The position numbers were made by a program, and so were the translations under genes. Positions 1 to 46,312 of a stretch of 46,312 bases of DNA are shown piece after piece. Where the stretch lies: IMG/VR virus record IMGVR_UViG_3300032050_000229, positions 1 to 46,312 of that record; one strand, 5' to 3'. Under the pieces are notes generated by a model. It ran no database searches, was not told where the DNA came from, and saw nothing but the letters and a program-made list of their open reading frames with translations. How positions within the stretch are numbered: the first letter of the stretch is position 1; each line of letters begins with the position of its first letter. Origin of the DNA: a virus.

Positions 1-2036
1 ATAGTATTGTTTGATTTAATAAAGGTAAAGGATGCTGAACCATTAGCCACACCTGAGTCATTGAATACAACATGCGTGTTAGATCCAGATACTGGACCAG
101 TTATACCTTGAACACCCTGTGCTCCTGTTGCACCTTGAGCACCAGTTGTACCTTGTGTTCCTTGTGCACCCGTTGCACCCTGTGCACCCGTTGTGCCTTG
201 CGATCCCGTGGTCCCTTGTGCGCCTGTCGTACCCTGTGTACCCGTGGTTCCTGTAGTACCCTGAGCACCAGTAGCACCCTGAGATCCTGTCACACCCTGT
301 GTGCCTGTCGCACCCTGGGCACCAGTAGTACCTTGAGCACCCGTTGCACCTTGAGCACCCGTTGCGCCTTGCGATCCTGTCGTGCCATTAGTTCCCTGTG
401 CACCAGTAGCGCCTTGTGCTCCTGTTGTACCTTGAGATCCTAAAACACCCTGAACACCTTGAGCACCAGTAGCACCTTGCGAACCTGTATTACCAGTTGT
501 GCCTTGTGTACCCGTGGTACCTTGCGTACCTGTTGTACCTTGAGTGCCTGTTGTACCTTGAGTGCCTGTTGTACCTTGTGTACCTGTAGCACCTTGTGTA
601 CCCGTGGTGCCCTGTGTGCCTGTAGTGCCCTGTGTACCTACAGTGCCCTGTGTTCCGTTAGTACCTTGAGTACCATTTGCACCCTGGGCACCAGTTGCGC
701 CCTGTGATCCTGTGTCGCCCTTATCACCAGTTCTAGCAAATGTAATAAGAATGTCTTCACTATTACTGAATGTGGTCGCACTACCACTAACATATGCACT
801 GGTTACAGTAAAGTAAGTTGTGTTATCTGTCAGTGCAGATATTGTGAATAAAGCAAAATCATTGGCATCAAATTTATTACTTACACGGAAATGTCCTTTG
901 ATTGTGCTTGTGCTATCGTCAATTGTTATTAAGAAATTTCGTATATCAGTAGCTGCATCATTTGTTGTATCGATGTACATTGCAGTACTTAATGCTACGT
1001 TAGCATTATTAAATCTTAGTTTACCAGTACCAGGATCGCCAGCGGTAGTTGTTGTATCGAAAGTGAAATCGAAGGTGGCACCACCAAAATTACCATCACG
1101 ACCAGTAATACCTTGAGTACCTGTCGCACCTTGTGATCCTGTTATACCTTGAGCACCAGTAGTGCCCTGAGAACCTGTTGTACCTTGTGTACCATTTGTA
1201 CCCTGAGCACCAGTTGTGCCCTGAGTGCCTGTTGTGCCCTGTGTGCCTACGGTGCCTTGTGCACCAGTAGTGCCCTGAGCACCCGTTGCACCTTGCGATC
1301 CTGTCGTACCTTGCGTACCGTTTGTACCCTGAGCGCCTGTAGCACCTTGAGATCCTGTCGCACCTTGAGCGCCAGTGGTTCCCTGTGATCCAATAACGCC
1401 TTGTACGCCTTGCGTACCAGTTGCGCCTTGTGCACCTGTTGTACCTTGTGTACCTACGGTGCCTTGTGTGCCTGTAGCACCTTGAGATCCTGTCGCACCT
1501 TGAGCGCCAGTGGTTCCCTGTACACCCGTAGCACCTTGGGAACCTGTTGTTCCCTGGGTTCCGTTAGTTCCCGATGTTCCTTGCGCACCTGTCGTGCCTT
1601 GTGTCCCATTAGTGCCTGAAGTGCCCTGTGTACCTACAGTGCCCTGTGTACCTACAGTGCCCTGTGATCCTGTAGTACCTTGTGTGCCTGTAGTACCCGT
1701 AGCACCCTGTGATCCTGTCGTGCCTTGTGTTCCATTAGTGCCTTGAGCACCAGTTGTGCCTTGAGATCCTGTGGTTCCTTGTGGTCCTTGCAATCCAGTA
1801 GGACTGCCAACCCATGTACCAGAAGAATTAATAACTTCTGAACCAGAAATACTAAGATTGGATAAATTAGCACCAACTTCAAAAAATACAGAACCGTTTG
1901 AAGTAAAAGCTTTTTTGTCTGGTAGATTTATGGCAAATTCACCAGCAGCTATGTACTGAGTGTTTGCTGGATCTGTTGTATTGGGCGTTCTTCCTGAGAC
2001 CGAAGTTCTCTTCGCCTGGTATCTTGTATTTGCCAT
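1..2036 (-). CDS. Collagen-like tail fibre protein (C-terminus cut off by the window edge)
   Basis: The minus-strand frame opens at the ATG at 2036 and I see no stop before position 1, so at least 678 codons are present. Residues 1 to about 85 form a head domain beginning [16 protein letters not shown], of the kind that starts many T4-like fibre proteins. After [11 protein letters not shown] come long Gly-X-Y repeats ([10 protein letters not shown] and similar). They are interrupted at about 730-1108 by a non-collagenous beta-rich stretch ending in FARTGDKG, then resume. Near the edge the frame leaves the repeats ([15 protein letters not shown]), as in fibre shaft/tip modules. Likely role: trimeric receptor-binding or decoration fibre. 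The second collagen-like gene at 4630-5811 shares the repeat type and the WVGS-TGLQG junction. No Pro-rich Y positions occur; Thr, Gln and Ala dominate. Confidence 0.85.
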
Positions 2037-2091
2037 ATGGCTCCAATTTACTGATATCTATCAAAAAGCCTGGTTATGTAACCATTGATAG

Positions 2092-2099
2092 TATTTAGC
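2092..2099 (-). promoter_or_regulatory. Possible late promoter (GCTAAATA) before the collagen-like fibre
   Basis: The minus strand reads GCTAAATA, six of eight matches to the T4 late consensus TATAAATA. It lies about 55 bases before the fibre start, just after the terminator of the upstream 61-aa gene. A promoter is needed here if that terminator works. The match is modest. Confidence 0.35.
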
Positions 2100-2131
2100 A
2101 AAAAAGAAAAGGGAACTTATGCAGTCCCCTT
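2100..2131 (-). terminator. Intrinsic terminator after the 61-aa gene
   Basis: On the minus strand an 8-bp stem (AAGGGGAC / GTTCCCTT, one G-T wobble) closes a 7-base loop containing the gene's TAA stop. It is followed by TTCTTTTTT. It would end transcripts from the promoter at 2334-2361. Confidence 0.7.
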
Positions 2132-2302
2132 CTTTGTAGCCTTAGCAAGTTGTTTTTCCAACTCTTCTATTCTGGTAGAAGCCTTTAGTAGTTTACTCTC
2201 TGTCAGGTTTTTTTGGGTTTCTAAGACTAATGTCTTTGATACCAATTCCTCTACAGTCTTTCTCTGAACACTCAGAAACTCATTAACAAACTCAATATCC
2301 AT
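2117..2302 (-). CDS. Small coiled-coil protein, 61 aa, in its own promoter/terminator cassette
   Basis: The 61-residue product starts MDIEFVNEFLSVQRKTVEEL. From about residue 12 it is a heptad-like helix rich in Leu, Glu and Lys, ending in a Lys-rich tail, so a soluble coiled-coil protein is likely. AGGA lies about 6 bases before the ATG. The gene has a near-perfect sigma70 promoter 32 bases upstream and an intrinsic terminator overlapping its stop, so it is probably transcribed early and separately from the late fibre genes on either side. Function not recognised. Confidence 0.75.
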   Translation of the reverse strand: MDIEFVNEFLSVQRKTVEELVSKTLVLETQKNLTESKLLKASTRIEELEKQLAKATKKGTA

Positions 2303-2333
2303 AAACCAATCCTATATGAAGGAAGACATCCCA

Positions 2334-2361
2334 ATTATACCAGGTTTTTCAGATTTGTCAA
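2334..2361 (-). promoter_or_regulatory. Sigma70-type promoter (TTGACA-16-TATAAT, extended -10)
   Basis: On the minus strand TTGACA (2361-2356) and TATAAT (2339-2334) are both perfect consensus boxes, 16 bases apart. TGG before the -10 makes an extended -10. The sequence from about 2313 to 2364 is nearly repeated at 38217-38266, where it drives another small gene. Confidence 0.88.
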
Positions 2362-2365
2362 GCCT

Positions 2366-3424
2366 TTAGAACGTACCACCATCAAGCACACCGAATGCTG
2401 GAATGCCAGATGAATTGATCTGTAGGACATGACCCTCTGTTGAAGATGATACCGCAGCTATACTGCTTGTATTTTGACCAATCAGAACACCGTTGTTAGC
2501 CAAGAATGGTAGGGTCAAGGCTGTGTTAAAACGACCAGAACCAGCCAGGATTTCAGCTAATGTGTAGCCAGTACCACCTGTATCAACGGTTGTTGTTGGT
2601 ACAACGGTTGTGTTGGCGAAGAATGTCCAGATATCGCTGTTTGAAGCGTCTCTGAACAAACCGCTGTAGCGTGTCGAACCATCGTTGTATGTGCCATACA
2701 GACCAATGTCTACGGTATCCGCAGAAGTATTCAGACGAGCCAGGGCGATCAGCGGATCTTCGACTTGTAGGGTTTCTACGTCAAGGGTGACTAGCGTACC
2801 GTTAACAACCAGGTTACCAGATGCGGTAATGTCATTAAAGGTGACGTTGGATGTGGTTGCGACAGCCTGACCGATAGCCAAGTTTCCGTTGCCGTCTAGA
2901 CTTACACCAACACCAGTCTTAACATGAAGACCTGTTACGTTGGCAACTAGACCACTTGATGTGTTGGCAAAAACAGCTATGGCATCAGCCGTTACGGAGA
3001 TACCGTTACCAGCAACAGCGTTAAGTGTTACAGCACCCTCAGTACCACCGCCAGTTAAACCGTCACCAGCAACTACTGAAGTGATATCAGCAGTTGTATT
3101 TGCCCAGTAAACATTACCAGAATCTCCAGAATGTAGAACTTGACCCGCTGTACCAAAACCACCGTTGGCGTAAATTTGAGTTGGGACTAAGTTAGCGACA
3201 ATTACTTTGTCAATAGCACTCGTTGCGTTTGCGACCAATACCTGGTTAGCAGTCAGGACACCAGGGAATCGTCTACCACCGATAGCTATCGATAAGCCAT
3301 TACCATTTGGTGAGCCTATGAAAAGAACCTCACCATTAGCGGTATAGGCTAATTCACCATTAGCCAACCCAGTAGGCGCAGCATTAGTTGTACTTCTTTT
3401 TACTTGAATTGTTGAGTTAGCCAT
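2366..3424 (-). CDS. Virion structural protein, probable fibre/baseplate decoration (352 aa)
   Basis: The product begins MANSTIQVKRSTTNAAPTGL, the Lys-Arg-Ser plus GELAY pattern common at the start of T4-like fibre proteins. The rest is low-complexity beta-rich sequence full of Ala, Val, Thr and Asn, with GDGLTGGG and VTFNDITASGNLVVNGTL motifs typical of phage fibre shafts. A GGTGY motif occurs near residue 285. It ends GVLDGGTF, an ending shared with the next gene upstream. It sits in the late structural run and its stop abuts the promoter of the 61-aa gene. The exact position in the virion is unknown. Confidence 0.75.
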   Translation of the reverse strand: MANSTIQVKRSTTNAAPTGLANGELAYTANGEVLFIGSPNGNGLSIAIGGRRFPGVLTANQVLVANATSAIDKVIVANLVPTQIYANGGFGTAGQVLHSGDSGNVYWANTTADITSVVAGDGLTGGGTEGAVTLNAVAGNGISVTADAIAVFANTSSGLVANVTGLHVKTGVGVSLDGNGNLAIGQAVATTSNVTFNDITASGNLVVNGTLVTLDVETLQVEDPLIALARLNTSADTVDIGLYGTYNDGSTRYSGLFRDASNSDIWTFFANTTVVPTTTVDTGGTGYTLAEILAGSGRFNTALTLPFLANNGVLIGQNTSSIAAVSSSTEGHVLQINSSGIPAFGVLDGGTF

Positions 3425-3442
3425 ATATTACCTTTATTATTA

Positions 3443-3700
3443 TTAGAATGTTCCGCCATCTAAACCGCTTATGCTGTCTGATGATAGTAGCTTTATCTCA
3501 TATTTATCTATTTCAGAATTATAGACCAGTGTTGCGCCATTTGTGACGTTAACTTCATCCACATCTCCAATAGACTCAATTGTGGCTACGGTTCCATCTG
3601 CAATACTGTTTTTTAGGGTAATAGGCGCATCCTGGACCAGACTGCCTGATGGGGCTGTCGATACCGTTATTATCTGGTTGCGTCTAACTATCGCTTTCAT
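3443..3700 (-). CDS. Small virion-associated protein ending in LDGGTF (85 aa)
   Basis: The 85-residue product has a basic start (MKAIVRRNQIITV) and an NVTNGATLVYN segment seen in small fibre-region proteins of marine T4-like phages. The last residues, SISGLDGGTF, echo the last residues of the 352-aa protein just downstream. The ATG overlaps the 3' end of the 110-aa gene upstream by 4 bases, so the two are probably translationally coupled. Predicted to be mostly beta strand. Function not established. Confidence 0.65.
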   Translation of the reverse strand: MKAIVRRNQIITVSTAPSGSLVQDAPITLKNSIADGTVATIESIGDVDEVNVTNGATLVYNSEIDKYEIKLLSSDSISGLDGGTF

Positions 3701-4029
3701 CTGGTGACTTCTGGTGTCAGGGTGACAATACCTTCCACTATTCTGGATACTATGTTAGCGGAGCTTACAACCTCTACGTCATAAACGTATCTACCAGAAG
3801 CTATTCTTGAAGTCTGATTGGCTGTTAAAGCAAGACTTACTTCACCACCAGTAGCATTTGACACGGACACATTGAACGACACCGAATTTGATGAGGTGTA
3901 GTGTTTGCGGATCTGACCGCGACCTGTATAGCCAGTCAAATCAACTGCGTCACCATCATCAGTCGTTACATTAACAACTGTTGAGTAGTCTGTTCCCTGG
4001 TCGATTACTAGATTTGCTTTGGTTGCCAT
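3697..4029 (-). CDS. Small beta-sandwich-like virion protein (110 aa)
   Basis: The 110-aa protein (MATKANLVIDQGTDYSTVVN) has the pattern of alternating strands with DLTGYTGRGQIRKHY and GRYVYDVEVV blocks. This resembles a recurring phage protein in fibre/baseplate modules that looks Ig- or BppU-like. It overlaps the 85-aa gene by 4 bases. It probably works with its neighbours in distal tail assembly. The family resemblance is from memory of the pattern, not a search. Confidence 0.65.
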   Translation of the reverse strand: MATKANLVIDQGTDYSTVVNVTTDDGDAVDLTGYTGRGQIRKHYTSSNSVSFNVSVSNATGGEVSLALTANQTSRIASGRYVYDVEVVSSANIVSRIVEGIVTLTPEVTR

Positions 4030-4036
4030 TTGTTAC

Positions 4037-4171
4037 TCATTTTGCATATGGTGGACGATTGTCTGTATCTGGTGGTAAAACTACAGATTTTGTTTTTTTC
4101 TTAGAGCCTTTTACGAAAAATAAAATTACACCGACTACTACGATAATTCCTACGATTGCGCCTACTGACAT
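4037..4171 (-). CDS. Tiny membrane protein, 44 aa
   Basis: A 44-codon gene runs from the ATG at 4171 to a TGA at 4037, with AGGAG 6 bases upstream of the ATG. The product begins MSVGAIVGIIVVVGVILFFV, a single transmembrane helix, followed by a basic KGSKKKTK stretch and a Pro-rich tail (LPPDTDNRPPYAK). This is the layout of a small inner-membrane protein with a cytoplasmic tail. It lies between two structural genes. A role in lysis or envelope modification is possible but unproven. Confidence 0.7.
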   Translation of the reverse strand: MSVGAIVGIIVVVGVILFFVKGSKKKTKSVVLPPDTDNRPPYAK

Positions 4172-4183
4172 ATTGTTCTCCTA

Positions 4184-4630
4184 TTAGAAATAGCCCATGG
4201 TTACGGTCCACGTTGCGGTATCAACGATATTTGTTCCAGATGAATCTGTGGAAATATTTATGGTGTATGCTGTAGATGCTGTTCCTGGATTTCCTGTTGA
4301 TGGTTTAGAAAATCCAAAAGTTCTATCAACATTCATCTGAAGCCATGTATCAAATGTACCCGTCTGTGTTATGGATGGGGTGTTATCAACCACATTGTAA
4401 GAAACTCTAACCCAATATCCACTACCAATATCGGTTGATAGCGGAGATCCCCAATCTGGTAGCGTTGGGGTTGCGGTTGCTGCTACAGCAAGAACAGTAT
4501 TACCATCTGGCTTAAAAGTCCACCCTTTGATATTTTGATCAGAAGATGATGTGGATGCATATGCGTTTGCTATATCACCAATACTAACTACAAATTGTGG
4601 GGTACTCAATAGCATTTGATGTGCTGACAT
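4184..4630 (-). CDS. Tail-associated structural protein (148 aa)
   Basis: The product starts MSAHQMLLSTPQFVVSIGDI. It then has a GYWVRVSYN..TWLQMNVDRTFGF pattern and a Ser/Thr-rich strand region, similar to a small beta domain repeated in many phage tail-fibre proteins. Its ATG touches the stop of the collagen-like gene upstream (shared base 4630), so they are read as one operon. It may be the cap or tip partner of the collagen-like fibre. Function inferred from context only. Confidence 0.6.
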   Translation of the reverse strand: MSAHQMLLSTPQFVVSIGDIANAYASTSSSDQNIKGWTFKPDGNTVLAVAATATPTLPDWGSPLSTDIGSGYWVRVSYNVVDNTPSITQTGTFDTWLQMNVDRTFGFSKPSTGNPGTASTAYTINISTDSSGTNIVDTATWTVTMGYF

Positions 4631-5811
4631 TAGCTTAGCCCTGCTCCGCTTATGATGCCTTCAGTGCTCGTTCTGAACCACACAGTAGCCATACCATAAG
4701 CAGCCAGGGTTCTGGTTCCAGTTGTAGTTGTTCCAGCTAGTCTTAATGTGCCAGAGGAAGATAGAGTTCCGCTGATCGTAATAGAAGATGCGCTATTGTT
4801 ATAAATGCTGACAATATCACCAGCTGCAAATGTCGAGTTTGGAATAGTCACGTTAGTCGAAACAGATGTACATTTACCGACATCAGCTGTAGTTAGTGCC
4901 GTGCTAGTTGTTAATGGAACTACTGTCGGACCTTGTGTACCTGTCGTACCTTGTGCACCTGTAGCGCCTTGTGTTCCATTAGTACCATTAGTGCCAGCTG
5001 TACCTTGTGAACCAGTAGCACCCTGGCGACCTTGTACACCCTGTGATCCATTAGTACCAGCTGTGCCTTGTGCACCAGTTGTACCAGTTGTGCCTTGAGT
5101 ACCTGTTGTACCTTGTGATCCATTAGAACCAGAAGTACCAGTCGTTCCTTGAGTGCCTGTAGCACCTTGCGATCCTGTTACACCGACAGTACCTTGTGCG
5201 CCTGTTGTGCCTTGTGTTCCATTAGTGCCAGCAGTACCTTGAGTACCATTAGAACCAGCAGTGCCCTGAGCACCTGTTGTACCATTAGCACCTGTTGTTC
5301 CTTGTGTGCCCTGCGATCCATTAGAACCAGCAGTACCTTGTGTGCCATTAGAACCAGCCGTGCCTTGAGTACCTGTTGTACCATTAGCACCCGTTGTACC
5401 TTGTGTACCAGTAGCACCCTGTGATCCTGTTGCGCCTTGAGCAGCTGCTGCTCCAGCAGTGCCCTGGGCACCCGTTGTTCCTGTTGAACCTGTTGTACCT
5501 ATGGTTCCCTGTGTACCAGTAGCACCCTGTGACCCTGTTGCGCCTTGTGCAGCTGCTGCTCCAGCAGTACCCTGTGCACCATTAGCACCCTGTATGCCAA
5601 GTGGTCCTTGTGATCCTGTTGTTCCTTGTGTAGCAGTGCCTGTTGTCCCCTGGGTGCCTGTTGTTCCTTGTAGACCAGCTGTACTACCAACCCAAGCACC
5701 AGTAGCATCAACAATGGTTGTTCCGTTAGACTTCAGTACGCCTTGAATATTTGCGTCTTCTGTTACTACGATACCGTTTTTTACTACGAAGTCTTTATTA
5801 TTTGTTGCCAT
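4630..5811 (-). CDS. Collagen-like fibre protein (393 aa)
   Basis: Residues 1-50 form a head (MATNNKDFVVKNGIVVTEDA) ending in WVGSTAGLQG. About 240 residues of Gly-X-Y repeats follow, using Gln-Gly-Thr, Gln-Gly-Ala and AAAAQGATG units, and then a roughly 100-residue globular C-terminal domain (VPLTTSTALTTADVGKCTSV). This is the usual phage design of capping head, collagen-like triple-helical shaft and C-terminal trimerisation or tip domain. Unlike the related fibre at 1-2036 it is complete. Its repeats are near identical at DNA level both internally and to that gene, making it prone to slippage and recombination. Start chosen at the first ATG, 23 bases after the previous stop. Confidence 0.85.
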   Translation of the reverse strand: MATNNKDFVVKNGIVVTEDANIQGVLKSNGTTIVDATGAWVGSTAGLQGTTGTQGTTGTATQGTTGSQGPLGIQGANGAQGTAGAAAAQGATGSQGATGTQGTIGTTGSTGTTGAQGTAGAAAAQGATGSQGATGTQGTTGANGTTGTQGTAGSNGTQGTAGSNGSQGTQGTTGANGTTGAQGTAGSNGTQGTAGTNGTQGTTGAQGTVGVTGSQGATGTQGTTGTSGSNGSQGTTGTQGTTGTTGAQGTAGTNGSQGVQGRQGATGSQGTAGTNGTNGTQGATGAQGTTGTQGPTVVPLTTSTALTTADVGKCTSVSTNVTIPNSTFAAGDIVSIYNNSASSITISGTLSSSGTLRLAGTTTTGTRTLAAYGMATVWFRTSTEGIISGAGLS

Positions 5812-5834
5812 AAGTCTCCCTATCCGCTAATGGC

Positions 5835-6707
5835 TTAGTCTACTTGAATGCGAAGTGTCGCTGTTTCAAATGTTCCTGTGGCTGCTGGCGTGAAATTGAT
5901 AGCTACTGCTGTAGCATTTATTGTTGTTGTGAATGTTCCGAGTGATGTGTTAAACAACTCAGCATAACGAGTTGCATAAACATCAGTACCATCGTGCATG
6001 ACCAACATCTCAATGCTGTGTCTGCCAGATGTTGATGGTTTCTTTATGTTGATCAAATACTTACAGGCGCTTGCAGCAGCCAGTGGGAAGCTATCGATTA
6101 CAGAAAGAGCATTTGTCGCTGTGACGTTTGTTGTGTTTGCAATGATATCAGCAGTCTTGATCGCCAGGGTTCCATCAACATACATCTCGCCAGTGACCTG
6201 GGTATTACCAGCAACTGCCAGTGCTTTGTTGGAGACCGCAGCGGTATTAACACCAGCTCTTAGATTGGCTGTGTCCACAACAAAGGCTGTTCCATTTGCT
6301 GCAACGTTACCAGCGACAGCCAGCGTACCGTCTGTATCGATACCAGTAGAAACAATGACGGTGTTTACTGTGCTGTTACCAAGCTTAATTGCTGTGGTGT
6401 TTGCAGTGACGTTTGCGCCAACATTGATTGCGATAGATACGTTTGCAGTTCCAGTCACTGCCAGGTTAGAGCTTACACTCAGTGTGTTTGTTGATGTAAG
6501 ATCACCGCCACGGATAGCACCGTTAGCCACTAGGGTAGTTACAACAAGAATACCATCAATTGTACCATTACCCGATACAGTATCACCAGCACCAGGAGCA
6601 ACAGTGACTGCACCAGTTGAAGCTAAGTCAGCTAGTTCGTTAGTTTTGGTTATCCACTGCCCAAATGTGTCGGTAGCAATTGTAACGTTTGGAGTACTTC
6701 TTGCCAT
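5835..6707 (-). CDS. Fibre-region virion protein (290 aa)
   Basis: The protein begins MARSTPNVTIATDTFGQWITKTNELA, a start found in tail-fibre-linked proteins of cyanophage-like myoviruses. Residues 40-190 are repetitive beta sequence (GTLAVAGNVAANGT, VTGEMYVDGTLAIKTAD). A more globular C-terminal domain (about 205-290) carries KYLINIKKPSTSGRHSIEMLVMHDGTDVYATRYAEL. That domain pattern is common at the end of such proteins. It follows the 68-aa coiled-coil gene without a gap (shared base 6707). A decoration or short-fibre role is likely; no enzyme motif is seen. Confidence 0.7.
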   Translation of the reverse strand: MARSTPNVTIATDTFGQWITKTNELADLASTGAVTVAPGAGDTVSGNGTIDGILVVTTLVANGAIRGGDLTSTNTLSVSSNLAVTGTANVSIAINVGANVTANTTAIKLGNSTVNTVIVSTGIDTDGTLAVAGNVAANGTAFVVDTANLRAGVNTAAVSNKALAVAGNTQVTGEMYVDGTLAIKTADIIANTTNVTATNALSVIDSFPLAAASACKYLINIKKPSTSGRHSIEMLVMHDGTDVYATRYAELFNTSLGTFTTTINATAVAINFTPAATGTFETATLRIQVD

Positions 6708-6913
6708 TATTGATCCCTATTGGCGATTAAATTTTTAATGCTTTTCAGTTCGTTCTTTATGGATTCAACATCTTTCTCAAGCTTAGCCAAACGTTTAGCT
6801 TTTTCTCGTTCTTTGAGGATAGTCATATACTCTGAATCATTTGTATTTATGATGGCAGCAGTAGATCTATCTCTAATAAAACCTTCGGCATTTGTCTTGA
6901 ATGCAGCGTTCAT
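6707..6913 (-). CDS. Small coiled-coil protein (68 aa)
   Basis: The 68-residue protein starts MNAAFKTNAEGFIRDRSTAAIINTND and ends in about 35 residues of charged helix (ILKEREKAKRLAKLEKDVESIKNELKSIKN) with heptad spacing. The N-terminal NAEGFIRDRSTAAIIN pattern recurs in small virion genes of T4-like phages. It overlaps the adjacent genes by one base on each side, so it is embedded in the late tail operon. Possibly a fibre linker or assembly factor. Confidence 0.7.
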   Translation of the reverse strand: MNAAFKTNAEGFIRDRSTAAIINTNDSEYMTILKEREKAKRLAKLEKDVESIKNELKSIKNLIANRDQ

Positions 6914-9264
6914 TATGCGGAAACCCCTAGTGATCTGATATCATCAACTCTTGGAACCGCAATACCATCAGAAGACAGGAGTACAACTTTTAGCGAGTAG
7001 GAGTCGAATTTATCGTATGGAACCATTGTTGTGCTGTAGTATCTGGCAACGTTATCACCAGATGTGTTATTGAATACGGAGTATTTATGCTTGACCTTAT
7101 CTACCTTCAGACCAGAAATATTGTTGACATTCAGGTTAACTAGGTTAGTTGTGATATCAAACACGGTTGTATTTGTTGTGTTTGCAACAACAGCGATCTC
7201 GTAGTTCTCTGGGAACAGCGGATCGTAGATACGAACCAAATCGTTTGCGACAAGCTCTGTGTTTGCCAAGGATCCAACACCGACAACTTGTGTATTACCT
7301 TGTGTCTGGAATGTGCCAGTCAGAACAGCATCCAATGTTGGGTATGATGTTAGACCATAGCCATACTCGCGCATATCGGTTGGAGTATTTTGGTTGCTCA
7401 CTTGATCAGCACCATACTCAATTTCAAGCATTGACCAGCCCTTATCATCAAATGGTTCTGGGTCAGATGAGTTGTGTACCTTTGCATAGATCTTGATATC
7501 AGTGTTTGGTGGACGGTATGCATTGATGAAAATCTTTAGATCTTCCGCAGCTTTGCCTTCACCGAATGTGATACGCTTGGTAATATGCTTACATGCAGCA
7601 TTACCATAGCGACCTTCTTCACCAGTAACATCATTGTTAATGTCGGCTCTCATTGTCAGTAGTTCAAGCTTGTTATCGAAGATAAGTGGGCTGGAAAAGC
7701 TAGACACACTGCTGTTTCCAGAATCTGCCATATCAATCTTCACGCGAATCTTACCAGAGCGTTTCTTCGAGTTGGCATCACTGAACAAGTTAGTTCCGTT
7801 TAGAACTTCATTTGATCTTGACGCAATGACAGCATCATAGTTTAGCTCTTTGATCTTATCGTTTTCGCCCTTGACTTCTCTGTTGTTGTCCAGGTTGTAT
7901 GCAGTGTTCGAGAAGTTCATTGTGTAGGTAGCTTTAGCACTTGGTGGTAGGCTGATACCAACTTTCGGCTTGATGAACTTAGTTTTTCTGTTATTGACTT
8001 GCTGAAGTTTCAGTCTTGACTGTGATGATCTGCCACGGATCAAGCTACCAATGGTATAGGTGAATGTAGCAGAAGCACCACCGACTGTGGTGATTGTTGT
8101 GGTTGGAGTGCTTGTGAATCCAAGACCAACATTAGTGAAGTTCAGGCGATTAATGACACCACTTCCATCGGTTGTGATGGTAGCGTAAGCGTTAGAAGTC
8201 GAACCACCGCCAGATACTTCAAGGGTATCACCGTTGGCATATCCTGTACCACCATTGGTTATGGCAGCTGTCTGGATAGAAGTGTTGGTAAAGTAGGCTG
8301 TTGCGTTTGCAGTTGAGTCTGTGAAAATAACTTCATCAGAGAGCTTATCTGTGGTGAAGTATTTGGCAACCACAGTCTTTTTGTAGTATACGCCATTGGC
8401 AGTGAACGATGGTTTAGTTGCAATGTTGATCGATGTATTGCTGATAATCTGATCGACTTGAACAACATCGGTGTTGCCAGCAGTACCGTCTGTGATAACA
8501 ATAAAGTCACCAACAGCTAATCCGTTTGTGATGAAACCAACTGTTGCGGAACCAGTTACTATTGTTGAGTTTGAAGCAACATTGATTGTACCTGTCGCAT
8601 AGAACGTAACGTTTGCGCCAAGAGCACCGTTGGCATGACCACCAAAGTCCTGATAGACATACTCGCCAGAAAGCATTGGTGCTGTCATGGTTGAGTATTT
8701 GACGAACTCTTGAGACTTGGGAATCAGATCGACTGTGACAGTATTGGCTGCAAACTTGGCAACAGATACCTTGTATTTCAAGTCTACATTATTCATCGCC
8801 AGCGGAGCTGAATAGTTGTTAAACTGATAGAACTTACCATCGCTAGTTCCAGAAGCACCTGGGGATGGGGTGTTGGTGTTCACCAGACGGTCACCCTGGA
8901 CGTTTTGCCACAATTCGAAGTCTGGGTCTTCAAACTTGATTACGATAGCGTAGAAGCGGTCTGAGGCGACAGAAACAGGTGCGTCAAAGGTGAACACAGA
9001 TGCAACAGAGGCATCTGCCAGAGCATTAACCTGATCATAAGATAAACGGACTGTTGTACCCTTGATAACACGAGCCGAGTCTGGGCTGTATGAGCTATCA
9101 GTTTCGCTTATCCCAATGACCACACCAGGATTAACAATACCTGAACGGTTATTGGTAGCCTTTGGCTTTCTCTTGAAGTAAAGCTTTACACTCGTAAGCA
9201 GAACGCTTGGGGCGCTTTTTACTGCTGCTTTATCGATGTAAAATGTCTGAGCGAATGAATACAT
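6913..9264 (-). CDS. Large tail/baseplate-peripheral structural protein (783 aa)
   Basis: The N-terminal 170 residues (MYSFAQTFYIDKAAVKSAPS, with FYAIVIKFEDPDFELWQNVQGDRLV) form a conserved block that I associate with T4-like marine phage fibre-attachment proteins. In the middle are two copies of a GTxxxxxxSxxVxGxGTxF..GDxVxIxDGT type beta module (DNA about 8372-8605 and 7124-7330), which also occurs in the 1534-aa and 665-aa neighbours, plus a GGTGYANGD motif. No catalytic motif was seen. It probably forms part of the outer baseplate or long-fibre connector together with the DUF4815 protein. Confidence 0.75.
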   Translation of the reverse strand: MYSFAQTFYIDKAAVKSAPSVLLTSVKLYFKRKPKATNNRSGIVNPGVVIGISETDSSYSPDSARVIKGTTVRLSYDQVNALADASVASVFTFDAPVSVASDRFYAIVIKFEDPDFELWQNVQGDRLVNTNTPSPGASGTSDGKFYQFNNYSAPLAMNNVDLKYKVSVAKFAANTVTVDLIPKSQEFVKYSTMTAPMLSGEYVYQDFGGHANGALGANVTFYATGTINVASNSTIVTGSATVGFITNGLAVGDFIVITDGTAGNTDVVQVDQIISNTSINIATKPSFTANGVYYKKTVVAKYFTTDKLSDEVIFTDSTANATAYFTNTSIQTAAITNGGTGYANGDTLEVSGGGSTSNAYATITTDGSGVINRLNFTNVGLGFTSTPTTTITTVGGASATFTYTIGSLIRGRSSQSRLKLQQVNNRKTKFIKPKVGISLPPSAKATYTMNFSNTAYNLDNNREVKGENDKIKELNYDAVIASRSNEVLNGTNLFSDANSKKRSGKIRVKIDMADSGNSSVSSFSSPLIFDNKLELLTMRADINNDVTGEEGRYGNAACKHITKRITFGEGKAAEDLKIFINAYRPPNTDIKIYAKVHNSSDPEPFDDKGWSMLEIEYGADQVSNQNTPTDMREYGYGLTSYPTLDAVLTGTFQTQGNTQVVGVGSLANTELVANDLVRIYDPLFPENYEIAVVANTTNTTVFDITTNLVNLNVNNISGLKVDKVKHKYSVFNNTSGDNVARYYSTTMVPYDKFDSYSLKVVLLSSDGIAVPRVDDIRSLGVSA

Positions 9265-9277
9265 GTATAAGTCCTAA

Positions 9278-9859
9278 TTAGAATACTTTTCTAGATGAAA
9301 CAATTGTTTCGTCTACCAAGCCAACGCCACCCTCATAGACAGGCTGGGTTGGTGTTGCTGGCGCGGTGATATCGCCTGTACCCGCACTTATTGTCACCGA
9401 GAAGTGTGCGAAAGATGACTCTGTAGTTGTGTAGCTTTCTGCTGGTTGAGCAGACGCAGTAACGATAAACAGACGAGCACCCTCAGACACAATAGCCTGG
9501 GTGATCGTTGCGTTTGCCGTGTTACCTGATGCTGGAATCAAGGTGCTGGATCCAGAGATAACAGTATCACCAGTGAAGTAATACTTGAAGCTCAGCTGAC
9601 CAGAAGCGTCAGTGATAAGGCTATCACCTTTCTTCCCGCCAATTGGCTCACACAGAACACTTTTGTCGTTATTCACATTACCATCAAAGAAATAATGACG
9701 GGTTGATGGTTTAAGACCATAACAATCCACTTCAAAGGCAAAGTTTGTCACAGTTTGTGGAACTGAAATCTCTGGGCTGGTCAGCAACGCCTGTTCTTTT
9801 GTTTCAGGCGTTGTTGTGGTCCAGAAAACTCGTCCGTTTTTAATGTATGCTGTTGCCAT
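9278..9859 (-). CDS. Structural protein in the tail module (193 aa)
   Basis: The 193-aa product (MATAYIKNGRVFWTTTTPET) contains a segment SPEISVPQTVTNFAFEVDCYGLKPSTRHYFFDG that looks like a short Ig/fibronectin-type strand set. It also has GDSLITDASGQLSFKYYF, a turn-strand pattern frequent in fibre-connector proteins. Its ATG shares a base with the stop of the 1534-aa gene. Role not recognised beyond probable virion component. Confidence 0.65.
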   Translation of the reverse strand: MATAYIKNGRVFWTTTTPETKEQALLTSPEISVPQTVTNFAFEVDCYGLKPSTRHYFFDGNVNNDKSVLCEPIGGKKGDSLITDASGQLSFKYYFTGDTVISGSSTLIPASGNTANATITQAIVSEGARLFIVTASAQPAESYTTTESSFAHFSVTISAGTGDITAPATPTQPVYEGGVGLVDETIVSSRKVF

Positions 9860-12800
9860 TATCTTTCCTCACTCATGCTTTGATAGTTTGGCTTAATCGA
9901 AATAATTACTGGTGGCTCAATATTTAGCGTTGATGGAGCAACGATTGAGCTTACATCAGTGATCGATGTGTCAAAACCAGATTTCAGAACAGGTGGTGTA
10001 ATAGCATTGTTCGACAGTGAAGTGTTACTTGCATTTGGATCCGAGATCGAAATAGAAGACTGCGGATTCGATGGGGCAAGAGGCAGAGCAGCACTTGTGA
10101 CTGGTGTGACCAAGATAGTACCGCCAGTGTAGTTAGATGGTGAGACTTTCATCGTACCAGCATAACGTGTTGGTTGTGGCAGTGGTGTGGTGTTAGCCGA
10201 GTTATCAGCCGAGTCGTATGGGTAGCAAAGAACATATACCCACTTAGAACTAGCAGTGCTCTTCTTGGTCTTTACAGTGTAGTAAACACCATTTGCTGGA
10301 TTGTGGGTAAAGCTTATTTTACCAACACCAGACGCATACACTTTAGTATCAATTGTAGCGGTAGCATAATTAGCAGCTGTTGTATTTGCAAAGTATGTTT
10401 GCTTTTCCGCTGTTGATAATACAGCTGAAGTAGCTAAAGTTGCAATAGAATTGCCTTCAATTTCTGGTGAATTTGATTGATAAACTTCAAACATATCTTT
10501 TACGCCATAGTTCAAGAAGTACAGGGTTGCTGCACCGCTATTTGCACTGAAGACATACTTGAACGATGGATCCTCAACCGATGTGCTCGACTGACGGACA
10601 CAGATGGTTGACGATGTTGGTTCAACGTTTGCGGAAACCAGTGGACCATCAGTAGCACCAGTCTGACTAATCAGATCAAATTCTTCGAATGTAATGGTGC
10701 TGTTGCCAGTGTTTTCCAATGGTAGGTTCAGCTGTTCAAGCTTAGCAGTCAACACACCATCCAGGATGGTAGCATTGTATTCTGGATCCGCATAGTCAGT
10801 CAGGCTCAGCGATGTGAAGTTATCAACAAAGAAACCGAACTTGAAGCGATTGGTCAACGGATCGATAGAGCTTGGGATGTTGATGTTCTTAACGCTGTCT
10901 TCGATTGACGATAGCTGTGAGATATACTCAAGAGCTTCAATACGGCGTTCCAGCTTACCGATATCGTTCATGGTGTAGCCACGAGTCTGAACCTTGGTAG
11001 GATCAACGCTGATGGTGTATGAACCACGTCTACGACCTGTAGCCTTTTGGTTAATGACATTCGTTTCTGCGTACTGATACATTTCGGCAGAAAGGGTCAG
11101 AGGCATCGAAGGATATGGTGGGACAACCAGGGTTGCGATGGTCAAGCTGTCTTGTGGTGGTGGAGAGAACTTAGCCTGAGCCAAGCTGTCTGGAGTACCA
11201 CCAATGATCTTGATATCACTGTTGCCTGTGACAACCACGCGATCCTTACGACCCAAGTAGTATTCGGCAGTGAAGAAGTTATCACTTCCTGGTACTGGGA
11301 ATTTCTTGTTGTTGGCTGGATCGACAGTGTTACCGAACTTACCACCAGCAGTCTGCACAACAGGGTTGATGTTAGACGAAGCCAGAGTCGCAGTGACAAC
11401 AGCAGTGTTCACAACGCGAGGACGGAAGTCGATGCAGTCACGAAGATCATAGTAGTTGTCGCGGTTACCAAACACTTCTGGGATTTCCAGGGTGTGCATG
11501 GTTGCCGAGGCGCTTGCCAGCTGTAGTGTATCATTGATTGGATATTGAGATACAGTTGCTGGACCGTCACCTGTACGGGTCAGTGCATCATAAACGACAA
11601 GCAGTGCATCACTTGTTGTCAGAGCCAGAGTAGAGGTTGGCTTCTTGTACAGATAACCAAGATCCAAGTAGTCTTCGGTGTGGTTGCTGTCGATAAAGAA
11701 GTGTGAAGTAACATCGTCCGAGTTCAGATTGACTGTTGCAACATCGGTAGATTTATAGACACCTTTCAGGCGAATAATTTCTGGAACACCAAGGCACCAA
11801 GGACCACTGTTTGATGCAGCGTTGTTTGCCAGGTTCAAACGAACTTTAGCATCACGAGTCACAACTTTCTGATCAAGCGAAGCATTAGCAACCTTGACAG
11901 TATAGCTAACTGCGACATTAACAGCAGAAGGAATTGCATTACCAAATGCAATTTTAAGCGACTGTTGGTTGACACTTACGTTACCACCACGACCCGCACG
12001 GAATAAATTCAATGGAACGTTGTGTGGGTAGAACATCTTAGCTTTGACGGCGCTGCTTGCATAGCTTGTGTTGGCTTCTGCGATCATCAAGGTGTTGTTG
12101 ACAACCTTTTCAACTCTTCTGATATCAGAGTTTGTACCATCTGACAACAGAACATAATCACCTGGAACGAAGTCGGCAAGGAATGTTGTGCTTGAGCCGA
12201 CAAGGTTTGGACTTGTGGTTAGGGTTGTGATTGTGCCTGTCGCATTGGTTGTGGCTTGTGTGTTAGCCAGCGGAACCACGACCAGATCTTCTTTGTCGTT
12301 TGCACTCAAGCTTCCTGTGTATGGGAATGTTTCGCTACCAGACAGAGTAAGCTCAACGATACCCTGGGTGTTTGCTTGGATGCCAGAGAACGAAATGGTT
12401 CTGTATTCGTAGGTGAAGTTGTTTACCGCTTTGGTAGCAACCAGACCAGATGGGAGAATCAAGGTACTGTAGCCTTGCTGTTGAATCTGAGCAACGTTGG
12501 CTTGCAGGGTTGAGTCATAGGTCAGATAGATATCTGCGATACCGTCAATGTCTGTTGTGTTCAGGTATACGGACTTAGCATCCTTGAATGATTTGCCAGC
12601 ATTCATCTCAACATCGAATAGGTACATGCGGTAGACAGCATCAGGTGTACCTGGTGTGCCAGCTTCATAGACCAGGGAACGAATACGAGCCTTACCGATC
12701 TCAGTACCAGACACTGCAATTGCTGCTGCTGTATTGCTGGTAACACGGGTACGGTTGTTTGTCAAGTACAGACCAGCAGTATCTCTCAGCGAGATCTGTG

Positions 12801-14463
12801 TACCAGCTGGGAAGAAGAAGTTACCAGCAAGCTCATTGACCAGGATGTAATTACCATAGCTGACATTGATGTAGGTGTTGCTCACAACCTGAGATGTGGT
12901 GCTCTTTGGAATGGTGTCTTCGAATGTTGTCTGGGTGATAACACGCTTACCATTGATGTAACCGTGACCACGATCTACAGCAAGATTGAAGTTGTTGGCT
13001 TCACTGCTGATTGTCGATGGTGACTTGGTGGTTACGTTGAACTTGTCAATGATGAAGTTACCACTTTGTTCATATGAACGCAGTGCAATTTCATCACCAA
13101 TAGCATTGTACTGGGTTTTGCGGTTCTGCTTGAATGGGCGACCTTCGGCAAATTCAATAATCGTGAAGAAGTCTGAGTTAGCTTCGGCGTTTGCGGAAGA
13201 CATAACAGTCAGAGTTGGAGTAAGCTTCAGTCGGTTTGCACCTGGAGCCTGAGTATTCAGAGTTCCTGTGCTATTGTCGAGCAGCGAAGTGTCGATATTA
13301 CTGTTGATGATGGTTTCGATTGTGTCAAAGCCGACAGCCTTACTGTCTGGAGATTGATTGTATTTTTCAACAACAACCACTTGTGGATCGACACGAAGGA
13401 AGTGTCCTTTCTGGTAGATGATACCATCAGAGATACCGAAAGCGTAGCCGTTGCCGACAGCGTTTGCAGTCGAGGCAACAGTGACTTGTGCGATATAGTT
13501 CTGGGCGGTAAGGTTCAGAGAACCAATGATACCCGTTGCAGACTGAACCGCAACATAAGGAGCCACATAGTATCCTGAACCTCTGTTTGTTACGGCAACA
13601 GAAGAGATAACACCGCTACCATCGGTAACTAATGTTGCAGTTGAGCTTGAGCCAATGATCGATATTACATTAGCTGTAGAGCTTGTTGTGTTTGCAGTGA
13701 TTGTCAGACCTTCGCTGAAAGACCATTCGCTTGACGATGCAGCAGCATTAATTAAGTCGGTTGATTCTGGTTTTACTTTCAGGATTGTAATTTCGGTGTT
13801 TGTTGTGGTGTCAACATCGACAATGACAGCTGTGGATCCAGTTGTTGCCTGGGTGATCTTCTGACCGACAGTGAATCCACCATTGGCAAAGGTTAGACCA
13901 CCAACAGAGTTTTGAATACCGATAGCTGAAACGATATGAACAACATCAGAGTTGGTGAAGGCAGATGAACCAGCTACGATATTAACTTTGTATATGATGT
14001 TATTTGAATCGTAAACTGTAAGAGTTTGATCAGCAGCATATGCGGTATCAGTTTTGCTTGCACCACTGTTGATGTAATTGAAGTAGAGTGTGTTAAGATC
14101 TGGGTCACGGGACTCGAATCCAGTCTGGTAATTGACGATTGTCGATACTAGATTAGATGAGTTCTTCGCATACAAGCCTTCATAGAGTGCTGGGGTTACA
14201 GGCTGACCATCTATCTGAAGATCCAGGATCTTGGCATATGGGTAGTACGGGATGATGTTGAAGTTACAACCATCGATGATCGTACCACGCTTGAAAACGT
14301 TATCACCAAACTTCTCGATTTGGTTCTGAAGAATGGCTTGGAGCTGGTTAAGCTCACGGACCTGGACGGCTACACCTGGTCTGAACAGGATACGGTAGTA
14401 GTCGCTGTTCGCTGTGTAGTCATCGAAATATGGAGACACGTTTAAATCGGTCTGAATAGTCAT
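9859..14463 (-). CDS. Giant tail structural protein with DUF4815-type N-terminus (1534 aa)
   Basis: At 1534 residues this is the largest gene in the window. The first 120 residues (MTIQTDLNVSPYFDDYTANSD, RPGVAVQVRELNQLQAILQNQIE) match the DUF4815 signature of T4-like phage structural proteins. Beyond that it is modular. It has a GSGYYVAPYV motif near residue 297, long beta-rich segments, a copy of the GDYVLLSDGT module at DNA about 12030-12255, a conserved block near residue 1060 (DNYYDLRDCIDFRPR), and a short helix around LERRIEALEYISQL. The Pro/Ser-rich C-terminus may be a flexible tether. It lies directly after gp8, suggesting a baseplate-rim or fibre-socket role (inference). Confidence 0.8.
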   Translation of the reverse strand: MTIQTDLNVSPYFDDYTANSDYYRILFRPGVAVQVRELNQLQAILQNQIEKFGDNVFKRGTIIDGCNFNIIPYYPYAKILDLQIDGQPVTPALYEGLYAKNSSNLVSTIVNYQTGFESRDPDLNTLYFNYINSGASKTDTAYAADQTLTVYDSNNIIYKVNIVAGSSAFTNSDVVHIVSAIGIQNSVGGLTFANGGFTVGQKITQATTGSTAVIVDVDTTTNTEITILKVKPESTDLINAAASSSEWSFSEGLTITANTTSSTANVISIIGSSSTATLVTDGSGVISSVAVTNRGSGYYVAPYVAVQSATGIIGSLNLTAQNYIAQVTVASTANAVGNGYAFGISDGIIYQKGHFLRVDPQVVVVEKYNQSPDSKAVGFDTIETIINSNIDTSLLDNSTGTLNTQAPGANRLKLTPTLTVMSSANAEANSDFFTIIEFAEGRPFKQNRKTQYNAIGDEIALRSYEQSGNFIIDKFNVTTKSPSTISSEANNFNLAVDRGHGYINGKRVITQTTFEDTIPKSTTSQVVSNTYINVSYGNYILVNELAGNFFFPAGTQISLRDTAGLYLTNNRTRVTSNTAAAIAVSGTEIGKARIRSLVYEAGTPGTPDAVYRMYLFDVEMNAGKSFKDAKSVYLNTTDIDGIADIYLTYDSTLQANVAQIQQQGYSTLILPSGLVATKAVNNFTYEYRTISFSGIQANTQGIVELTLSGSETFPYTGSLSANDKEDLVVVPLANTQATTNATGTITTLTTSPNLVGSSTTFLADFVPGDYVLLSDGTNSDIRRVEKVVNNTLMIAEANTSYASSAVKAKMFYPHNVPLNLFRAGRGGNVSVNQQSLKIAFGNAIPSAVNVAVSYTVKVANASLDQKVVTRDAKVRLNLANNAASNSGPWCLGVPEIIRLKGVYKSTDVATVNLNSDDVTSHFFIDSNHTEDYLDLGYLYKKPTSTLALTTSDALLVVYDALTRTGDGPATVSQYPINDTLQLASASATMHTLEIPEVFGNRDNYYDLRDCIDFRPRVVNTAVVTATLASSNINPVVQTAGGKFGNTVDPANNKKFPVPGSDNFFTAEYYLGRKDRVVVTGNSDIKIIGGTPDSLAQAKFSPPPQDSLTIATLVVPPYPSMPLTLSAEMYQYAETNVINQKATGRRRGSYTISVDPTKVQTRGYTMNDIGKLERRIEALEYISQLSSIEDSVKNINIPSSIDPLTNRFKFGFFVDNFTSLSLTDYADPEYNATILDGVLTAKLEQLNLPLENTGNSTITFEEFDLISQTGATDGPLVSANVEPTSSTICVRQSSTSVEDPSFKYVFSANSGAATLYFLNYGVKDMFEVYQSNSPEIEGNSIATLATSAVLSTAEKQTYFANTTAANYATATIDTKVYASGVGKISFTHNPANGVYYTVKTKKSTASSKWVYVLCYPYDSADNSANTTPLPQPTRYAGTMKVSPSNYTGGTILVTPVTSAALPLAPSNPQSSISISDPNASNTSLSNNAITPPVLKSGFDTSITDVSSIVAPSTLNIEPPVIISIKPNYQSMSEER

Positions 14464-14469
14464 TGTTGC

Positions 14470-16467
14470 TTAAAACTCCACGATTACTTTGATTGTTTCG
14501 GAACGATCCGATGCTCTTTCAATTGCTGGGAAATTCTCTACGTAGATAACGTCACCGCTATCAACTACGATATCACCTGGGTATTTAGATGATATGGTAA
14601 AGGTTGCTCCAGAAGTCTGTCCAACAACGGTATCGCTAGTATTAATAATACCAAGTTGATTTGTCACAAACATCTTACCACTATTTATAGAGTGAAACTT
14701 AGCGTTTCCACCAAATGCTTGGCTAACTGTTTCGTCATTAGCAAACGGCTGAGTGTTCGCTCCGACAAAGACTTTCATTTGGTTGAAGGTGTTGAATCCT
14801 TTCGTGACACCGTTGATATCAATAGTGTCTATTGTTGCTGTGGCAGATGATGTTCTGCCGATAATAATACTGCTGTCAGAGAACACACCAGCAACGTTTG
14901 TCAGCTGAACCAATCCAGTAGAAACATCACTTGCGGTTCCTTGGGCTGACGTTTCAATCAGAGCAAAGTCGGATGCGCTATTTGTAAAGCTTCCGTTGCT
15001 TGTCAGGTAAAGAGATGTGTTGCTGACAACGTTATTAACAACACCAAAATGCTTGCTCGTACCAGCAGAGATCAATACAAAATCACCAGCTTGGACTTGA
15101 GTACCAAAGGTTGTGCCAGTACCAGTAATAGACGATGCTGTATCAGAAATGGACACTGTTCCATCAAGCGCCACTGGATTGTATTGATAAACTGTTTCAC
15201 CTTCGGAAAATGTTCCAACTGTTCCCGATGTATTCAAATCAACGCCAGTAAATAGCGGATCTTTAAGAATACCAGCAGTTCTAAAATCGTTTGATGCCTG
15301 AATTGTACTTGATTCTGTGTTAGAGAATTTGACAGAAAACCCGACACGAGTGCCACCAAGTTCATCAATTGGATTGCTACCATGACCACCTTTTGGTCCA
15401 ATGATAACTTTTAAACCAGCAGTATTTGACACAGGAACAACATTAGAATATAGGACAGATGCAGAAGCTATTCTGTAATCAGCTCCACGATCAATAATTT
15501 CTATTTTATAGATTGAGTTCGAGCTTGATGAGTTGATCAACGCACGAGCGACACAGTTAACTGTTTGATTACCATCACTGGTTATTTCAACAATTGGAGA
15601 TATTGAGTAAATTGATGTACTATCAACATTTGAAGAAAATGGTGATTCCAATATAATTTTTTTATCGGTCCCATCATTTATGTAATTTGTAATTCTTTTG
15701 TATTGTCCGTTACCAGTTCCAGAGGTAATATAAATGTAACAGTCTGTGTAAAAACCATTGGTCGATGAAGCTGTATTGGAAATACCATAGGCAATATTGT
15801 TTCCTGATATTCTTATGCCACCAGAATTAAACTGTCCAGAAATATAGTTGTTATATCCAGCTCCACCAGTGGTTACTGTGATAACATCAATAGCACCACT
15901 AACTGCATTCCCAGAGACGTTTGCGTTTTCAACAACAGGCATGAAGTCCAGGGTGGAGAACTTGTTAAACGTGGTGCTGTCAACAGTATACATGTATTTC
16001 CACTGATAACCATCAGCGGTGGTTTCGTAGAAAGTATCATCAGCAGAAGTATCGCTGAAACTTGGCTGTACGGTTGATTCTGCACCATTGTTGTTGTAAA
16101 GGCATTTGAACACATGATAAAGACTTGATTCATTGACAACAACAAAGAAATCTTCAGATAAAAGATCAGCGTTGTCGTGCTCGTACATAGAGTAAACCGT
16201 ACCACTTGTCCAGGTGTTTTTTGGGATCATGTGCTTCACATCATTCGATGTGACTCTTTTACCAAATAGCATGTTTTCATAGCTATCGATATAAAGCGAC
16301 TGTATGGTATCAACAGGCTGCGTTACAGTGGTGTCACCGTCAGGGTATTGAGTATGTTTACCCGTGAACATGTAATATGCGGTATTCGACTGCTCAGCCA
16401 ATGATTCGACAAGCTGACGAGCCATATGTGTTTTAAACAATTCGGTTACTAATCTCTTATTTGCCAT
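14470..16467 (-). CDS. 8: Baseplate wedge protein, gp8-like (665 aa)
   Basis: The N-terminal 200 residues follow the T4 gp8 family pattern: MANKRLVTELFKTHMARQLVE, AYYMFTGKHTQYPDGD, KRVTSNDVKHMIPKNTWTSG, YHVFKCLYNNNGAESTVQPSF and DGYQWKYMYTVDSTTFNKF. T4 gp8 is 334 aa, so this copy is about twice as long. The extra C-terminal half is made of small beta modules (GADYR, GDFVLISAGT, SGATFTISS) shared with neighbouring tail proteins. It is flanked by gp7 and the DUF4815 protein in a compact operon. It should join the peripheral wedge with gp6, gp7, gp25 and gp53. An internal TATAAATA at 14692-14699 may be chance. Confidence 0.78.
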   Translation of the reverse strand: MANKRLVTELFKTHMARQLVESLAEQSNTAYYMFTGKHTQYPDGDTTVTQPVDTIQSLYIDSYENMLFGKRVTSNDVKHMIPKNTWTSGTVYSMYEHDNADLLSEDFFVVVNESSLYHVFKCLYNNNGAESTVQPSFSDTSADDTFYETTADGYQWKYMYTVDSTTFNKFSTLDFMPVVENANVSGNAVSGAIDVITVTTGGAGYNNYISGQFNSGGIRISGNNIAYGISNTASSTNGFYTDCYIYITSGTGNGQYKRITNYINDGTDKKIILESPFSSNVDSTSIYSISPIVEITSDGNQTVNCVARALINSSSSNSIYKIEIIDRGADYRIASASVLYSNVVPVSNTAGLKVIIGPKGGHGSNPIDELGGTRVGFSVKFSNTESSTIQASNDFRTAGILKDPLFTGVDLNTSGTVGTFSEGETVYQYNPVALDGTVSISDTASSITGTGTTFGTQVQAGDFVLISAGTSKHFGVVNNVVSNTSLYLTSNGSFTNSASDFALIETSAQGTASDVSTGLVQLTNVAGVFSDSSIIIGRTSSATATIDTIDINGVTKGFNTFNQMKVFVGANTQPFANDETVSQAFGGNAKFHSINSGKMFVTNQLGIINTSDTVVGQTSGATFTISSKYPGDIVVDSGDVIYVENFPAIERASDRSETIKVIVEF

Positions 16468-16497
16468 GATGATCCACTATTATCGATCTGTATCTAT

Positions 16498-19044
16498 TTA
16501 GCCTACTTCGGAAACAATATTCGAAGAAGCCGTGATTGTTGCTTGATTGTTTGATGCCATTACTACCGATCCAAAAGATCTTGTCCCAGCAACATGAAGT
16601 GCCTTTCTCAGAACATCTGCGTACTTATTAAACGGTAGTCTTGATAGTATTTCGTATGAGTATTCCTGGTAGTATTCACCATCTTGAACATACTTATCAG
16701 CACTGGCAAAGCTCTTCATGGAGTTGTAATAACCCTCGCTGATACCTTGCTTACCAAGGTTAATTTTCAAGCTAACTGTTCTCAAACCGTCCTCAGAGGT
16801 GCCCGAAATTATATCATCCTGAACGTAGCCGAAACCAGAATCTACTACTTCAAGTTCAGTAATAGCACCAGCACCAGCTTGTACATTTGCTGAAACTACG
16901 GCATTTATACCAATAGGAAGAGCGTTTGTTTGTGGGGTGGCTAATACAATATTTGCGCTTGCAGCTGTAGCAGCACCAATAATAGCACCGCCAGTATTAG
17001 AGAAAGAATTAGCAAAAGATATTCTTTTTACTGTCATTGCGTTTGCATTTATTATGCTTTTAATTACTCCAGATGCTGTTGTACTTACAGCAGTTGCATT
17101 AACGCTAGACACGTTTGCAGTATTTGACGTTGACAAGAAGGTGATATCATATGCTGGATCAAAAGTTCCACTTACGCTATTGACAACTATAGTACCAGTA
17201 TTTGATACAATAGAATAGCTTTGGACGATACCTGTAGCCACGTTTGACACACCATCTGACTGGAAAATATAATCACCAAAATTAATACCAGCGCCAGCTT
17301 GCGTTACTGTTAATGTAACGCTATTTGGAATAGTCAGTACCTGAGAAATCTTTTCACCAACAATAAACTCGACAGAGCCAGTGTTGTATGTAAAATCAAT
17401 TACATAATCTCGTTTATCAAATCCATAGATATCATCCTCAAGGATAAGAACAAAAGGATCAACATTATAATCTGTTCCTGGGTTTTCTGCTTTAATAGAA
17501 GATACACCACCAATATTTCCAGATGCAATATTCAAAGCAGTATAAAGAACAGTTGATGTATTTGCATCTAAAAACTTTGGAAACCCGTATGTACTTCCAG
17601 CATTGTTTGCGTTTGATCCATCAAGACGAAGGTCATAGAAATATACGTTTCCGTTATTTTTACTTGAAATTCTATCAGTCCAGAACCAAATAGATTCCTG
17701 ATTGTTTAAGTTTGCGATCTGGAACGTAGCACCAGTACCAGTGCTGACTGACGTGACGTTTGCTGTTATTCCGCTATTTGAAAGCTCAATATAATTACCT
17801 GGGAGAGAAACAAAAGTCCCAAAAATAGTAGTCAATCCAATAACACCGTTGTTTGTGGCAACACCCATCAAGTTAGCAGTTGAGGTTTTATTGATGAACG
17901 CTGTAACATTTGCAGTCACGGCGTTTGATTGTGCTTTTACTGTTATGGTATTTGTCGATATTGCTGCATTAACAGTCGATAGCGAAGTCTTTATACCGCC
18001 AGAGATCAAGCTAATATAAAGCTCAGTGTTAGACTGCTCAAGAACTTTACCAACACCAGCCGAGCTATCGTCAGAGTAATAAAAGTACACATCATCATTT
18101 GCAACAAACGATCCAATAAGGGTGTCAAACTGAACGTTTGCTTTTGGTTGAGTTACGGTTTCAAAGAGAACGAAGTTTGTGTTTGATGTGTTGGTCAGGT
18201 TCAGAGATTTTGTTGAGACCACAACAGGGGAGTTTGCAAAATAACCAAACCCACTTTCCACCAAATTGAAATCAACAACACCAGTAACATCAGAGATTTC
18301 TGCTACACGAGCTTTACCCTGGAGTCCTGTTTCTGATTCGAATGATACAATATCACCAACAGCAAACCCCAAGCTACCACCAACCACATCAAGAGTTGTT
18401 GTCGATCCAACAACGACTGGTAGATTTTCTACAACAGAACCGTCAGATAAACGCAGAATCTCGCCAGTTTCAAAGTCGCCAGTTGGGACTGAGATGTAAA
18501 GCACTTCAACGTATTTTGTACCAACACGTTTTCTCACATAACGCTCGACAAAAGCAGTTGCCCCAGATGTTACACCAACAATTTGTTCATTGATAAACAG
18601 TGCATTGTATGGTGATGGTGTAACTTCCAAATATGTTGGTTTGACCCACTCATTATCAGACAGTCTAAAAATATCTTCTGATGGGAAATATACTTCTGGA
18701 TCCTCGCCATAAACAAGCTTGAACAGCAGCTCAACCGATCTTTCTGTACCTTTCGAGCGATAAAAATCAAGAGCATTTTTGATGAATAAACGTTTGTTTG
18801 TTGTAGTTTCAAACTGAATATCAGCCAGAAACTTCTTCTTAAAGTGAATCAAGAACTCGTCTACTGTTTCGTCTACATCCCTGTAGTTCAACAGAGTTCT
18901 TGATTCATAAACTGGTTTACCGACAAGCTCCATCCACTCGTAGTAAGCTTTCAGAAATTCAATGAGAAACGGACCCTCTTCCGCATACAAGGATGGGAAC
19001 TGATTTGCAATCAGCGATGAAATCTGTTTCTCAAAGTCTTTCAT
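16498..19044 (-). CDS. 7: Baseplate wedge protein, gp7-like (848 aa)
   Basis: The N-terminus (MKDFEKQISSLIANQFPSLY, PFLIEFLKAYYEWME) and the block ALDFYRSKGTERSVELLFKLVYGEDPEVYFP are typical of the gp7-type wedge proteins of T4-like phages. They resemble P2 gpI-type tail protein patterns. T4 gp7 is 1032 aa. The middle and C-terminal parts contain repeated beta motifs (SGFGYFANSPVV, PGTDYNVDPFVL, DSGFGYVQDDII). The C-terminus ends with an ILSRLPFNKYADVLRKALHVAGTR block conserved in the family. The gene follows gp6 with only a base between them, the same wedge order as T4-like cyanophages. Confidence 0.75.
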   Translation of the reverse strand: MKDFEKQISSLIANQFPSLYAEEGPFLIEFLKAYYEWMELVGKPVYESRTLLNYRDVDETVDEFLIHFKKKFLADIQFETTTNKRLFIKNALDFYRSKGTERSVELLFKLVYGEDPEVYFPSEDIFRLSDNEWVKPTYLEVTPSPYNALFINEQIVGVTSGATAFVERYVRKRVGTKYVEVLYISVPTGDFETGEILRLSDGSVVENLPVVVGSTTTLDVVGGSLGFAVGDIVSFESETGLQGKARVAEISDVTGVVDFNLVESGFGYFANSPVVVSTKSLNLTNTSNTNFVLFETVTQPKANVQFDTLIGSFVANDDVYFYYSDDSSAGVGKVLEQSNTELYISLISGGIKTSLSTVNAAISTNTITVKAQSNAVTANVTAFINKTSTANLMGVATNNGVIGLTTIFGTFVSLPGNYIELSNSGITANVTSVSTGTGATFQIANLNNQESIWFWTDRISSKNNGNVYFYDLRLDGSNANNAGSTYGFPKFLDANTSTVLYTALNIASGNIGGVSSIKAENPGTDYNVDPFVLILEDDIYGFDKRDYVIDFTYNTGSVEFIVGEKISQVLTIPNSVTLTVTQAGAGINFGDYIFQSDGVSNVATGIVQSYSIVSNTGTIVVNSVSGTFDPAYDITFLSTSNTANVSSVNATAVSTTASGVIKSIINANAMTVKRISFANSFSNTGGAIIGAATAASANIVLATPQTNALPIGINAVVSANVQAGAGAITELEVVDSGFGYVQDDIISGTSEDGLRTVSLKINLGKQGISEGYYNSMKSFASADKYVQDGEYYQEYSYEILSRLPFNKYADVLRKALHVAGTRSFGSVVMASNNQATITASSNIVSEVG

Positions 19045-19045
19045 T

Positions 19046-20830
19046 TTATTCTCTTACTTGGTTAACGTCAATATTTATGTCTTCTCTTAGAATTGTCAGA
19101 ATAACATTACGTTTGGATGCAACATCCTTGGATTTTGTTTTTGCATATACTTTGATTCTATTATTGTCAGCAGCTATGTTGCCAAAGTTAATCAGCTCAA
19201 TCTTTCCTGTTGCATAATCAACTGTTCCTACATTGATAATGGTCGAGTGTACTTGATTCTCATCAGCAACGATTCTCATGATACCATCACCATTGTCTTC
19301 CAGCTGGCAAACACGACCCTTGTAGAAGAAATAGGACGATGAAATAGCATGAATTTCTTGAGCTGGGTGACTTGCTTCCAGGGCTGGAAGATTATCGATC
19401 AGAGGCAGATCGTAGGAAATTGTGTAATTCTTTGTTGTGTTTGGTGTAAACTGGAGAACTTTGTAGACACTAAGATCAGTATCATTACTAATGATAGATT
19501 CGTCAGCATCATCCATAGCCTCAACCAATTTACTGTAACGAAGAGTTGATTTGAAGTCACTAATATTATTTATGTTGAATGTGATGATAGCATCAGACAC
19601 CAGAGCAGCGATGAATTCTGGATCAACTGAAGTCAGATTCAAGTTATAATTAACAACAGAGTCAACAGCAATGAACAGGTATTCAGGCTCAGTAAATACA
19701 GGCTCGATAGTAAGCGGTGAGCGAGTCTTGATGAAATTCATATACTGAGTTTTCTTGCTGGCTGGTAAACCAGTGATACCAGTGATGTTTGGTGTGATGA
19801 ACACTTTACCATATTGTGGTGGTTCGATTTCTTCACCACCGTAAACCGATACAGAAGTAAGCTCTGGAAAGTTTAGTTTCAACAGAGTTTCGTAGTCGCT
19901 TGCAGTGACAGCACGTTCCTGGGTGGCAAAGTGACGTGGGGCATTAAATCGAATAGACTCAACACCCTCTGTGTATTGCCCACCAAGAGCAGCAGTTGTT
20001 GTGATAACATTGACATTAGAGAAACCACCAATAGTACCCGCTGGGGAAAACACTGAAATTAAGTTTGGAAGATCTCCATTACAGCGTCTGTATTGAGCCG
20101 AAAGAGTCGATCCGTTCTTTGGAACACGACCAATAGTGCCGTCTCCGAATTTAATTTCATACTTACCATCTTCGGCAGCAGCCAGGAAATATACTTGAGA
20201 CAGTGCATCGAGATCAAACAATGATGTTGCAAGACGATATGTGTATACGTTAGCACCACTGTTTTCAAGAACTGTAACATAAAGACTGCTAGTGTCTATA
20301 TTTGGGTCAGACAATAAGAAACGTTGAAAAGTGTTTCCACTATCGTAGACAAACACATCGTTTCCGATTGTTCCTTCATAAAGAGATACGTTTTCAATCA
20401 CCACAGTATTAGTTGTGCTAGACGAAATTATAGCAGTGTTTGTGGTGAATGTATAGGTGTTACTACCAATACGACCAATGAATGGGGTATTTTTTGGAAT
20501 AGTAACGCTGCTTGGTGTGCCAGTGTTAATTTGAAGAGTGACAACAGCGGAAGCAGATTTATTCGATCTTGGAGTATATCCAAGTTCTTTGGCATGAGAT
20601 ATGACAGATTCTCGCATCTGAGCAGAGTCAAGGAACATCTCGTTTCCTATCATGTTCAGATAAAATGCGTTATGGAACGTATTGTATGCCAGTAGGTCAA
20701 TCAAAACAGAAAGGTTAGAAGCATCAAAATCGTAGTCGGTGAACTGCGACTGTGCTGATAGATATGTCTTGAACTGATTTCTAAGGGTGATGAAATCTAG
20801 TGGTACAAGGTTAATTGAATTATTTGCCAT
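19046..20830 (-). CDS. 6: Baseplate wedge subunit gp6
   Basis: At 594 aa (T4 gp6 is 660), it has the gp6/P2 gpJ pattern: MANNSINLVPLDFITLRNQF, DYDFDASNLSVLIDLLAYNTFHNAFYLNMIGNEMFLDSA and RESVISHAKELGYTPRS at the N-terminus, PRHFATQERAVTASDYETLL in the middle, and GTVDYATGKIELINF near the C-terminus. gp6 forms the core ring of the wedge heterotrimer (two gp6 per gp7) that transmits the signal for sheath contraction. It is coupled to gp25 upstream (stop and start share base 20830). Confidence 0.95.
   Translation of the reverse strand: MANNSINLVPLDFITLRNQFKTYLSAQSQFTDYDFDASNLSVLIDLLAYNTFHNAFYLNMIGNEMFLDSAQMRESVISHAKELGYTPRSNKSASAVVTLQINTGTPSSVTIPKNTPFIGRIGSNTYTFTTNTAIISSSTTNTVVIENVSLYEGTIGNDVFVYDSGNTFQRFLLSDPNIDTSSLYVTVLENSGANVYTYRLATSLFDLDALSQVYFLAAAEDGKYEIKFGDGTIGRVPKNGSTLSAQYRRCNGDLPNLISVFSPAGTIGGFSNVNVITTTAALGGQYTEGVESIRFNAPRHFATQERAVTASDYETLLKLNFPELTSVSVYGGEEIEPPQYGKVFITPNITGITGLPASKKTQYMNFIKTRSPLTIEPVFTEPEYLFIAVDSVVNYNLNLTSVDPEFIAALVSDAIITFNINNISDFKSTLRYSKLVEAMDDADESIISNDTDLSVYKVLQFTPNTTKNYTISYDLPLIDNLPALEASHPAQEIHAISSSYFFYKGRVCQLEDNGDGIMRIVADENQVHSTIINVGTVDYATGKIELINFGNIAADNNRIKVYAKTKSKDVASKRNVILTILREDINIDVNQVRE
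19073..19080 (-). promoter_or_regulatory. Possible late promoter (CATAAATA) before gp7
   Basis: The minus strand reads CATAAATA, seven of eight matches to TATAAATA, about 29 bases before the gp7 ATG at 19044, inside the end of gp6. Spacing matches the gp48 and 797-aa late promoters. Confidence 0.45.
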
Positions 20831-21270
20831 TATCTTACTCTTTCCAGGTAGAAGCTGAATGATTGATCGCCTTCAATATTTAGTGCTACAAAAACAATCT
20901 CAATAACAACACCATTTTCCATACTGTTCACTTTAACTGCCAACACTCGAACATGTGGCATGTGATTTTTCACTGCTTCTGTGATTAAATCTTTAACAAC
21001 CAAAGCAGTTTGATCATCTAAATTTTCAAATAAAATACTTCTGATAGAACAACCATAAGATGGTAAAAACACACGCTCATATTTGTCGGTCAACAACAGA
21101 TTTCTCATCTGTTTTTTGATTGAGTTTTCGTTAGTAATTCTAATCAAATCGCTAGTGTTCGGATGAACATCTAGATTTGTTGGTATATCAGAAAACTTCA
21201 CGGGTCTATTGATAAGCTCAGTGAACTTATCAGATCTTGTGAATGGCGCTGTTTTATATCCTACGGACAT
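20830..21270 (-). CDS. 25: Baseplate wedge subunit gp25 (sheath initiator)
   Basis: The 146-aa protein is in the gp25 / P2 gpW-like lysozyme-fold (non-enzymatic) family, T4 gp25 being 132 aa. The EPR-type core appears as LLLTDKYERVFLPSYGCSIRSILFENLDD, with the usual C-terminal strand pattern VNSMENGVVIEIVF. gp25 caps the wedge and nucleates sheath assembly with gp53. The start at 21270 is preceded by a weak AAGG-type site and by an AATAAATA late-promoter-like box at 21291-21298. Confidence 0.93.
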   Translation of the reverse strand: MSVGYKTAPFTRSDKFTELINRPVKFSDIPTNLDVHPNTSDLIRITNENSIKKQMRNLLLTDKYERVFLPSYGCSIRSILFENLDDQTALVVKDLITEAVKNHMPHVRVLAVKVNSMENGVVIEIVFVALNIEGDQSFSFYLERVR

Positions 21271-21290
21271 TTTTGAATCCTTTTATACAG

Positions 21291-21298
21291 TATTTATT
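21291..21298 (-). promoter_or_regulatory. Probable late promoter (AATAAATA) before gp25
   Basis: On the minus strand AATAAATA matches TATAAATA at seven of eight positions and lies about 20 bases upstream of the gp25 start, in the short gap after gp5. It would serve gp25, gp6 and gp7. Confidence 0.5.
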
Positions 21299-22112
21299 AC
21301 TCTGGCTTAGAGGTTTTTCCTGGACCAGTATCAACACCACCATGTATATGCTTGGTTAAACTGATACCAGAAGCGACAACATCACCGTCTACAATAACAT
21401 CGCAGCCAATATTGACTTTTGATGCTTGTATATTAACCTGACCGCCAACCGTGGCATCGACAGTTCCACCAACATCTATCTTTGCATTACCACTGATTTC
21501 TATATTGGCGTTGCCACCAACATAAATTGTCTTATCTTTTGCAACAATATCAAAATCAGATCCAGCAGCTTTACTGACAACCGATCCATCCTGGTTCATC
21601 TCCACATAACTTCCAGACTTGTGGAATATATGGATTCGCTCAGCGTTTGGCGTGTCATCTATCTCGATGACATGACCAGAAGTAGTGGTCATTGTTTTAT
21701 TGTGTGGATATTTAGAATCGTATGTTTGATCTGGTTCTGGTCCAACTTTCTCTTTTGATACGCTGTTCTTCCCTCTTGCTACCTGGGCAACATCATTATC
21801 TTTTGGAATACCAGCATATGTCCCAAGAACAAACGGAATTTGTTTTTCCATACCATCAACAAAGAAACCAATAACTGTAGATCCTATCGCTATACCAGTT
21901 GGTGATATACCGATACCATCAGACGCTGCACTGACAGAGGACTGTAGAACCATCGCCCAGGGCAATGCCTCTTTTGGCATTTGATTCTTGTCTTCGTTAT
22001 GTTGATTGTAAATTCTAACGCGAACACGACCAACTTGTAAAGGATCTTCGATATCCTCTACAACACCGAAGAACCAAAAGAACCCTTCTTCGCCAACACT
22101 TAATGTAGTCAT
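21297..22112 (-). CDS. 5: Baseplate central spike, gp5-like, without lysozyme domain
   Basis: The 271-aa protein has an N-terminal OB-fold (about residues 10-110; FFGVVEDIEDPLQVGRVRVRIY, PWAMVLQSS, FVDGMEKQIPFVLGTY). It then has a linker and a beta-helix (about 150-240; GHVIEIDDTPNAERIHIFHKSGS, GNANIEISGNAKIDVGG). It ends in a KHIHGGVDTGPGKTSKP tip whose His-X-His pair resembles the metal-binding apex of P2 gpV-type spikes. T4 gp5 (575 aa) has a lysozyme domain between OB-fold and helix; here it is absent. It overlaps the gp27-like gene by 4 bases, as expected for partners. Confidence 0.88.
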   Translation of the reverse strand: MTTLSVGEEGFFWFFGVVEDIEDPLQVGRVRVRIYNQHNEDKNQMPKEALPWAMVLQSSVSAASDGIGISPTGIAIGSTVIGFFVDGMEKQIPFVLGTYAGIPKDNDVAQVARGKNSVSKEKVGPEPDQTYDSKYPHNKTMTTTSGHVIEIDDTPNAERIHIFHKSGSYVEMNQDGSVVSKAAGSDFDIVAKDKTIYVGGNANIEISGNAKIDVGGTVDATVGGQVNIQASKVNIGCDVIVDGDVVASGISLTKHIHGGVDTGPGKTSKPE

Positions 22113-23371
22113 GGTTCACCACCAAAAAAGCTAATAGTTTCCATAGCAGTCACAAATTTAGGACCAGAACCAGTTTTGCGAACCATATGTCGTAAGCGAA
22201 TAACCATTTGATTGCCTGATGTATAACGTTCTTCCTTTTTACTATCACCATCAACAGCACTGGATTTTGCATATTTTACAGTTATTAAATCACCAACACC
22301 AAGAGTAGAATCACCGTGAGCATTTATCAGATTTGGCGATTTTAAAGCAAGCATTGTATAGGCTAGTTTACCCGCTAACATATCGTCAATATAATTTTCT
22401 TTAGAGCTGCCATCGTTAACACGAAAATAAACTTTACTTGACTCGGCTCCATATTTTTTTACAATTTTGTCTGGCAGTCTTATGGATTCATTTTTTTTTG
22501 ATGAAAAACATTTATAATCTTTTACTTTCTCTGCAATATTAAATTTAGTAGTTTTTAGTGTTTTTGTTAGCATGTCAAACGTTTTTGTTTGACTATTCAT
22601 AACGCCAGACTCGATATCATCTGATAAGCTTGGTGTATCTCCAACAACCATACCAATCAAGCTGCGAAATTCTTCTGGGTTATTTGATTCTTTAGATCCT
22701 GACATTGGAACATTCAAAAACGTTTTATCGCCAATATTATCTTTTTTAAGATCAGCCAGAGATTCCAGGGTCATGTAGTAAAACCCGTCTCTTCCTTCAA
22801 AGAACATAAAAGATGAAGATCTTTCTTGCAAAGAAACACCACGTTTAGATAATCTTCTTATTGCAGTAAAGGGTTTTTCGTAATTAATAACAAAGTCCTG
22901 AACACCTCTTGTAGTATCGTAGTAAAAATTCTTCTTTGATCCAAGATCTTTTTTTAAAACATTAGCTATTATATCGTTTACAGTTCCAGTATATGTTTTT
23001 GCTATTATTTTTGTGTTGTCTATAAAAGCTTCTTCTGAGACACAGTTTAGTGTATAGCTATAGCTGACGTTCATCGGTGCCACAACATCAACGTTGTCAA
23101 TAGACTTAACATAGAATGTATACTTTGCTGATTTTCTTGTTGGTGTGGCGAATTCAACAATAACAAGTTCACCACCTAAAAGTGGAGCATTTTTTAATAT
23201 ACCAACGCTGTCAACAACCTGTATGGTGGCTGTTAAAAATGGACTCAACATATCTTCGAATACTGAAAATTCAATATACATATCAGTCAAAGAAATGCTG
23301 ACCCCAGTATGTGTAGATATAACTAAATTTTTAATATCCACATCACCTGGTTTAAACTTATCTGTTGCCAT
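22109..23371 (-). CDS. 27: Baseplate hub protein, gp27-like
   Basis: The 420-aa product fits the gp27 / P2 gpD hub fold: MATDKFKPGDVDIKNLVIST, an early strand domain with FEDMLSPFLTATIQVVDSVG, a middle VNDIIANVLKKDLGSKKNF domain, and a late DSTLGVGDLITVKY segment. T4 gp27 is 391 aa. Its trimer would hold the gp5 spike and connect to the tail tube via gp48 and gp54. It sits between gp53 and gp5 with overlapping ends. Assignment rests on pattern, length and neighbours. Confidence 0.8.
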   Translation of the reverse strand: MATDKFKPGDVDIKNLVISTHTGVSISLTDMYIEFSVFEDMLSPFLTATIQVVDSVGILKNAPLLGGELVIVEFATPTRKSAKYTFYVKSIDNVDVVAPMNVSYSYTLNCVSEEAFIDNTKIIAKTYTGTVNDIIANVLKKDLGSKKNFYYDTTRGVQDFVINYEKPFTAIRRLSKRGVSLQERSSSFMFFEGRDGFYYMTLESLADLKKDNIGDKTFLNVPMSGSKESNNPEEFRSLIGMVVGDTPSLSDDIESGVMNSQTKTFDMLTKTLKTTKFNIAEKVKDYKCFSSKKNESIRLPDKIVKKYGAESSKVYFRVNDGSSKENYIDDMLAGKLAYTMLALKSPNLINAHGDSTLGVGDLITVKYAKSSAVDGDSKKEERYTSGNQMVIRLRHMVRKTGSGPKFVTAMETISFFGGEP

Positions 23372-24246
23372 TAAGCAAATAATCCTATAAGTTGAGATTC
23401 AATACTATCAATATATTCTGGGCGAATCAATTTAATAATTTTACGACTTTCATTTAATTCTGTTTCATAATCCAGGGCAGTAACATCAGTGAAGAAGGCG
23501 AGTTCTTCATCAGGTATGACTTTAGTGATTAAAGTCACTACAGATGGTGTTTCTGATGCTGCGGAATCTTCTCCAACAACTGCCGATGCTGTTCCAAAAG
23601 TTCCAGTTACATGTTGAACAACCAATTTGTTAAGATCTTTGGCAGACACAAAAGCAGATGCAGTAACAACACCAGCAGTTTTTTGAGTTATTCTTTCACC
23701 AATATTATAATCAGTAGAATCTAATGTTAGTTCTATAATTTTATTGGTTGATCGAACTTCATCAAGACTTGTTCTTTTGTAGCTAACAACGTTGTTATAT
23801 TCATTCACGATTGGAGAATAAAAGCGTTTTAGATTGTATGGATATTCAGCAGACGGGTTTACTGGTAGGGTTTCATACCCAGCCAAAGACACTTCAGTAT
23901 CATCGGTATCGTAATTATTTCGATAAAACACAATTTTATTAGCAGCTTTTGAATAAGTTCCATATTTTTTTATGATGAACTCATACAAATCTTCTTCGGT
24001 CTTAAACCACTCATGCGCTGGATCAAGTATGTTGTTTACCAGGTAGATAGACCAAACATAATTTGGATTACCATAAAAGTCACTGGCTACGGAATCAGCA
24101 CGTTCACCGTCTTTGACCACATAGTTAAAGTAGAAAGACTCTGTAACAGGTGCTACTGTTCTAGCAACGACACGAGAAAGAAGGTCTATGCTAACATAGC
24201 CGTCATAATTCATTATTGGTAAATTTGAAAAATATGGTCTAGCCAT
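23371..24246 (-). CDS. 53: Baseplate wedge subunit gp53
   Basis: The 291-aa protein carries the LysM-like core of gp53: YFNYVVKDGERADSVASDFYGNPNYVWSIYLVNNILDPAHEWF. T4 gp53 is 196 aa; the excess is a beta insert at about residues 165-240 (NIGERITQKTAGVVTASAFVSAKDLNKLVV), similar to modules in the gp7- and gp8-like proteins. The C-terminus (RKIIKLIRPEYIDSIESQL) is typical of the family. gp53 links wedge and gp25. The ends are immediately adjacent to gp48 and the gp27-like gene. Confidence 0.9.
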   Translation of the reverse strand: MARPYFSNLPIMNYDGYVSIDLLSRVVARTVAPVTESFYFNYVVKDGERADSVASDFYGNPNYVWSIYLVNNILDPAHEWFKTEEDLYEFIIKKYGTYSKAANKIVFYRNNYDTDDTEVSLAGYETLPVNPSAEYPYNLKRFYSPIVNEYNNVVSYKRTSLDEVRSTNKIIELTLDSTDYNIGERITQKTAGVVTASAFVSAKDLNKLVVQHVTGTFGTASAVVGEDSAASETPSVVTLITKVIPDEELAFFTDVTALDYETELNESRKIIKLIRPEYIDSIESQLIGLFA

Positions 24247-25643
24247 TATCCGCCCCCTGGCGTTCCACCAGCTGGTGGAGTTGGTGGATTAAGTCTTATC
24301 GCTGCATTATCAGTAATCTTTCCTATTCTACTTCCGACTGATTTTGCTGCATCAAAAGTAAGATCAACAGCAGAGTTTATACCAGTGTCAAGACCAAAAT
24401 CAGCAATTTTAATAATAGATTCTGGGAACGAATCAAACACGCCAACAGTAGAACCTTCCGTTTTAGCATTACTCAAGAACTCGTCACCGCTTTCAATATT
24501 TTCTCTGATGATTGTTTCGACTTCTTGGAAAATAATAGATAACTCAACAAAAGTTGGTGGGTGGTTACCAGTTTCTTGACCTGGCATAAAAGATGGGTAG
24601 CCAGCACCAGCATAATTAACAGTAAGTCCAGCGATAACGCATGGTTTGAATTTATACAAGAAATCATTTTTTGGATGAATTCTTATCAAAGCGTAATTTG
24701 GATATTTGTACATAAATCCGTCAACAGACGATGGAAGCATGGCTTTTCTAAGCTCGTTTACAATATCTTTTATCACTTTGCTTTCCGCATAGTTTTTTGC
24801 TGATAAGAGCCAGGTAAAGTTATGTTGTCGTAAAGTCGGACCACCAAGAACTAATGTTAAATTCGGATTATATGCCAATCCTAAAGCTTGTTCTGTTGCA
24901 TTATCCAAAGCGTTTTTTATTTCAGTGGCGATATTTGCAGTAGTTGTCGCAATAGAAGCAAGGGCATCACCACCAATTGGCATACCTCCAGCTGCTTTTG
25001 TTGCTGCCCCTTCTGCCTCACGAATAGCAGCTTCTGTTAGAGCAGATCCAATACTAACAGTCAATCTTTTTTGATAATCATCGGTTTGACCAGTGGCTGC
25101 ACCAAGAGCACCTTGTTTCATACCGCCAACAACAGATCCCAACGAAGTTTGTTTGTAACCAACATTGTGTGATTCTACCAGATTTTTGGGCAAAGGTAAA
25201 GCAATGGTAGTTTTTGTGTCCATTGTATTTTTACCAAAAGCACTCAATTTCTTCCATTCTTTCAGACTTATTTGTAAATATATGCCACCCAAATCTGATG
25301 GATATTGATACTTACCAACTTTTGTTATCTGAGAATAATTTGCTTTAGGCGAACCATCGTTTGGTATTCCTTTTAAAGCAAGTTCAAAAGACTTAACCAA
25401 ACCCATAGTCTCGTTAATTGTAGACAAAGCGGAATCTATACCATACTTTTTGGCAACATCATTTTTGAACTTATTAAATTCTTCCCTGGAATTAAAGCTT
25501 CCATCAACAGCTGATACAGCAGTCCCCAGGATACCATTTAGCTCTTGAAGTCTCTCGTCAACAGACTTCACAATCGATTTGATTGGATTTTCTGGATTAT
25601 CCGTGGTTAACTTTTGATCTGGTTTTGCTACTTGTAATGCCAT
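24246..25643 (-). CDS. 48: Baseplate-tail tube junction protein gp48
   Basis: The 465-aa protein (T4 gp48 is 364) has the gp48-like core in its C-terminal half: LVLGGPTLRQHNFTWLLSAKNYAESKVIKDIVNELRKAMLPS, YPNYALIRIHPKND and LTVNYAGAGYPSFMPGQ.TGNHPPTFVELSIIFQEVETI. These strand/turn motifs belong to the tail-tube-like fold. gp48 with gp54 starts tube polymerisation on the hub. Residues 1-90 are helical, and the end is a Pro/Gly-rich tail. A perfect late promoter lies about 30 bases upstream. Confidence 0.87.
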   Translation of the reverse strand: MALQVAKPDQKLTTDNPENPIKSIVKSVDERLQELNGILGTAVSAVDGSFNSREEFNKFKNDVAKKYGIDSALSTINETMGLVKSFELALKGIPNDGSPKANYSQITKVGKYQYPSDLGGIYLQISLKEWKKLSAFGKNTMDTKTTIALPLPKNLVESHNVGYKQTSLGSVVGGMKQGALGAATGQTDDYQKRLTVSIGSALTEAAIREAEGAATKAAGGMPIGGDALASIATTTANIATEIKNALDNATEQALGLAYNPNLTLVLGGPTLRQHNFTWLLSAKNYAESKVIKDIVNELRKAMLPSSVDGFMYKYPNYALIRIHPKNDFLYKFKPCVIAGLTVNYAGAGYPSFMPGQETGNHPPTFVELSIIFQEVETIIRENIESGDEFLSNAKTEGSTVGVFDSFPESIIKIADFGLDTGINSAVDLTFDAAKSVGSRIGKITDNAAIRLNPPTPPAGGTPGGG

Positions 25644-25650
25644 AAATGTC

Positions 25651-25658
25651 TCTAAATA
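25651..25658 (+). promoter_or_regulatory. Possible late promoter (TCTAAATA) for the gp4 operon
   Basis: TCTAAATA matches the T4 late consensus at seven of eight positions and ends 31 bases before the gp4 ATG. It lies back to back with the minus-strand late promoter at 25672-25679, giving divergent late transcription from a 46-base gap. Confidence 0.5.
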
Positions 25659-25671
25659 GGAGAGTGCTTAT

Positions 25672-25679
25672 TATTTATA
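25672..25679 (-). promoter_or_regulatory. Late promoter (TATAAATA) for gp48 and the tail operon
   Basis: A perfect TATAAATA on the minus strand, about 29 bases upstream of the gp48 start, matches the T4 late promoter recognised by gp55 with gp33 and the sliding clamp. gp33 is encoded at 32718-32948. Confidence 0.8.
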
Positions 25680-25689
25680 GTGGATTCAA

Positions 25690-26136
25690 ATGGCTTATAA
25701 AGGTTACTTTCAACCCCAAAACCCTTCAAAATACGAAGGGCAACACACTAATATAATCTACCGAAGCTCCTGGGAATTGAAGTACATGATCTGGTTAGAC
25801 AAGCATCCAGACGTTCTAAAATGGTCCAGTGAGGAGTTCTTCATACCCTATTTATCACCGATTGATGGGAAAGTTCATAGATATTACCCAGACTTTAAGG
25901 TCAAACGTAAAAACAAAGATGGGGTAATTGAAACTATTGTGGTCGAAGTCAAGCCAGAAAAGCAAACAAAAGAACCTGTTGTGCAGAAAAAAAAGACAAA
26001 AAGTTACTTAACCGAAGTGTACACCTGGGGCGTAAACCAGGCAAAGTGGAAGGCAGCAAAAAACTATTGCGCCGACAGGCAATGGCAATTTCTAATATTA
26101 ACCGAAAAAGATCTTGGAATAATCTACAATGGCTGA
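25690..26136 (+). CDS. 4: Head completion protein gp4 (nuclease-like fold)
   Basis: The 148-aa protein aligns by eye with T4 gp4 (150 aa): MAYKGYFQPQNPSKYEGQH, IIYRSSWELKYMIWLDKHPDVLKWSSEEFFIPY, HRYYPDFKVK, IVVEVKPEKQTKEP and VYTWGVNQAKWKAAKNYCADR, ending FLILTEKDLG. The PDF...EVKP arrangement is the D...ExK core of a TnsA/PD-(D/E)XK-type nuclease. gp4 is needed to finish filled heads before tail joining. It is first in the plus-strand operon; its stop lies inside the start of the next gene (8-base overlap). Confidence 0.93.
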   Translation: MAYKGYFQPQNPSKYEGQHTNIIYRSSWELKYMIWLDKHPDVLKWSSEEFFIPYLSPIDGKVHRYYPDFKVKRKNKDGVIETIVVEVKPEKQTKEPVVQKKKTKSYLTEVYTWGVNQAKWKAAKNYCADRQWQFLILTEKDLGIIYNG

Positions 26137-26695
26137 AAGATTAATTGATGTATTGACTGGCGGATTAGCAGACTTAGCCAAAAAAGAACAGGCATTCACT
26201 GAAGAGCAGCGAGATATCCTGGAAGATCTTGGGTATGAACAGCGCGGTTTTTGGTATGCCAAAGATGGCAGAATGGTGTCAAAAATAGAGCTTACTGAAG
26301 CTCTTCAGGAAAATAAAAGCCAAAACCCAAGTAAAGACCAATATCCGCTTCAATTCTGGATGTTCACCTATGATGCAAAGAATAAAGCCAGACTTCCTGT
26401 ATGGGACACATTTCCTGTTGTGTTTGTAACCGATTTTACTGGTGGTGGGTTTGCTGGTATTAATATTCATTATATCGATAAACAGGCTCGTAAAACACTA
26501 TTACAAGAAATAATGAATATCCTAGATGATGATGGTGATCCAGGCGAGGCTATGGCATTAATATCCGAAGTTGGATCTAATTACAAAGGTTATAAAAAGT
26601 ATCTAAATAGCTATGTGCGTACAGCTAAAATACAAATCCCAAGAGCAATGTGGGAAGAAGCTTTTGACTCACCAGGAAACTTCATTTACAGGTAA
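26129..26695 (+). CDS. Conserved phage protein of unknown function (188 aa)
   Basis: The 188-aa product has a helical N-terminus (MAERLIDVLTGGLADLAKKEQ). A core follows with YPLQFWMFTYDAKNKARLPVWDTFPVVFV and GGGFAGINIHYIDKQARKTLL, then a helical end with KGYKKYLNSYVRTAKIQIP. I recall similar proteins in other T4-like phages but not an assigned role. It overlaps gp4 by 8 bases and precedes gp54, so head completion or tail-tube assembly are the natural guesses. No catalytic motif seen. Confidence 0.75.
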   Translation: MAERLIDVLTGGLADLAKKEQAFTEEQRDILEDLGYEQRGFWYAKDGRMVSKIELTEALQENKSQNPSKDQYPLQFWMFTYDAKNKARLPVWDTFPVVFVTDFTGGGFAGINIHYIDKQARKTLLQEIMNILDDDGDPGEAMALISEVGSNYKGYKKYLNSYVRTAKIQIPRAMWEEAFDSPGNFIYR

Positions 26696-26700
26696 ACAAA

Positions 26701-27423
26701 ATGGCAACCTTCAGAATAAGCGAATTTATGTCGGAGATCAACAAGAGAGGGGTCATGAAGACCAATCTCTTCAATGTCATGATCTCTATGCCCCCGTGTA
26801 TGAAAGCCAGAAGTAAGAACCCAGAAAGAACTGAAATACTGTCATTACGTTGTAGTGCTGCTTCCATTCCTGGCGTAACTCTGGTTGGCAAAGACATTCA
26901 AAAATACGGATATGGTCTCTCAGAAAGAATCATTTCAAACGCTACGTTGGGTGATATAAGTCTAGAATTCGTTTTAGATCAAAAATTCGTAGCTGATTTT
27001 TTTGAAGAGTGGACTCTTGGAATCGTAGATTATTCTAGAGTTAGATCTATGGACTATGTATCAAAAATATCTGATGGTGTCTTGGTATCAAATAGAAGAC
27101 CTTATTTTGCAAATTACAAAAGCAATTATACCACAACCGTATTGATAAATGTATTTGATGAGACTGCGGAAAGAATTAAAACTGTTGAGTTAACTGAAGC
27201 TTTTCCAACAGCAATTACAGCAATCGATTTGAATTGGAATGATAGAGATAAGCTGGCAAAATTAGTTGTTCGTATGCACTATAGAGATATAGTTTATCAT
27301 TACCTCGGTTCAGATAGCTTCAGAATTGAATCGAAAAGTGATCGTCTGTTTGGTAAGATCGACAGACTTGTTGGATTTACAAATGCTTTACAATCCCTGG
27401 GTTCTACCCTTTTTGGAAGATAA
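26701..27423 (+). CDS. 54: Tail tube initiator, gp54-like
   Basis: The 240-aa protein (T4 gp54 is 320) begins MATFRISEFMSEINKRGVMKTNLFNVMISMPP. It has the tail-tube-type beta pattern: ILSLRCSAASIPGVTLVGKDI, LSLEFVLDQ-like strands, RRPYFANYKSNYTTTVLINVF and ELTEAFPTAITAIDLNW. The PTAI..IDLNW segment is characteristic of tube and tube-initiator proteins. With gp48 it would form the platform for the gp19 tube. gp19 itself, which has the same fold, is the main alternative, but hub neighbours (gp26) favour gp54. Confidence 0.72.
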   Translation: MATFRISEFMSEINKRGVMKTNLFNVMISMPPCMKARSKNPERTEILSLRCSAASIPGVTLVGKDIQKYGYGLSERIISNATLGDISLEFVLDQKFVADFFEEWTLGIVDYSRVRSMDYVSKISDGVLVSNRRPYFANYKSNYTTTVLINVFDETAERIKTVELTEAFPTAITAIDLNWNDRDKLAKLVVRMHYRDIVYHYLGSDSFRIESKSDRLFGKIDRLVGFTNALQSLGSTLFGR

Positions 27424-27435
27424 TGAGGAAATAAT

Positions 27436-28137
27436 ATGCTGCCTAAAATTGAATACCCTACCTTTGAGGTTCAAGTACCATCAACAGGTAAGAAAATAAA
27501 ACTTCGTATGATGCTGGTCAAAGAAGAAAAAATTCTTCTAATGGCTAAACAATCTGGTTTGAGCCAACAAGTATTGGCAATTAAACAAGTGGTTCAGAAT
27601 TGTGTATTAGACGATACTGATGTTAGTAAACTGCCGACTTTTGATGTGGAATACATTTTCATAAAGATTCGTGCTCGTTCTATCAACAACATCGTAAATC
27701 TGCTTGTAACCGATTCTGACGATGGTAAAAAATACGAGGTAGAGTCTGACCTGGATGATGTTGAAGTCTCGTTTGAGGGCTGCGCAAGCCCAAAGATCGA
27801 GGTTAATGACACGGTTGGTCTTCTGCTGAAATATCCAAACTTTGACGATATTGATAGTATTATGAAAATGAAAGATGATGGTGACAAAGCATCTAAAATC
27901 CTGGTGAGATCTATTGATAAGATTTATTCTGGTGATAACGTCATTATCGTTGCTGATCATGATGAAAATGAAGTTTCTGATTGGTTGGATAGTCTAGATG
28001 TGCTAACCATGAAAAAGATAAGATTGTTTTTTGAAACTATGCCAAAAGTGGTGTCTTCAATCAAATATGTCAATTCTGCTGACGAAGAAAAAGAAGTAAA
28101 ACTTGAGGGCTTAAAGGATTTTTTTTCGTTTGCTTGA
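27436..28137 (+). CDS. 26: Baseplate hub assembly protein, gp26 family (0-frame product)
   Basis: The 233-aa protein fits the T4_baseplate (gp26) family: MLPKIEYPTFEVQVPSTGKKI, FLVKEEK-like KIKLRMMLVKEEKILLMAKQS, FDVEYIFIKIRARSINNIVNL, then a C-terminal VKLEGLKDFF typical of the family end. T4 gp26 is 208 aa. GAGGAAATAAT precedes the ATG. The last codons contain eight T residues forming a T TTT TTT slippery heptamer. A -1 shift replaces the last three residues by a 58-residue extension (see 28119-28301). gp26 acts in hub assembly, and the layout resembles tail assembly chaperone G/GT genes. Confidence 0.85.
   Translation: MLPKIEYPTFEVQVPSTGKKIKLRMMLVKEEKILLMAKQSGLSQQVLAIKQVVQNCVLDDTDVSKLPTFDVEYIFIKIRARSINNIVNLLVTDSDDGKKYEVESDLDDVEVSFEGCASPKIEVNDTVGLLLKYPNFDDIDSIMKMKDDGDKASKILVRSIDKIYSGDNVIIVADHDENEVSDWLDSLDVLTMKKIRLFFETMPKVVSSIKYVNSADEEKEVKLEGLKDFFSFA
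28119..28125 (+). promoter_or_regulatory. Slippery heptamer for a -1 programmed frameshift
   Basis: In the gp26 frame the codons are GAT TTT TTT TCG, so bases 28119-28125 read T TTT TTT, a canonical X XXY YYZ heptamer. Both tRNAs can re-pair after a one-base slip back. The -1 frame is open from here to 28301, while the 0 frame ends at 28137. A downstream stimulatory structure was not identified. Confidence 0.75.
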
Positions 28138-28301
28138 GTCACAACACTCTGTCGAATTATTACACCGTAATATTCGCTATGGCTCAGCATCACAAGTATT
28201 CAATAACAGAGTTAGAAAATATGATACCATTTGAACGAGATCTTTATGTTGATATGTTAAAAATATATCTAGAAGAAAAACTTAAAAAACAGCAAGAATA
28301 A
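28120..28301 (+). CDS. Minus-1 frameshift extension of gp26 (58 aa beyond the slip)
   Basis: After the slip the ribosome reads 58 codons ending in TAA at 28299-28301, giving a fusion of about 288 aa. The extension contains LSNYYTVIFAMAQHHKYSIT and ELENMIPFERDLYVDMLKIY, a pattern I recall following gp26 in T4-like phages and resembling C-terminal extensions of tail assembly chaperones. The conserved-looking part starts before the internal ATG (28179), and that ATG has no Shine-Dalgarno, both favouring frameshifting over a separate gene. The TAA directly abuts the next ATG at 28302. Confidence 0.7.
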
Positions 28302-29678
28302 ATGGAAATTCAACCAGCACAATCTTTTCCTGATGTTAGCAACTTCATGGTTCAGACCTATATGGATGAACAAAAGGAAGAAGTTGAACAAAATCAGCAA
28401 CCCCAATCACAAAATGGGGGTGATATAGTTTCTGCTGTTCAAAATTTAGATAGCAAAATAAATGATTTTTCTTCTTCGTTTTCTGATAGATTAGCAACAC
28501 TGACGAACTCAATTGAATCTGTTCTTGAAAACAGTAAGCAAACTTTAAATCAACTTTCTAGTGTCCTGGAACAACAGAAAGACGAAACTCGTAGCAGAGA
28601 AGCTATTCTAGAAGAAAAGTTTTTGCTTGCTGAAGAAGAAGAATCCGATGTTAATGTTGAAAAATCATTAGAAAAACTGTCAGAGTTCATAGATGAGCTT
28701 AGTTTAGATATAGTTAAAATACGACCAGAAGATACAGATTCTTTCCTGGATACCATAAAAGGTATGCCAAAATGGGTGATAGGAACTCTGATAGCCATAG
28801 GAGTTGTTACCGCAGCACAACTTGGATTACCAGAAGGCGATGCTGGCGGTGGCGGTGGTGGCGGTGGTGAAAATTTACCAGCTGGTACAGGTAACGGTGG
28901 AAACTTATCGATCTCAGGTGACCCAAATGCAAGCGTAATCAATAAAAATCTTGGAACCAACTACGGAGAGTACAAAAAAGTTGGTGGCACTATTTCCTGG
29001 AGAAACAATAACCCAGGAAATATTGTATTCGAAAAAGGCAAATTTGCCGAAAAAATGGGTGCTATTGGTTTCACAATTGCTGGGGATGGAAACCCAACAG
29101 CAGTATTTCCAACACTGGAAATGGGACGAAAGGCAAGACAAACTTTGTTATTTGGACCAAAAAATATGTATCTCAACAAAGATATCAGATTCTTGGCTGA
29201 AAACTATGCACCAAAATCAAAGGGTGGTAACCCAGATGCCTATGCTGCTGCTATGACTAAAGCTTTAGGTATGCCAGAAAGCACGAAATTGTCTTCACTG
29301 TCTGAAGCTCAGAGAAACACGCTTATTCAAACAATGGAAAAGCAAGAAGGGTTTCGTGAAGGTATAGTAGTTCCTCTTGAAGGTAAGATGGGAACTAAAG
29401 CTCCTGATTCAGATGCAACAAAAATTCAACCTGGTGCTGCGCAAAATTCATCCAAAAAAGAACCAGTACAAACTAATGCTTCGCTTGGTGAAAAGAAATC
29501 AGATTCTGGACAAAACTTGTTAACATCTTCACAGGATGTTAAGAGAAATAAAATGCAAAGCACGTCAAACATGGTCAGTATGATCAATGGATCTGCACCA
29601 AAACAACAAAACGCAAGCTCATCAAATAAGCCAGATTTAATTCCAGCAATAAATCTAAAAAATAGTATGGTGGCATAA
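28302..29678 (+). CDS. Tail protein with coiled coil, membrane segment and lysozyme-like domain (458 aa)
   Basis: Order of parts: a Gln-rich start, a coiled coil (about residues 45-135), a hydrophobic helix (about 156-175; PKWVIGTLIAIGVVTAAQLG), an eight-Gly linker, then a globular domain (about 228-360) with SWRNNNPGNIVF, GFTIAGDGNPTAVFPTLEMG and PDAYAAAMTKALGM. That RNNNPGNI domain is known from virion peptidoglycan-degrading or structural P5-like proteins. The C-terminus is low complexity. It directly follows the gp26 frameshift gene, where the tape measure is normally encoded. It may therefore combine tape measure or hub core with cell-wall penetration, supplying the activity missing from gp5. 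Catalysis is not proven. Confidence 0.7.
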   Translation: MEIQPAQSFPDVSNFMVQTYMDEQKEEVEQNQQPQSQNGGDIVSAVQNLDSKINDFSSSFSDRLATLTNSIESVLENSKQTLNQLSSVLEQQKDETRSREAILEEKFLLAEEEESDVNVEKSLEKLSEFIDELSLDIVKIRPEDTDSFLDTIKGMPKWVIGTLIAIGVVTAAQLGLPEGDAGGGGGGGGENLPAGTGNGGNLSISGDPNASVINKNLGTNYGEYKKVGGTISWRNNNPGNIVFEKGKFAEKMGAIGFTIAGDGNPTAVFPTLEMGRKARQTLLFGPKNMYLNKDIRFLAENYAPKSKGGNPDAYAAAMTKALGMPESTKLSSLSEAQRNTLIQTMEKQEGFREGIVVPLEGKMGTKAPDSDATKIQPGAAQNSSKKEPVQTNASLGEKKSDSGQNLLTSSQDVKRNKMQSTSNMVSMINGSAPKQQNASSSNKPDLIPAINLKNSMVA

Positions 29679-30898
29679 TGGCTAGTATGTTTGATGTAAG
29701 CACAACAATGTCACAAATTGCAGATCAACAAGCTCAACAAATGGGTGACATACAAGCTCAAGTTGATAGATTAGATGATAAAGTAAACGATTTAAAAATA
29801 GATTTTAATGATTCATTAATTTCAATAGACAATAGCATACAAAAAATTATTGATGTTACAGATAGCATGATGTCAACAACTCAAAGTGCTATAGAAGAAC
29901 AACAAATTCAAATTCAAATTCTGGAATCTGAAGAAGAAGTAAAAAACTTAAAAGATAAAAAGAATAAAAATTCTAACAACGACCCATCAATGTTGATCAG
30001 ATCTCTTGAAGATAAAGTTGAAATGATGAAGTTCAATGTCGAAAAGTTGTTAGATGGTATGAATTCTAATAAAACATCAGTTGCAGATATCGGTTCTTCT
30101 GCCAGGGCTGCTCTTGGAGTAGCTCTTGCTGGTATCTTTGGTGCCAGTGTTTTAACTGATTTATTTTCAGATAGTGAAAATCCAAGCAGTGCTGAAACAG
30201 CAAGTGAAGGTGGTAATCAAGAAGGCAGTGAAGAATCAAGTGAAGGCTCTGGCACATCAGAAATGAGCGATGAAAAAGAAACAGAGAATTCAAATAACGC
30301 TATTTCAGAAAAACCACCACAAGAAGCACCAGGTGAAGATGTAGAGAAAAAAGATCAACAAACAGAAGTAATGCCGTTAAATGATATGGCGGATCAAAAG
30401 ATCAAAACACCAAAACAAGAGATAACAAAAGTAGAGAGTTCAATTGTTTCAAGAGAAAAAGCAATAACATCTGGTCAACTAGTAAAAACAGATGATGCGT
30501 ATTATTTTCCAGATGGAAAAGTTGTTGACTTAGCAACAACTTTTGGTGGTCGGGATCCTGAACCAGGATTATCTTCAGAAGAATCACAAAAATTACATGA
30601 AGCTGGTGTTGAAATATATTTCAAAGCTTTACTGGAAGATAACGAAGAAAACAGAAAAGAATTTCCTGGTTTGTGGGGTGATACAAAAGAACAAGTAATG
30701 GCAAATACACCTTCAACTGGTAATCAATTAATAAAATCAAACGAACAAGTTGAAAAATCAGAAGATAAAGTCAGAGCCAACATAGCACAAAATATGATAA
30801 CCGTTATCAATAAATCAGAATCTGGTCCTGAACCAGAACCAAAAAAGACCCCCGCTATAATCGGTACTGTTACGCCAGATCAAATATTGAAAGGATAA
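29678..30898 (+). CDS. Coiled-coil/acidic tail protein, candidate tape measure or hub partner (406 aa)
   Basis: The product opens with a heptad coiled coil (residues about 15-110; AQVDRLDDKVNDLKIDF, IDNSIQKIIDVTDSM). A hydrophobic segment follows (about 142-163; ALGVALAGIFGASVLTDLF), then a long Glu/Ser-rich disordered stretch and a short C-terminal NIAQNMITVINKS motif. The same order of coiled coil, single hydrophobic helix and low complexity occurs in the gene just upstream, and the C-terminal motif resembles that gene's SNMVSMINGS. Start overlaps the upstream stop (TAATG). Function inferred from position and architecture only. Confidence 0.65.
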   Translation: MASMFDVSTTMSQIADQQAQQMGDIQAQVDRLDDKVNDLKIDFNDSLISIDNSIQKIIDVTDSMMSTTQSAIEEQQIQIQILESEEEVKNLKDKKNKNSNNDPSMLIRSLEDKVEMMKFNVEKLLDGMNSNKTSVADIGSSARAALGVALAGIFGASVLTDLFSDSENPSSAETASEGGNQEGSEESSEGSGTSEMSDEKETENSNNAISEKPPQEAPGEDVEKKDQQTEVMPLNDMADQKIKTPKQEITKVESSIVSREKAITSGQLVKTDDAYYFPDGKVVDLATTFGGRDPEPGLSSEESQKLHEAGVEIYFKALLEDNEENRKEFPGLWGDTKEQVMANTPSTGNQLIKSNEQVEKSEDKVRANIAQNMITVINKSESGPEPEPKKTPAIIGTVTPDQILKG

Positions 30899-30901
30899 TT
30901 T

Positions 30902-31123
30902 ATGAAAGACGTAAACGTTGGAAATGATCTTAACAAAATGTCAATGGCTACAGAAGAAAAAGACGATGATGATATGTTTCTTGATTCATTATCTGAAGGA
31001 CTAAAAATAGCAGCAGCAGCACTAATATCACCTAAAAAAAATGAAGAAAGTCGGAGCGTATTTGATTTGATTCCAGCTTCAAATAGTCCGATATCATTAA
31101 CTATAGACTCGATACTCAAATGA
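30902..31123 (+). CDS. Small acidic protein at the end of the hub operon (73 aa)
   Basis: The product (MKDVNVGNDLNKMSMATEEK) has an Asp-rich patch (EEKDDDDMFLDSL), a short Ala-rich amphipathic helix (LKIAAAALISPKK) and ends in ISLTIDSILK. It starts 4 bases after the previous stop and ends just before the terminator at 31126. Probably a minor virion or assembly protein of the hub module; not recognised. Confidence 0.6.
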   Translation: MKDVNVGNDLNKMSMATEEKDDDDMFLDSLSEGLKIAAAALISPKKNEESRSVFDLIPASNSPISLTIDSILK

Positions 31124-31125
31124 AA

Positions 31126-31145
31126 AAGCCCCCTTTCGGGGGCTT
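31126..31145. terminator. Bidirectional intrinsic terminator between convergent operons
   Basis: A perfect 8-bp stem, AAGCCCCC / GGGGGCTT, with a TTTC loop. On the minus strand it is followed by TTTTTC, so it best terminates the gp32 transcript. On the plus strand the tail is AGTTTATT, weaker. It overlaps neither flanking gene. Confidence 0.9.
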
Positions 31146-31151
31146 AGTTTA

Positions 31152-32036
31152 TTACTCGCCTTTCATCAGTTCTTTGAAGAAATCATCACTTGACGCATCA
31201 TCGGCGCTGAAGTCAGCAGTGGGTGCTGCTTTGGCTTCTGCGGTCTTCTGAGGCTTCGGAGTAGCAAATCCGTTATCACCAAGCGGTTTATCAGCTGGTG
31301 CTTCACCGCCGATCACACGCAGAAATTTGGCTTTCAGTTCGTCATACGACTTGAACTTGCTAGGAGCGATAAACTCCTGGAGACCAAATTCCTGGTTGTA
31401 GATTGCTTCCAGTTCTGCATCATCGTCTTTGAGAGGCTTAGGCGAATCAAATTCAGATTTGGCATAGCTGCGGTATCCATCATCCTTGGTAATCTTCAAC
31501 TTGAAGTTAGCACCACTCCACATGTTGAATGGATTGATCTTCGGATCATCAGGGAACTTCGGATTCATGGCATCGTTGAGTTTCTCGAAGATCTTCTTGC
31601 CATAACGGAACAGGAAGACTTTACCATTGTTCTCAGGATGTGCTGGGTCGTTTACAACATAGATGTTCGAAATGTAACGCAGATTGCGTTTCTGATTACG
31701 AGCGATCTGTTTGTTGGATTCGATACCAGTGTTCCAGAGATTGGAATTGTATTCGGAAACAGGATCTTGTTGACCAAGAGTTGTGAGAGAGTTCTCAATG
31801 TACCAAGCACCACCTGGTCCTTGGAAAGCGTGATCATAATAACGAACAAACGGAACATCTTCACCATCAGGGGCTGGAAGGAAACGGATTACAGCATAAC
31901 CGTTACCAGCCTTATCGACTTCAGGCTTCCAGAATCGCTCGTCAAAGCTACCCTGTTCAGCAGAAGACATTTTTTGCAGTTGGCTATTAAGTTTTTCGAA
32001 ATCGTCTGAGGATTGTTTAAGTTTATTAAAAGACAT
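31152..32036 (-). CDS. 32: Single-stranded DNA-binding protein gp32 lacking zinc ligands
   Basis: Start set at the ATG at 32036 (MSFNKLKQSSDDFEKLNSQL) because AAGGAAA precedes it and the N-terminus then matches the gp32 B region used for cooperativity. The frame also extends upstream to 32099 but without a Shine-Dalgarno. The core has FWKPEVDKAGNGYAVIRFLPAP, PFVRYYDHAFQGPGGAWYIENSLTTLG and LRYISNIYVVNDPAHPENNGKVFLFRYGKKIFEKL, all gp32 family. The C-terminal tail is acidic (ADDASSDDFFKELMKGE), the contact for gp59 and other partners. No cysteine exists in the 294 residues, so the Cys zinc site of T4 gp32 is gone. Confidence 0.93.
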   Translation of the reverse strand: MSFNKLKQSSDDFEKLNSQLQKMSSAEQGSFDERFWKPEVDKAGNGYAVIRFLPAPDGEDVPFVRYYDHAFQGPGGAWYIENSLTTLGQQDPVSEYNSNLWNTGIESNKQIARNQKRNLRYISNIYVVNDPAHPENNGKVFLFRYGKKIFEKLNDAMNPKFPDDPKINPFNMWSGANFKLKITKDDGYRSYAKSEFDSPKPLKDDDAELEAIYNQEFGLQEFIAPSKFKSYDELKAKFLRVIGGEAPADKPLGDNGFATPKPQKTAEAKAAPTADFSADDASSDDFFKELMKGE

Positions 32037-32088
32037 AGTTGTGTTTTCCTTTGTAGTAGTTGAACGCTGATTTAAGGCACAGCACAGC

Positions 32089-32706
32089 CTATTTCTCATC
32101 CGATGAATTGGAATGAGAGAATCTTTCTAAGAGTATTGAACGAAATTTATTACGATCAAACTCAACGAATGGGGTGTACTTCTCGTACTTCTTTCGAATG
32201 TCACCCCACACATATTGGTCAAGGTTATTTGCAGACCAGTAACCAAAAAATGGACTCAAAGTATTTAGCACGATAACAGTTTCAGGTGAGATCTTGTTTC
32301 GTAGAATTAACTTATAGAGTTTAGGCATACCACCATCTTTAGGGATGGTAATGTTGCTGTTGTAATCATCATCAAGCTGCTCTATCTCTGTCTGAAACAG
32401 ATAGGTGAGCGATTGCTTACGCTTTAGCCATTCAGCATAGTAGTGATGATCTTCTTCATCATGAATCATATCACGAATCCACTTCTTGTGTGGATTACCG
32501 ACAAGCATATGAGAAATTAAAAATCCATCAACATCTTTATGTTTGGACAGCTTATGAAAAAAGAACTTATCTTTTCGTGTTTCAAACGAATTGGTTGTTG
32601 CGTTGACCTTTCCGTTGTATTTCAAAATATCATACGAGTCCTGGGTGAAGTGACTGCGATATGCAAGATACTTTGTGTAGGCTTCAAACGGGGTCACGAA
32701 AGACAT
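32089..32706 (-). CDS. 59: Replicative helicase loader gp59
   Basis: The protein shows the gp59 pattern: SYDILKYNGKVNATTNSFETRKDKFFFHKLSKH, FLISHMLVGNPHKKWIRDM, AEWLKRKQSLTYLFQTEIEQL, and PKLYKLILRNKISPETVIVLNTL near the C-terminal half. T4 gp59 is 217 aa. gp59 loads the gp41 helicase onto gp32-coated forks. I prefer the second ATG (32706; MSFVTPFEAYTKYLAYR, GGAG just upstream). The first at 32721 falls only 7 bases after a promoter -10 box and has no Shine-Dalgarno. Gene order 32-59-33 is as in T4. Confidence 0.88.
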   Translation of the reverse strand: MSFVTPFEAYTKYLAYRSHFTQDSYDILKYNGKVNATTNSFETRKDKFFFHKLSKHKDVDGFLISHMLVGNPHKKWIRDMIHDEEDHHYYAEWLKRKQSLTYLFQTEIEQLDDDYNSNITIPKDGGMPKLYKLILRNKISPETVIVLNTLSPFFGYWSANNLDQYVWGDIRKKYEKYTPFVEFDRNKFRSILLERFSHSNSSDEK

Positions 32707-32717
32707 TGCTCCAAAAT

Positions 32718-32948
32718 TCATATGGGTAGTATAGCAGACTTCTCAATTAAATTCAAGCCTTCGGCTTCATGTTGAAGCTTGGCACGTAGGATGCTTCCTT
32801 GCTTCATGAGAGAAACAACGGACTCAATTTCAAGTCCGTTGTCCTCACAATATGAAACGATTGCTTCAAGGTACTCCATTCCTTTGGATACCCTTTCTTC
32901 TATTTCACGATGGAACTGCTCAGGATCTTTGACCGATTTGATTAACAT
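32718..32948 (-). CDS. 33: Late promoter transcription coactivator gp33
   Basis: The 76-aa protein aligns with the centre and end of T4 gp33 (112 aa): RVSKGMEYLEAIVSYCEDNGLEIESVVSLMKQGSILRAKLQHEAEGLNLI against T4's EEFGMSYLEATTAFLEENSIPE... region. gp33 bridges RNA polymerase to the sliding clamp to activate late promoters, consistent with the TATAAATA boxes in this window. The N-terminal segment of T4 gp33 is missing and no C-terminal clamp-binding hydrophobic-acidic tail is obvious beyond LIEKSAILPI. It starts 3 bases after the endolysin gene. Confidence 0.78.
   Translation of the reverse strand: MLIKSVKDPEQFHREIEERVSKGMEYLEAIVSYCEDNGLEIESVVSLMKQGSILRAKLQHEAEGLNLIEKSAILPI
32728..32756 (-). 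promoter_or_regulatory. Sigma70-like promoter inside the end of gp33, driving gp59/gp32
   Basis: On the minus strand TTGAAT (32756-32751), 17 bases, then TATACT (32733-32728) with a TGC extended -10. It would let gp59 and gp32 be made early, independently of the late endolysin-gp33 transcript. Confidence 0.6.
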
Positions 32949-32950
32949 AA

Positions 32951-33439
32951 TTATCTATAAAAAATGTGATTGCCGATTTTCGTTACTCGTTTCTTTTTGT
33001 ACGACCAGGATGGTCGCACATAATCAGCATGGAAGAAAAGAACGCTCGTGTTGAGCAGCCCCTTTTCATACATTTCCACTGCCTTGTGAACAACGTCCTT
33101 TGTCTTGGGTGTTATCTTATTTGGATTCACCTTTGTTACATTGGTGAACTGAGCCTTTTGATAAACCACCGCACAGACATTCTTTGGAAATAAAGGACTA
33201 TGTTTGCGATTGAGGATCGTTGCTACGACCATCGATGCACCTTGGCTTTCATTTCCACCTGTCTCATTATACACCGCTTTGTATAAGCAGTCAAGATCCG
33301 TCTGAGTATATTTTGATTCTTGAACTACGGGCTGCTCAATATCGTATGCAAACGTACAGCTGTTGTCAGCACATTGAGCGAGTGTTTTACTACTAACCAG
33401 CATTGCTGCCAGCAAAATGATTACATTGATTGTTTTCAT
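32951..33439 (-). CDS. Secreted SleB-type cell wall hydrolase (endolysin)
   Basis: The 162-aa protein has a Sec signal peptide (MKTINVIILLAAMLVSSKTLA, likely cleaved after TLA). A Hydrolase_2/SleB domain follows: CLYKAVYNETGGNESQGASM with the catalytic-type Glu in NETGG, VVATILNRKHSPLFPKNVC, QFTNVTK, ending FFHADYVRPSWSYKK and IGNHIFYR. Such enzymes cut the peptidoglycan glycan strand. Export by Sec means it may need only membrane depolarisation or no holin channel; no holin was recognised next to it. A preceding 55-aa gene and a late promoter at 33722-33729 fit late expression. Confidence 0.88.
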   Translation of the reverse strand: MKTINVIILLAAMLVSSKTLAQCADNSCTFAYDIEQPVVQESKYTQTDLDCLYKAVYNETGGNESQGASMVVATILNRKHSPLFPKNVCAVVYQKAQFTNVTKVNPNKITPKTKDVVHKAVEMYEKGLLNTSVLFFHADYVRPSWSYKKKRVTKIGNHIFYR

Positions 33440-33523
33440 TTGGTTACCTTTACTTTGGGTGATGAGTATACAACCTCATCAGGGGTATTGATAAACCAGA
33501 CTTATTGCAATTGTCCGATTTGA

Positions 33524-33691
33524 TTAACGCTTGTTAGAGTCGGTCAGCTCTACAAGCTCGTTGTAGCGAGTAAAGAGTTCAAGATACGTTTCGTACTTGA
33601 CCCAATCCCCATATGGGGTTTCTCGCATATATGCAGGGTTAGGCTGCATTCTTTGGGATGTTAAGGTGTAACGCTTTTCTGTACCTTCCAT
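33524..33691 (-). CDS. Small hypothetical protein, 55 aa, first gene after a late promoter
   Basis: The gene runs from the ATG at 33691 (AGAGGAAA upstream) to a TAA at 33524. The product starts MEGTEKRYTLTSQRMQPNPA and continues with TPYGDWVKYETYLELFTRYNELVELTD, probably a helical hairpin. TATAAATA at 33722-33729 lies 31 bases before the ATG, so it is a late gene upstream of the endolysin. Function unknown; not a holin by sequence since no membrane segment is present. Confidence 0.7.
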   Translation of the reverse strand: MEGTEKRYTLTSQRMQPNPAYMRETPYGDWVKYETYLELFTRYNELVELTDSNKR

Positions 33692-33721
33692 CGATTCCTG
33701 TTTTCCTCTTATGGAAGTAAG

Positions 33722-33729
33722 TATTTATA
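33722..33729 (-). promoter_or_regulatory. Late promoter (TATAAATA) for the endolysin-gp33 group
   Basis: A perfect TATAAATA on the minus strand just downstream of the 82-aa gene's stop and 31 bases before the 55-aa gene's ATG. It would drive the 55-aa gene, the endolysin and gp33 late in infection. Confidence 0.8.
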
Positions 33730-33732
33730 CAA

Positions 33733-33981
33733 TTAATCATCTTCCAAAATGGCTTTGTAGTTGGTCCAGGCAAGCCAACGTTCCATGATAATTTTTTGTT
33801 CGGTACGAGAACAAACCCATTTGGAGTAGTTCATAGCACCAGCCAAAATGTTATCCATCTGATCAATAGTCAATCCCAAAACAGCATGATCTGCGCTTGG
33901 TTGCATGAAAGATTCAAATGTTTCAATAATAGAATTAAATAAAATCTGTTCGACAGCTTCACAAGGAATTTCAATTTTCAT
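33733..33981 (-). CDS. Small hypothetical protein (82 aa)
   Basis: The product (MKIEIPCEAVEQILFNSIIE) is helical with a Trp-containing C-terminal half (YSKWVCSRTEQKIIMERWLAWTNYKAILEDD). Start overlaps the 71-aa gene upstream by 11 bases. Part of the minus-strand early/middle cluster. Not recognised. Confidence 0.65.
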   Translation of the reverse strand: MKIEIPCEAVEQILFNSIIETFESFMQPSADHAVLGLTIDQMDNILAGAMNYSKWVCSRTEQKIIMERWLAWTNYKAILEDD

Positions 33982-34186
33982 TTTTATCCTTTACATTTTG
34001 TTTTAATGCATTTTCATAAGAATGCCACAAATCAACACATTTTAAGTTAGTGATGGTGCTCAATCCCTTTAATGCGCTTTTGAGATCTTCTGCACCCATA
34101 TCACTTTCGCTCAACAGCTTCATATCATCAACGCAACGCCACACGTTCATGATGTTATCTTCCATTTTATACAAATCTTTTTTCAT
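33971..34186 (-). CDS. Small hypothetical protein (71 aa)
   Basis: The product MKKDLYKMEDNIMNVWRCVD continues as a helix-rich protein with CVDLWHSYENALKQN. The MEDNIMNVWR pattern recurs in small genes of other T4-like phages, but I know of no assigned function. Its start overlaps the 130-aa gene stop (TGATG arrangement), indicating coupling. Confidence 0.65.
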   Translation of the reverse strand: MKKDLYKMEDNIMNVWRCVDDMKLLSESDMGAEDLKSALKGLSTITNLKCVDLWHSYENALKQNVKDKNEN

Positions 34187-34578
34187 CAGTATTTTTGACC
34201 TTTAAACCATTTGTGGGGGCGATCATCAAGCTCTGCCAGTTCTGGGTTCGCTTCAATCACATTGTGCAACTGTTCGATCATAAGCAAGTTGCACATCAAG
34301 TGACCGCGATGTGGAAGACCTGATTCGGGGTCATTGTCTTCACCCATTTCAATCGCAGCCAGATGTCTTTTAGCAGAAGCAATGTACTGACTCATTTTTG
34401 CACACTTTGCCCAATTCCACGGCACATATTTTTCTGCACCATAAGCAAACACATCGGCTGTAGATTTCAACAAATGCGTTGGAACTAAGTCATAACGAGT
34501 TTTATTTGAGTTGAAACGAGCACCAGAACCAAAGTCTTTTGATTCAAGATCGCCTTCTGCTGGTTTTGCTTTTGCCAT
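34186..34578 (-). CDS. dATP/dGTP diphosphohydrolase-like protein (DUF5664 type)
   Basis: The 130-aa protein has the signature of the phage dATP/dGTP diphosphohydrolase N-terminal domain: SGARFNSNKTRYDLVPTHLLKSTADVFAYGAEKYVPWNWAK, then ASAKRHLAAIEMGEDNDPESGLPHRGHLMCNLLMIEQ. The Glu/Asp pairs in helices suggest a metal-dependent all-alpha NTP pyrophosphatase. A role in nucleotide pool adjustment fits its neighbours MazG and dCMP deaminase. TGAGG precedes the ATG. The family name is sure; the substrate is less so. Confidence 0.8.
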   Translation of the reverse strand: MAKAKPAEGDLESKDFGSGARFNSNKTRYDLVPTHLLKSTADVFAYGAEKYVPWNWAKCAKMSQYIASAKRHLAAIEMGEDNDPESGLPHRGHLMCNLLMIEQLHNVIEANPELAELDDRPHKWFKGQKY

Positions 34579-34585
34579 AATATCC

Positions 34586-35329
34586 TCAGTTGATAGCTAA
34601 TGGTGTTGTGATTTTACGGGAACTCTTAATAATATCGCCTTTGAACCAATGACCTTTGACACAACGATAACGCTGATAAGAACGTGTCTTGGCGTGATAT
34701 GGACCACGGTGTTGGAAATCATACGAGCCACAAATCGGGCAATTAATTTCACCAGATGTGCTACGGTTCGGATGATCATCGATCCAAGGAAGCAAGCGAT
34801 GATACAACTGCTCAAGAAGCACAACGTCTTGCTTGTTGTAGGTCTTCATCGTCTTCCAGGATTTCTGATCACCAGCCATACACTCGTGCCAGAGCTTCAT
34901 GCCCTTGTGGTGATGTTTCTGCCCAAGACCTAATTCACGGCAAACGAAATCAAGCTTGTTGCTTGGGAACTTGAATTGACGGCGAACCGTACTCAAAAGA
35001 TCCAATTGCTTGTATGGGCTTGGTGGTGTCCACTCTTGCTTGACAAACTCTTTGTTCAAGTTTGGCATGTCGAATTTCCTACCATTGTAGTGAACAACCA
35101 CATCGGCTTCATCGAGAAGATCGTAAATTGGTTTCAACATTTCGGCACGGGATTGACCCAGGATGCTCTCGAAGTGCATGTTCTTGGCGGGTTCACCCAA
35201 CCACTTCGCAGCCCAACACATCGTGTATCCACTCTCGACAATGTTGTCTATGATAATGTTCTGATCCCAAAGACCCCACACATAGGCAAGGTTTGGCGCG
35301 GTTTCAATATCCAACAGTAAGATTTTCAT
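34586..35329 (-). CDS. DEDDy 3'-5' exonuclease with C-terminal zinc ribbon
   Basis: The 247-aa protein shows all three Exo motifs of a DnaQ/RNase H-like nuclease: ILLLDIETAPN (Asp/Glu pair), VVVHYNGRKFDMPNLNKEF (second Asp) and YNKQDVVLLEQLY (Tyr-X3-Asp), making it DEDDy. About residues 200-232 hold CPICG ... CVKGHWF, a probable Cys/His zinc ribbon for nucleic acid binding. It may degrade or process DNA ends during replication or recombination. AAGGAAT lies before the ATG. It is clearly not a polymerase-attached proofreading domain, being stand-alone. Confidence 0.85.
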   Translation of the reverse strand: MKILLLDIETAPNLAYVWGLWDQNIIIDNIVESGYTMCWAAKWLGEPAKNMHFESILGQSRAEMLKPIYDLLDEADVVVHYNGRKFDMPNLNKEFVKQEWTPPSPYKQLDLLSTVRRQFKFPSNKLDFVCRELGLGQKHHHKGMKLWHECMAGDQKSWKTMKTYNKQDVVLLEQLYHRLLPWIDDHPNRSTSGEINCPICGSYDFQHRGPYHAKTRSYQRYRCVKGHWFKGDIIKSSRKITTPLAIN

Positions 35330-35330
35330 A

Positions 35331-35708
35331 TTATTCCTTGAATAGGATAGGTGACAAGTCTGGCTTACTGTACAACTCAGACTTCAGGACTTTACCATCT
35401 TCACGGTAAATAGGTTGACCATTGGCATCAAGCTTCGACATATTGCTTCTGTGCACTTCCTTAAAGCAAGCGTCCAGGTCAATACCAAACGAAGCAGCTG
35501 CGCCATAAGTGACATACAAAATGTCAGCAAGAGCATCAGCAACACCAACGATATCCGCATGATCAATGGCTTCAGAAAGCTCAAACACTTCTTCTTGAAT
35601 AAGGTCATAGCGTAAATCAACTATTTTATAATCAGGAAAAGCAGCTTTTTCAGCAACAGGCTGTTTGAATGCCTTCATGAAAGCCTTTACATCATCGAAA
35701 TTACTCAT
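35331..35708 (-). CDS. MazG-like nucleotide pyrophosphohydrolase
   Basis: Start set at 35708 (MSNFDDVKAFMKAFKQPVAE) because AAGGTGG lies directly upstream; the frame extends to 35756 without a ribosome site. The helix LRYDLIQEEVFELSEAIDHAD and GVADALADILYVTYGAAASFG carry the ExxE...ExxD-type metal ligands of the MazG / PRA-PH superfamily. It would hydrolyse (d)NTPs to NMPs and pyrophosphate, or lower ppGpp as proposed for phage MazG. It overlaps the methyltransferase stop by 8 bases. Confidence 0.85.
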   Translation of the reverse strand: MSNFDDVKAFMKAFKQPVAEKAAFPDYKIVDLRYDLIQEEVFELSEAIDHADIVGVADALADILYVTYGAAASFGIDLDACFKEVHRSNMSKLDANGQPIYREDGKVLKSELYSKPDLSPILFKE

Positions 35709-36345
35709 TAGGAACCACCTTATAAATTGTGTCTGCGATAGTATGATCCACGACACTATAACCGAATTGTTTTAAGAAGTCAAGTATCAGGTCGTTACCA
35801 AGTTCACAGGAAATGACAGGTTTGAACTGTCGGATAGTGTTTACAGCGCCCATCAACGCATACAATTCATATCCTTCAAGATCAAATTGAATGAAATCAC
35901 AGGCATTAAGATTCAGGCTGTCAACAGTAAACATAGGAATGATTTGATGTTCTTCAGTGACAGTATTCATACCAACATTGTCTTGTACATTTCTGACAAC
36001 AGAAATCAATTTGTTTTCAGCACCAAGAGCAGCTTGCATCTTGATGATGTTGTCTTTTTGACAATTAACATTGAGAACAAAAAAACTTAATGGATCTGGC
36101 TCGAAAGTATACACCCGCTGAAAGATCTCAGAGAAAATTCGTGGGTACATGCCCTGGCAACCACCAGCCTGAACCACAACATTCCAGTTCTCAATATGTT
36201 TCTTGTAGGCATGGATGTGGCTTTCCTCAAAGTCTTTCTTTGGACCATCCCATGCACCAGTATCAGCTTGTAACCACCGCCAGGGTCCGATACCAGCCAC
36301 GGTATCTTCTCTCGTATAGCATAACTTCTCATAATCACACATCAT
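35701..36345 (-). CDS. FkbM-family SAM-dependent methyltransferase
   Basis: The 214-aa protein contains the FkbM/Methyltransf_21 core: NVVVQAGGCQGMYPRIFSEIFQRVYTFEPDPLSFFVLNVNC (SAM-binding loop and acidic ligand), DFIQFDLEGYELYALMGAVNTI and KPVISCEL. The family methylates sugars or small molecules, and copies are frequent in large phages where they may modify surface glycans or DNA-linked groups. The first of two in-frame ATGs is used (MMCDYEKLC). Overlaps its upstream neighbour by 4 bases. Substrate unknown. Confidence 0.8.
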   Translation of the reverse strand: MMCDYEKLCYTREDTVAGIGPWRWLQADTGAWDGPKKDFEESHIHAYKKHIENWNVVVQAGGCQGMYPRIFSEIFQRVYTFEPDPLSFFVLNVNCQKDNIIKMQAALGAENKLISVVRNVQDNVGMNTVTEEHQIIPMFTVDSLNLNACDFIQFDLEGYELYALMGAVNTIRQFKPVISCELGNDLILDFLKQFGYSVVDHTIADTIYKVVPNE

Positions 36346-36848
36346 GGATTATATTCTCTATCTATAATTTTTGTGTGTGGAATCAACTCAAGTTCTAAAA
36401 GGGTCATTGAATCTCTTCTATCTTTTCTTCTATACACTTTGTTTAAAGCATTCCTACAATAAGAAACTGTAGTGTTCTTGTCTACAACTGAATCACAATA
36501 ATCAATTAATTTTTTCCTATCGACCATAGAAAATCCAGTTTTGGTTTCAAATGCAATATAATCTGCTTCACCGTATAACCATCCAGGTGCATTGTTCACA
36601 TTCATAAACTCAACCCAAACATACTCGTCTTGAACCTCTTCATCTTCTTCTCTACATATTTTTTTCATTGCCTTAACATCAACAGTGAAATTGCTATCAT
36701 CTGCAACAAACACTCGATAATCAAAATGTTCGTACATATCTTCAGATTTGGTAGATTCTTGAACACGAGCTTTTCTAGATTCCATCATTCTTTTGAATCT
36801 ATTTTCAGCTGCTTCCCCAGACTCTATCTGTTCTTCATTGCGCCTCAT
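36342..36848 (-). CDS. Possible PD-(D/E)XK nuclease-like protein (168 aa)
   Basis: The product has a charged helical start (MRRNEEQIESGEAAENRFKR). A core follows with FTVDVKAMKKICREEDEEVQ, YVWVEFMNVNNAPGWLYGEADYIAFET and FSMVDRKKLIDYCDSVVD. The spaced D-V-K, W-V-E-F and GWLYGEADYIAFE motifs are those of restriction-endonuclease-like phage proteins. The fold assignment is tentative because the canonical E-x-K is not clear. Overlaps dCMP deaminase by 4 bases. Confidence 0.6.
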   Translation of the reverse strand: MRRNEEQIESGEAAENRFKRMMESRKARVQESTKSEDMYEHFDYRVFVADDSNFTVDVKAMKKICREEDEEVQDEYVWVEFMNVNNAPGWLYGEADYIAFETKTGFSMVDRKKLIDYCDSVVDKNTTVSYCRNALNKVYRRKDRRDSMTLLELELIPHTKIIDREYNP

Positions 36849-37306
36849 ATAATAATAGTCCTGTATTTAATTTCAAAAGCATCAAACAGGGCAAATGTTT
36901 GATCAAAAGCATACCGCGCCCAGACTTCGGGCTGCGACATGTAATCATGCTTTTCTTGGGTTGTCACTGTCACCACAGTAGTGACACCACGGTCAAAGAT
37001 ACGCTTAGCACACTTTGCACAGGGGTGTAACGGGTACACATAGATGGTTGATGTGGTTATGTTCTCATGGTCACAGAAGTTCAGAGCATTGTGCTCTGCA
37101 TGAACCATCAGTTCCAGCTTCTTTGTTCTGTCGAGTAACCACTCAGGACGATCTTCCACGCCTGGTGGGAAGCCATTGTATCCAAGGGATGCGATAGACT
37201 TGTTCGGACGCACGATAACTGCGCCAACTTGAGTTGATGGATCTTTACTCCAAGACGAAATGAGCTTTGCCATTTCACCGAAACGGTAATCCCATTTATT
37301 GTTCAA
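36845..37306 (-). CDS. dCMP deaminase, probable TTG start
   Basis: The 153-aa enzyme has the zinc site of the cytidine/dCMP deaminase family: LMVHAEHNALNF (His-Ala-Glu) and PLHPCAKCAKRIF (PCxxC), plus the N-terminal NKWDYRFGEMAKLISSWSKDPSTQVGAVIV typical of phage dCMP deaminases. It converts dCMP to dUMP, feeding thymidylate synthesis. No ATG is in frame before this conserved segment, and the frame is closed upstream by TGA TAA, so TTG at 37306 is the most likely start, with GGGGA about 7 bases before it. Confidence 0.9.
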   Translation of the reverse strand: MNNKWDYRFGEMAKLISSWSKDPSTQVGAVIVRPNKSIASLGYNGFPPGVEDRPEWLLDRTKKLELMVHAEHNALNFCDHENITTSTIYVYPLHPCAKCAKRIFDRGVTTVVTVTTQEKHDYMSQPEVWARYAFDQTFALFDAFEIKYRTIII

Positions 37307-37309
37307 TTA

Positions 37310-37486
37310 TCATCCCCAATTGTCGTATGTTGAGTCAAGGGAAGCATGTTCACGCAGCGAGTCAATGTAGTCTGTTGTGATTCGAACTCCGAAACGAACT
37401 GTAGTTTCATTAATGATATACATATCATCAGCATTATTGTCGATCATTTCTTGAACAAACTGAATGAACTGCCCACTTCTACTCAT
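37310..37486 (-). CDS. Small hypothetical protein (58 aa)
   Basis: ATG at 37486 overlaps the 173-aa gene stop in an ATGAGTAG arrangement; the stop TGA is at 37310. The product starts MSRSGQFIQFVQEMIDNNAD and includes DDMYIINETTVRFGVRITTDYIDSL. It ends 4 bases before the deaminase start and in the same frame as it, separated by tandem stops. Not recognised; operon position suggests expression with the nucleotide genes. Confidence 0.65.
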   Translation of the reverse strand: MSRSGQFIQFVQEMIDNNADDMYIINETTVRFGVRITTDYIDSLREHASLDSTYDNWG

Positions 37487-38000
37487 TTACTTCTCCTACG
37501 ATTTCTTTCAAAAGTTGAATATAGCATAAAACTGCTTCATTGTAAAGACCCATTTCGAATCTTTTTTCTGTGGTTTGAGTGTCATCACCAACCACATAAT
37601 CTTTTACAATACAGTAAACTTCGCTATCAACGGTTTTCTGATTGACAGTCAATGCACAAGCATGACCCTGGTCGTTCTTGTATGATATGTAGTAGCACAG
37701 ATAACGTTCACCCGTCTTCATCGGTCCACCCGCCTTGACACCATTCTTGACGTTGTTTCCGATCAGATCGAACTGTTCTTTCACCATGTTATATGTAGCT
37801 GTCAGAGTATCGACCACATCACGTTCTTTTGAGCCGAAGCGTTTGTTGGCTGCTCGTGGATGTTTGATACGAAGTTTTAGTTTGATTTTGTCGATGAGAA
37901 CCGTATGGTTCTTTTCTATTGCGTTATTGAGAAGGCTTAGTAATTGCTTCTCGTCAAGACGATCTTCTTCGATGTTACGTAATGCATGTTCTATAGACAT
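37479..38000 (-). CDS. Hypothetical protein (173 aa), first gene of the nucleotide cluster
   Basis: The product begins MSIEHALRNIEEDRLDEKQL with a helical N-terminal half, then KLRIKHPRAANKRFGSKERDVVDTL, a beta-rich stretch (ERYLCYYISYKNDQGHACALTVN) and a helical C-terminus. No known domain was recognised. It is led by a promoter (38025-38053) and an AGGAG ribosome site lying inside the 3' arm of a hairpin, so its translation may depend on which promoter made the transcript. Confidence 0.7.
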   Translation of the reverse strand: MSIEHALRNIEEDRLDEKQLLSLLNNAIEKNHTVLIDKIKLKLRIKHPRAANKRFGSKERDVVDTLTATYNMVKEQFDLIGNNVKNGVKAGGPMKTGERYLCYYISYKNDQGHACALTVNQKTVDSEVYCIVKDYVVGDDTQTTEKRFEMGLYNEAVLCYIQLLKEIVGEVNE

Positions 38001-38004
38001 AAAA

Positions 38005-38039
38005 AAACTCCTGTAAGTATCTCTACCATACAGGAGTTT
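38005..38039 (-). terminator. Hairpin with T-run that also contains the AGGAG of the 173-aa gene
   Basis: Perfect 11-bp inverted repeat (AAACTCCTGTA / TACAGGAGTTT) with a 13-base loop, followed on the minus strand by T residues up to the ATG of the 173-aa gene. It looks like an intrinsic terminator for upstream transcripts and would hide the AGGAG ribosome site in any transcript that reads through. Confidence 0.7.
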
Positions 38040-38053
38040 CTGGTTTTTGTCAA
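38025..38053 (-). promoter_or_regulatory. Sigma70-like promoter overlapping the hairpin
   Basis: On the minus strand TTGACA (38053-38048), 17 bases, TATGGT (38030-38025). Predicted start near 38018 would omit the 5' arm of the hairpin, freeing AGGAG for translation of the 173-aa gene. Confidence 0.65.
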
Positions 38054-38063
38054 TGTGTACAGG

Positions 38064-38204
38064 TTATAACATGTATGTTACCATACCACCTAATGAACAC
38101 AAAAGACTGGTTACTGCTAATGGTTTAAACCATTTTGTGGTTTTGTTAATGAAATCCAAATAGATTCCTATTCCAAACCCTATTAGTAATAATGATATAG
38201 TCAT
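38064..38204 (-). CDS. Tiny membrane protein, 46 aa, in a promoter-terminator cassette
   Basis: The gene has an ATG at 38204 and TAA at 38064. The product is MTISLLLIGFGIGIYLDFIN, then a basic loop with TTKWFKP, then a second hydrophobic stretch (LAVTSLLCSLGGMVTYML), so a two-helix membrane hairpin. A near-perfect sigma70 promoter (38237-38264) lies just upstream and a hairpin terminator just downstream. No clear Shine-Dalgarno is seen. Possible early host-takeover or superinfection protein; function unknown. Confidence 0.6.
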   Translation of the reverse strand: MTISLLLIGFGIGIYLDFINKTTKWFKPLAVTSLLCSLGGMVTYML

Positions 38205-38236
38205 AAGCTTTTAGTAATATGAAGGAGAACATCCCA

Positions 38237-38264
38237 ATTATACCAGGATTTTTGGGTTTGTCAA
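38237..38264 (-). promoter_or_regulatory. Sigma70-type promoter, second copy (TTGACA-16-TATAAT)
   Basis: On the minus strand TTGACA (38264-38259) and TATAAT (38242-38237) with 16-base spacing and TGG extended -10. The region 38217-38266 nearly repeats 2313-2364 including the transcribed leader (GGGATGT...CTTCATAT). Drives the 46-aa gene and, past the hairpin, possibly the nucleotide cluster. Confidence 0.88.
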
Positions 38265-38270
38265 GCCCCC

Positions 38271-40664
38271 TTACTGTGGTCTTTTTAGAACACCATAACC
38301 AGCTGGTAGATCTCTTCTTCTTACTCGATCAAGTGCGCTTTCTGGTTTGACTGTAGTATTTTGCTGTCTTTTCTTGTCCATTGCAGCTTTCATCTTGGCA
38401 CGTTCTTCTGCACCTTGGTCGCGTATATCACGGGTCAGTGGGTAACCAAGTGCTTTATCCGCAGCTTCAATACCACGGCTTACATATTCACCAACATCAC
38501 TATCACCAACTTTGATTTTGTTTATTTCACTACCAATACCAACACCGAAACCAGCAGCTGCGCCAATCCCTGCTCCTGGTTTGCCACCAAAACCAGCACC
38601 GTAACCACCACCAACTAATGTTTTGTTAGCAATTCTGCCCAAAGGTGCATATGGTGTGTTTGCTGTTTTAGCTGTTATGTAGTCACCAGCGCCAAGACCA
38701 ACAGCAACAGCTGCGCCTCTGGCGAGATTGCCTTTTACTGGAACACGGCGAATTTTATCAAAAACAGCACCACCAGTAGCCCAACCCAAACCTGTTGGAA
38801 CATTTTTAAGGGCAGCACTAGCCAAATCATCACCACGGGCTTTTGCAACATCTGCGTTATAATCAGTGTTAGCAATCTTACTAGCAATAGCATTCCCAAG
38901 ATATGTAGCAGCAACATCCGTACCATATCCAACTAAACTACCAACACCAGCACCAGCACCAAATCTTGCGACTTTACCAGGGGTTAAATTTGTTTTTGCC
39001 CAATTTTTTGTTTTTGTCCAATTCATACCACCAGTTGGCGACCCTGTGGCTCTTGATGCCGAGCCACCGCCACCACCGCCACCACCGCCACCACCGCCAC
39101 CAGCGGTTCTTTTGGCTGAGTACCCAAACCCGCTGTACCTAGCTTGTGCTTGAGCACTCCGTGAGTTACGGGCTGCTTGTTCACGAGCTGCTCTGTCGGT
39201 TTTAGAATCAACATTATCACGGGTTTGTTGTGCAGCGCCTTGTGGACGTGTTGTGCCTTGCGGTTGTGAAGCAGCCTGTGGACGTGCAGCACCCTGTGGC
39301 TGTGTAGCAGCCTGTGGTTTTGCTGCATCGTTAACGTAACGACCTCGTGCTTGATGATATTTTCTCAGAGCATCAGCTTTTTTTTTATGTTCTGGGTTGT
39401 TTTTATCATATTTTTGACCAAGACCGTGACTAACTTGTCTTTCAATATCATAATCTGTGAATTTTTGATCACTAGCTTCAGCCAATACAGCACGGAATGC
39501 TTCTTTGTAGTGTTCAATACTTTCTTTAACGGTTGGAGAACCAGAACGCCAAGTAGGTGCAGCACTGTCTTTATAGGTTGGTTTTCCCGCTTTTACTCGT
39601 GCTGCTGCCACTAGAGCGTCAGCATCAGCCTTGTCTTTGGCTTCATCTGCTGCTTTTTCTGTTGGTGTTCTTGTATCATTTAATTTTATTTCAGTCGTAC
39701 CACCACCACTAACAGATCTTGTGCTTGTCTTTCCGCCATTTCTTGTAGTTGTGGTTGAGTTCTCGCCTGGAGTTCTTGTTGTAGTCGTGGAAACTTTTGT
39801 ATCGTAGAATCTAAAAGAATCGGGGTTCTTTTGTATAACACCACGCTCATCATATGTCCTACCCATACTTCTTTTCATACCACCAGCGATTATATCGTCT
39901 AACATTCGACCACCAACTTGAGCTGGGGGAAGAAAAGATATAAGATTTGCAGTCCCCGTTTTGCCAATGTCTTTTTCTCTTTGAATTGCTGCACTTTCTT
40001 TATCTGATAATGGTGGTTCTTGCGGTGATCCAGCAGATGCTTTTGATGCTGCTGGTACTGCTGCTGGTTTTGCTGCTGATGCAGCACCCGCACCTGGACG
40101 TTTTTCGCCAGCTTGATATGAATGATATTTCTTACCACCAAACTCAAATGTATCGCCACCTTTACCGCTTAATCTAGCTTCTCTAGCTGCTTTGAATGCT
40201 GCTCCGAATGAACTCAGTTTAGGTGCTGCTGATTTATCTTTGACATCTTGTGATGGTGTTCCAGCTGCTGGTGTTCCAGCTGCTGGTGTTCCAGCTGCTG
40301 GTGTTGCTGGTGTTGCTGTTGCTGATGCTGTATCAGCTGTTCGTTTTGGATCTCTACCAACCTGTGTGCCCATGTAAAGGCGACCTGTTTCTTTATCCAT
40401 GCGTGGGATAAAAAGATTAGCCAGTTTACCACTAAATGTATCAGCTGGATCACGACCTGGTTGAACGCCAAGAAAACCTTTTTTAGTTGTTGGATCAACA
40501 CCACCAAGACTAAAGTTTGCGCCCTTTTTCTCTGGCTGTGGAGTTCCAGATGCAGTAGTGCTTGCTGCGGGGGCATCTGGTGCCTGATCATCACCTGGCT
40601 TTTTGCCAACATACAATTTGCCAGTCACTGGGTCTCTGCTGATTTTTTCGCTGATATAGTCCAT
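38271..40664 (-). CDS. Large Gly/Ala-rich late protein with membrane-like Gly zippers (797 aa)
   Basis: Start set at the ATG at 40664 (MDYISEKISRDPVTGKLYVG; GAGG 6 bases upstream) rather than the TTG at 40676. Three imperfect N-terminal repeats are visible: DPVTGKLYVGKKPGDD, DPTTKKGFLGVQPGRDP and DKETGRLYMGTQVGRDP. Then come PAAGT tandem repeats, a TTTTR region, a helical block (VKESIEHYKEAFRAVLAEAS), QPQGAARPQAA repeats, about 14 consecutive Gly (DNA about 39063-39107), and a Gly/Ala-zipper region (about residues 555-700; GAGAGVGSLVGYG, GGGYGAGFG). It has a perfect late promoter. Possibly an internal virion protein ejected to cross the membrane; this is inference. No family recognised. Confidence 0.7.
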   Translation of the reverse strand: MDYISEKISRDPVTGKLYVGKKPGDDQAPDAPAASTTASGTPQPEKKGANFSLGGVDPTTKKGFLGVQPGRDPADTFSGKLANLFIPRMDKETGRLYMGTQVGRDPKRTADTASATATPATPAAGTPAAGTPAAGTPSQDVKDKSAAPKLSSFGAAFKAAREARLSGKGGDTFEFGGKKYHSYQAGEKRPGAGAASAAKPAAVPAASKASAGSPQEPPLSDKESAAIQREKDIGKTGTANLISFLPPAQVGGRMLDDIIAGGMKRSMGRTYDERGVIQKNPDSFRFYDTKVSTTTTRTPGENSTTTTRNGGKTSTRSVSGGGTTEIKLNDTRTPTEKAADEAKDKADADALVAAARVKAGKPTYKDSAAPTWRSGSPTVKESIEHYKEAFRAVLAEASDQKFTDYDIERQVSHGLGQKYDKNNPEHKKKADALRKYHQARGRYVNDAAKPQAATQPQGAARPQAASQPQGTTRPQGAAQQTRDNVDSKTDRAAREQAARNSRSAQAQARYSGFGYSAKRTAGGGGGGGGGGGGGSASRATGSPTGGMNWTKTKNWAKTNLTPGKVARFGAGAGVGSLVGYGTDVAATYLGNAIASKIANTDYNADVAKARGDDLASAALKNVPTGLGWATGGAVFDKIRRVPVKGNLARGAAVAVGLGAGDYITAKTANTPYAPLGRIANKTLVGGGYGAGFGGKPGAGIGAAAGFGVGIGSEINKIKVGDSDVGEYVSRGIEAADKALGYPLTRDIRDQGAEERAKMKAAMDKKRQQNTTVKPESALDRVRRRDLPAGYGVLKRPQ
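39063..39107 (-). repeat. CCACCG-type microsatellite encoding poly-glycine
   Basis: An uninterrupted array of CCACCG/CCACCA units encodes about 14 glycines in the 797-aa protein. Such an array is prone to in-frame length change. Confidence 0.8.
40258..40304 (-). repeat. 15-bp tandem repeat encoding PAAGT units
   Basis: The plus strand reads CCAGCTGCTGGTGTT three times in tandem, with a partial unit after, encoding repeated PAAGT in the 797-aa protein. Likely a flexible linker; copy number may vary between isolates. Confidence 0.85.
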
Positions 40665-40690
40665 GTTTATCCTCAAGTTGGGTTCTATGC

Positions 40691-40698
40691 TATTTATA
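40691..40698 (-). promoter_or_regulatory. Late promoter (TATAAATA) for the 797-aa gene
   Basis: A perfect TATAAATA on the minus strand about 27 bases upstream of the ATG at 40664. It marks the 797-aa gene as late, inside an otherwise early/middle region. Confidence 0.8.
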
Positions 40699-40743
40699 TT
40701 ATTTTGAACCTTAAAATCTATGAACCTAAGCTTAACGGGGGGA

Positions 40744-40772
40744 TTGACACGTTATTTGATATGATGTATCAT
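40744..40772 (+). promoter_or_regulatory. Sigma70-like promoter for the right-arm small genes
   Basis: TTGACA (40744-40749), 17 bases, TATCAT (40767-40772), about 25 bases before the first gene, whose ATG is preceded by AAAGGAACACCA. It should drive the 40798-45159 operon early. Confidence 0.8.
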
Positions 40773-40797
40773 CCCCATATTAATAAAAGGAACACCA

Positions 40798-41232
40798 ATG
40801 AATGTAGTAGTATTTGACCTGGACGGTACGCTTGCGGATTGCAGCCACCGTCTTCATTATATCAAGGGCGAAACCAAAGATTGGGATGGGTTTTATGCTT
40901 CGGTGAAGTATGACACCCCGATCCCTGAGATGGTGAAACTTTATAAAAGCATTCATGTCCTGAACAAAATTGTGATTTGCACGGGTCGATCCGATGTGTG
41001 TAAAAACGATACACTTGACTGGTTATCCGATCATGGGTTAACCTGTGATGCCTTGTATATGCGCAAAGCCAATGACCGCCGTCCCGACTATGTGGTTAAG
41101 CTTGATTTACTGAACAGAATGCGTCATGATAAGTTCGACCCGTACATGGTTTTCGAAGATCGTTCCCAGGTCGTAAAGATGTGGCGCGATGCTGGTATTC
41201 GTTGTTTACAAGTTTGTGAAGGAGAGTATTGA
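40798..41232 (+). CDS. HAD-family polynucleotide 3'-phosphatase (PNKP-like, phosphatase domain only)
   Basis: The 144-aa protein begins MNVVVFDLDGTLADCSHRLH, the DxDGT nucleophile motif of HAD phosphatases. IVICTGRSDVCKNDTLDWL is motif II, and DRRPDYVVKLDLLNRM and YMVFEDRSQVVKMWRDAGI supply the Lys and the acidic motif. This pattern matches the 3'-phosphatase half of T4 PseT/PNKP; the N-terminal kinase half is absent. It would remove 3'-phosphates from DNA or RNA ends. Its stop overlaps the next ATG (TTGATG). Confidence 0.88.
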   Translation: MNVVVFDLDGTLADCSHRLHYIKGETKDWDGFYASVKYDTPIPEMVKLYKSIHVLNKIVICTGRSDVCKNDTLDWLSDHGLTCDALYMRKANDRRPDYVVKLDLLNRMRHDKFDPYMVFEDRSQVVKMWRDAGIRCLQVCEGEY

Positions 41233-41537
41233 TGAAAGTTGTTTATAAGTATGTGCTTGAGAAAACCGAAGTCGAATACAATGATTACCCTGTAATGCAA
41301 ACGTTGATGCCAATAGGTTCTAAAATAATCAAGATCGGTTTCAAGAACGCCAAGCTTTGTGTATGGGCGATTGTTGATAAAAATGAAACCAAAACTTATT
41401 TTCGTAGTTTCTTACCGCTTGGCACGGGCATTGATATTCCAGAAGTAAAGGATATCAATTTCGTCTACCAAAACTCCACTGAAAGTGGTCCATATGTTTT
41501 TCATGTTTTTGAAGTATTTAATTTTGGGGCTGCTTAA
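41232..41537 (+). CDS. DUF7352-like small phage protein (101 aa)
   Basis: The product (MKVVYKYVLEKTEVEYNDYP) shows the DUF7352 pattern common in phages: MPIGSKIIKIGFKNAKLCVWAIVD ... FLPLGTGIDIPE. The ATG at 41232 is used because it overlaps the upstream stop. The fold is likely a small beta barrel; function unknown. Confidence 0.75.
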   Translation: MKVVYKYVLEKTEVEYNDYPVMQTLMPIGSKIIKIGFKNAKLCVWAIVDKNETKTYFRSFLPLGTGIDIPEVKDINFVYQNSTESGPYVFHVFEVFNFGAA

Positions 41538-41746
41538 TGAATATTCTTTTGATTGTGGGTGTGTTGAGTATTCTTGGCGGATATGGGTATTGGGTGTATA
41601 ATCAGGGTTACAACAGTGGTTTGTTTGATGGCGCTTTGAGTATCATGGTAGCACTCTACAAGGACAAGCAAGTAACCAAAGTATACATCATGAAAAACAT
41701 CCCGTCTTTGACTAATGAAGAGTTTAATGAAATTTTTAAGGAGTAA
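41537..41746 (+). CDS. Small membrane protein (69 aa)
   Basis: MNILLIVGVLSILGGYGYWV is a single N-terminal membrane segment, followed by a soluble tail (VYIMKNIPSLTNEEFNEIF). Start overlaps the previous stop (TAATG). Unknown function. Confidence 0.7.
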   Translation: MNILLIVGVLSILGGYGYWVYNQGYNSGLFDGALSIMVALYKDKQVTKVYIMKNIPSLTNEEFNEIFKE

Positions 41747-41749
41747 TAT

Positions 41750-42130
41750 ATGGCTAAGTGGAAAATTGAACCGACTGTAAAAAAATCTGTCGTTGACTTT
41801 GATTACTATGTCAATGGTGACAATAGGCTGCAAGTCGAAACTGGCTGGCGTTGGGGTAGCTTCTATGTCTATACCAAAGACGATAACCCGCCTGTCTTTG
41901 ACCCTGAAGTGAGCATTTATAATCAGGGTTATGAAGTCGAACTGATCGAAACGACTGACGGTTGTTGGACCGAAAATGATTACAGTAAATGTGATCAAGA
42001 ATCCAGGGAGTTTCTGAGCGAATTTTTAGAAGACAATGATATCTTTGATCTTGAGAGTGAAGGTTGGGATCTTACGGACAGCGAAACCTATATCACCTGT
42101 GATCTCGACATTGAGATGGTAGAGGGGTAA
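41750..42130 (+). CDS. Hypothetical acidic protein, paralogue of the 43574 gene (126 aa)
   Basis: The product (MAKWKIEPTVKKSVVDFDYY) is acidic and Trp/Tyr-rich, with WRWGSFYVYTKDDNPPVFDPE, YSKCDQESREFLSEFL and SEGWDLTDSETYITCDLDI. The same order of motifs appears in the 127-aa protein at 43574-43957, so the two arose by duplication. AAGGAG precedes the ATG. No known domain. Confidence 0.75.
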   Translation: MAKWKIEPTVKKSVVDFDYYVNGDNRLQVETGWRWGSFYVYTKDDNPPVFDPEVSIYNQGYEVELIETTDGCWTENDYSKCDQESREFLSEFLEDNDIFDLESEGWDLTDSETYITCDLDIEMVEG

Positions 42131-42134
42131 TCAA

Positions 42135-42302
42135 ATGATCAGTCAAGTGATAGGTCTTTTGATATTGACATTTATTGTTTGGTTGATTTATAAGTTGGCT
42201 ATTGAGCCGAGAGATTACGATGGACCGAAAAAAAAGGTTAATCGCTTTAAACCATATGAATACAAACCAAAACCCCGTAAAAGGAATAGACATGACAAGT
42301 AA
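42135..42302 (+). CDS. Small membrane protein with basic tail (55 aa)
   Basis: ATG at 42135, TAA at 42300-42302. MISQVIGLLILTFIVWLIYK is a membrane helix; the tail is strongly basic (GPKKKVNRF, KPKPRKRNRHDK). It overlaps the next gene by 11 bases. AGAGGGG ends the previous gene about 7 bases upstream. Function unknown. Confidence 0.7.
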   Translation: MISQVIGLLILTFIVWLIYKLAIEPRDYDGPKKKVNRFKPYEYKPKPRKRNRHDK

Positions 42303-42441
42303 AGATGAAGCTATCAAATTGGCAATTCAATGGTTCGAGTGGTACTTTGATTTCTCTCACATAGAAGAACCATCTCACAATTCAACTTATGTCTACGATA
42401 AACTGCGAGAAGCAGTCAAGGAAATTAAAAATGAGTCTTGA
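42292..42441 (+). CDS. Small hypothetical protein (49 aa)
   Basis: Start at the ATG at 42292 (MTSKDEAIKLAIQWFEWYFD), with AAAGGAA just upstream; a longer frame from 42202 is a shadow of the previous gene. Mostly helical, ending LREAVKEIKNES. Overlaps the next start by 11 bases. Confidence 0.65.
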   Translation: MTSKDEAIKLAIQWFEWYFDFSHIEEPSHNSTYVYDKLREAVKEIKNES

Positions 42442-42754
42442 TATTACATTAATGGTAACTAAACCTGTTGAAGTGCACAACACCAACATCACCCATAACC
42501 TGGGTAAAATGGCAGAAGCAGCGAATCTTTATAAACCGTTGTGGCGACCCGAAGAGTTGTGTATCCAGTGGGCATACGAACTAACACCTTTGCTCGAAGA
42601 GGGTATTGCTTTGTTGGAGAGTGATCCCGAACAATTCCAGCAGTATAACCCTGAGAATGGGTGGGGCAGCTATGATAGTTTTGTTGCTGCTTTGAAAACC
42701 CTTGTGCAAGCTTGCAAAGAAAACCCTGATGCCAACTTGGGAGTCTGCCGATGA
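42431..42754 (+). CDS. Conserved hypothetical protein (107 aa)
   Basis: Start at 42431 (MSLDITLMVTKPVEVHNTNI). The sequence then gives THNLGKMAEAANLYKPLWRPEEL, LLEEGIALLESDPEQF and NPENGWGSYDSFVAALKTLVQAC. This THNLGKMA...LWRPEE...NPxNGWGxY pattern is widespread in phages and bacteria as a hypothetical family. The His and Asn/Trp residues may form an active or binding site, but no function is known to me. Its stop overlaps the next ATG (ATGA). Confidence 0.8.
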   Translation: MSLDITLMVTKPVEVHNTNITHNLGKMAEAANLYKPLWRPEELCIQWAYELTPLLEEGIALLESDPEQFQQYNPENGWGSYDSFVAALKTLVQACKENPDANLGVCR

Positions 42755-42876
42755 TTGATGCCATATTTTTACTGTTCACTGCGACTTGCATTGTTGCATT
42801 TTGCTTGTTGGCTACTTACATTGTCATTAGAACTTTGGAAGCATTCTATGATATGCTGGATAAGAAAGATGAATAG
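42751..42876 (+). CDS. Tiny membrane protein (41 aa)
   Basis: ATG at 42751 (ATGA overlap with the previous stop), TAG at 42876. MIDAIFLLFTATCIVAFCLL then ATYIVIRTLEAFYDMLDKKDE: one membrane helix with an acidic/basic tail. Too short for family assignment. Confidence 0.6.
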   Translation: MIDAIFLLFTATCIVAFCLLATYIVIRTLEAFYDMLDKKDE

Positions 42877-42961
42877 GTGGCTAGGATCCAAGAATATCAA
42901 CTGGATTGATGTTACCATCATTTCGGTTGCCTGTGGTTTATCCTTATTTGTTGGAGTTTGA
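42869..42961 (+). CDS. Tiny membrane protein (30 aa)
   Basis: ATG at 42869 overlaps the previous gene's end; TGA at 42961. The product is MNRWLGSKNINWIDVTIISV followed by ACGLSLFVGV, a hydrophobic C-terminal helix. Next gene starts one base later. Weak evidence because of the length; supported by tight packing on both sides. Confidence 0.45.
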   Translation: MNRWLGSKNINWIDVTIISVACGLSLFVGV

Positions 42962-42962
42962 T

Positions 42963-43097
42963 ATGGACGATGAACAACTTGCTATTTTGCTTTGTGACAT
43001 GACTTCAACGCTTGAGAAGTTAGAAACCAGGGTTGATGCCCTGAAAACCGATTATAGTGATATGCTTTATGATCTTCGAGATAGCGCATCGAGTTAA
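42963..43097 (+). CDS. Small acidic helical protein (44 aa)
   Basis: Start at the ATG at 42963 (MDDEQLAILLCDMTSTLEKL), consistent with the tight spacing after the preceding stop. ETRVDALKTDYSDMLYDLRD follows in a heptad-like pattern, a probable coiled coil. TTGGAG lies 7 bases upstream. Confidence 0.65.
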   Translation: MDDEQLAILLCDMTSTLEKLETRVDALKTDYSDMLYDLRDSASS

Positions 43098-43126
43098 TAT
43101 ACCACAATATTCAGTTCAAGTTCATT

Positions 43127-43148
43127 AAGCCTGGTGTAGATTAGGCTT
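43127..43148 (+). terminator. Weak hairpin between small-gene groups
   Basis: AAGCCT / AGGCTT with a 10-base loop, followed by TAATAG and not a T-run. It sits in the 86-base gap after the 44-aa gene. Possibly an attenuating or processing structure; no convincing terminator tail. Confidence 0.25.
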
Positions 43149-43183
43149 TAATAGAAACACTCACCTATAAGATGGTATAAGAA

Positions 43184-43504
43184 ATGAAGACACTTGAAGA
43201 ACATGTTGACGAAATGATGGAATGTTTCGATTTTGAAAAAGTCCATCGTGTCATGACAATGCTTGATTGGAAATGGACGATGATCGGTGCGGTTCCAGGA
43301 ATCCCTGACTTGAGAAAACAAGTTCGTGAACTAATGCGCCGTCTGTGGAATAGCGACAATCAATCCGTTGCAACTGGTGGATTCGTGGTTCGACTGTACC
43401 GCGAAGAAAACTGGGCGCGATTTAGCGTTGCATTTGAAGTGACGGATTGGGTCTCAGAGGATGCGGAAAAAACTTTCGCCGTGGCAACGTACTGGAATGA
43501 CTAA
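43184..43504 (+). CDS. Hypothetical protein (106 aa)
   Basis: MKTLEEHVDEMMECFDFEKVHRVM leads into LDWKWTMIGAVPGIPDLRKQVRELMRRLW, SVATGGFVVRLY and FSVAFEVTDW. The MxxLDWxW...P..xxLR pattern occurs in small phage proteins I have seen annotated only as hypothetical. It starts after a short gap that may contain a promoter, none clear. Confidence 0.7.
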   Translation: MKTLEEHVDEMMECFDFEKVHRVMTMLDWKWTMIGAVPGIPDLRKQVRELMRRLWNSDNQSVATGGFVVRLYREENWARFSVAFEVTDWVSEDAEKTFAVATYWND

Positions 43505-43573
43505 TCGCAAAATACATTATCAGTCTTAACCGTATTAACAAATTTTTAATTAACTCTCGCAAAGGAGAATGAA

Positions 43574-43957
43574 ATGGCAACTTGGATAATGACACCTGTT
43601 GAATACAAAGCTATCAAAGATGTTGAGCATATTACCGATGGTAAGAATGTTATTATGTACACTTCATGGTTCCGTGGTGGTTCCTATGAGGTCGAAACGC
43701 CCGATGATAACGAACCTGTTATTGAGAAGGGCACCGACATTTATTCCAGTCCTTATGAAGTCAAACAGATTGACACGGACGAGTGTTATTCAGAGGATTA
43801 TGACACATCCAAGTGTGATGAAGCCGTTCTCCAGGAACTAGAAGAAAAATATGAAGGCAGCTGGAATATCTTTGATCTCATGGACGAAGGTTGGTACTCC
43901 GATGAACTTGAGACTTATATTTACTGTGATGTTGTCTATGAATTGAGTGAAGGTTGA
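43574..43957 (+). CDS. Hypothetical acidic protein, paralogue of the 41750 gene (127 aa)
   Basis: The product MATWIMTPVEYKAIKDVEHI has the same motif order as the 126-aa protein: FRGGSYEVETPDDNEPVIEKG, SPYEV, DTSKCDEAVLQELEEKY, NIFDLMDEGWYSDELETYIYCDVVYELSEG. AAAGGAGA lies before the ATG. Acidic, Trp/Tyr-rich and about the same length; the sequences have diverged well, so the duplication is not recent. Confidence 0.75.
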   Translation: MATWIMTPVEYKAIKDVEHITDGKNVIMYTSWFRGGSYEVETPDDNEPVIEKGTDIYSSPYEVKQIDTDECYSEDYDTSKCDEAVLQELEEKYEGSWNIFDLMDEGWYSDELETYIYCDVVYELSEG

Positions 43958-43958
43958 T

Positions 43959-44108
43959 ATGAAAGAGTTTGTTAATGTGGTGCTGACAGGGTTCTTGACT
44001 GCCTTTTTGCTTGCTTTATTGGGGCTGAATATCACCATGTGGAAGTGGTGGTTGTTTGCTAGTTGTGTGTGGGTTTGGTACTGGACACTGCCTGGGAAAG
44101 AGGAATAA
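43959..44108 (+). CDS. Small membrane protein (49 aa)
   Basis: ATG at 43959 one base after the previous TGA; TAA at 44106-44108. MKEFVNVVLTGFLTAFLLAL and a second Trp-rich hydrophobic stretch (WKWWLFASCVWVWYW) give a two-helix membrane protein. Holin-like in general shape, but it lies far from the endolysin and in an early-type operon. Confidence 0.6.
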   Translation: MKEFVNVVLTGFLTAFLLALLGLNITMWKWWLFASCVWVWYWTLPGKEE

Positions 44109-44110
44109 AC

Positions 44111-44326
44111 ATGAATGAATTCGAAAATGGTTTCGGTTCTGGATTTATTGTTGGTGTCTTGTTCGCTCTTTTCCTTGGTTGGGTAGTTATCGATCAAATC
44201 ATCGATGCCCAGAGACCAGAAACTTGGTGCGAGAACATCGCGCTTTCGAGTAAGACAGAACCGTATAAAGTGGTCTATGACCGTTGCATGGAAGAGTATA
44301 AGGAACGAAAGAAAAATGAACGATGA
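44111..44326 (+). CDS. Small membrane-anchored protein (71 aa)
   Basis: Start at 44111 (MNEFENGFGSGFIVGVLFAL; GAGGAA upstream). One membrane helix is followed by a soluble part with two Cys (ETWCENIALSSKTEPYKVVYDRCMEEYKERKK), perhaps a disulfide in the periplasm. Overlaps the next gene by 11 bases. Confidence 0.65.
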   Translation: MNEFENGFGSGFIVGVLFALFLGWVVIDQIIDAQRPETWCENIALSSKTEPYKVVYDRCMEEYKERKKNER

Positions 44327-44456
44327 TCTCAAATTCACTAATGCTGGAGACTATATGAACCGATACAAGAAACCACCCGCACCGCTTTGGGTCAATCTGC
44401 TCATTGTTGGGCTGTGTGTCCTGACAGGGTTATTCATTGTCTGGTGGAACGTGTAA
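44316..44456 (+). CDS. Small membrane protein (46 aa)
   Basis: ATG at 44316 (MNDDLKFTNAGDYMNRYKKP) within the end of the previous gene; the longer frame from 44205 is a shadow. The C-terminal half (PLWVNLLIVGLCVLTGLFIV) is one membrane helix ending in WWNV. TAATG overlap with the next gene. Confidence 0.6.
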   Translation: MNDDLKFTNAGDYMNRYKKPPAPLWVNLLIVGLCVLTGLFIVWWNV

Positions 44457-44653
44457 TGTGGACTTTAATTCTAATTATATCGTTCAACACCTCGTATCAT
44501 CAACCTAAATCTGCTGCCGTAGCCATTGACCATATCGATGGTTTCCACACCGAGAGCGAGTGCGTAGAAGCATCACGTAAGATCGCAAGGGAACGCAAGG
44601 ACAGGTCGTTGGGCATGTACTGTGTTCGTACCAATCAAAGTATATCACCATAA
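44456..44653 (+). CDS. Small exported protein (65 aa)
   Basis: ATG at 44456 overlaps the previous TAA. The start MWTLILIISFNTSYH looks like a short signal or anchor. The remainder (DHIDGFHTESECVEASRKIARERKDRSLGMYCVRT) has two Cys and the look of a small secreted protein. Function unknown. Confidence 0.6.
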   Translation: MWTLILIISFNTSYHQPKSAAVAIDHIDGFHTESECVEASRKIARERKDRSLGMYCVRTNQSISP

Positions 44654-44673
44654 CCAATTCAGGAGAAAATAAA

Positions 44674-44868
44674 ATGGGACAATGGTTAATTGATGTTGGG
44701 GCGGATAAAGCTCTGGGAGTGCTTATTATCGTGGCATCCTTCTACTTTGGACTGAAAATGTTTTTAATGTCCAGGGATCCACGGAAGGACATTGTGCGTG
44801 ATCCGCGACCAAAGGGTGAAGCCTTTTCTGATAGTAAAAAGCCACGCAAAGATAAACAAGATGATTGA
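44674..44868 (+). CDS. Small membrane protein (64 aa)
   Basis: The product is MGQWLIDVGADKALGVLIIV, then ASFYFGLKMFLM (end of the helix), then a highly charged tail (SRDPRKDIVRDPRPKGEAF). AGGAGA precedes the ATG. No family recognised. Confidence 0.65.
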   Translation: MGQWLIDVGADKALGVLIIVASFYFGLKMFLMSRDPRKDIVRDPRPKGEAFSDSKKPRKDKQDD

Positions 44869-44889
44869 CCCCAGGACTAAGGTTTTTCT

Positions 44890-45159
44890 ATGAAATACGT
44901 TAACCAATCCGATAAAGAAAGAGAAGCGATAAACCAATTCAAGAGTATCTTATTGATCAGTAATAAGGAAGACGAAATAATCTTCAACCTCTGGGATTAT
45001 GAGATCGCTGCGCTTCTTAGAGAAAGAGTGATTGAACCCGAACCGCCAAAAGGTTGGTTCGAAAGGATCTTCTGGCATGGGAAGCAGTATCGCGTGGTAA
45101 AGGGCTACCCGAATGTGATTATCTACAAACGGGAAAGAATTGCTTACGGTAATGCGTGA
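44890..45159 (+). CDS. Hypothetical protein (89 aa)
   Basis: MKYVNQSDKEREAINQFKSI leads a helical domain. The second half (PEPPKGWFERIFWHGKQYRVV) is a short beta hairpin, ending AYGNA. Its last codons AAT GCG TGA are the first copy of the AATGCGTGAA motif that recurs through the following repeat region. Confidence 0.65.
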   Translation: MKYVNQSDKEREAINQFKSILLISNKEDEIIFNLWDYEIAALLRERVIEPEPPKGWFERIFWHGKQYRVVKGYPNVIIYKRERIAYGNA

Positions 45160-45170
45160 AAATAACGCAT

Positions 45171-45489
45171 AGTGGTGTCTTCTGCACAGTTGTGGCGCAA
45201 ATATAAAAATGTGTTGCGTAGGGGGTGGTGTGGTGTATCCCGCGCCCACACCCCACGCCAGCGCACCCTAGCACACCCGCCACGCCCCGTCAAGAGGCAC
45301 TCCCTACGCCACGCGCTCCCCATTCATGCAAGGTTCAGACACTTGCAGCACTCGCAGGGGCTGGGTGGTGGCGAGATGCGTGAAAATAATGCTTGCTTTT
45401 TGCGGTTTCGTGGTTTACAATATGCTCGAAATACGTAATATACTTATGCAAAATGCGTGAAATATAAACTAAATGAAAAGGTCGAAAAA
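45171..45489 (+). other. 319-base stretch without a convincing gene, GC-rich in the middle
   Basis: About 45215-45365 is markedly C/G-rich compared with its surroundings (CCCACACCCCACGCC, ACACCCGCCACGCCCC). An open frame across it has no ribosome site and an unlikely composition, so I do not call it. The stretch also contains a TGCACAGTTGTGGCGCAAA copy (45183-45201), micro-ORFs starting ATGCGTGAA at 45376 and 45453, and a promoter-like TTGCTT-17-TACAAT at 45393-45421. Confidence 0.5.
45393..45421 (+). promoter_or_regulatory. Weak promoter-like boxes before the 58-aa gene
   Basis: TTGCTT (45393-45398), 17 bases, TACAAT (45416-45421). The -35 is weak (three of six) and is part of a repeated ATGCTTGCTTTT motif; other copies of the motif lack a -10. 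A T4 middle-promoter (MotA-box) reading of TTGCTTTT is also possible. Confidence 0.3.
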
Positions 45490-45666
45490 ATGACAGTAGT
45501 TCACATTCAATACCAGGATTATTCGGGCACTTGGGTCACTGTGCAGACGGTGGACAACGAGCCTGTACGTATTCTTGATGCCATGAAGTCCTTGAAGGTC
45601 TCTATGCCTGATCGTAGGATCCGTGCAGTGGATGATAATGGTCGCCTGGTCGATTTCATGGGCTAA
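45490..45666 (+). CDS. Hypothetical protein (58 aa)
   Basis: Start at the ATG at 45490 (AAAGG 8 bases upstream); a GTG at 45457 is possible but lacks a ribosome site. MTVVHIQYQDYSGTWVTVQT then DNEPVRILDAMKSLKVSMPDRRIRAVDDNGRLVDFM is a compact beta-alpha-beta-type protein, well charged and clearly coding in composition. No family recognised. Confidence 0.65.
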   Translation: MTVVHIQYQDYSGTWVTVQTVDNEPVRILDAMKSLKVSMPDRRIRAVDDNGRLVDFMG

Positions 45667-45916
45667 AATGCTTGCATTCCTGAACGTCTCTTAACGTCTG
45701 TTAAGTGGAAGTGATCGTGGTTTGATCTGTTTTGATCTGCTTCGAAAAAAATGCTTGCTTTTAAAAATGCGTGAAATAAGAAAATGCGTATCCCTGGTGC
45801 TCTTTCTTCTATAAATGCTTGCTTTTAAATGCTTGCTTTTGAAAATGCTTGCTTTTTGCACTGTTGTGGTGCAAAATGCGTGAAAATAATGCGTGAAATC
45901 AAAAGGTTGTAATAAA
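45667..45916 (+). repeat. Repeat-rich region with ATGCTTGCTTTT and AATGCGTGAA motifs and micro-ORFs
   Basis: This 250-base stretch contains ATGCTTGC at 45668, 45751, 45815, 45829 and 45845 (the last four extended to ATGCTTGCTTTT). ATGCGTGAA occurs at 45767, 45876 and 45889, with a further copy at the next gene start 45917. Two AACGTCT and two TTTGATCTG direct repeats and a TTTTGCAC / GTGCAAAA hairpin (45855-45877) are also present. The motifs create consecutive or 8-base-overlapping micro-ORFs up to the next gene. Regulatory, origin or degraded-coding explanations are all open. Confidence 0.7.
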
Positions 45917-46312
45917 ATGCGTGAATATATCACTTCTTATGACGATATTCCAGGCTTTGCTGGGCATATTTGGAGTGCGCTGCACCAGGAGATGCGTGAA
46001 AAACCAGATGTGGCTCTCCTGGTCGAGGTGACTCCTGATCGTAGACGCACAATGCACTACGGCGGGACGTATTTTGGCAGCGAGACGAGCATATCGATGA
46101 GTGGAGCCAAGAAGCTGACCGCCTGGTCGAAGCCTGGTATCCTGATCGCCACCAATTGTTTTGATAAGATAAACCACCAGGACGGCTTCACGCACACGGA
46201 GTACCCGCAGATCGCAGAGCACTCCCTGGTGGGCAACGTCTCTGGGTGGCAGCGCATGATCCGTGCTGCCGTGTGCCACGAGGTAGCACATGCTCTCACA
46301 GACTACCACACC
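45917..46312 (+). CDS. SprT-like HExxH metalloprotease domain protein (truncated at right edge)
   Basis: An open frame of 132 codons from the ATG at 45917 runs off the window. It begins MREYITSYDDIPGFAGHIWS, has beta-rich LLVEVTPDRRRTMHYGGTYF and ISMSGAKKLTAWSKPGILIATN, and near the edge RAAVCHEVAHALTDYH, in which HEVAH (residues 121-125) is a zinc-metalloprotease signature as in SprT/zincin-type proteins. The third ligand would be beyond the edge. Base composition is richer in G+C than the tail genes. It starts with the same ATGCGTGAA motif repeated upstream. Confidence 0.7.
   Translation, partial: MREYITSYDDIPGFAGHIWSALHQEMREKPDVALLVEVTPDRRRTMHYGGTYFGSETSISMSGAKKLTAWSKPGILIATNCFDKINHQDGFTHTEYPQIAEHSLVGNVSGWQRMIRAAVCHEVAHALTDYHT

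Follow-up and report, generated by a model that had tools for sequence, protein, structure and literature searches.

The gp38 and Tfa genes lie directly after fibre genes. PMC3004832 describes T4 gp57A as a small oligomeric chaperone, 79 residues long and devoid of aromatic residues, on which fibre trimerisation depends; gp38 (22.3 kDa), according to the same paper, is a protein proposed to bring the fibre C-termini together. With regard to transcription, sigma70-like early promoters and NATAAATA late promoters are reported for T4-like cyanophages in a section of PMC2984593, while promoter and stem-loop motifs, the PeSLs, are said in part of PMC4503421 to mediate shuffling in T4-like phages.

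The DNA analysed here is the IMG/VR virus record IMGVR_UViG_3300032050_000229 from a lake phage, a stretch of 46,312 nt called the window throughout. It carries baseplate wedge and hub genes, and from its genes we read the phage as T4-like. The window and four overlapping records (G001, G002, G005 and G009) were treated as a single phage population: positions 1-11066 of G001 correspond to window 35247-46312 at 99.99% identity, and overlap identities are 99.96-100% for G001 and G009, 99.4-100% for G009 and G005, and 99.9-100% for G002 and G005, with one 723-base stretch between G001 and G005 just 85.6% alike. The non-overlapping parts of these records, 136,312 bases, were scanned.

Behind a fibre-like gene of the window lies a gene for a protein of 61 aa. 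Like gp57A, this protein is small and contains neither cysteine nor proline, and its gene is linked to fibres as gp57A is to fibre trimerisation, but it differs from gp57A in that its gene adjoins the fibre gene and in having two phenylalanines instead of none. No match to Pfam GP57 was obtained in 5 records, though the 14 control genomes gave none either. The gene resembles those of gp38 and Tfa in lying directly behind a fibre gene and in being tied to a fibre C-terminal type, whereas its product is far smaller than the 22.3-kDa gp38 and matched no described family. ORFs of 68 and 58 aa are also found behind fibres ending DGGTF/DGGSY in Prochlorococcus phage P-HM1 (PHM1_094) and Synechococcus phage DSL-LC03, 18 nt from the fibre gene or overlapping it; these fibres, however, lack the VLQ motif described below, and hhalign probabilities of 30 and 10 do not show the ORFs to be homologous to the window protein. 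Among the papers searched, none brought an early promoter together with a tail fiber chaperone of a phage, and none connected gene 57A of bacteriophage T4 with early expression.

Anatomy of the 61-aa gene and its product

The minus strand of the window carries, in this order, the 352-aa fibre-like gene, 4 nt, the promoter, a 31-nt leader, the 61-aa ORF, a stem-loop and a collagen-like fibre gene (Table 1), with promoter, ORF and terminator-like stem all on the strand of the fibre genes. A first-pass annotation of this DNA had described a perfect TTGACA-16-TATAAT promoter with extended -10 and, on the fibre strand, a 61-aa reading frame with a terminator across its stop, and both descriptions were confirmed from the sequence: the promoter scores 12/12 with TG, as part of a TGG extension, ahead of the -10, and the stem is terminator-like.

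Table 1. Positions of the features of the window that are discussed in the text
Feature	Description	Position	Strand
Collagen-like next fibre gene	extends past the left end of the window	1..2036	-
CTAAATA (within TTTTTTGCTAAATACTATCAAT)	late-promoter-like, weak variant match; between terminator-like stem and collagen-like fibre gene	2092..2098	-
Intrinsic-terminator-like stem-loop	stop codon inside, T-rich tract behind	2107..2133	-
61-aa helical protein	fibre-linked family; N-terminal signature like M[DE]xEFVN	2117..2302	-
Leader	TGGGATGTCTTCCTTCATATAGGATTGGTTT, reaching the start codon of the 61-aa gene	2303..2333	-
Promoter TTGACA-16-TATAAT	TGG extension, sigma70-type, probable early class	2334..2361	-
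Fibre-like gene, 352 aa	C-terminus ...GHVLQINSSGIPAFGVLDGGTF*, upstream of the 61-aa gene	2366..3424	-
85-aa fibre-module protein	C-terminus LDGGTF*	3443..3700	-
110-aa protein	matches phrog_1084 (unknown function) and phrog_3304 ('L-shaped tail fiber protein assembly')	3697..4029	-
46-aa ORF	hydrophobic by eye, behind second promoter copy	38064..38204	-
Second promoter copy of the window		38237..38264	-

Promoter-like sites of at least 9/12 occur at chance level in window 1-15000 (21 against 24.6 expected), as do terminator-like sites as a class (11 against 11.4 expected), the stem at 2133-2107 having the most pairs among those listed. Exact TTGACA-N15-19-TATAAT is found three times in the window against 0.09 expected, and the exact TGG-extended form, TTGACA-N12-14-TGGTATAAT, twice against 0.00 in 100 shuffles. 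Since the weaker sites of both kinds are at chance, the case for this unit rests on the exactness of the promoter, its second copy and its conserved context. One of the three exact TTGACA-N15-19-TATAAT sites, a 12/12 sigma70-type match at window 17244-17273 (+), stands antisense within an 848-aa baseplate ORF, with no gene behind it, and is probably due to chance.

The leader folds no better than shuffled sequences, and AGGA stands 7 nt 5' of the ATG. At the other end of the gene, the TAA stop (2119-2117) falls inside the stem, CTTTTTTGCT follows directly behind, and the 111 nt around the stem, a second hairpin included, give a folding z of -4.2; transcription may end here. A small palindrome, CTCTATATAGAG or GGTCTATATAGACC, is found shortly 5' of the collagen-like gene in four related loci (L003, L004, L014 and L020), the window having a different hairpin at that place. 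Long collagen-like repeats occur in the genes at window 105-1783 and 4923-5690 (-), with similar ones in G005 at about 46900-49500.

The 61-aa protein is predicted to form one helix over residues 3-60 (mean pLDDT 93.6, in a monomer model, which cannot show a coiled coil), and it also lacks tryptophan and tyrosine. As sole query it found no homologue in phages or viral contigs, and a homologue from a related locus (L020) found nothing in annotated phages. Against Pfam nothing exceeded the cut-off for the window protein, the weak coil-type matches including KxDL at E 0.0012, below cut-off, and among PHROGs only families of unknown function were matched, the best being phrog_5105, hit by 2 of 10 fibre-linked family proteins at E 7e-5. 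We place the protein in a fibre-linked family of EFVN helical proteins, given that it has the EFVN-type N-terminal signature and significant similarity to other members, and that its gene comes next after a fibre with a VLQ-type tail that ends in LDGG and two residues. The D[ST][ST]F/Y-like end of many homologues, which is not used to define the family, is absent from the window protein (C-terminus ATKKGTA) as well as from the proteins of three related loci (L007, L031 and L044).

Copies of the promoter and late-type motifs

A weight-matrix scan of the approximately 136 kb returned four near-copies of promoter and leader, at window 2364, window 38267, G005 20963 and G005 59820, which score 51.7-54.8 of 55.1 bits with the next best site at 25.5; the matrix was built from these same four copies, and the scan shows only the absence of a fifth close copy. 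Both G005 copies were recovered in overlapping records too. In the alignment the four are alike beyond the hexamers, spacer and early leader being common; the first 20 nt or so of the leader at the 61-aa gene recur, with changes, in the other copies, and 45 of 51 bases are identical between the window copies at 2361 and 38264 (-), the latter of which had escaped the first-pass annotation. The common leader resembles TTGGGATGTTCTCCTTCATAT, and TTCTCCTTC within it is complementary to the Shine-Dalgarno-like GAAGGAGAA.

The genes behind the copies are the 61-aa gene, a 46-aa ORF, a tail-tube-like gene and a DNA primase gene (phrog_47). The tail-tube-like gene (phrog_45) has UvsY-like and DNA helicase genes behind it, and its promoter copy sits after the major head gene and the terminator-like GAGGGAGCAGAAATGCTCCCTCTTTTTGC. 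The 46-aa ORF recurs unchanged in one contig of the same population (L083) and slightly altered in another contig (L089). Sites of at least 11/12 number 20 across the 136 kb and 3-9 in five block shuffles, so that some of the 20 are chance occurrences; another 12/12 site stands ahead of a DnaB-like helicase gene. Apart from the promoter of the 61-aa gene, no sense-strand site in window 1-25.6 kb reaches 11/12. In the wider search, a looser promoter pattern was matched by 43 stretches, many of them in contigs with other leaders and genes, and therefore the promoter hexamers alone are unspecific; the exact promoter string plus leader gave 7 matches. A search of 9 records that have the promoter did not recover the fibre protein.

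This arrangement recalls the PeSLs in that a strong sigma70-type promoter sequence is present in four near-identical copies in one T4-like genome and in that a terminator-like stem immediately precedes one of them, the copy behind the major head gene. PeSL cassettes of T4-type phages, which are said to mediate shuffling in hyperplastic regions, are reportedly the subject of Arbiol 2010 and Comeau 2014. In contrast, the promoter at the 61-aa gene has no contiguous stem-loop, the fibre stop being 4 nt upstream of the -35, and it stands in a structural region; we regard it as working like part of a PeSL and do not call it one.

Late-type motifs are of a different kind. TATAAATA occurs 22-48 nt ahead of the 784-aa, 189-aa and 328-aa genes and the 443-aa major head gene of G005, the last identified by a PHROG match and the first two presumably sheath-like and tail-tube-like from their position. 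An ORF of at least 100 aa starts within 60 nt of 8 of the 14 TATAAATA sites in G005 and of 2 of the 4 in the window, where the number of sites is not above chance (4 against 2.05 expected). Over window 1-25700 the sense strand has 15 occurrences of the core TAAATA, 6 of which lie no more than 60 nt upstream of a gene start, against 4 on the opposite strand; for NATAAATA the corresponding counts are 9 and 0. A search for the MotA family gave no match, with the control genomes empty as well.

From the genes behind its copies, and from the different look of the late-type motifs, the promoter likely belongs to an early class. The first-pass annotation had proposed early or constitutive expression, and early expression would be the likeliest reading in view of the copies before the primase gene, before the tail-tube-like gene with UvsY and helicase behind it, and before the 46-aa ORF; that a tail-tube-like gene comes first behind one of these copies counts against it, since the promoter then does not go with early genes alone.

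The fibre junction in relatives and the fibre C-terminal type

To compare this junction among relatives, 80 loci were fetched with the neighbouring 110-aa protein and then mapped with window proteins, and a profile search added 80 further loci, 64 of which encode one identical protein; the 783-aa tail protein used as query gave 2 candidate stretches, of which 0 were confirmed. In a uniform scan, family proteins were recorded 87 times and represent 18 distinct sequences, the window's included. Four loci (L003, L044, L055 and L161) were missed by its motif filter, and L003, L044 and L161 also hold the gene.

The distance from fibre stop to gene is 0-23 nt in 14 of the 17 distinct relatives, several of which barely differ from each other, against 63 nt in the window, and the fibres ahead of the gene in these 14 end in LDGG and two residues. 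Relatives with no gap use TTG or GTG as start codon of the gene and have, within the DGG codons of the fibre, a stretch resembling GGAGG or GGGGG, an arrangement that suggests translational coupling of the two genes. The fibre-gene gap of L007 (46 nt) and L019 (61 nt) contains a terminator-like stem, no strong promoter being seen there, and that of L162 (649 nt) a homing-endonuclease-like gene. This gene (3608-4210, NUMOD3) and one in L055 (12162-12917, phrog_314) both have TATAAATA ahead and stand directly 3' of the fibre stop, before the partner in L162 and the likely partner in L055. When 120 nt upstream of the gene were scanned in the first locus for each distinct protein, the best promoter was 7-9/12 in all 17 relatives compared with 12/12 in the window.

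Because homologues follow a fibre gene in 17 other distinct versions, the 61-aa gene is, by its synteny, a resident of the fibre module. The proposal in the first-pass annotation that promoter, gene and terminator had been inserted as a unit does not agree with this conservation: homologues occupy the same place, mostly abutting the fibre stop, and what the window has in addition is a 63-nt promoter-leader segment (AGGCTTGACA...TTGGTTT), found in no relative examined, and a different 3' end, with a stem running across the stop codon and no D[ST][ST]F-like terminus. Whole-unit insertion of a moron was rejected on this synteny; a promoter and a terminator of the gene's own are found at the level of sequence. 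Since a single lineage has the promoter, its gain here would be simpler than losses in many relatives. No close sister phage containing the left end of the window was found.

Presence or absence in relatives was the check suggested at the outset. In 30 of the 80 loci fetched with the 110-aa protein, the end of the fibre gene and the start of the collagen-like gene could both be placed; the junction between them holds a homologue or likely homologue in 11 (L003, L004, L005, L006, L008, L013, L019, L020, L031, L044 and L055) and none in 19, a patchy distribution as far as this junction goes. The partner in L055 was assigned solely from its position, its coil-like sequence and its EDDTF end.

The presence of the gene goes along with one type of fibre end. 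G-x-[VI]LQ is found in the last 35 residues of the fibre at 19 of 19 loci with the gene (the window, 13 from the search with the 110-aa protein and 5 from the search with the gene) and at 0 of 19 without it, the latter representing 14 distinct tails. An RDx motif, which marks a common upstream region, is present in 17/19 and 18/19 of these fibres, respectively, 129-135 residues from the fibre end in loci with the gene (96 in the window) and 44-45 in those without. The window fibre lacks the SGG[TL]G segment seen in the other 18 fibres with the gene. Relatives' fibres end in LDGG or IDGG and two residues. In the window, the 85-aa protein and its neighbour, the 352-aa fibre, both have an LDGGTF* end, and a DGG[TSA][FY] terminus is found on no other reading frame of at least 60 codons of the window, G005 or G001.

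Since the VLQ motif had been picked post hoc from the tails, a wider check was run on all ORFs of at least 150 codons with a C-terminal DGG and two residues. The 47 distinct tails so obtained comprise 20 with both VLQ and partner, 24 with neither, 3 with VLQ and no recognisable partner, and 0 with a partner and no VLQ. Behind the VLQ-type fibre of L047 the next long ORF overlaps the stop, with no partner; in L076-L078 an unrelated-looking acidic ORF of 57 aa lies 48 nt downstream; and in L055 the homing endonuclease is followed by a 134-aa ORF with the EDDTF end. With 3 of the 23 distinct VLQ-type tails having no recognisable partner, fibre end and gene are not strictly linked one to one. As far as seen, the partner appears to need a VLQ-type fibre end, and the fibre end can apparently do without the partner. 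Shared descent can produce much of this co-occurrence.

Function and timing of the gene

Position, size and co-occurrence with a fibre end make a fibre-assembly factor the best guess for the 61-aa protein. Our tentative explanation is that it is a partner in fibre assembly, like T4 gp57A or gp38, whose gene has moved from late to early expression with self-contained transcription; function, timing and direction of the change are all inferences from the sequence. A small helical assembly factor, a chaperone or a trimer clamp, would serve the 'VLQ...LDGGTF' C-terminal end of the upstream fibre. In most relatives the gene would probably be co-transcribed and co-translated with the late fibre gene, whereas in the window lineage a segment of about 51 bp with promoter and leader, of which the sampled genome has four near-copies, lies between the fibre stop and the gene. 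With the terminator-like stem closing the gene and the late-promoter-like motif preceding the next fibre gene, whose transcription it may restart, the result would be a monocistronic unit readable by the host sigma70 polymerase from the start of infection, and the product would probably be made before the fibres it serves.

The main rival is that the 61-aa protein is a virion-resident structural piece of the fibre or baseplate, such as a helical connector or a trimerisation peptide, with the promoter just adding dosage. The place behind the fibre gene, with abutting start codons in relatives, the co-occurrence with a fibre C-terminal type and the single long predicted helix would all suit such a piece, but it would have little to gain from early, separately terminated expression, and known fibre chaperones such as gp38 and Tfa are likewise encoded directly after fibre genes. 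On balance we consider a structural piece on the unlikely side.

A wider proposal, which we hold to be unlikely, is that the helper of a receptor-binding fibre is timed apart from the fibre itself: a repeated 51-bp cassette would put it in the early class and a pool of helper would be ready before the fibre chains, and the junction would then be a site at which phages swap promoters, terminators and homing endonucleases along with the fibre end.

It is rather improbable that the promoter-leader is a mobile regulatory repeat that came to this gene by a neutral accident, a reading compatible with some of the others. The four near-identical copies, and a junction that in other phages hosts terminators (L007, L019) and homing endonucleases (L055, L162), are what such a repeat might produce, but the right strand, the AGGA 7 nt ahead of the ATG, the downstream stem and the late-like motif make up a coherent unit. 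Still less probable is a promoter active throughout infection, or a booster in the late phase, with the gene not specially early: the region's sense strand has late-type motifs and no second strong sigma70-type site, although one copy does precede the tail-tube-like gene and genes of RB49 and cyanomyoviruses can have both early and late promoters, as a section of PMC2984593 states. That the gene is an early host-modifying moron, inserted with its promoter and terminator as the first-pass annotation had suggested, is very improbable. The self-contained anatomy would fit, and so would a promoter common to primase and other non-fibre genes, but 17 distinct relatives have homologues at this position with no promoter of that kind, and the distinct tails that go with the gene (20/20) are all of one fibre type, which points to the fibre and not to the host. 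Searches of family libraries and annotated phages suggested no alternative role, though they suggested no role of any kind.

Small genes behind fibre genes are known, and so are repeated early-type promoters; what is new is their combination. The 61-aa protein belongs to the family of fibre-linked helical proteins defined here, unmatched in the libraries searched and tied to one fibre C-terminal type in uncultured T4-like phages, and if these are true fibre chaperones they may aid the soluble expression of fibres from such phages. With the fibre-assembly reading, the locus would be an instance in which one small cassette may have brought a late structural helper gene under early transcription.
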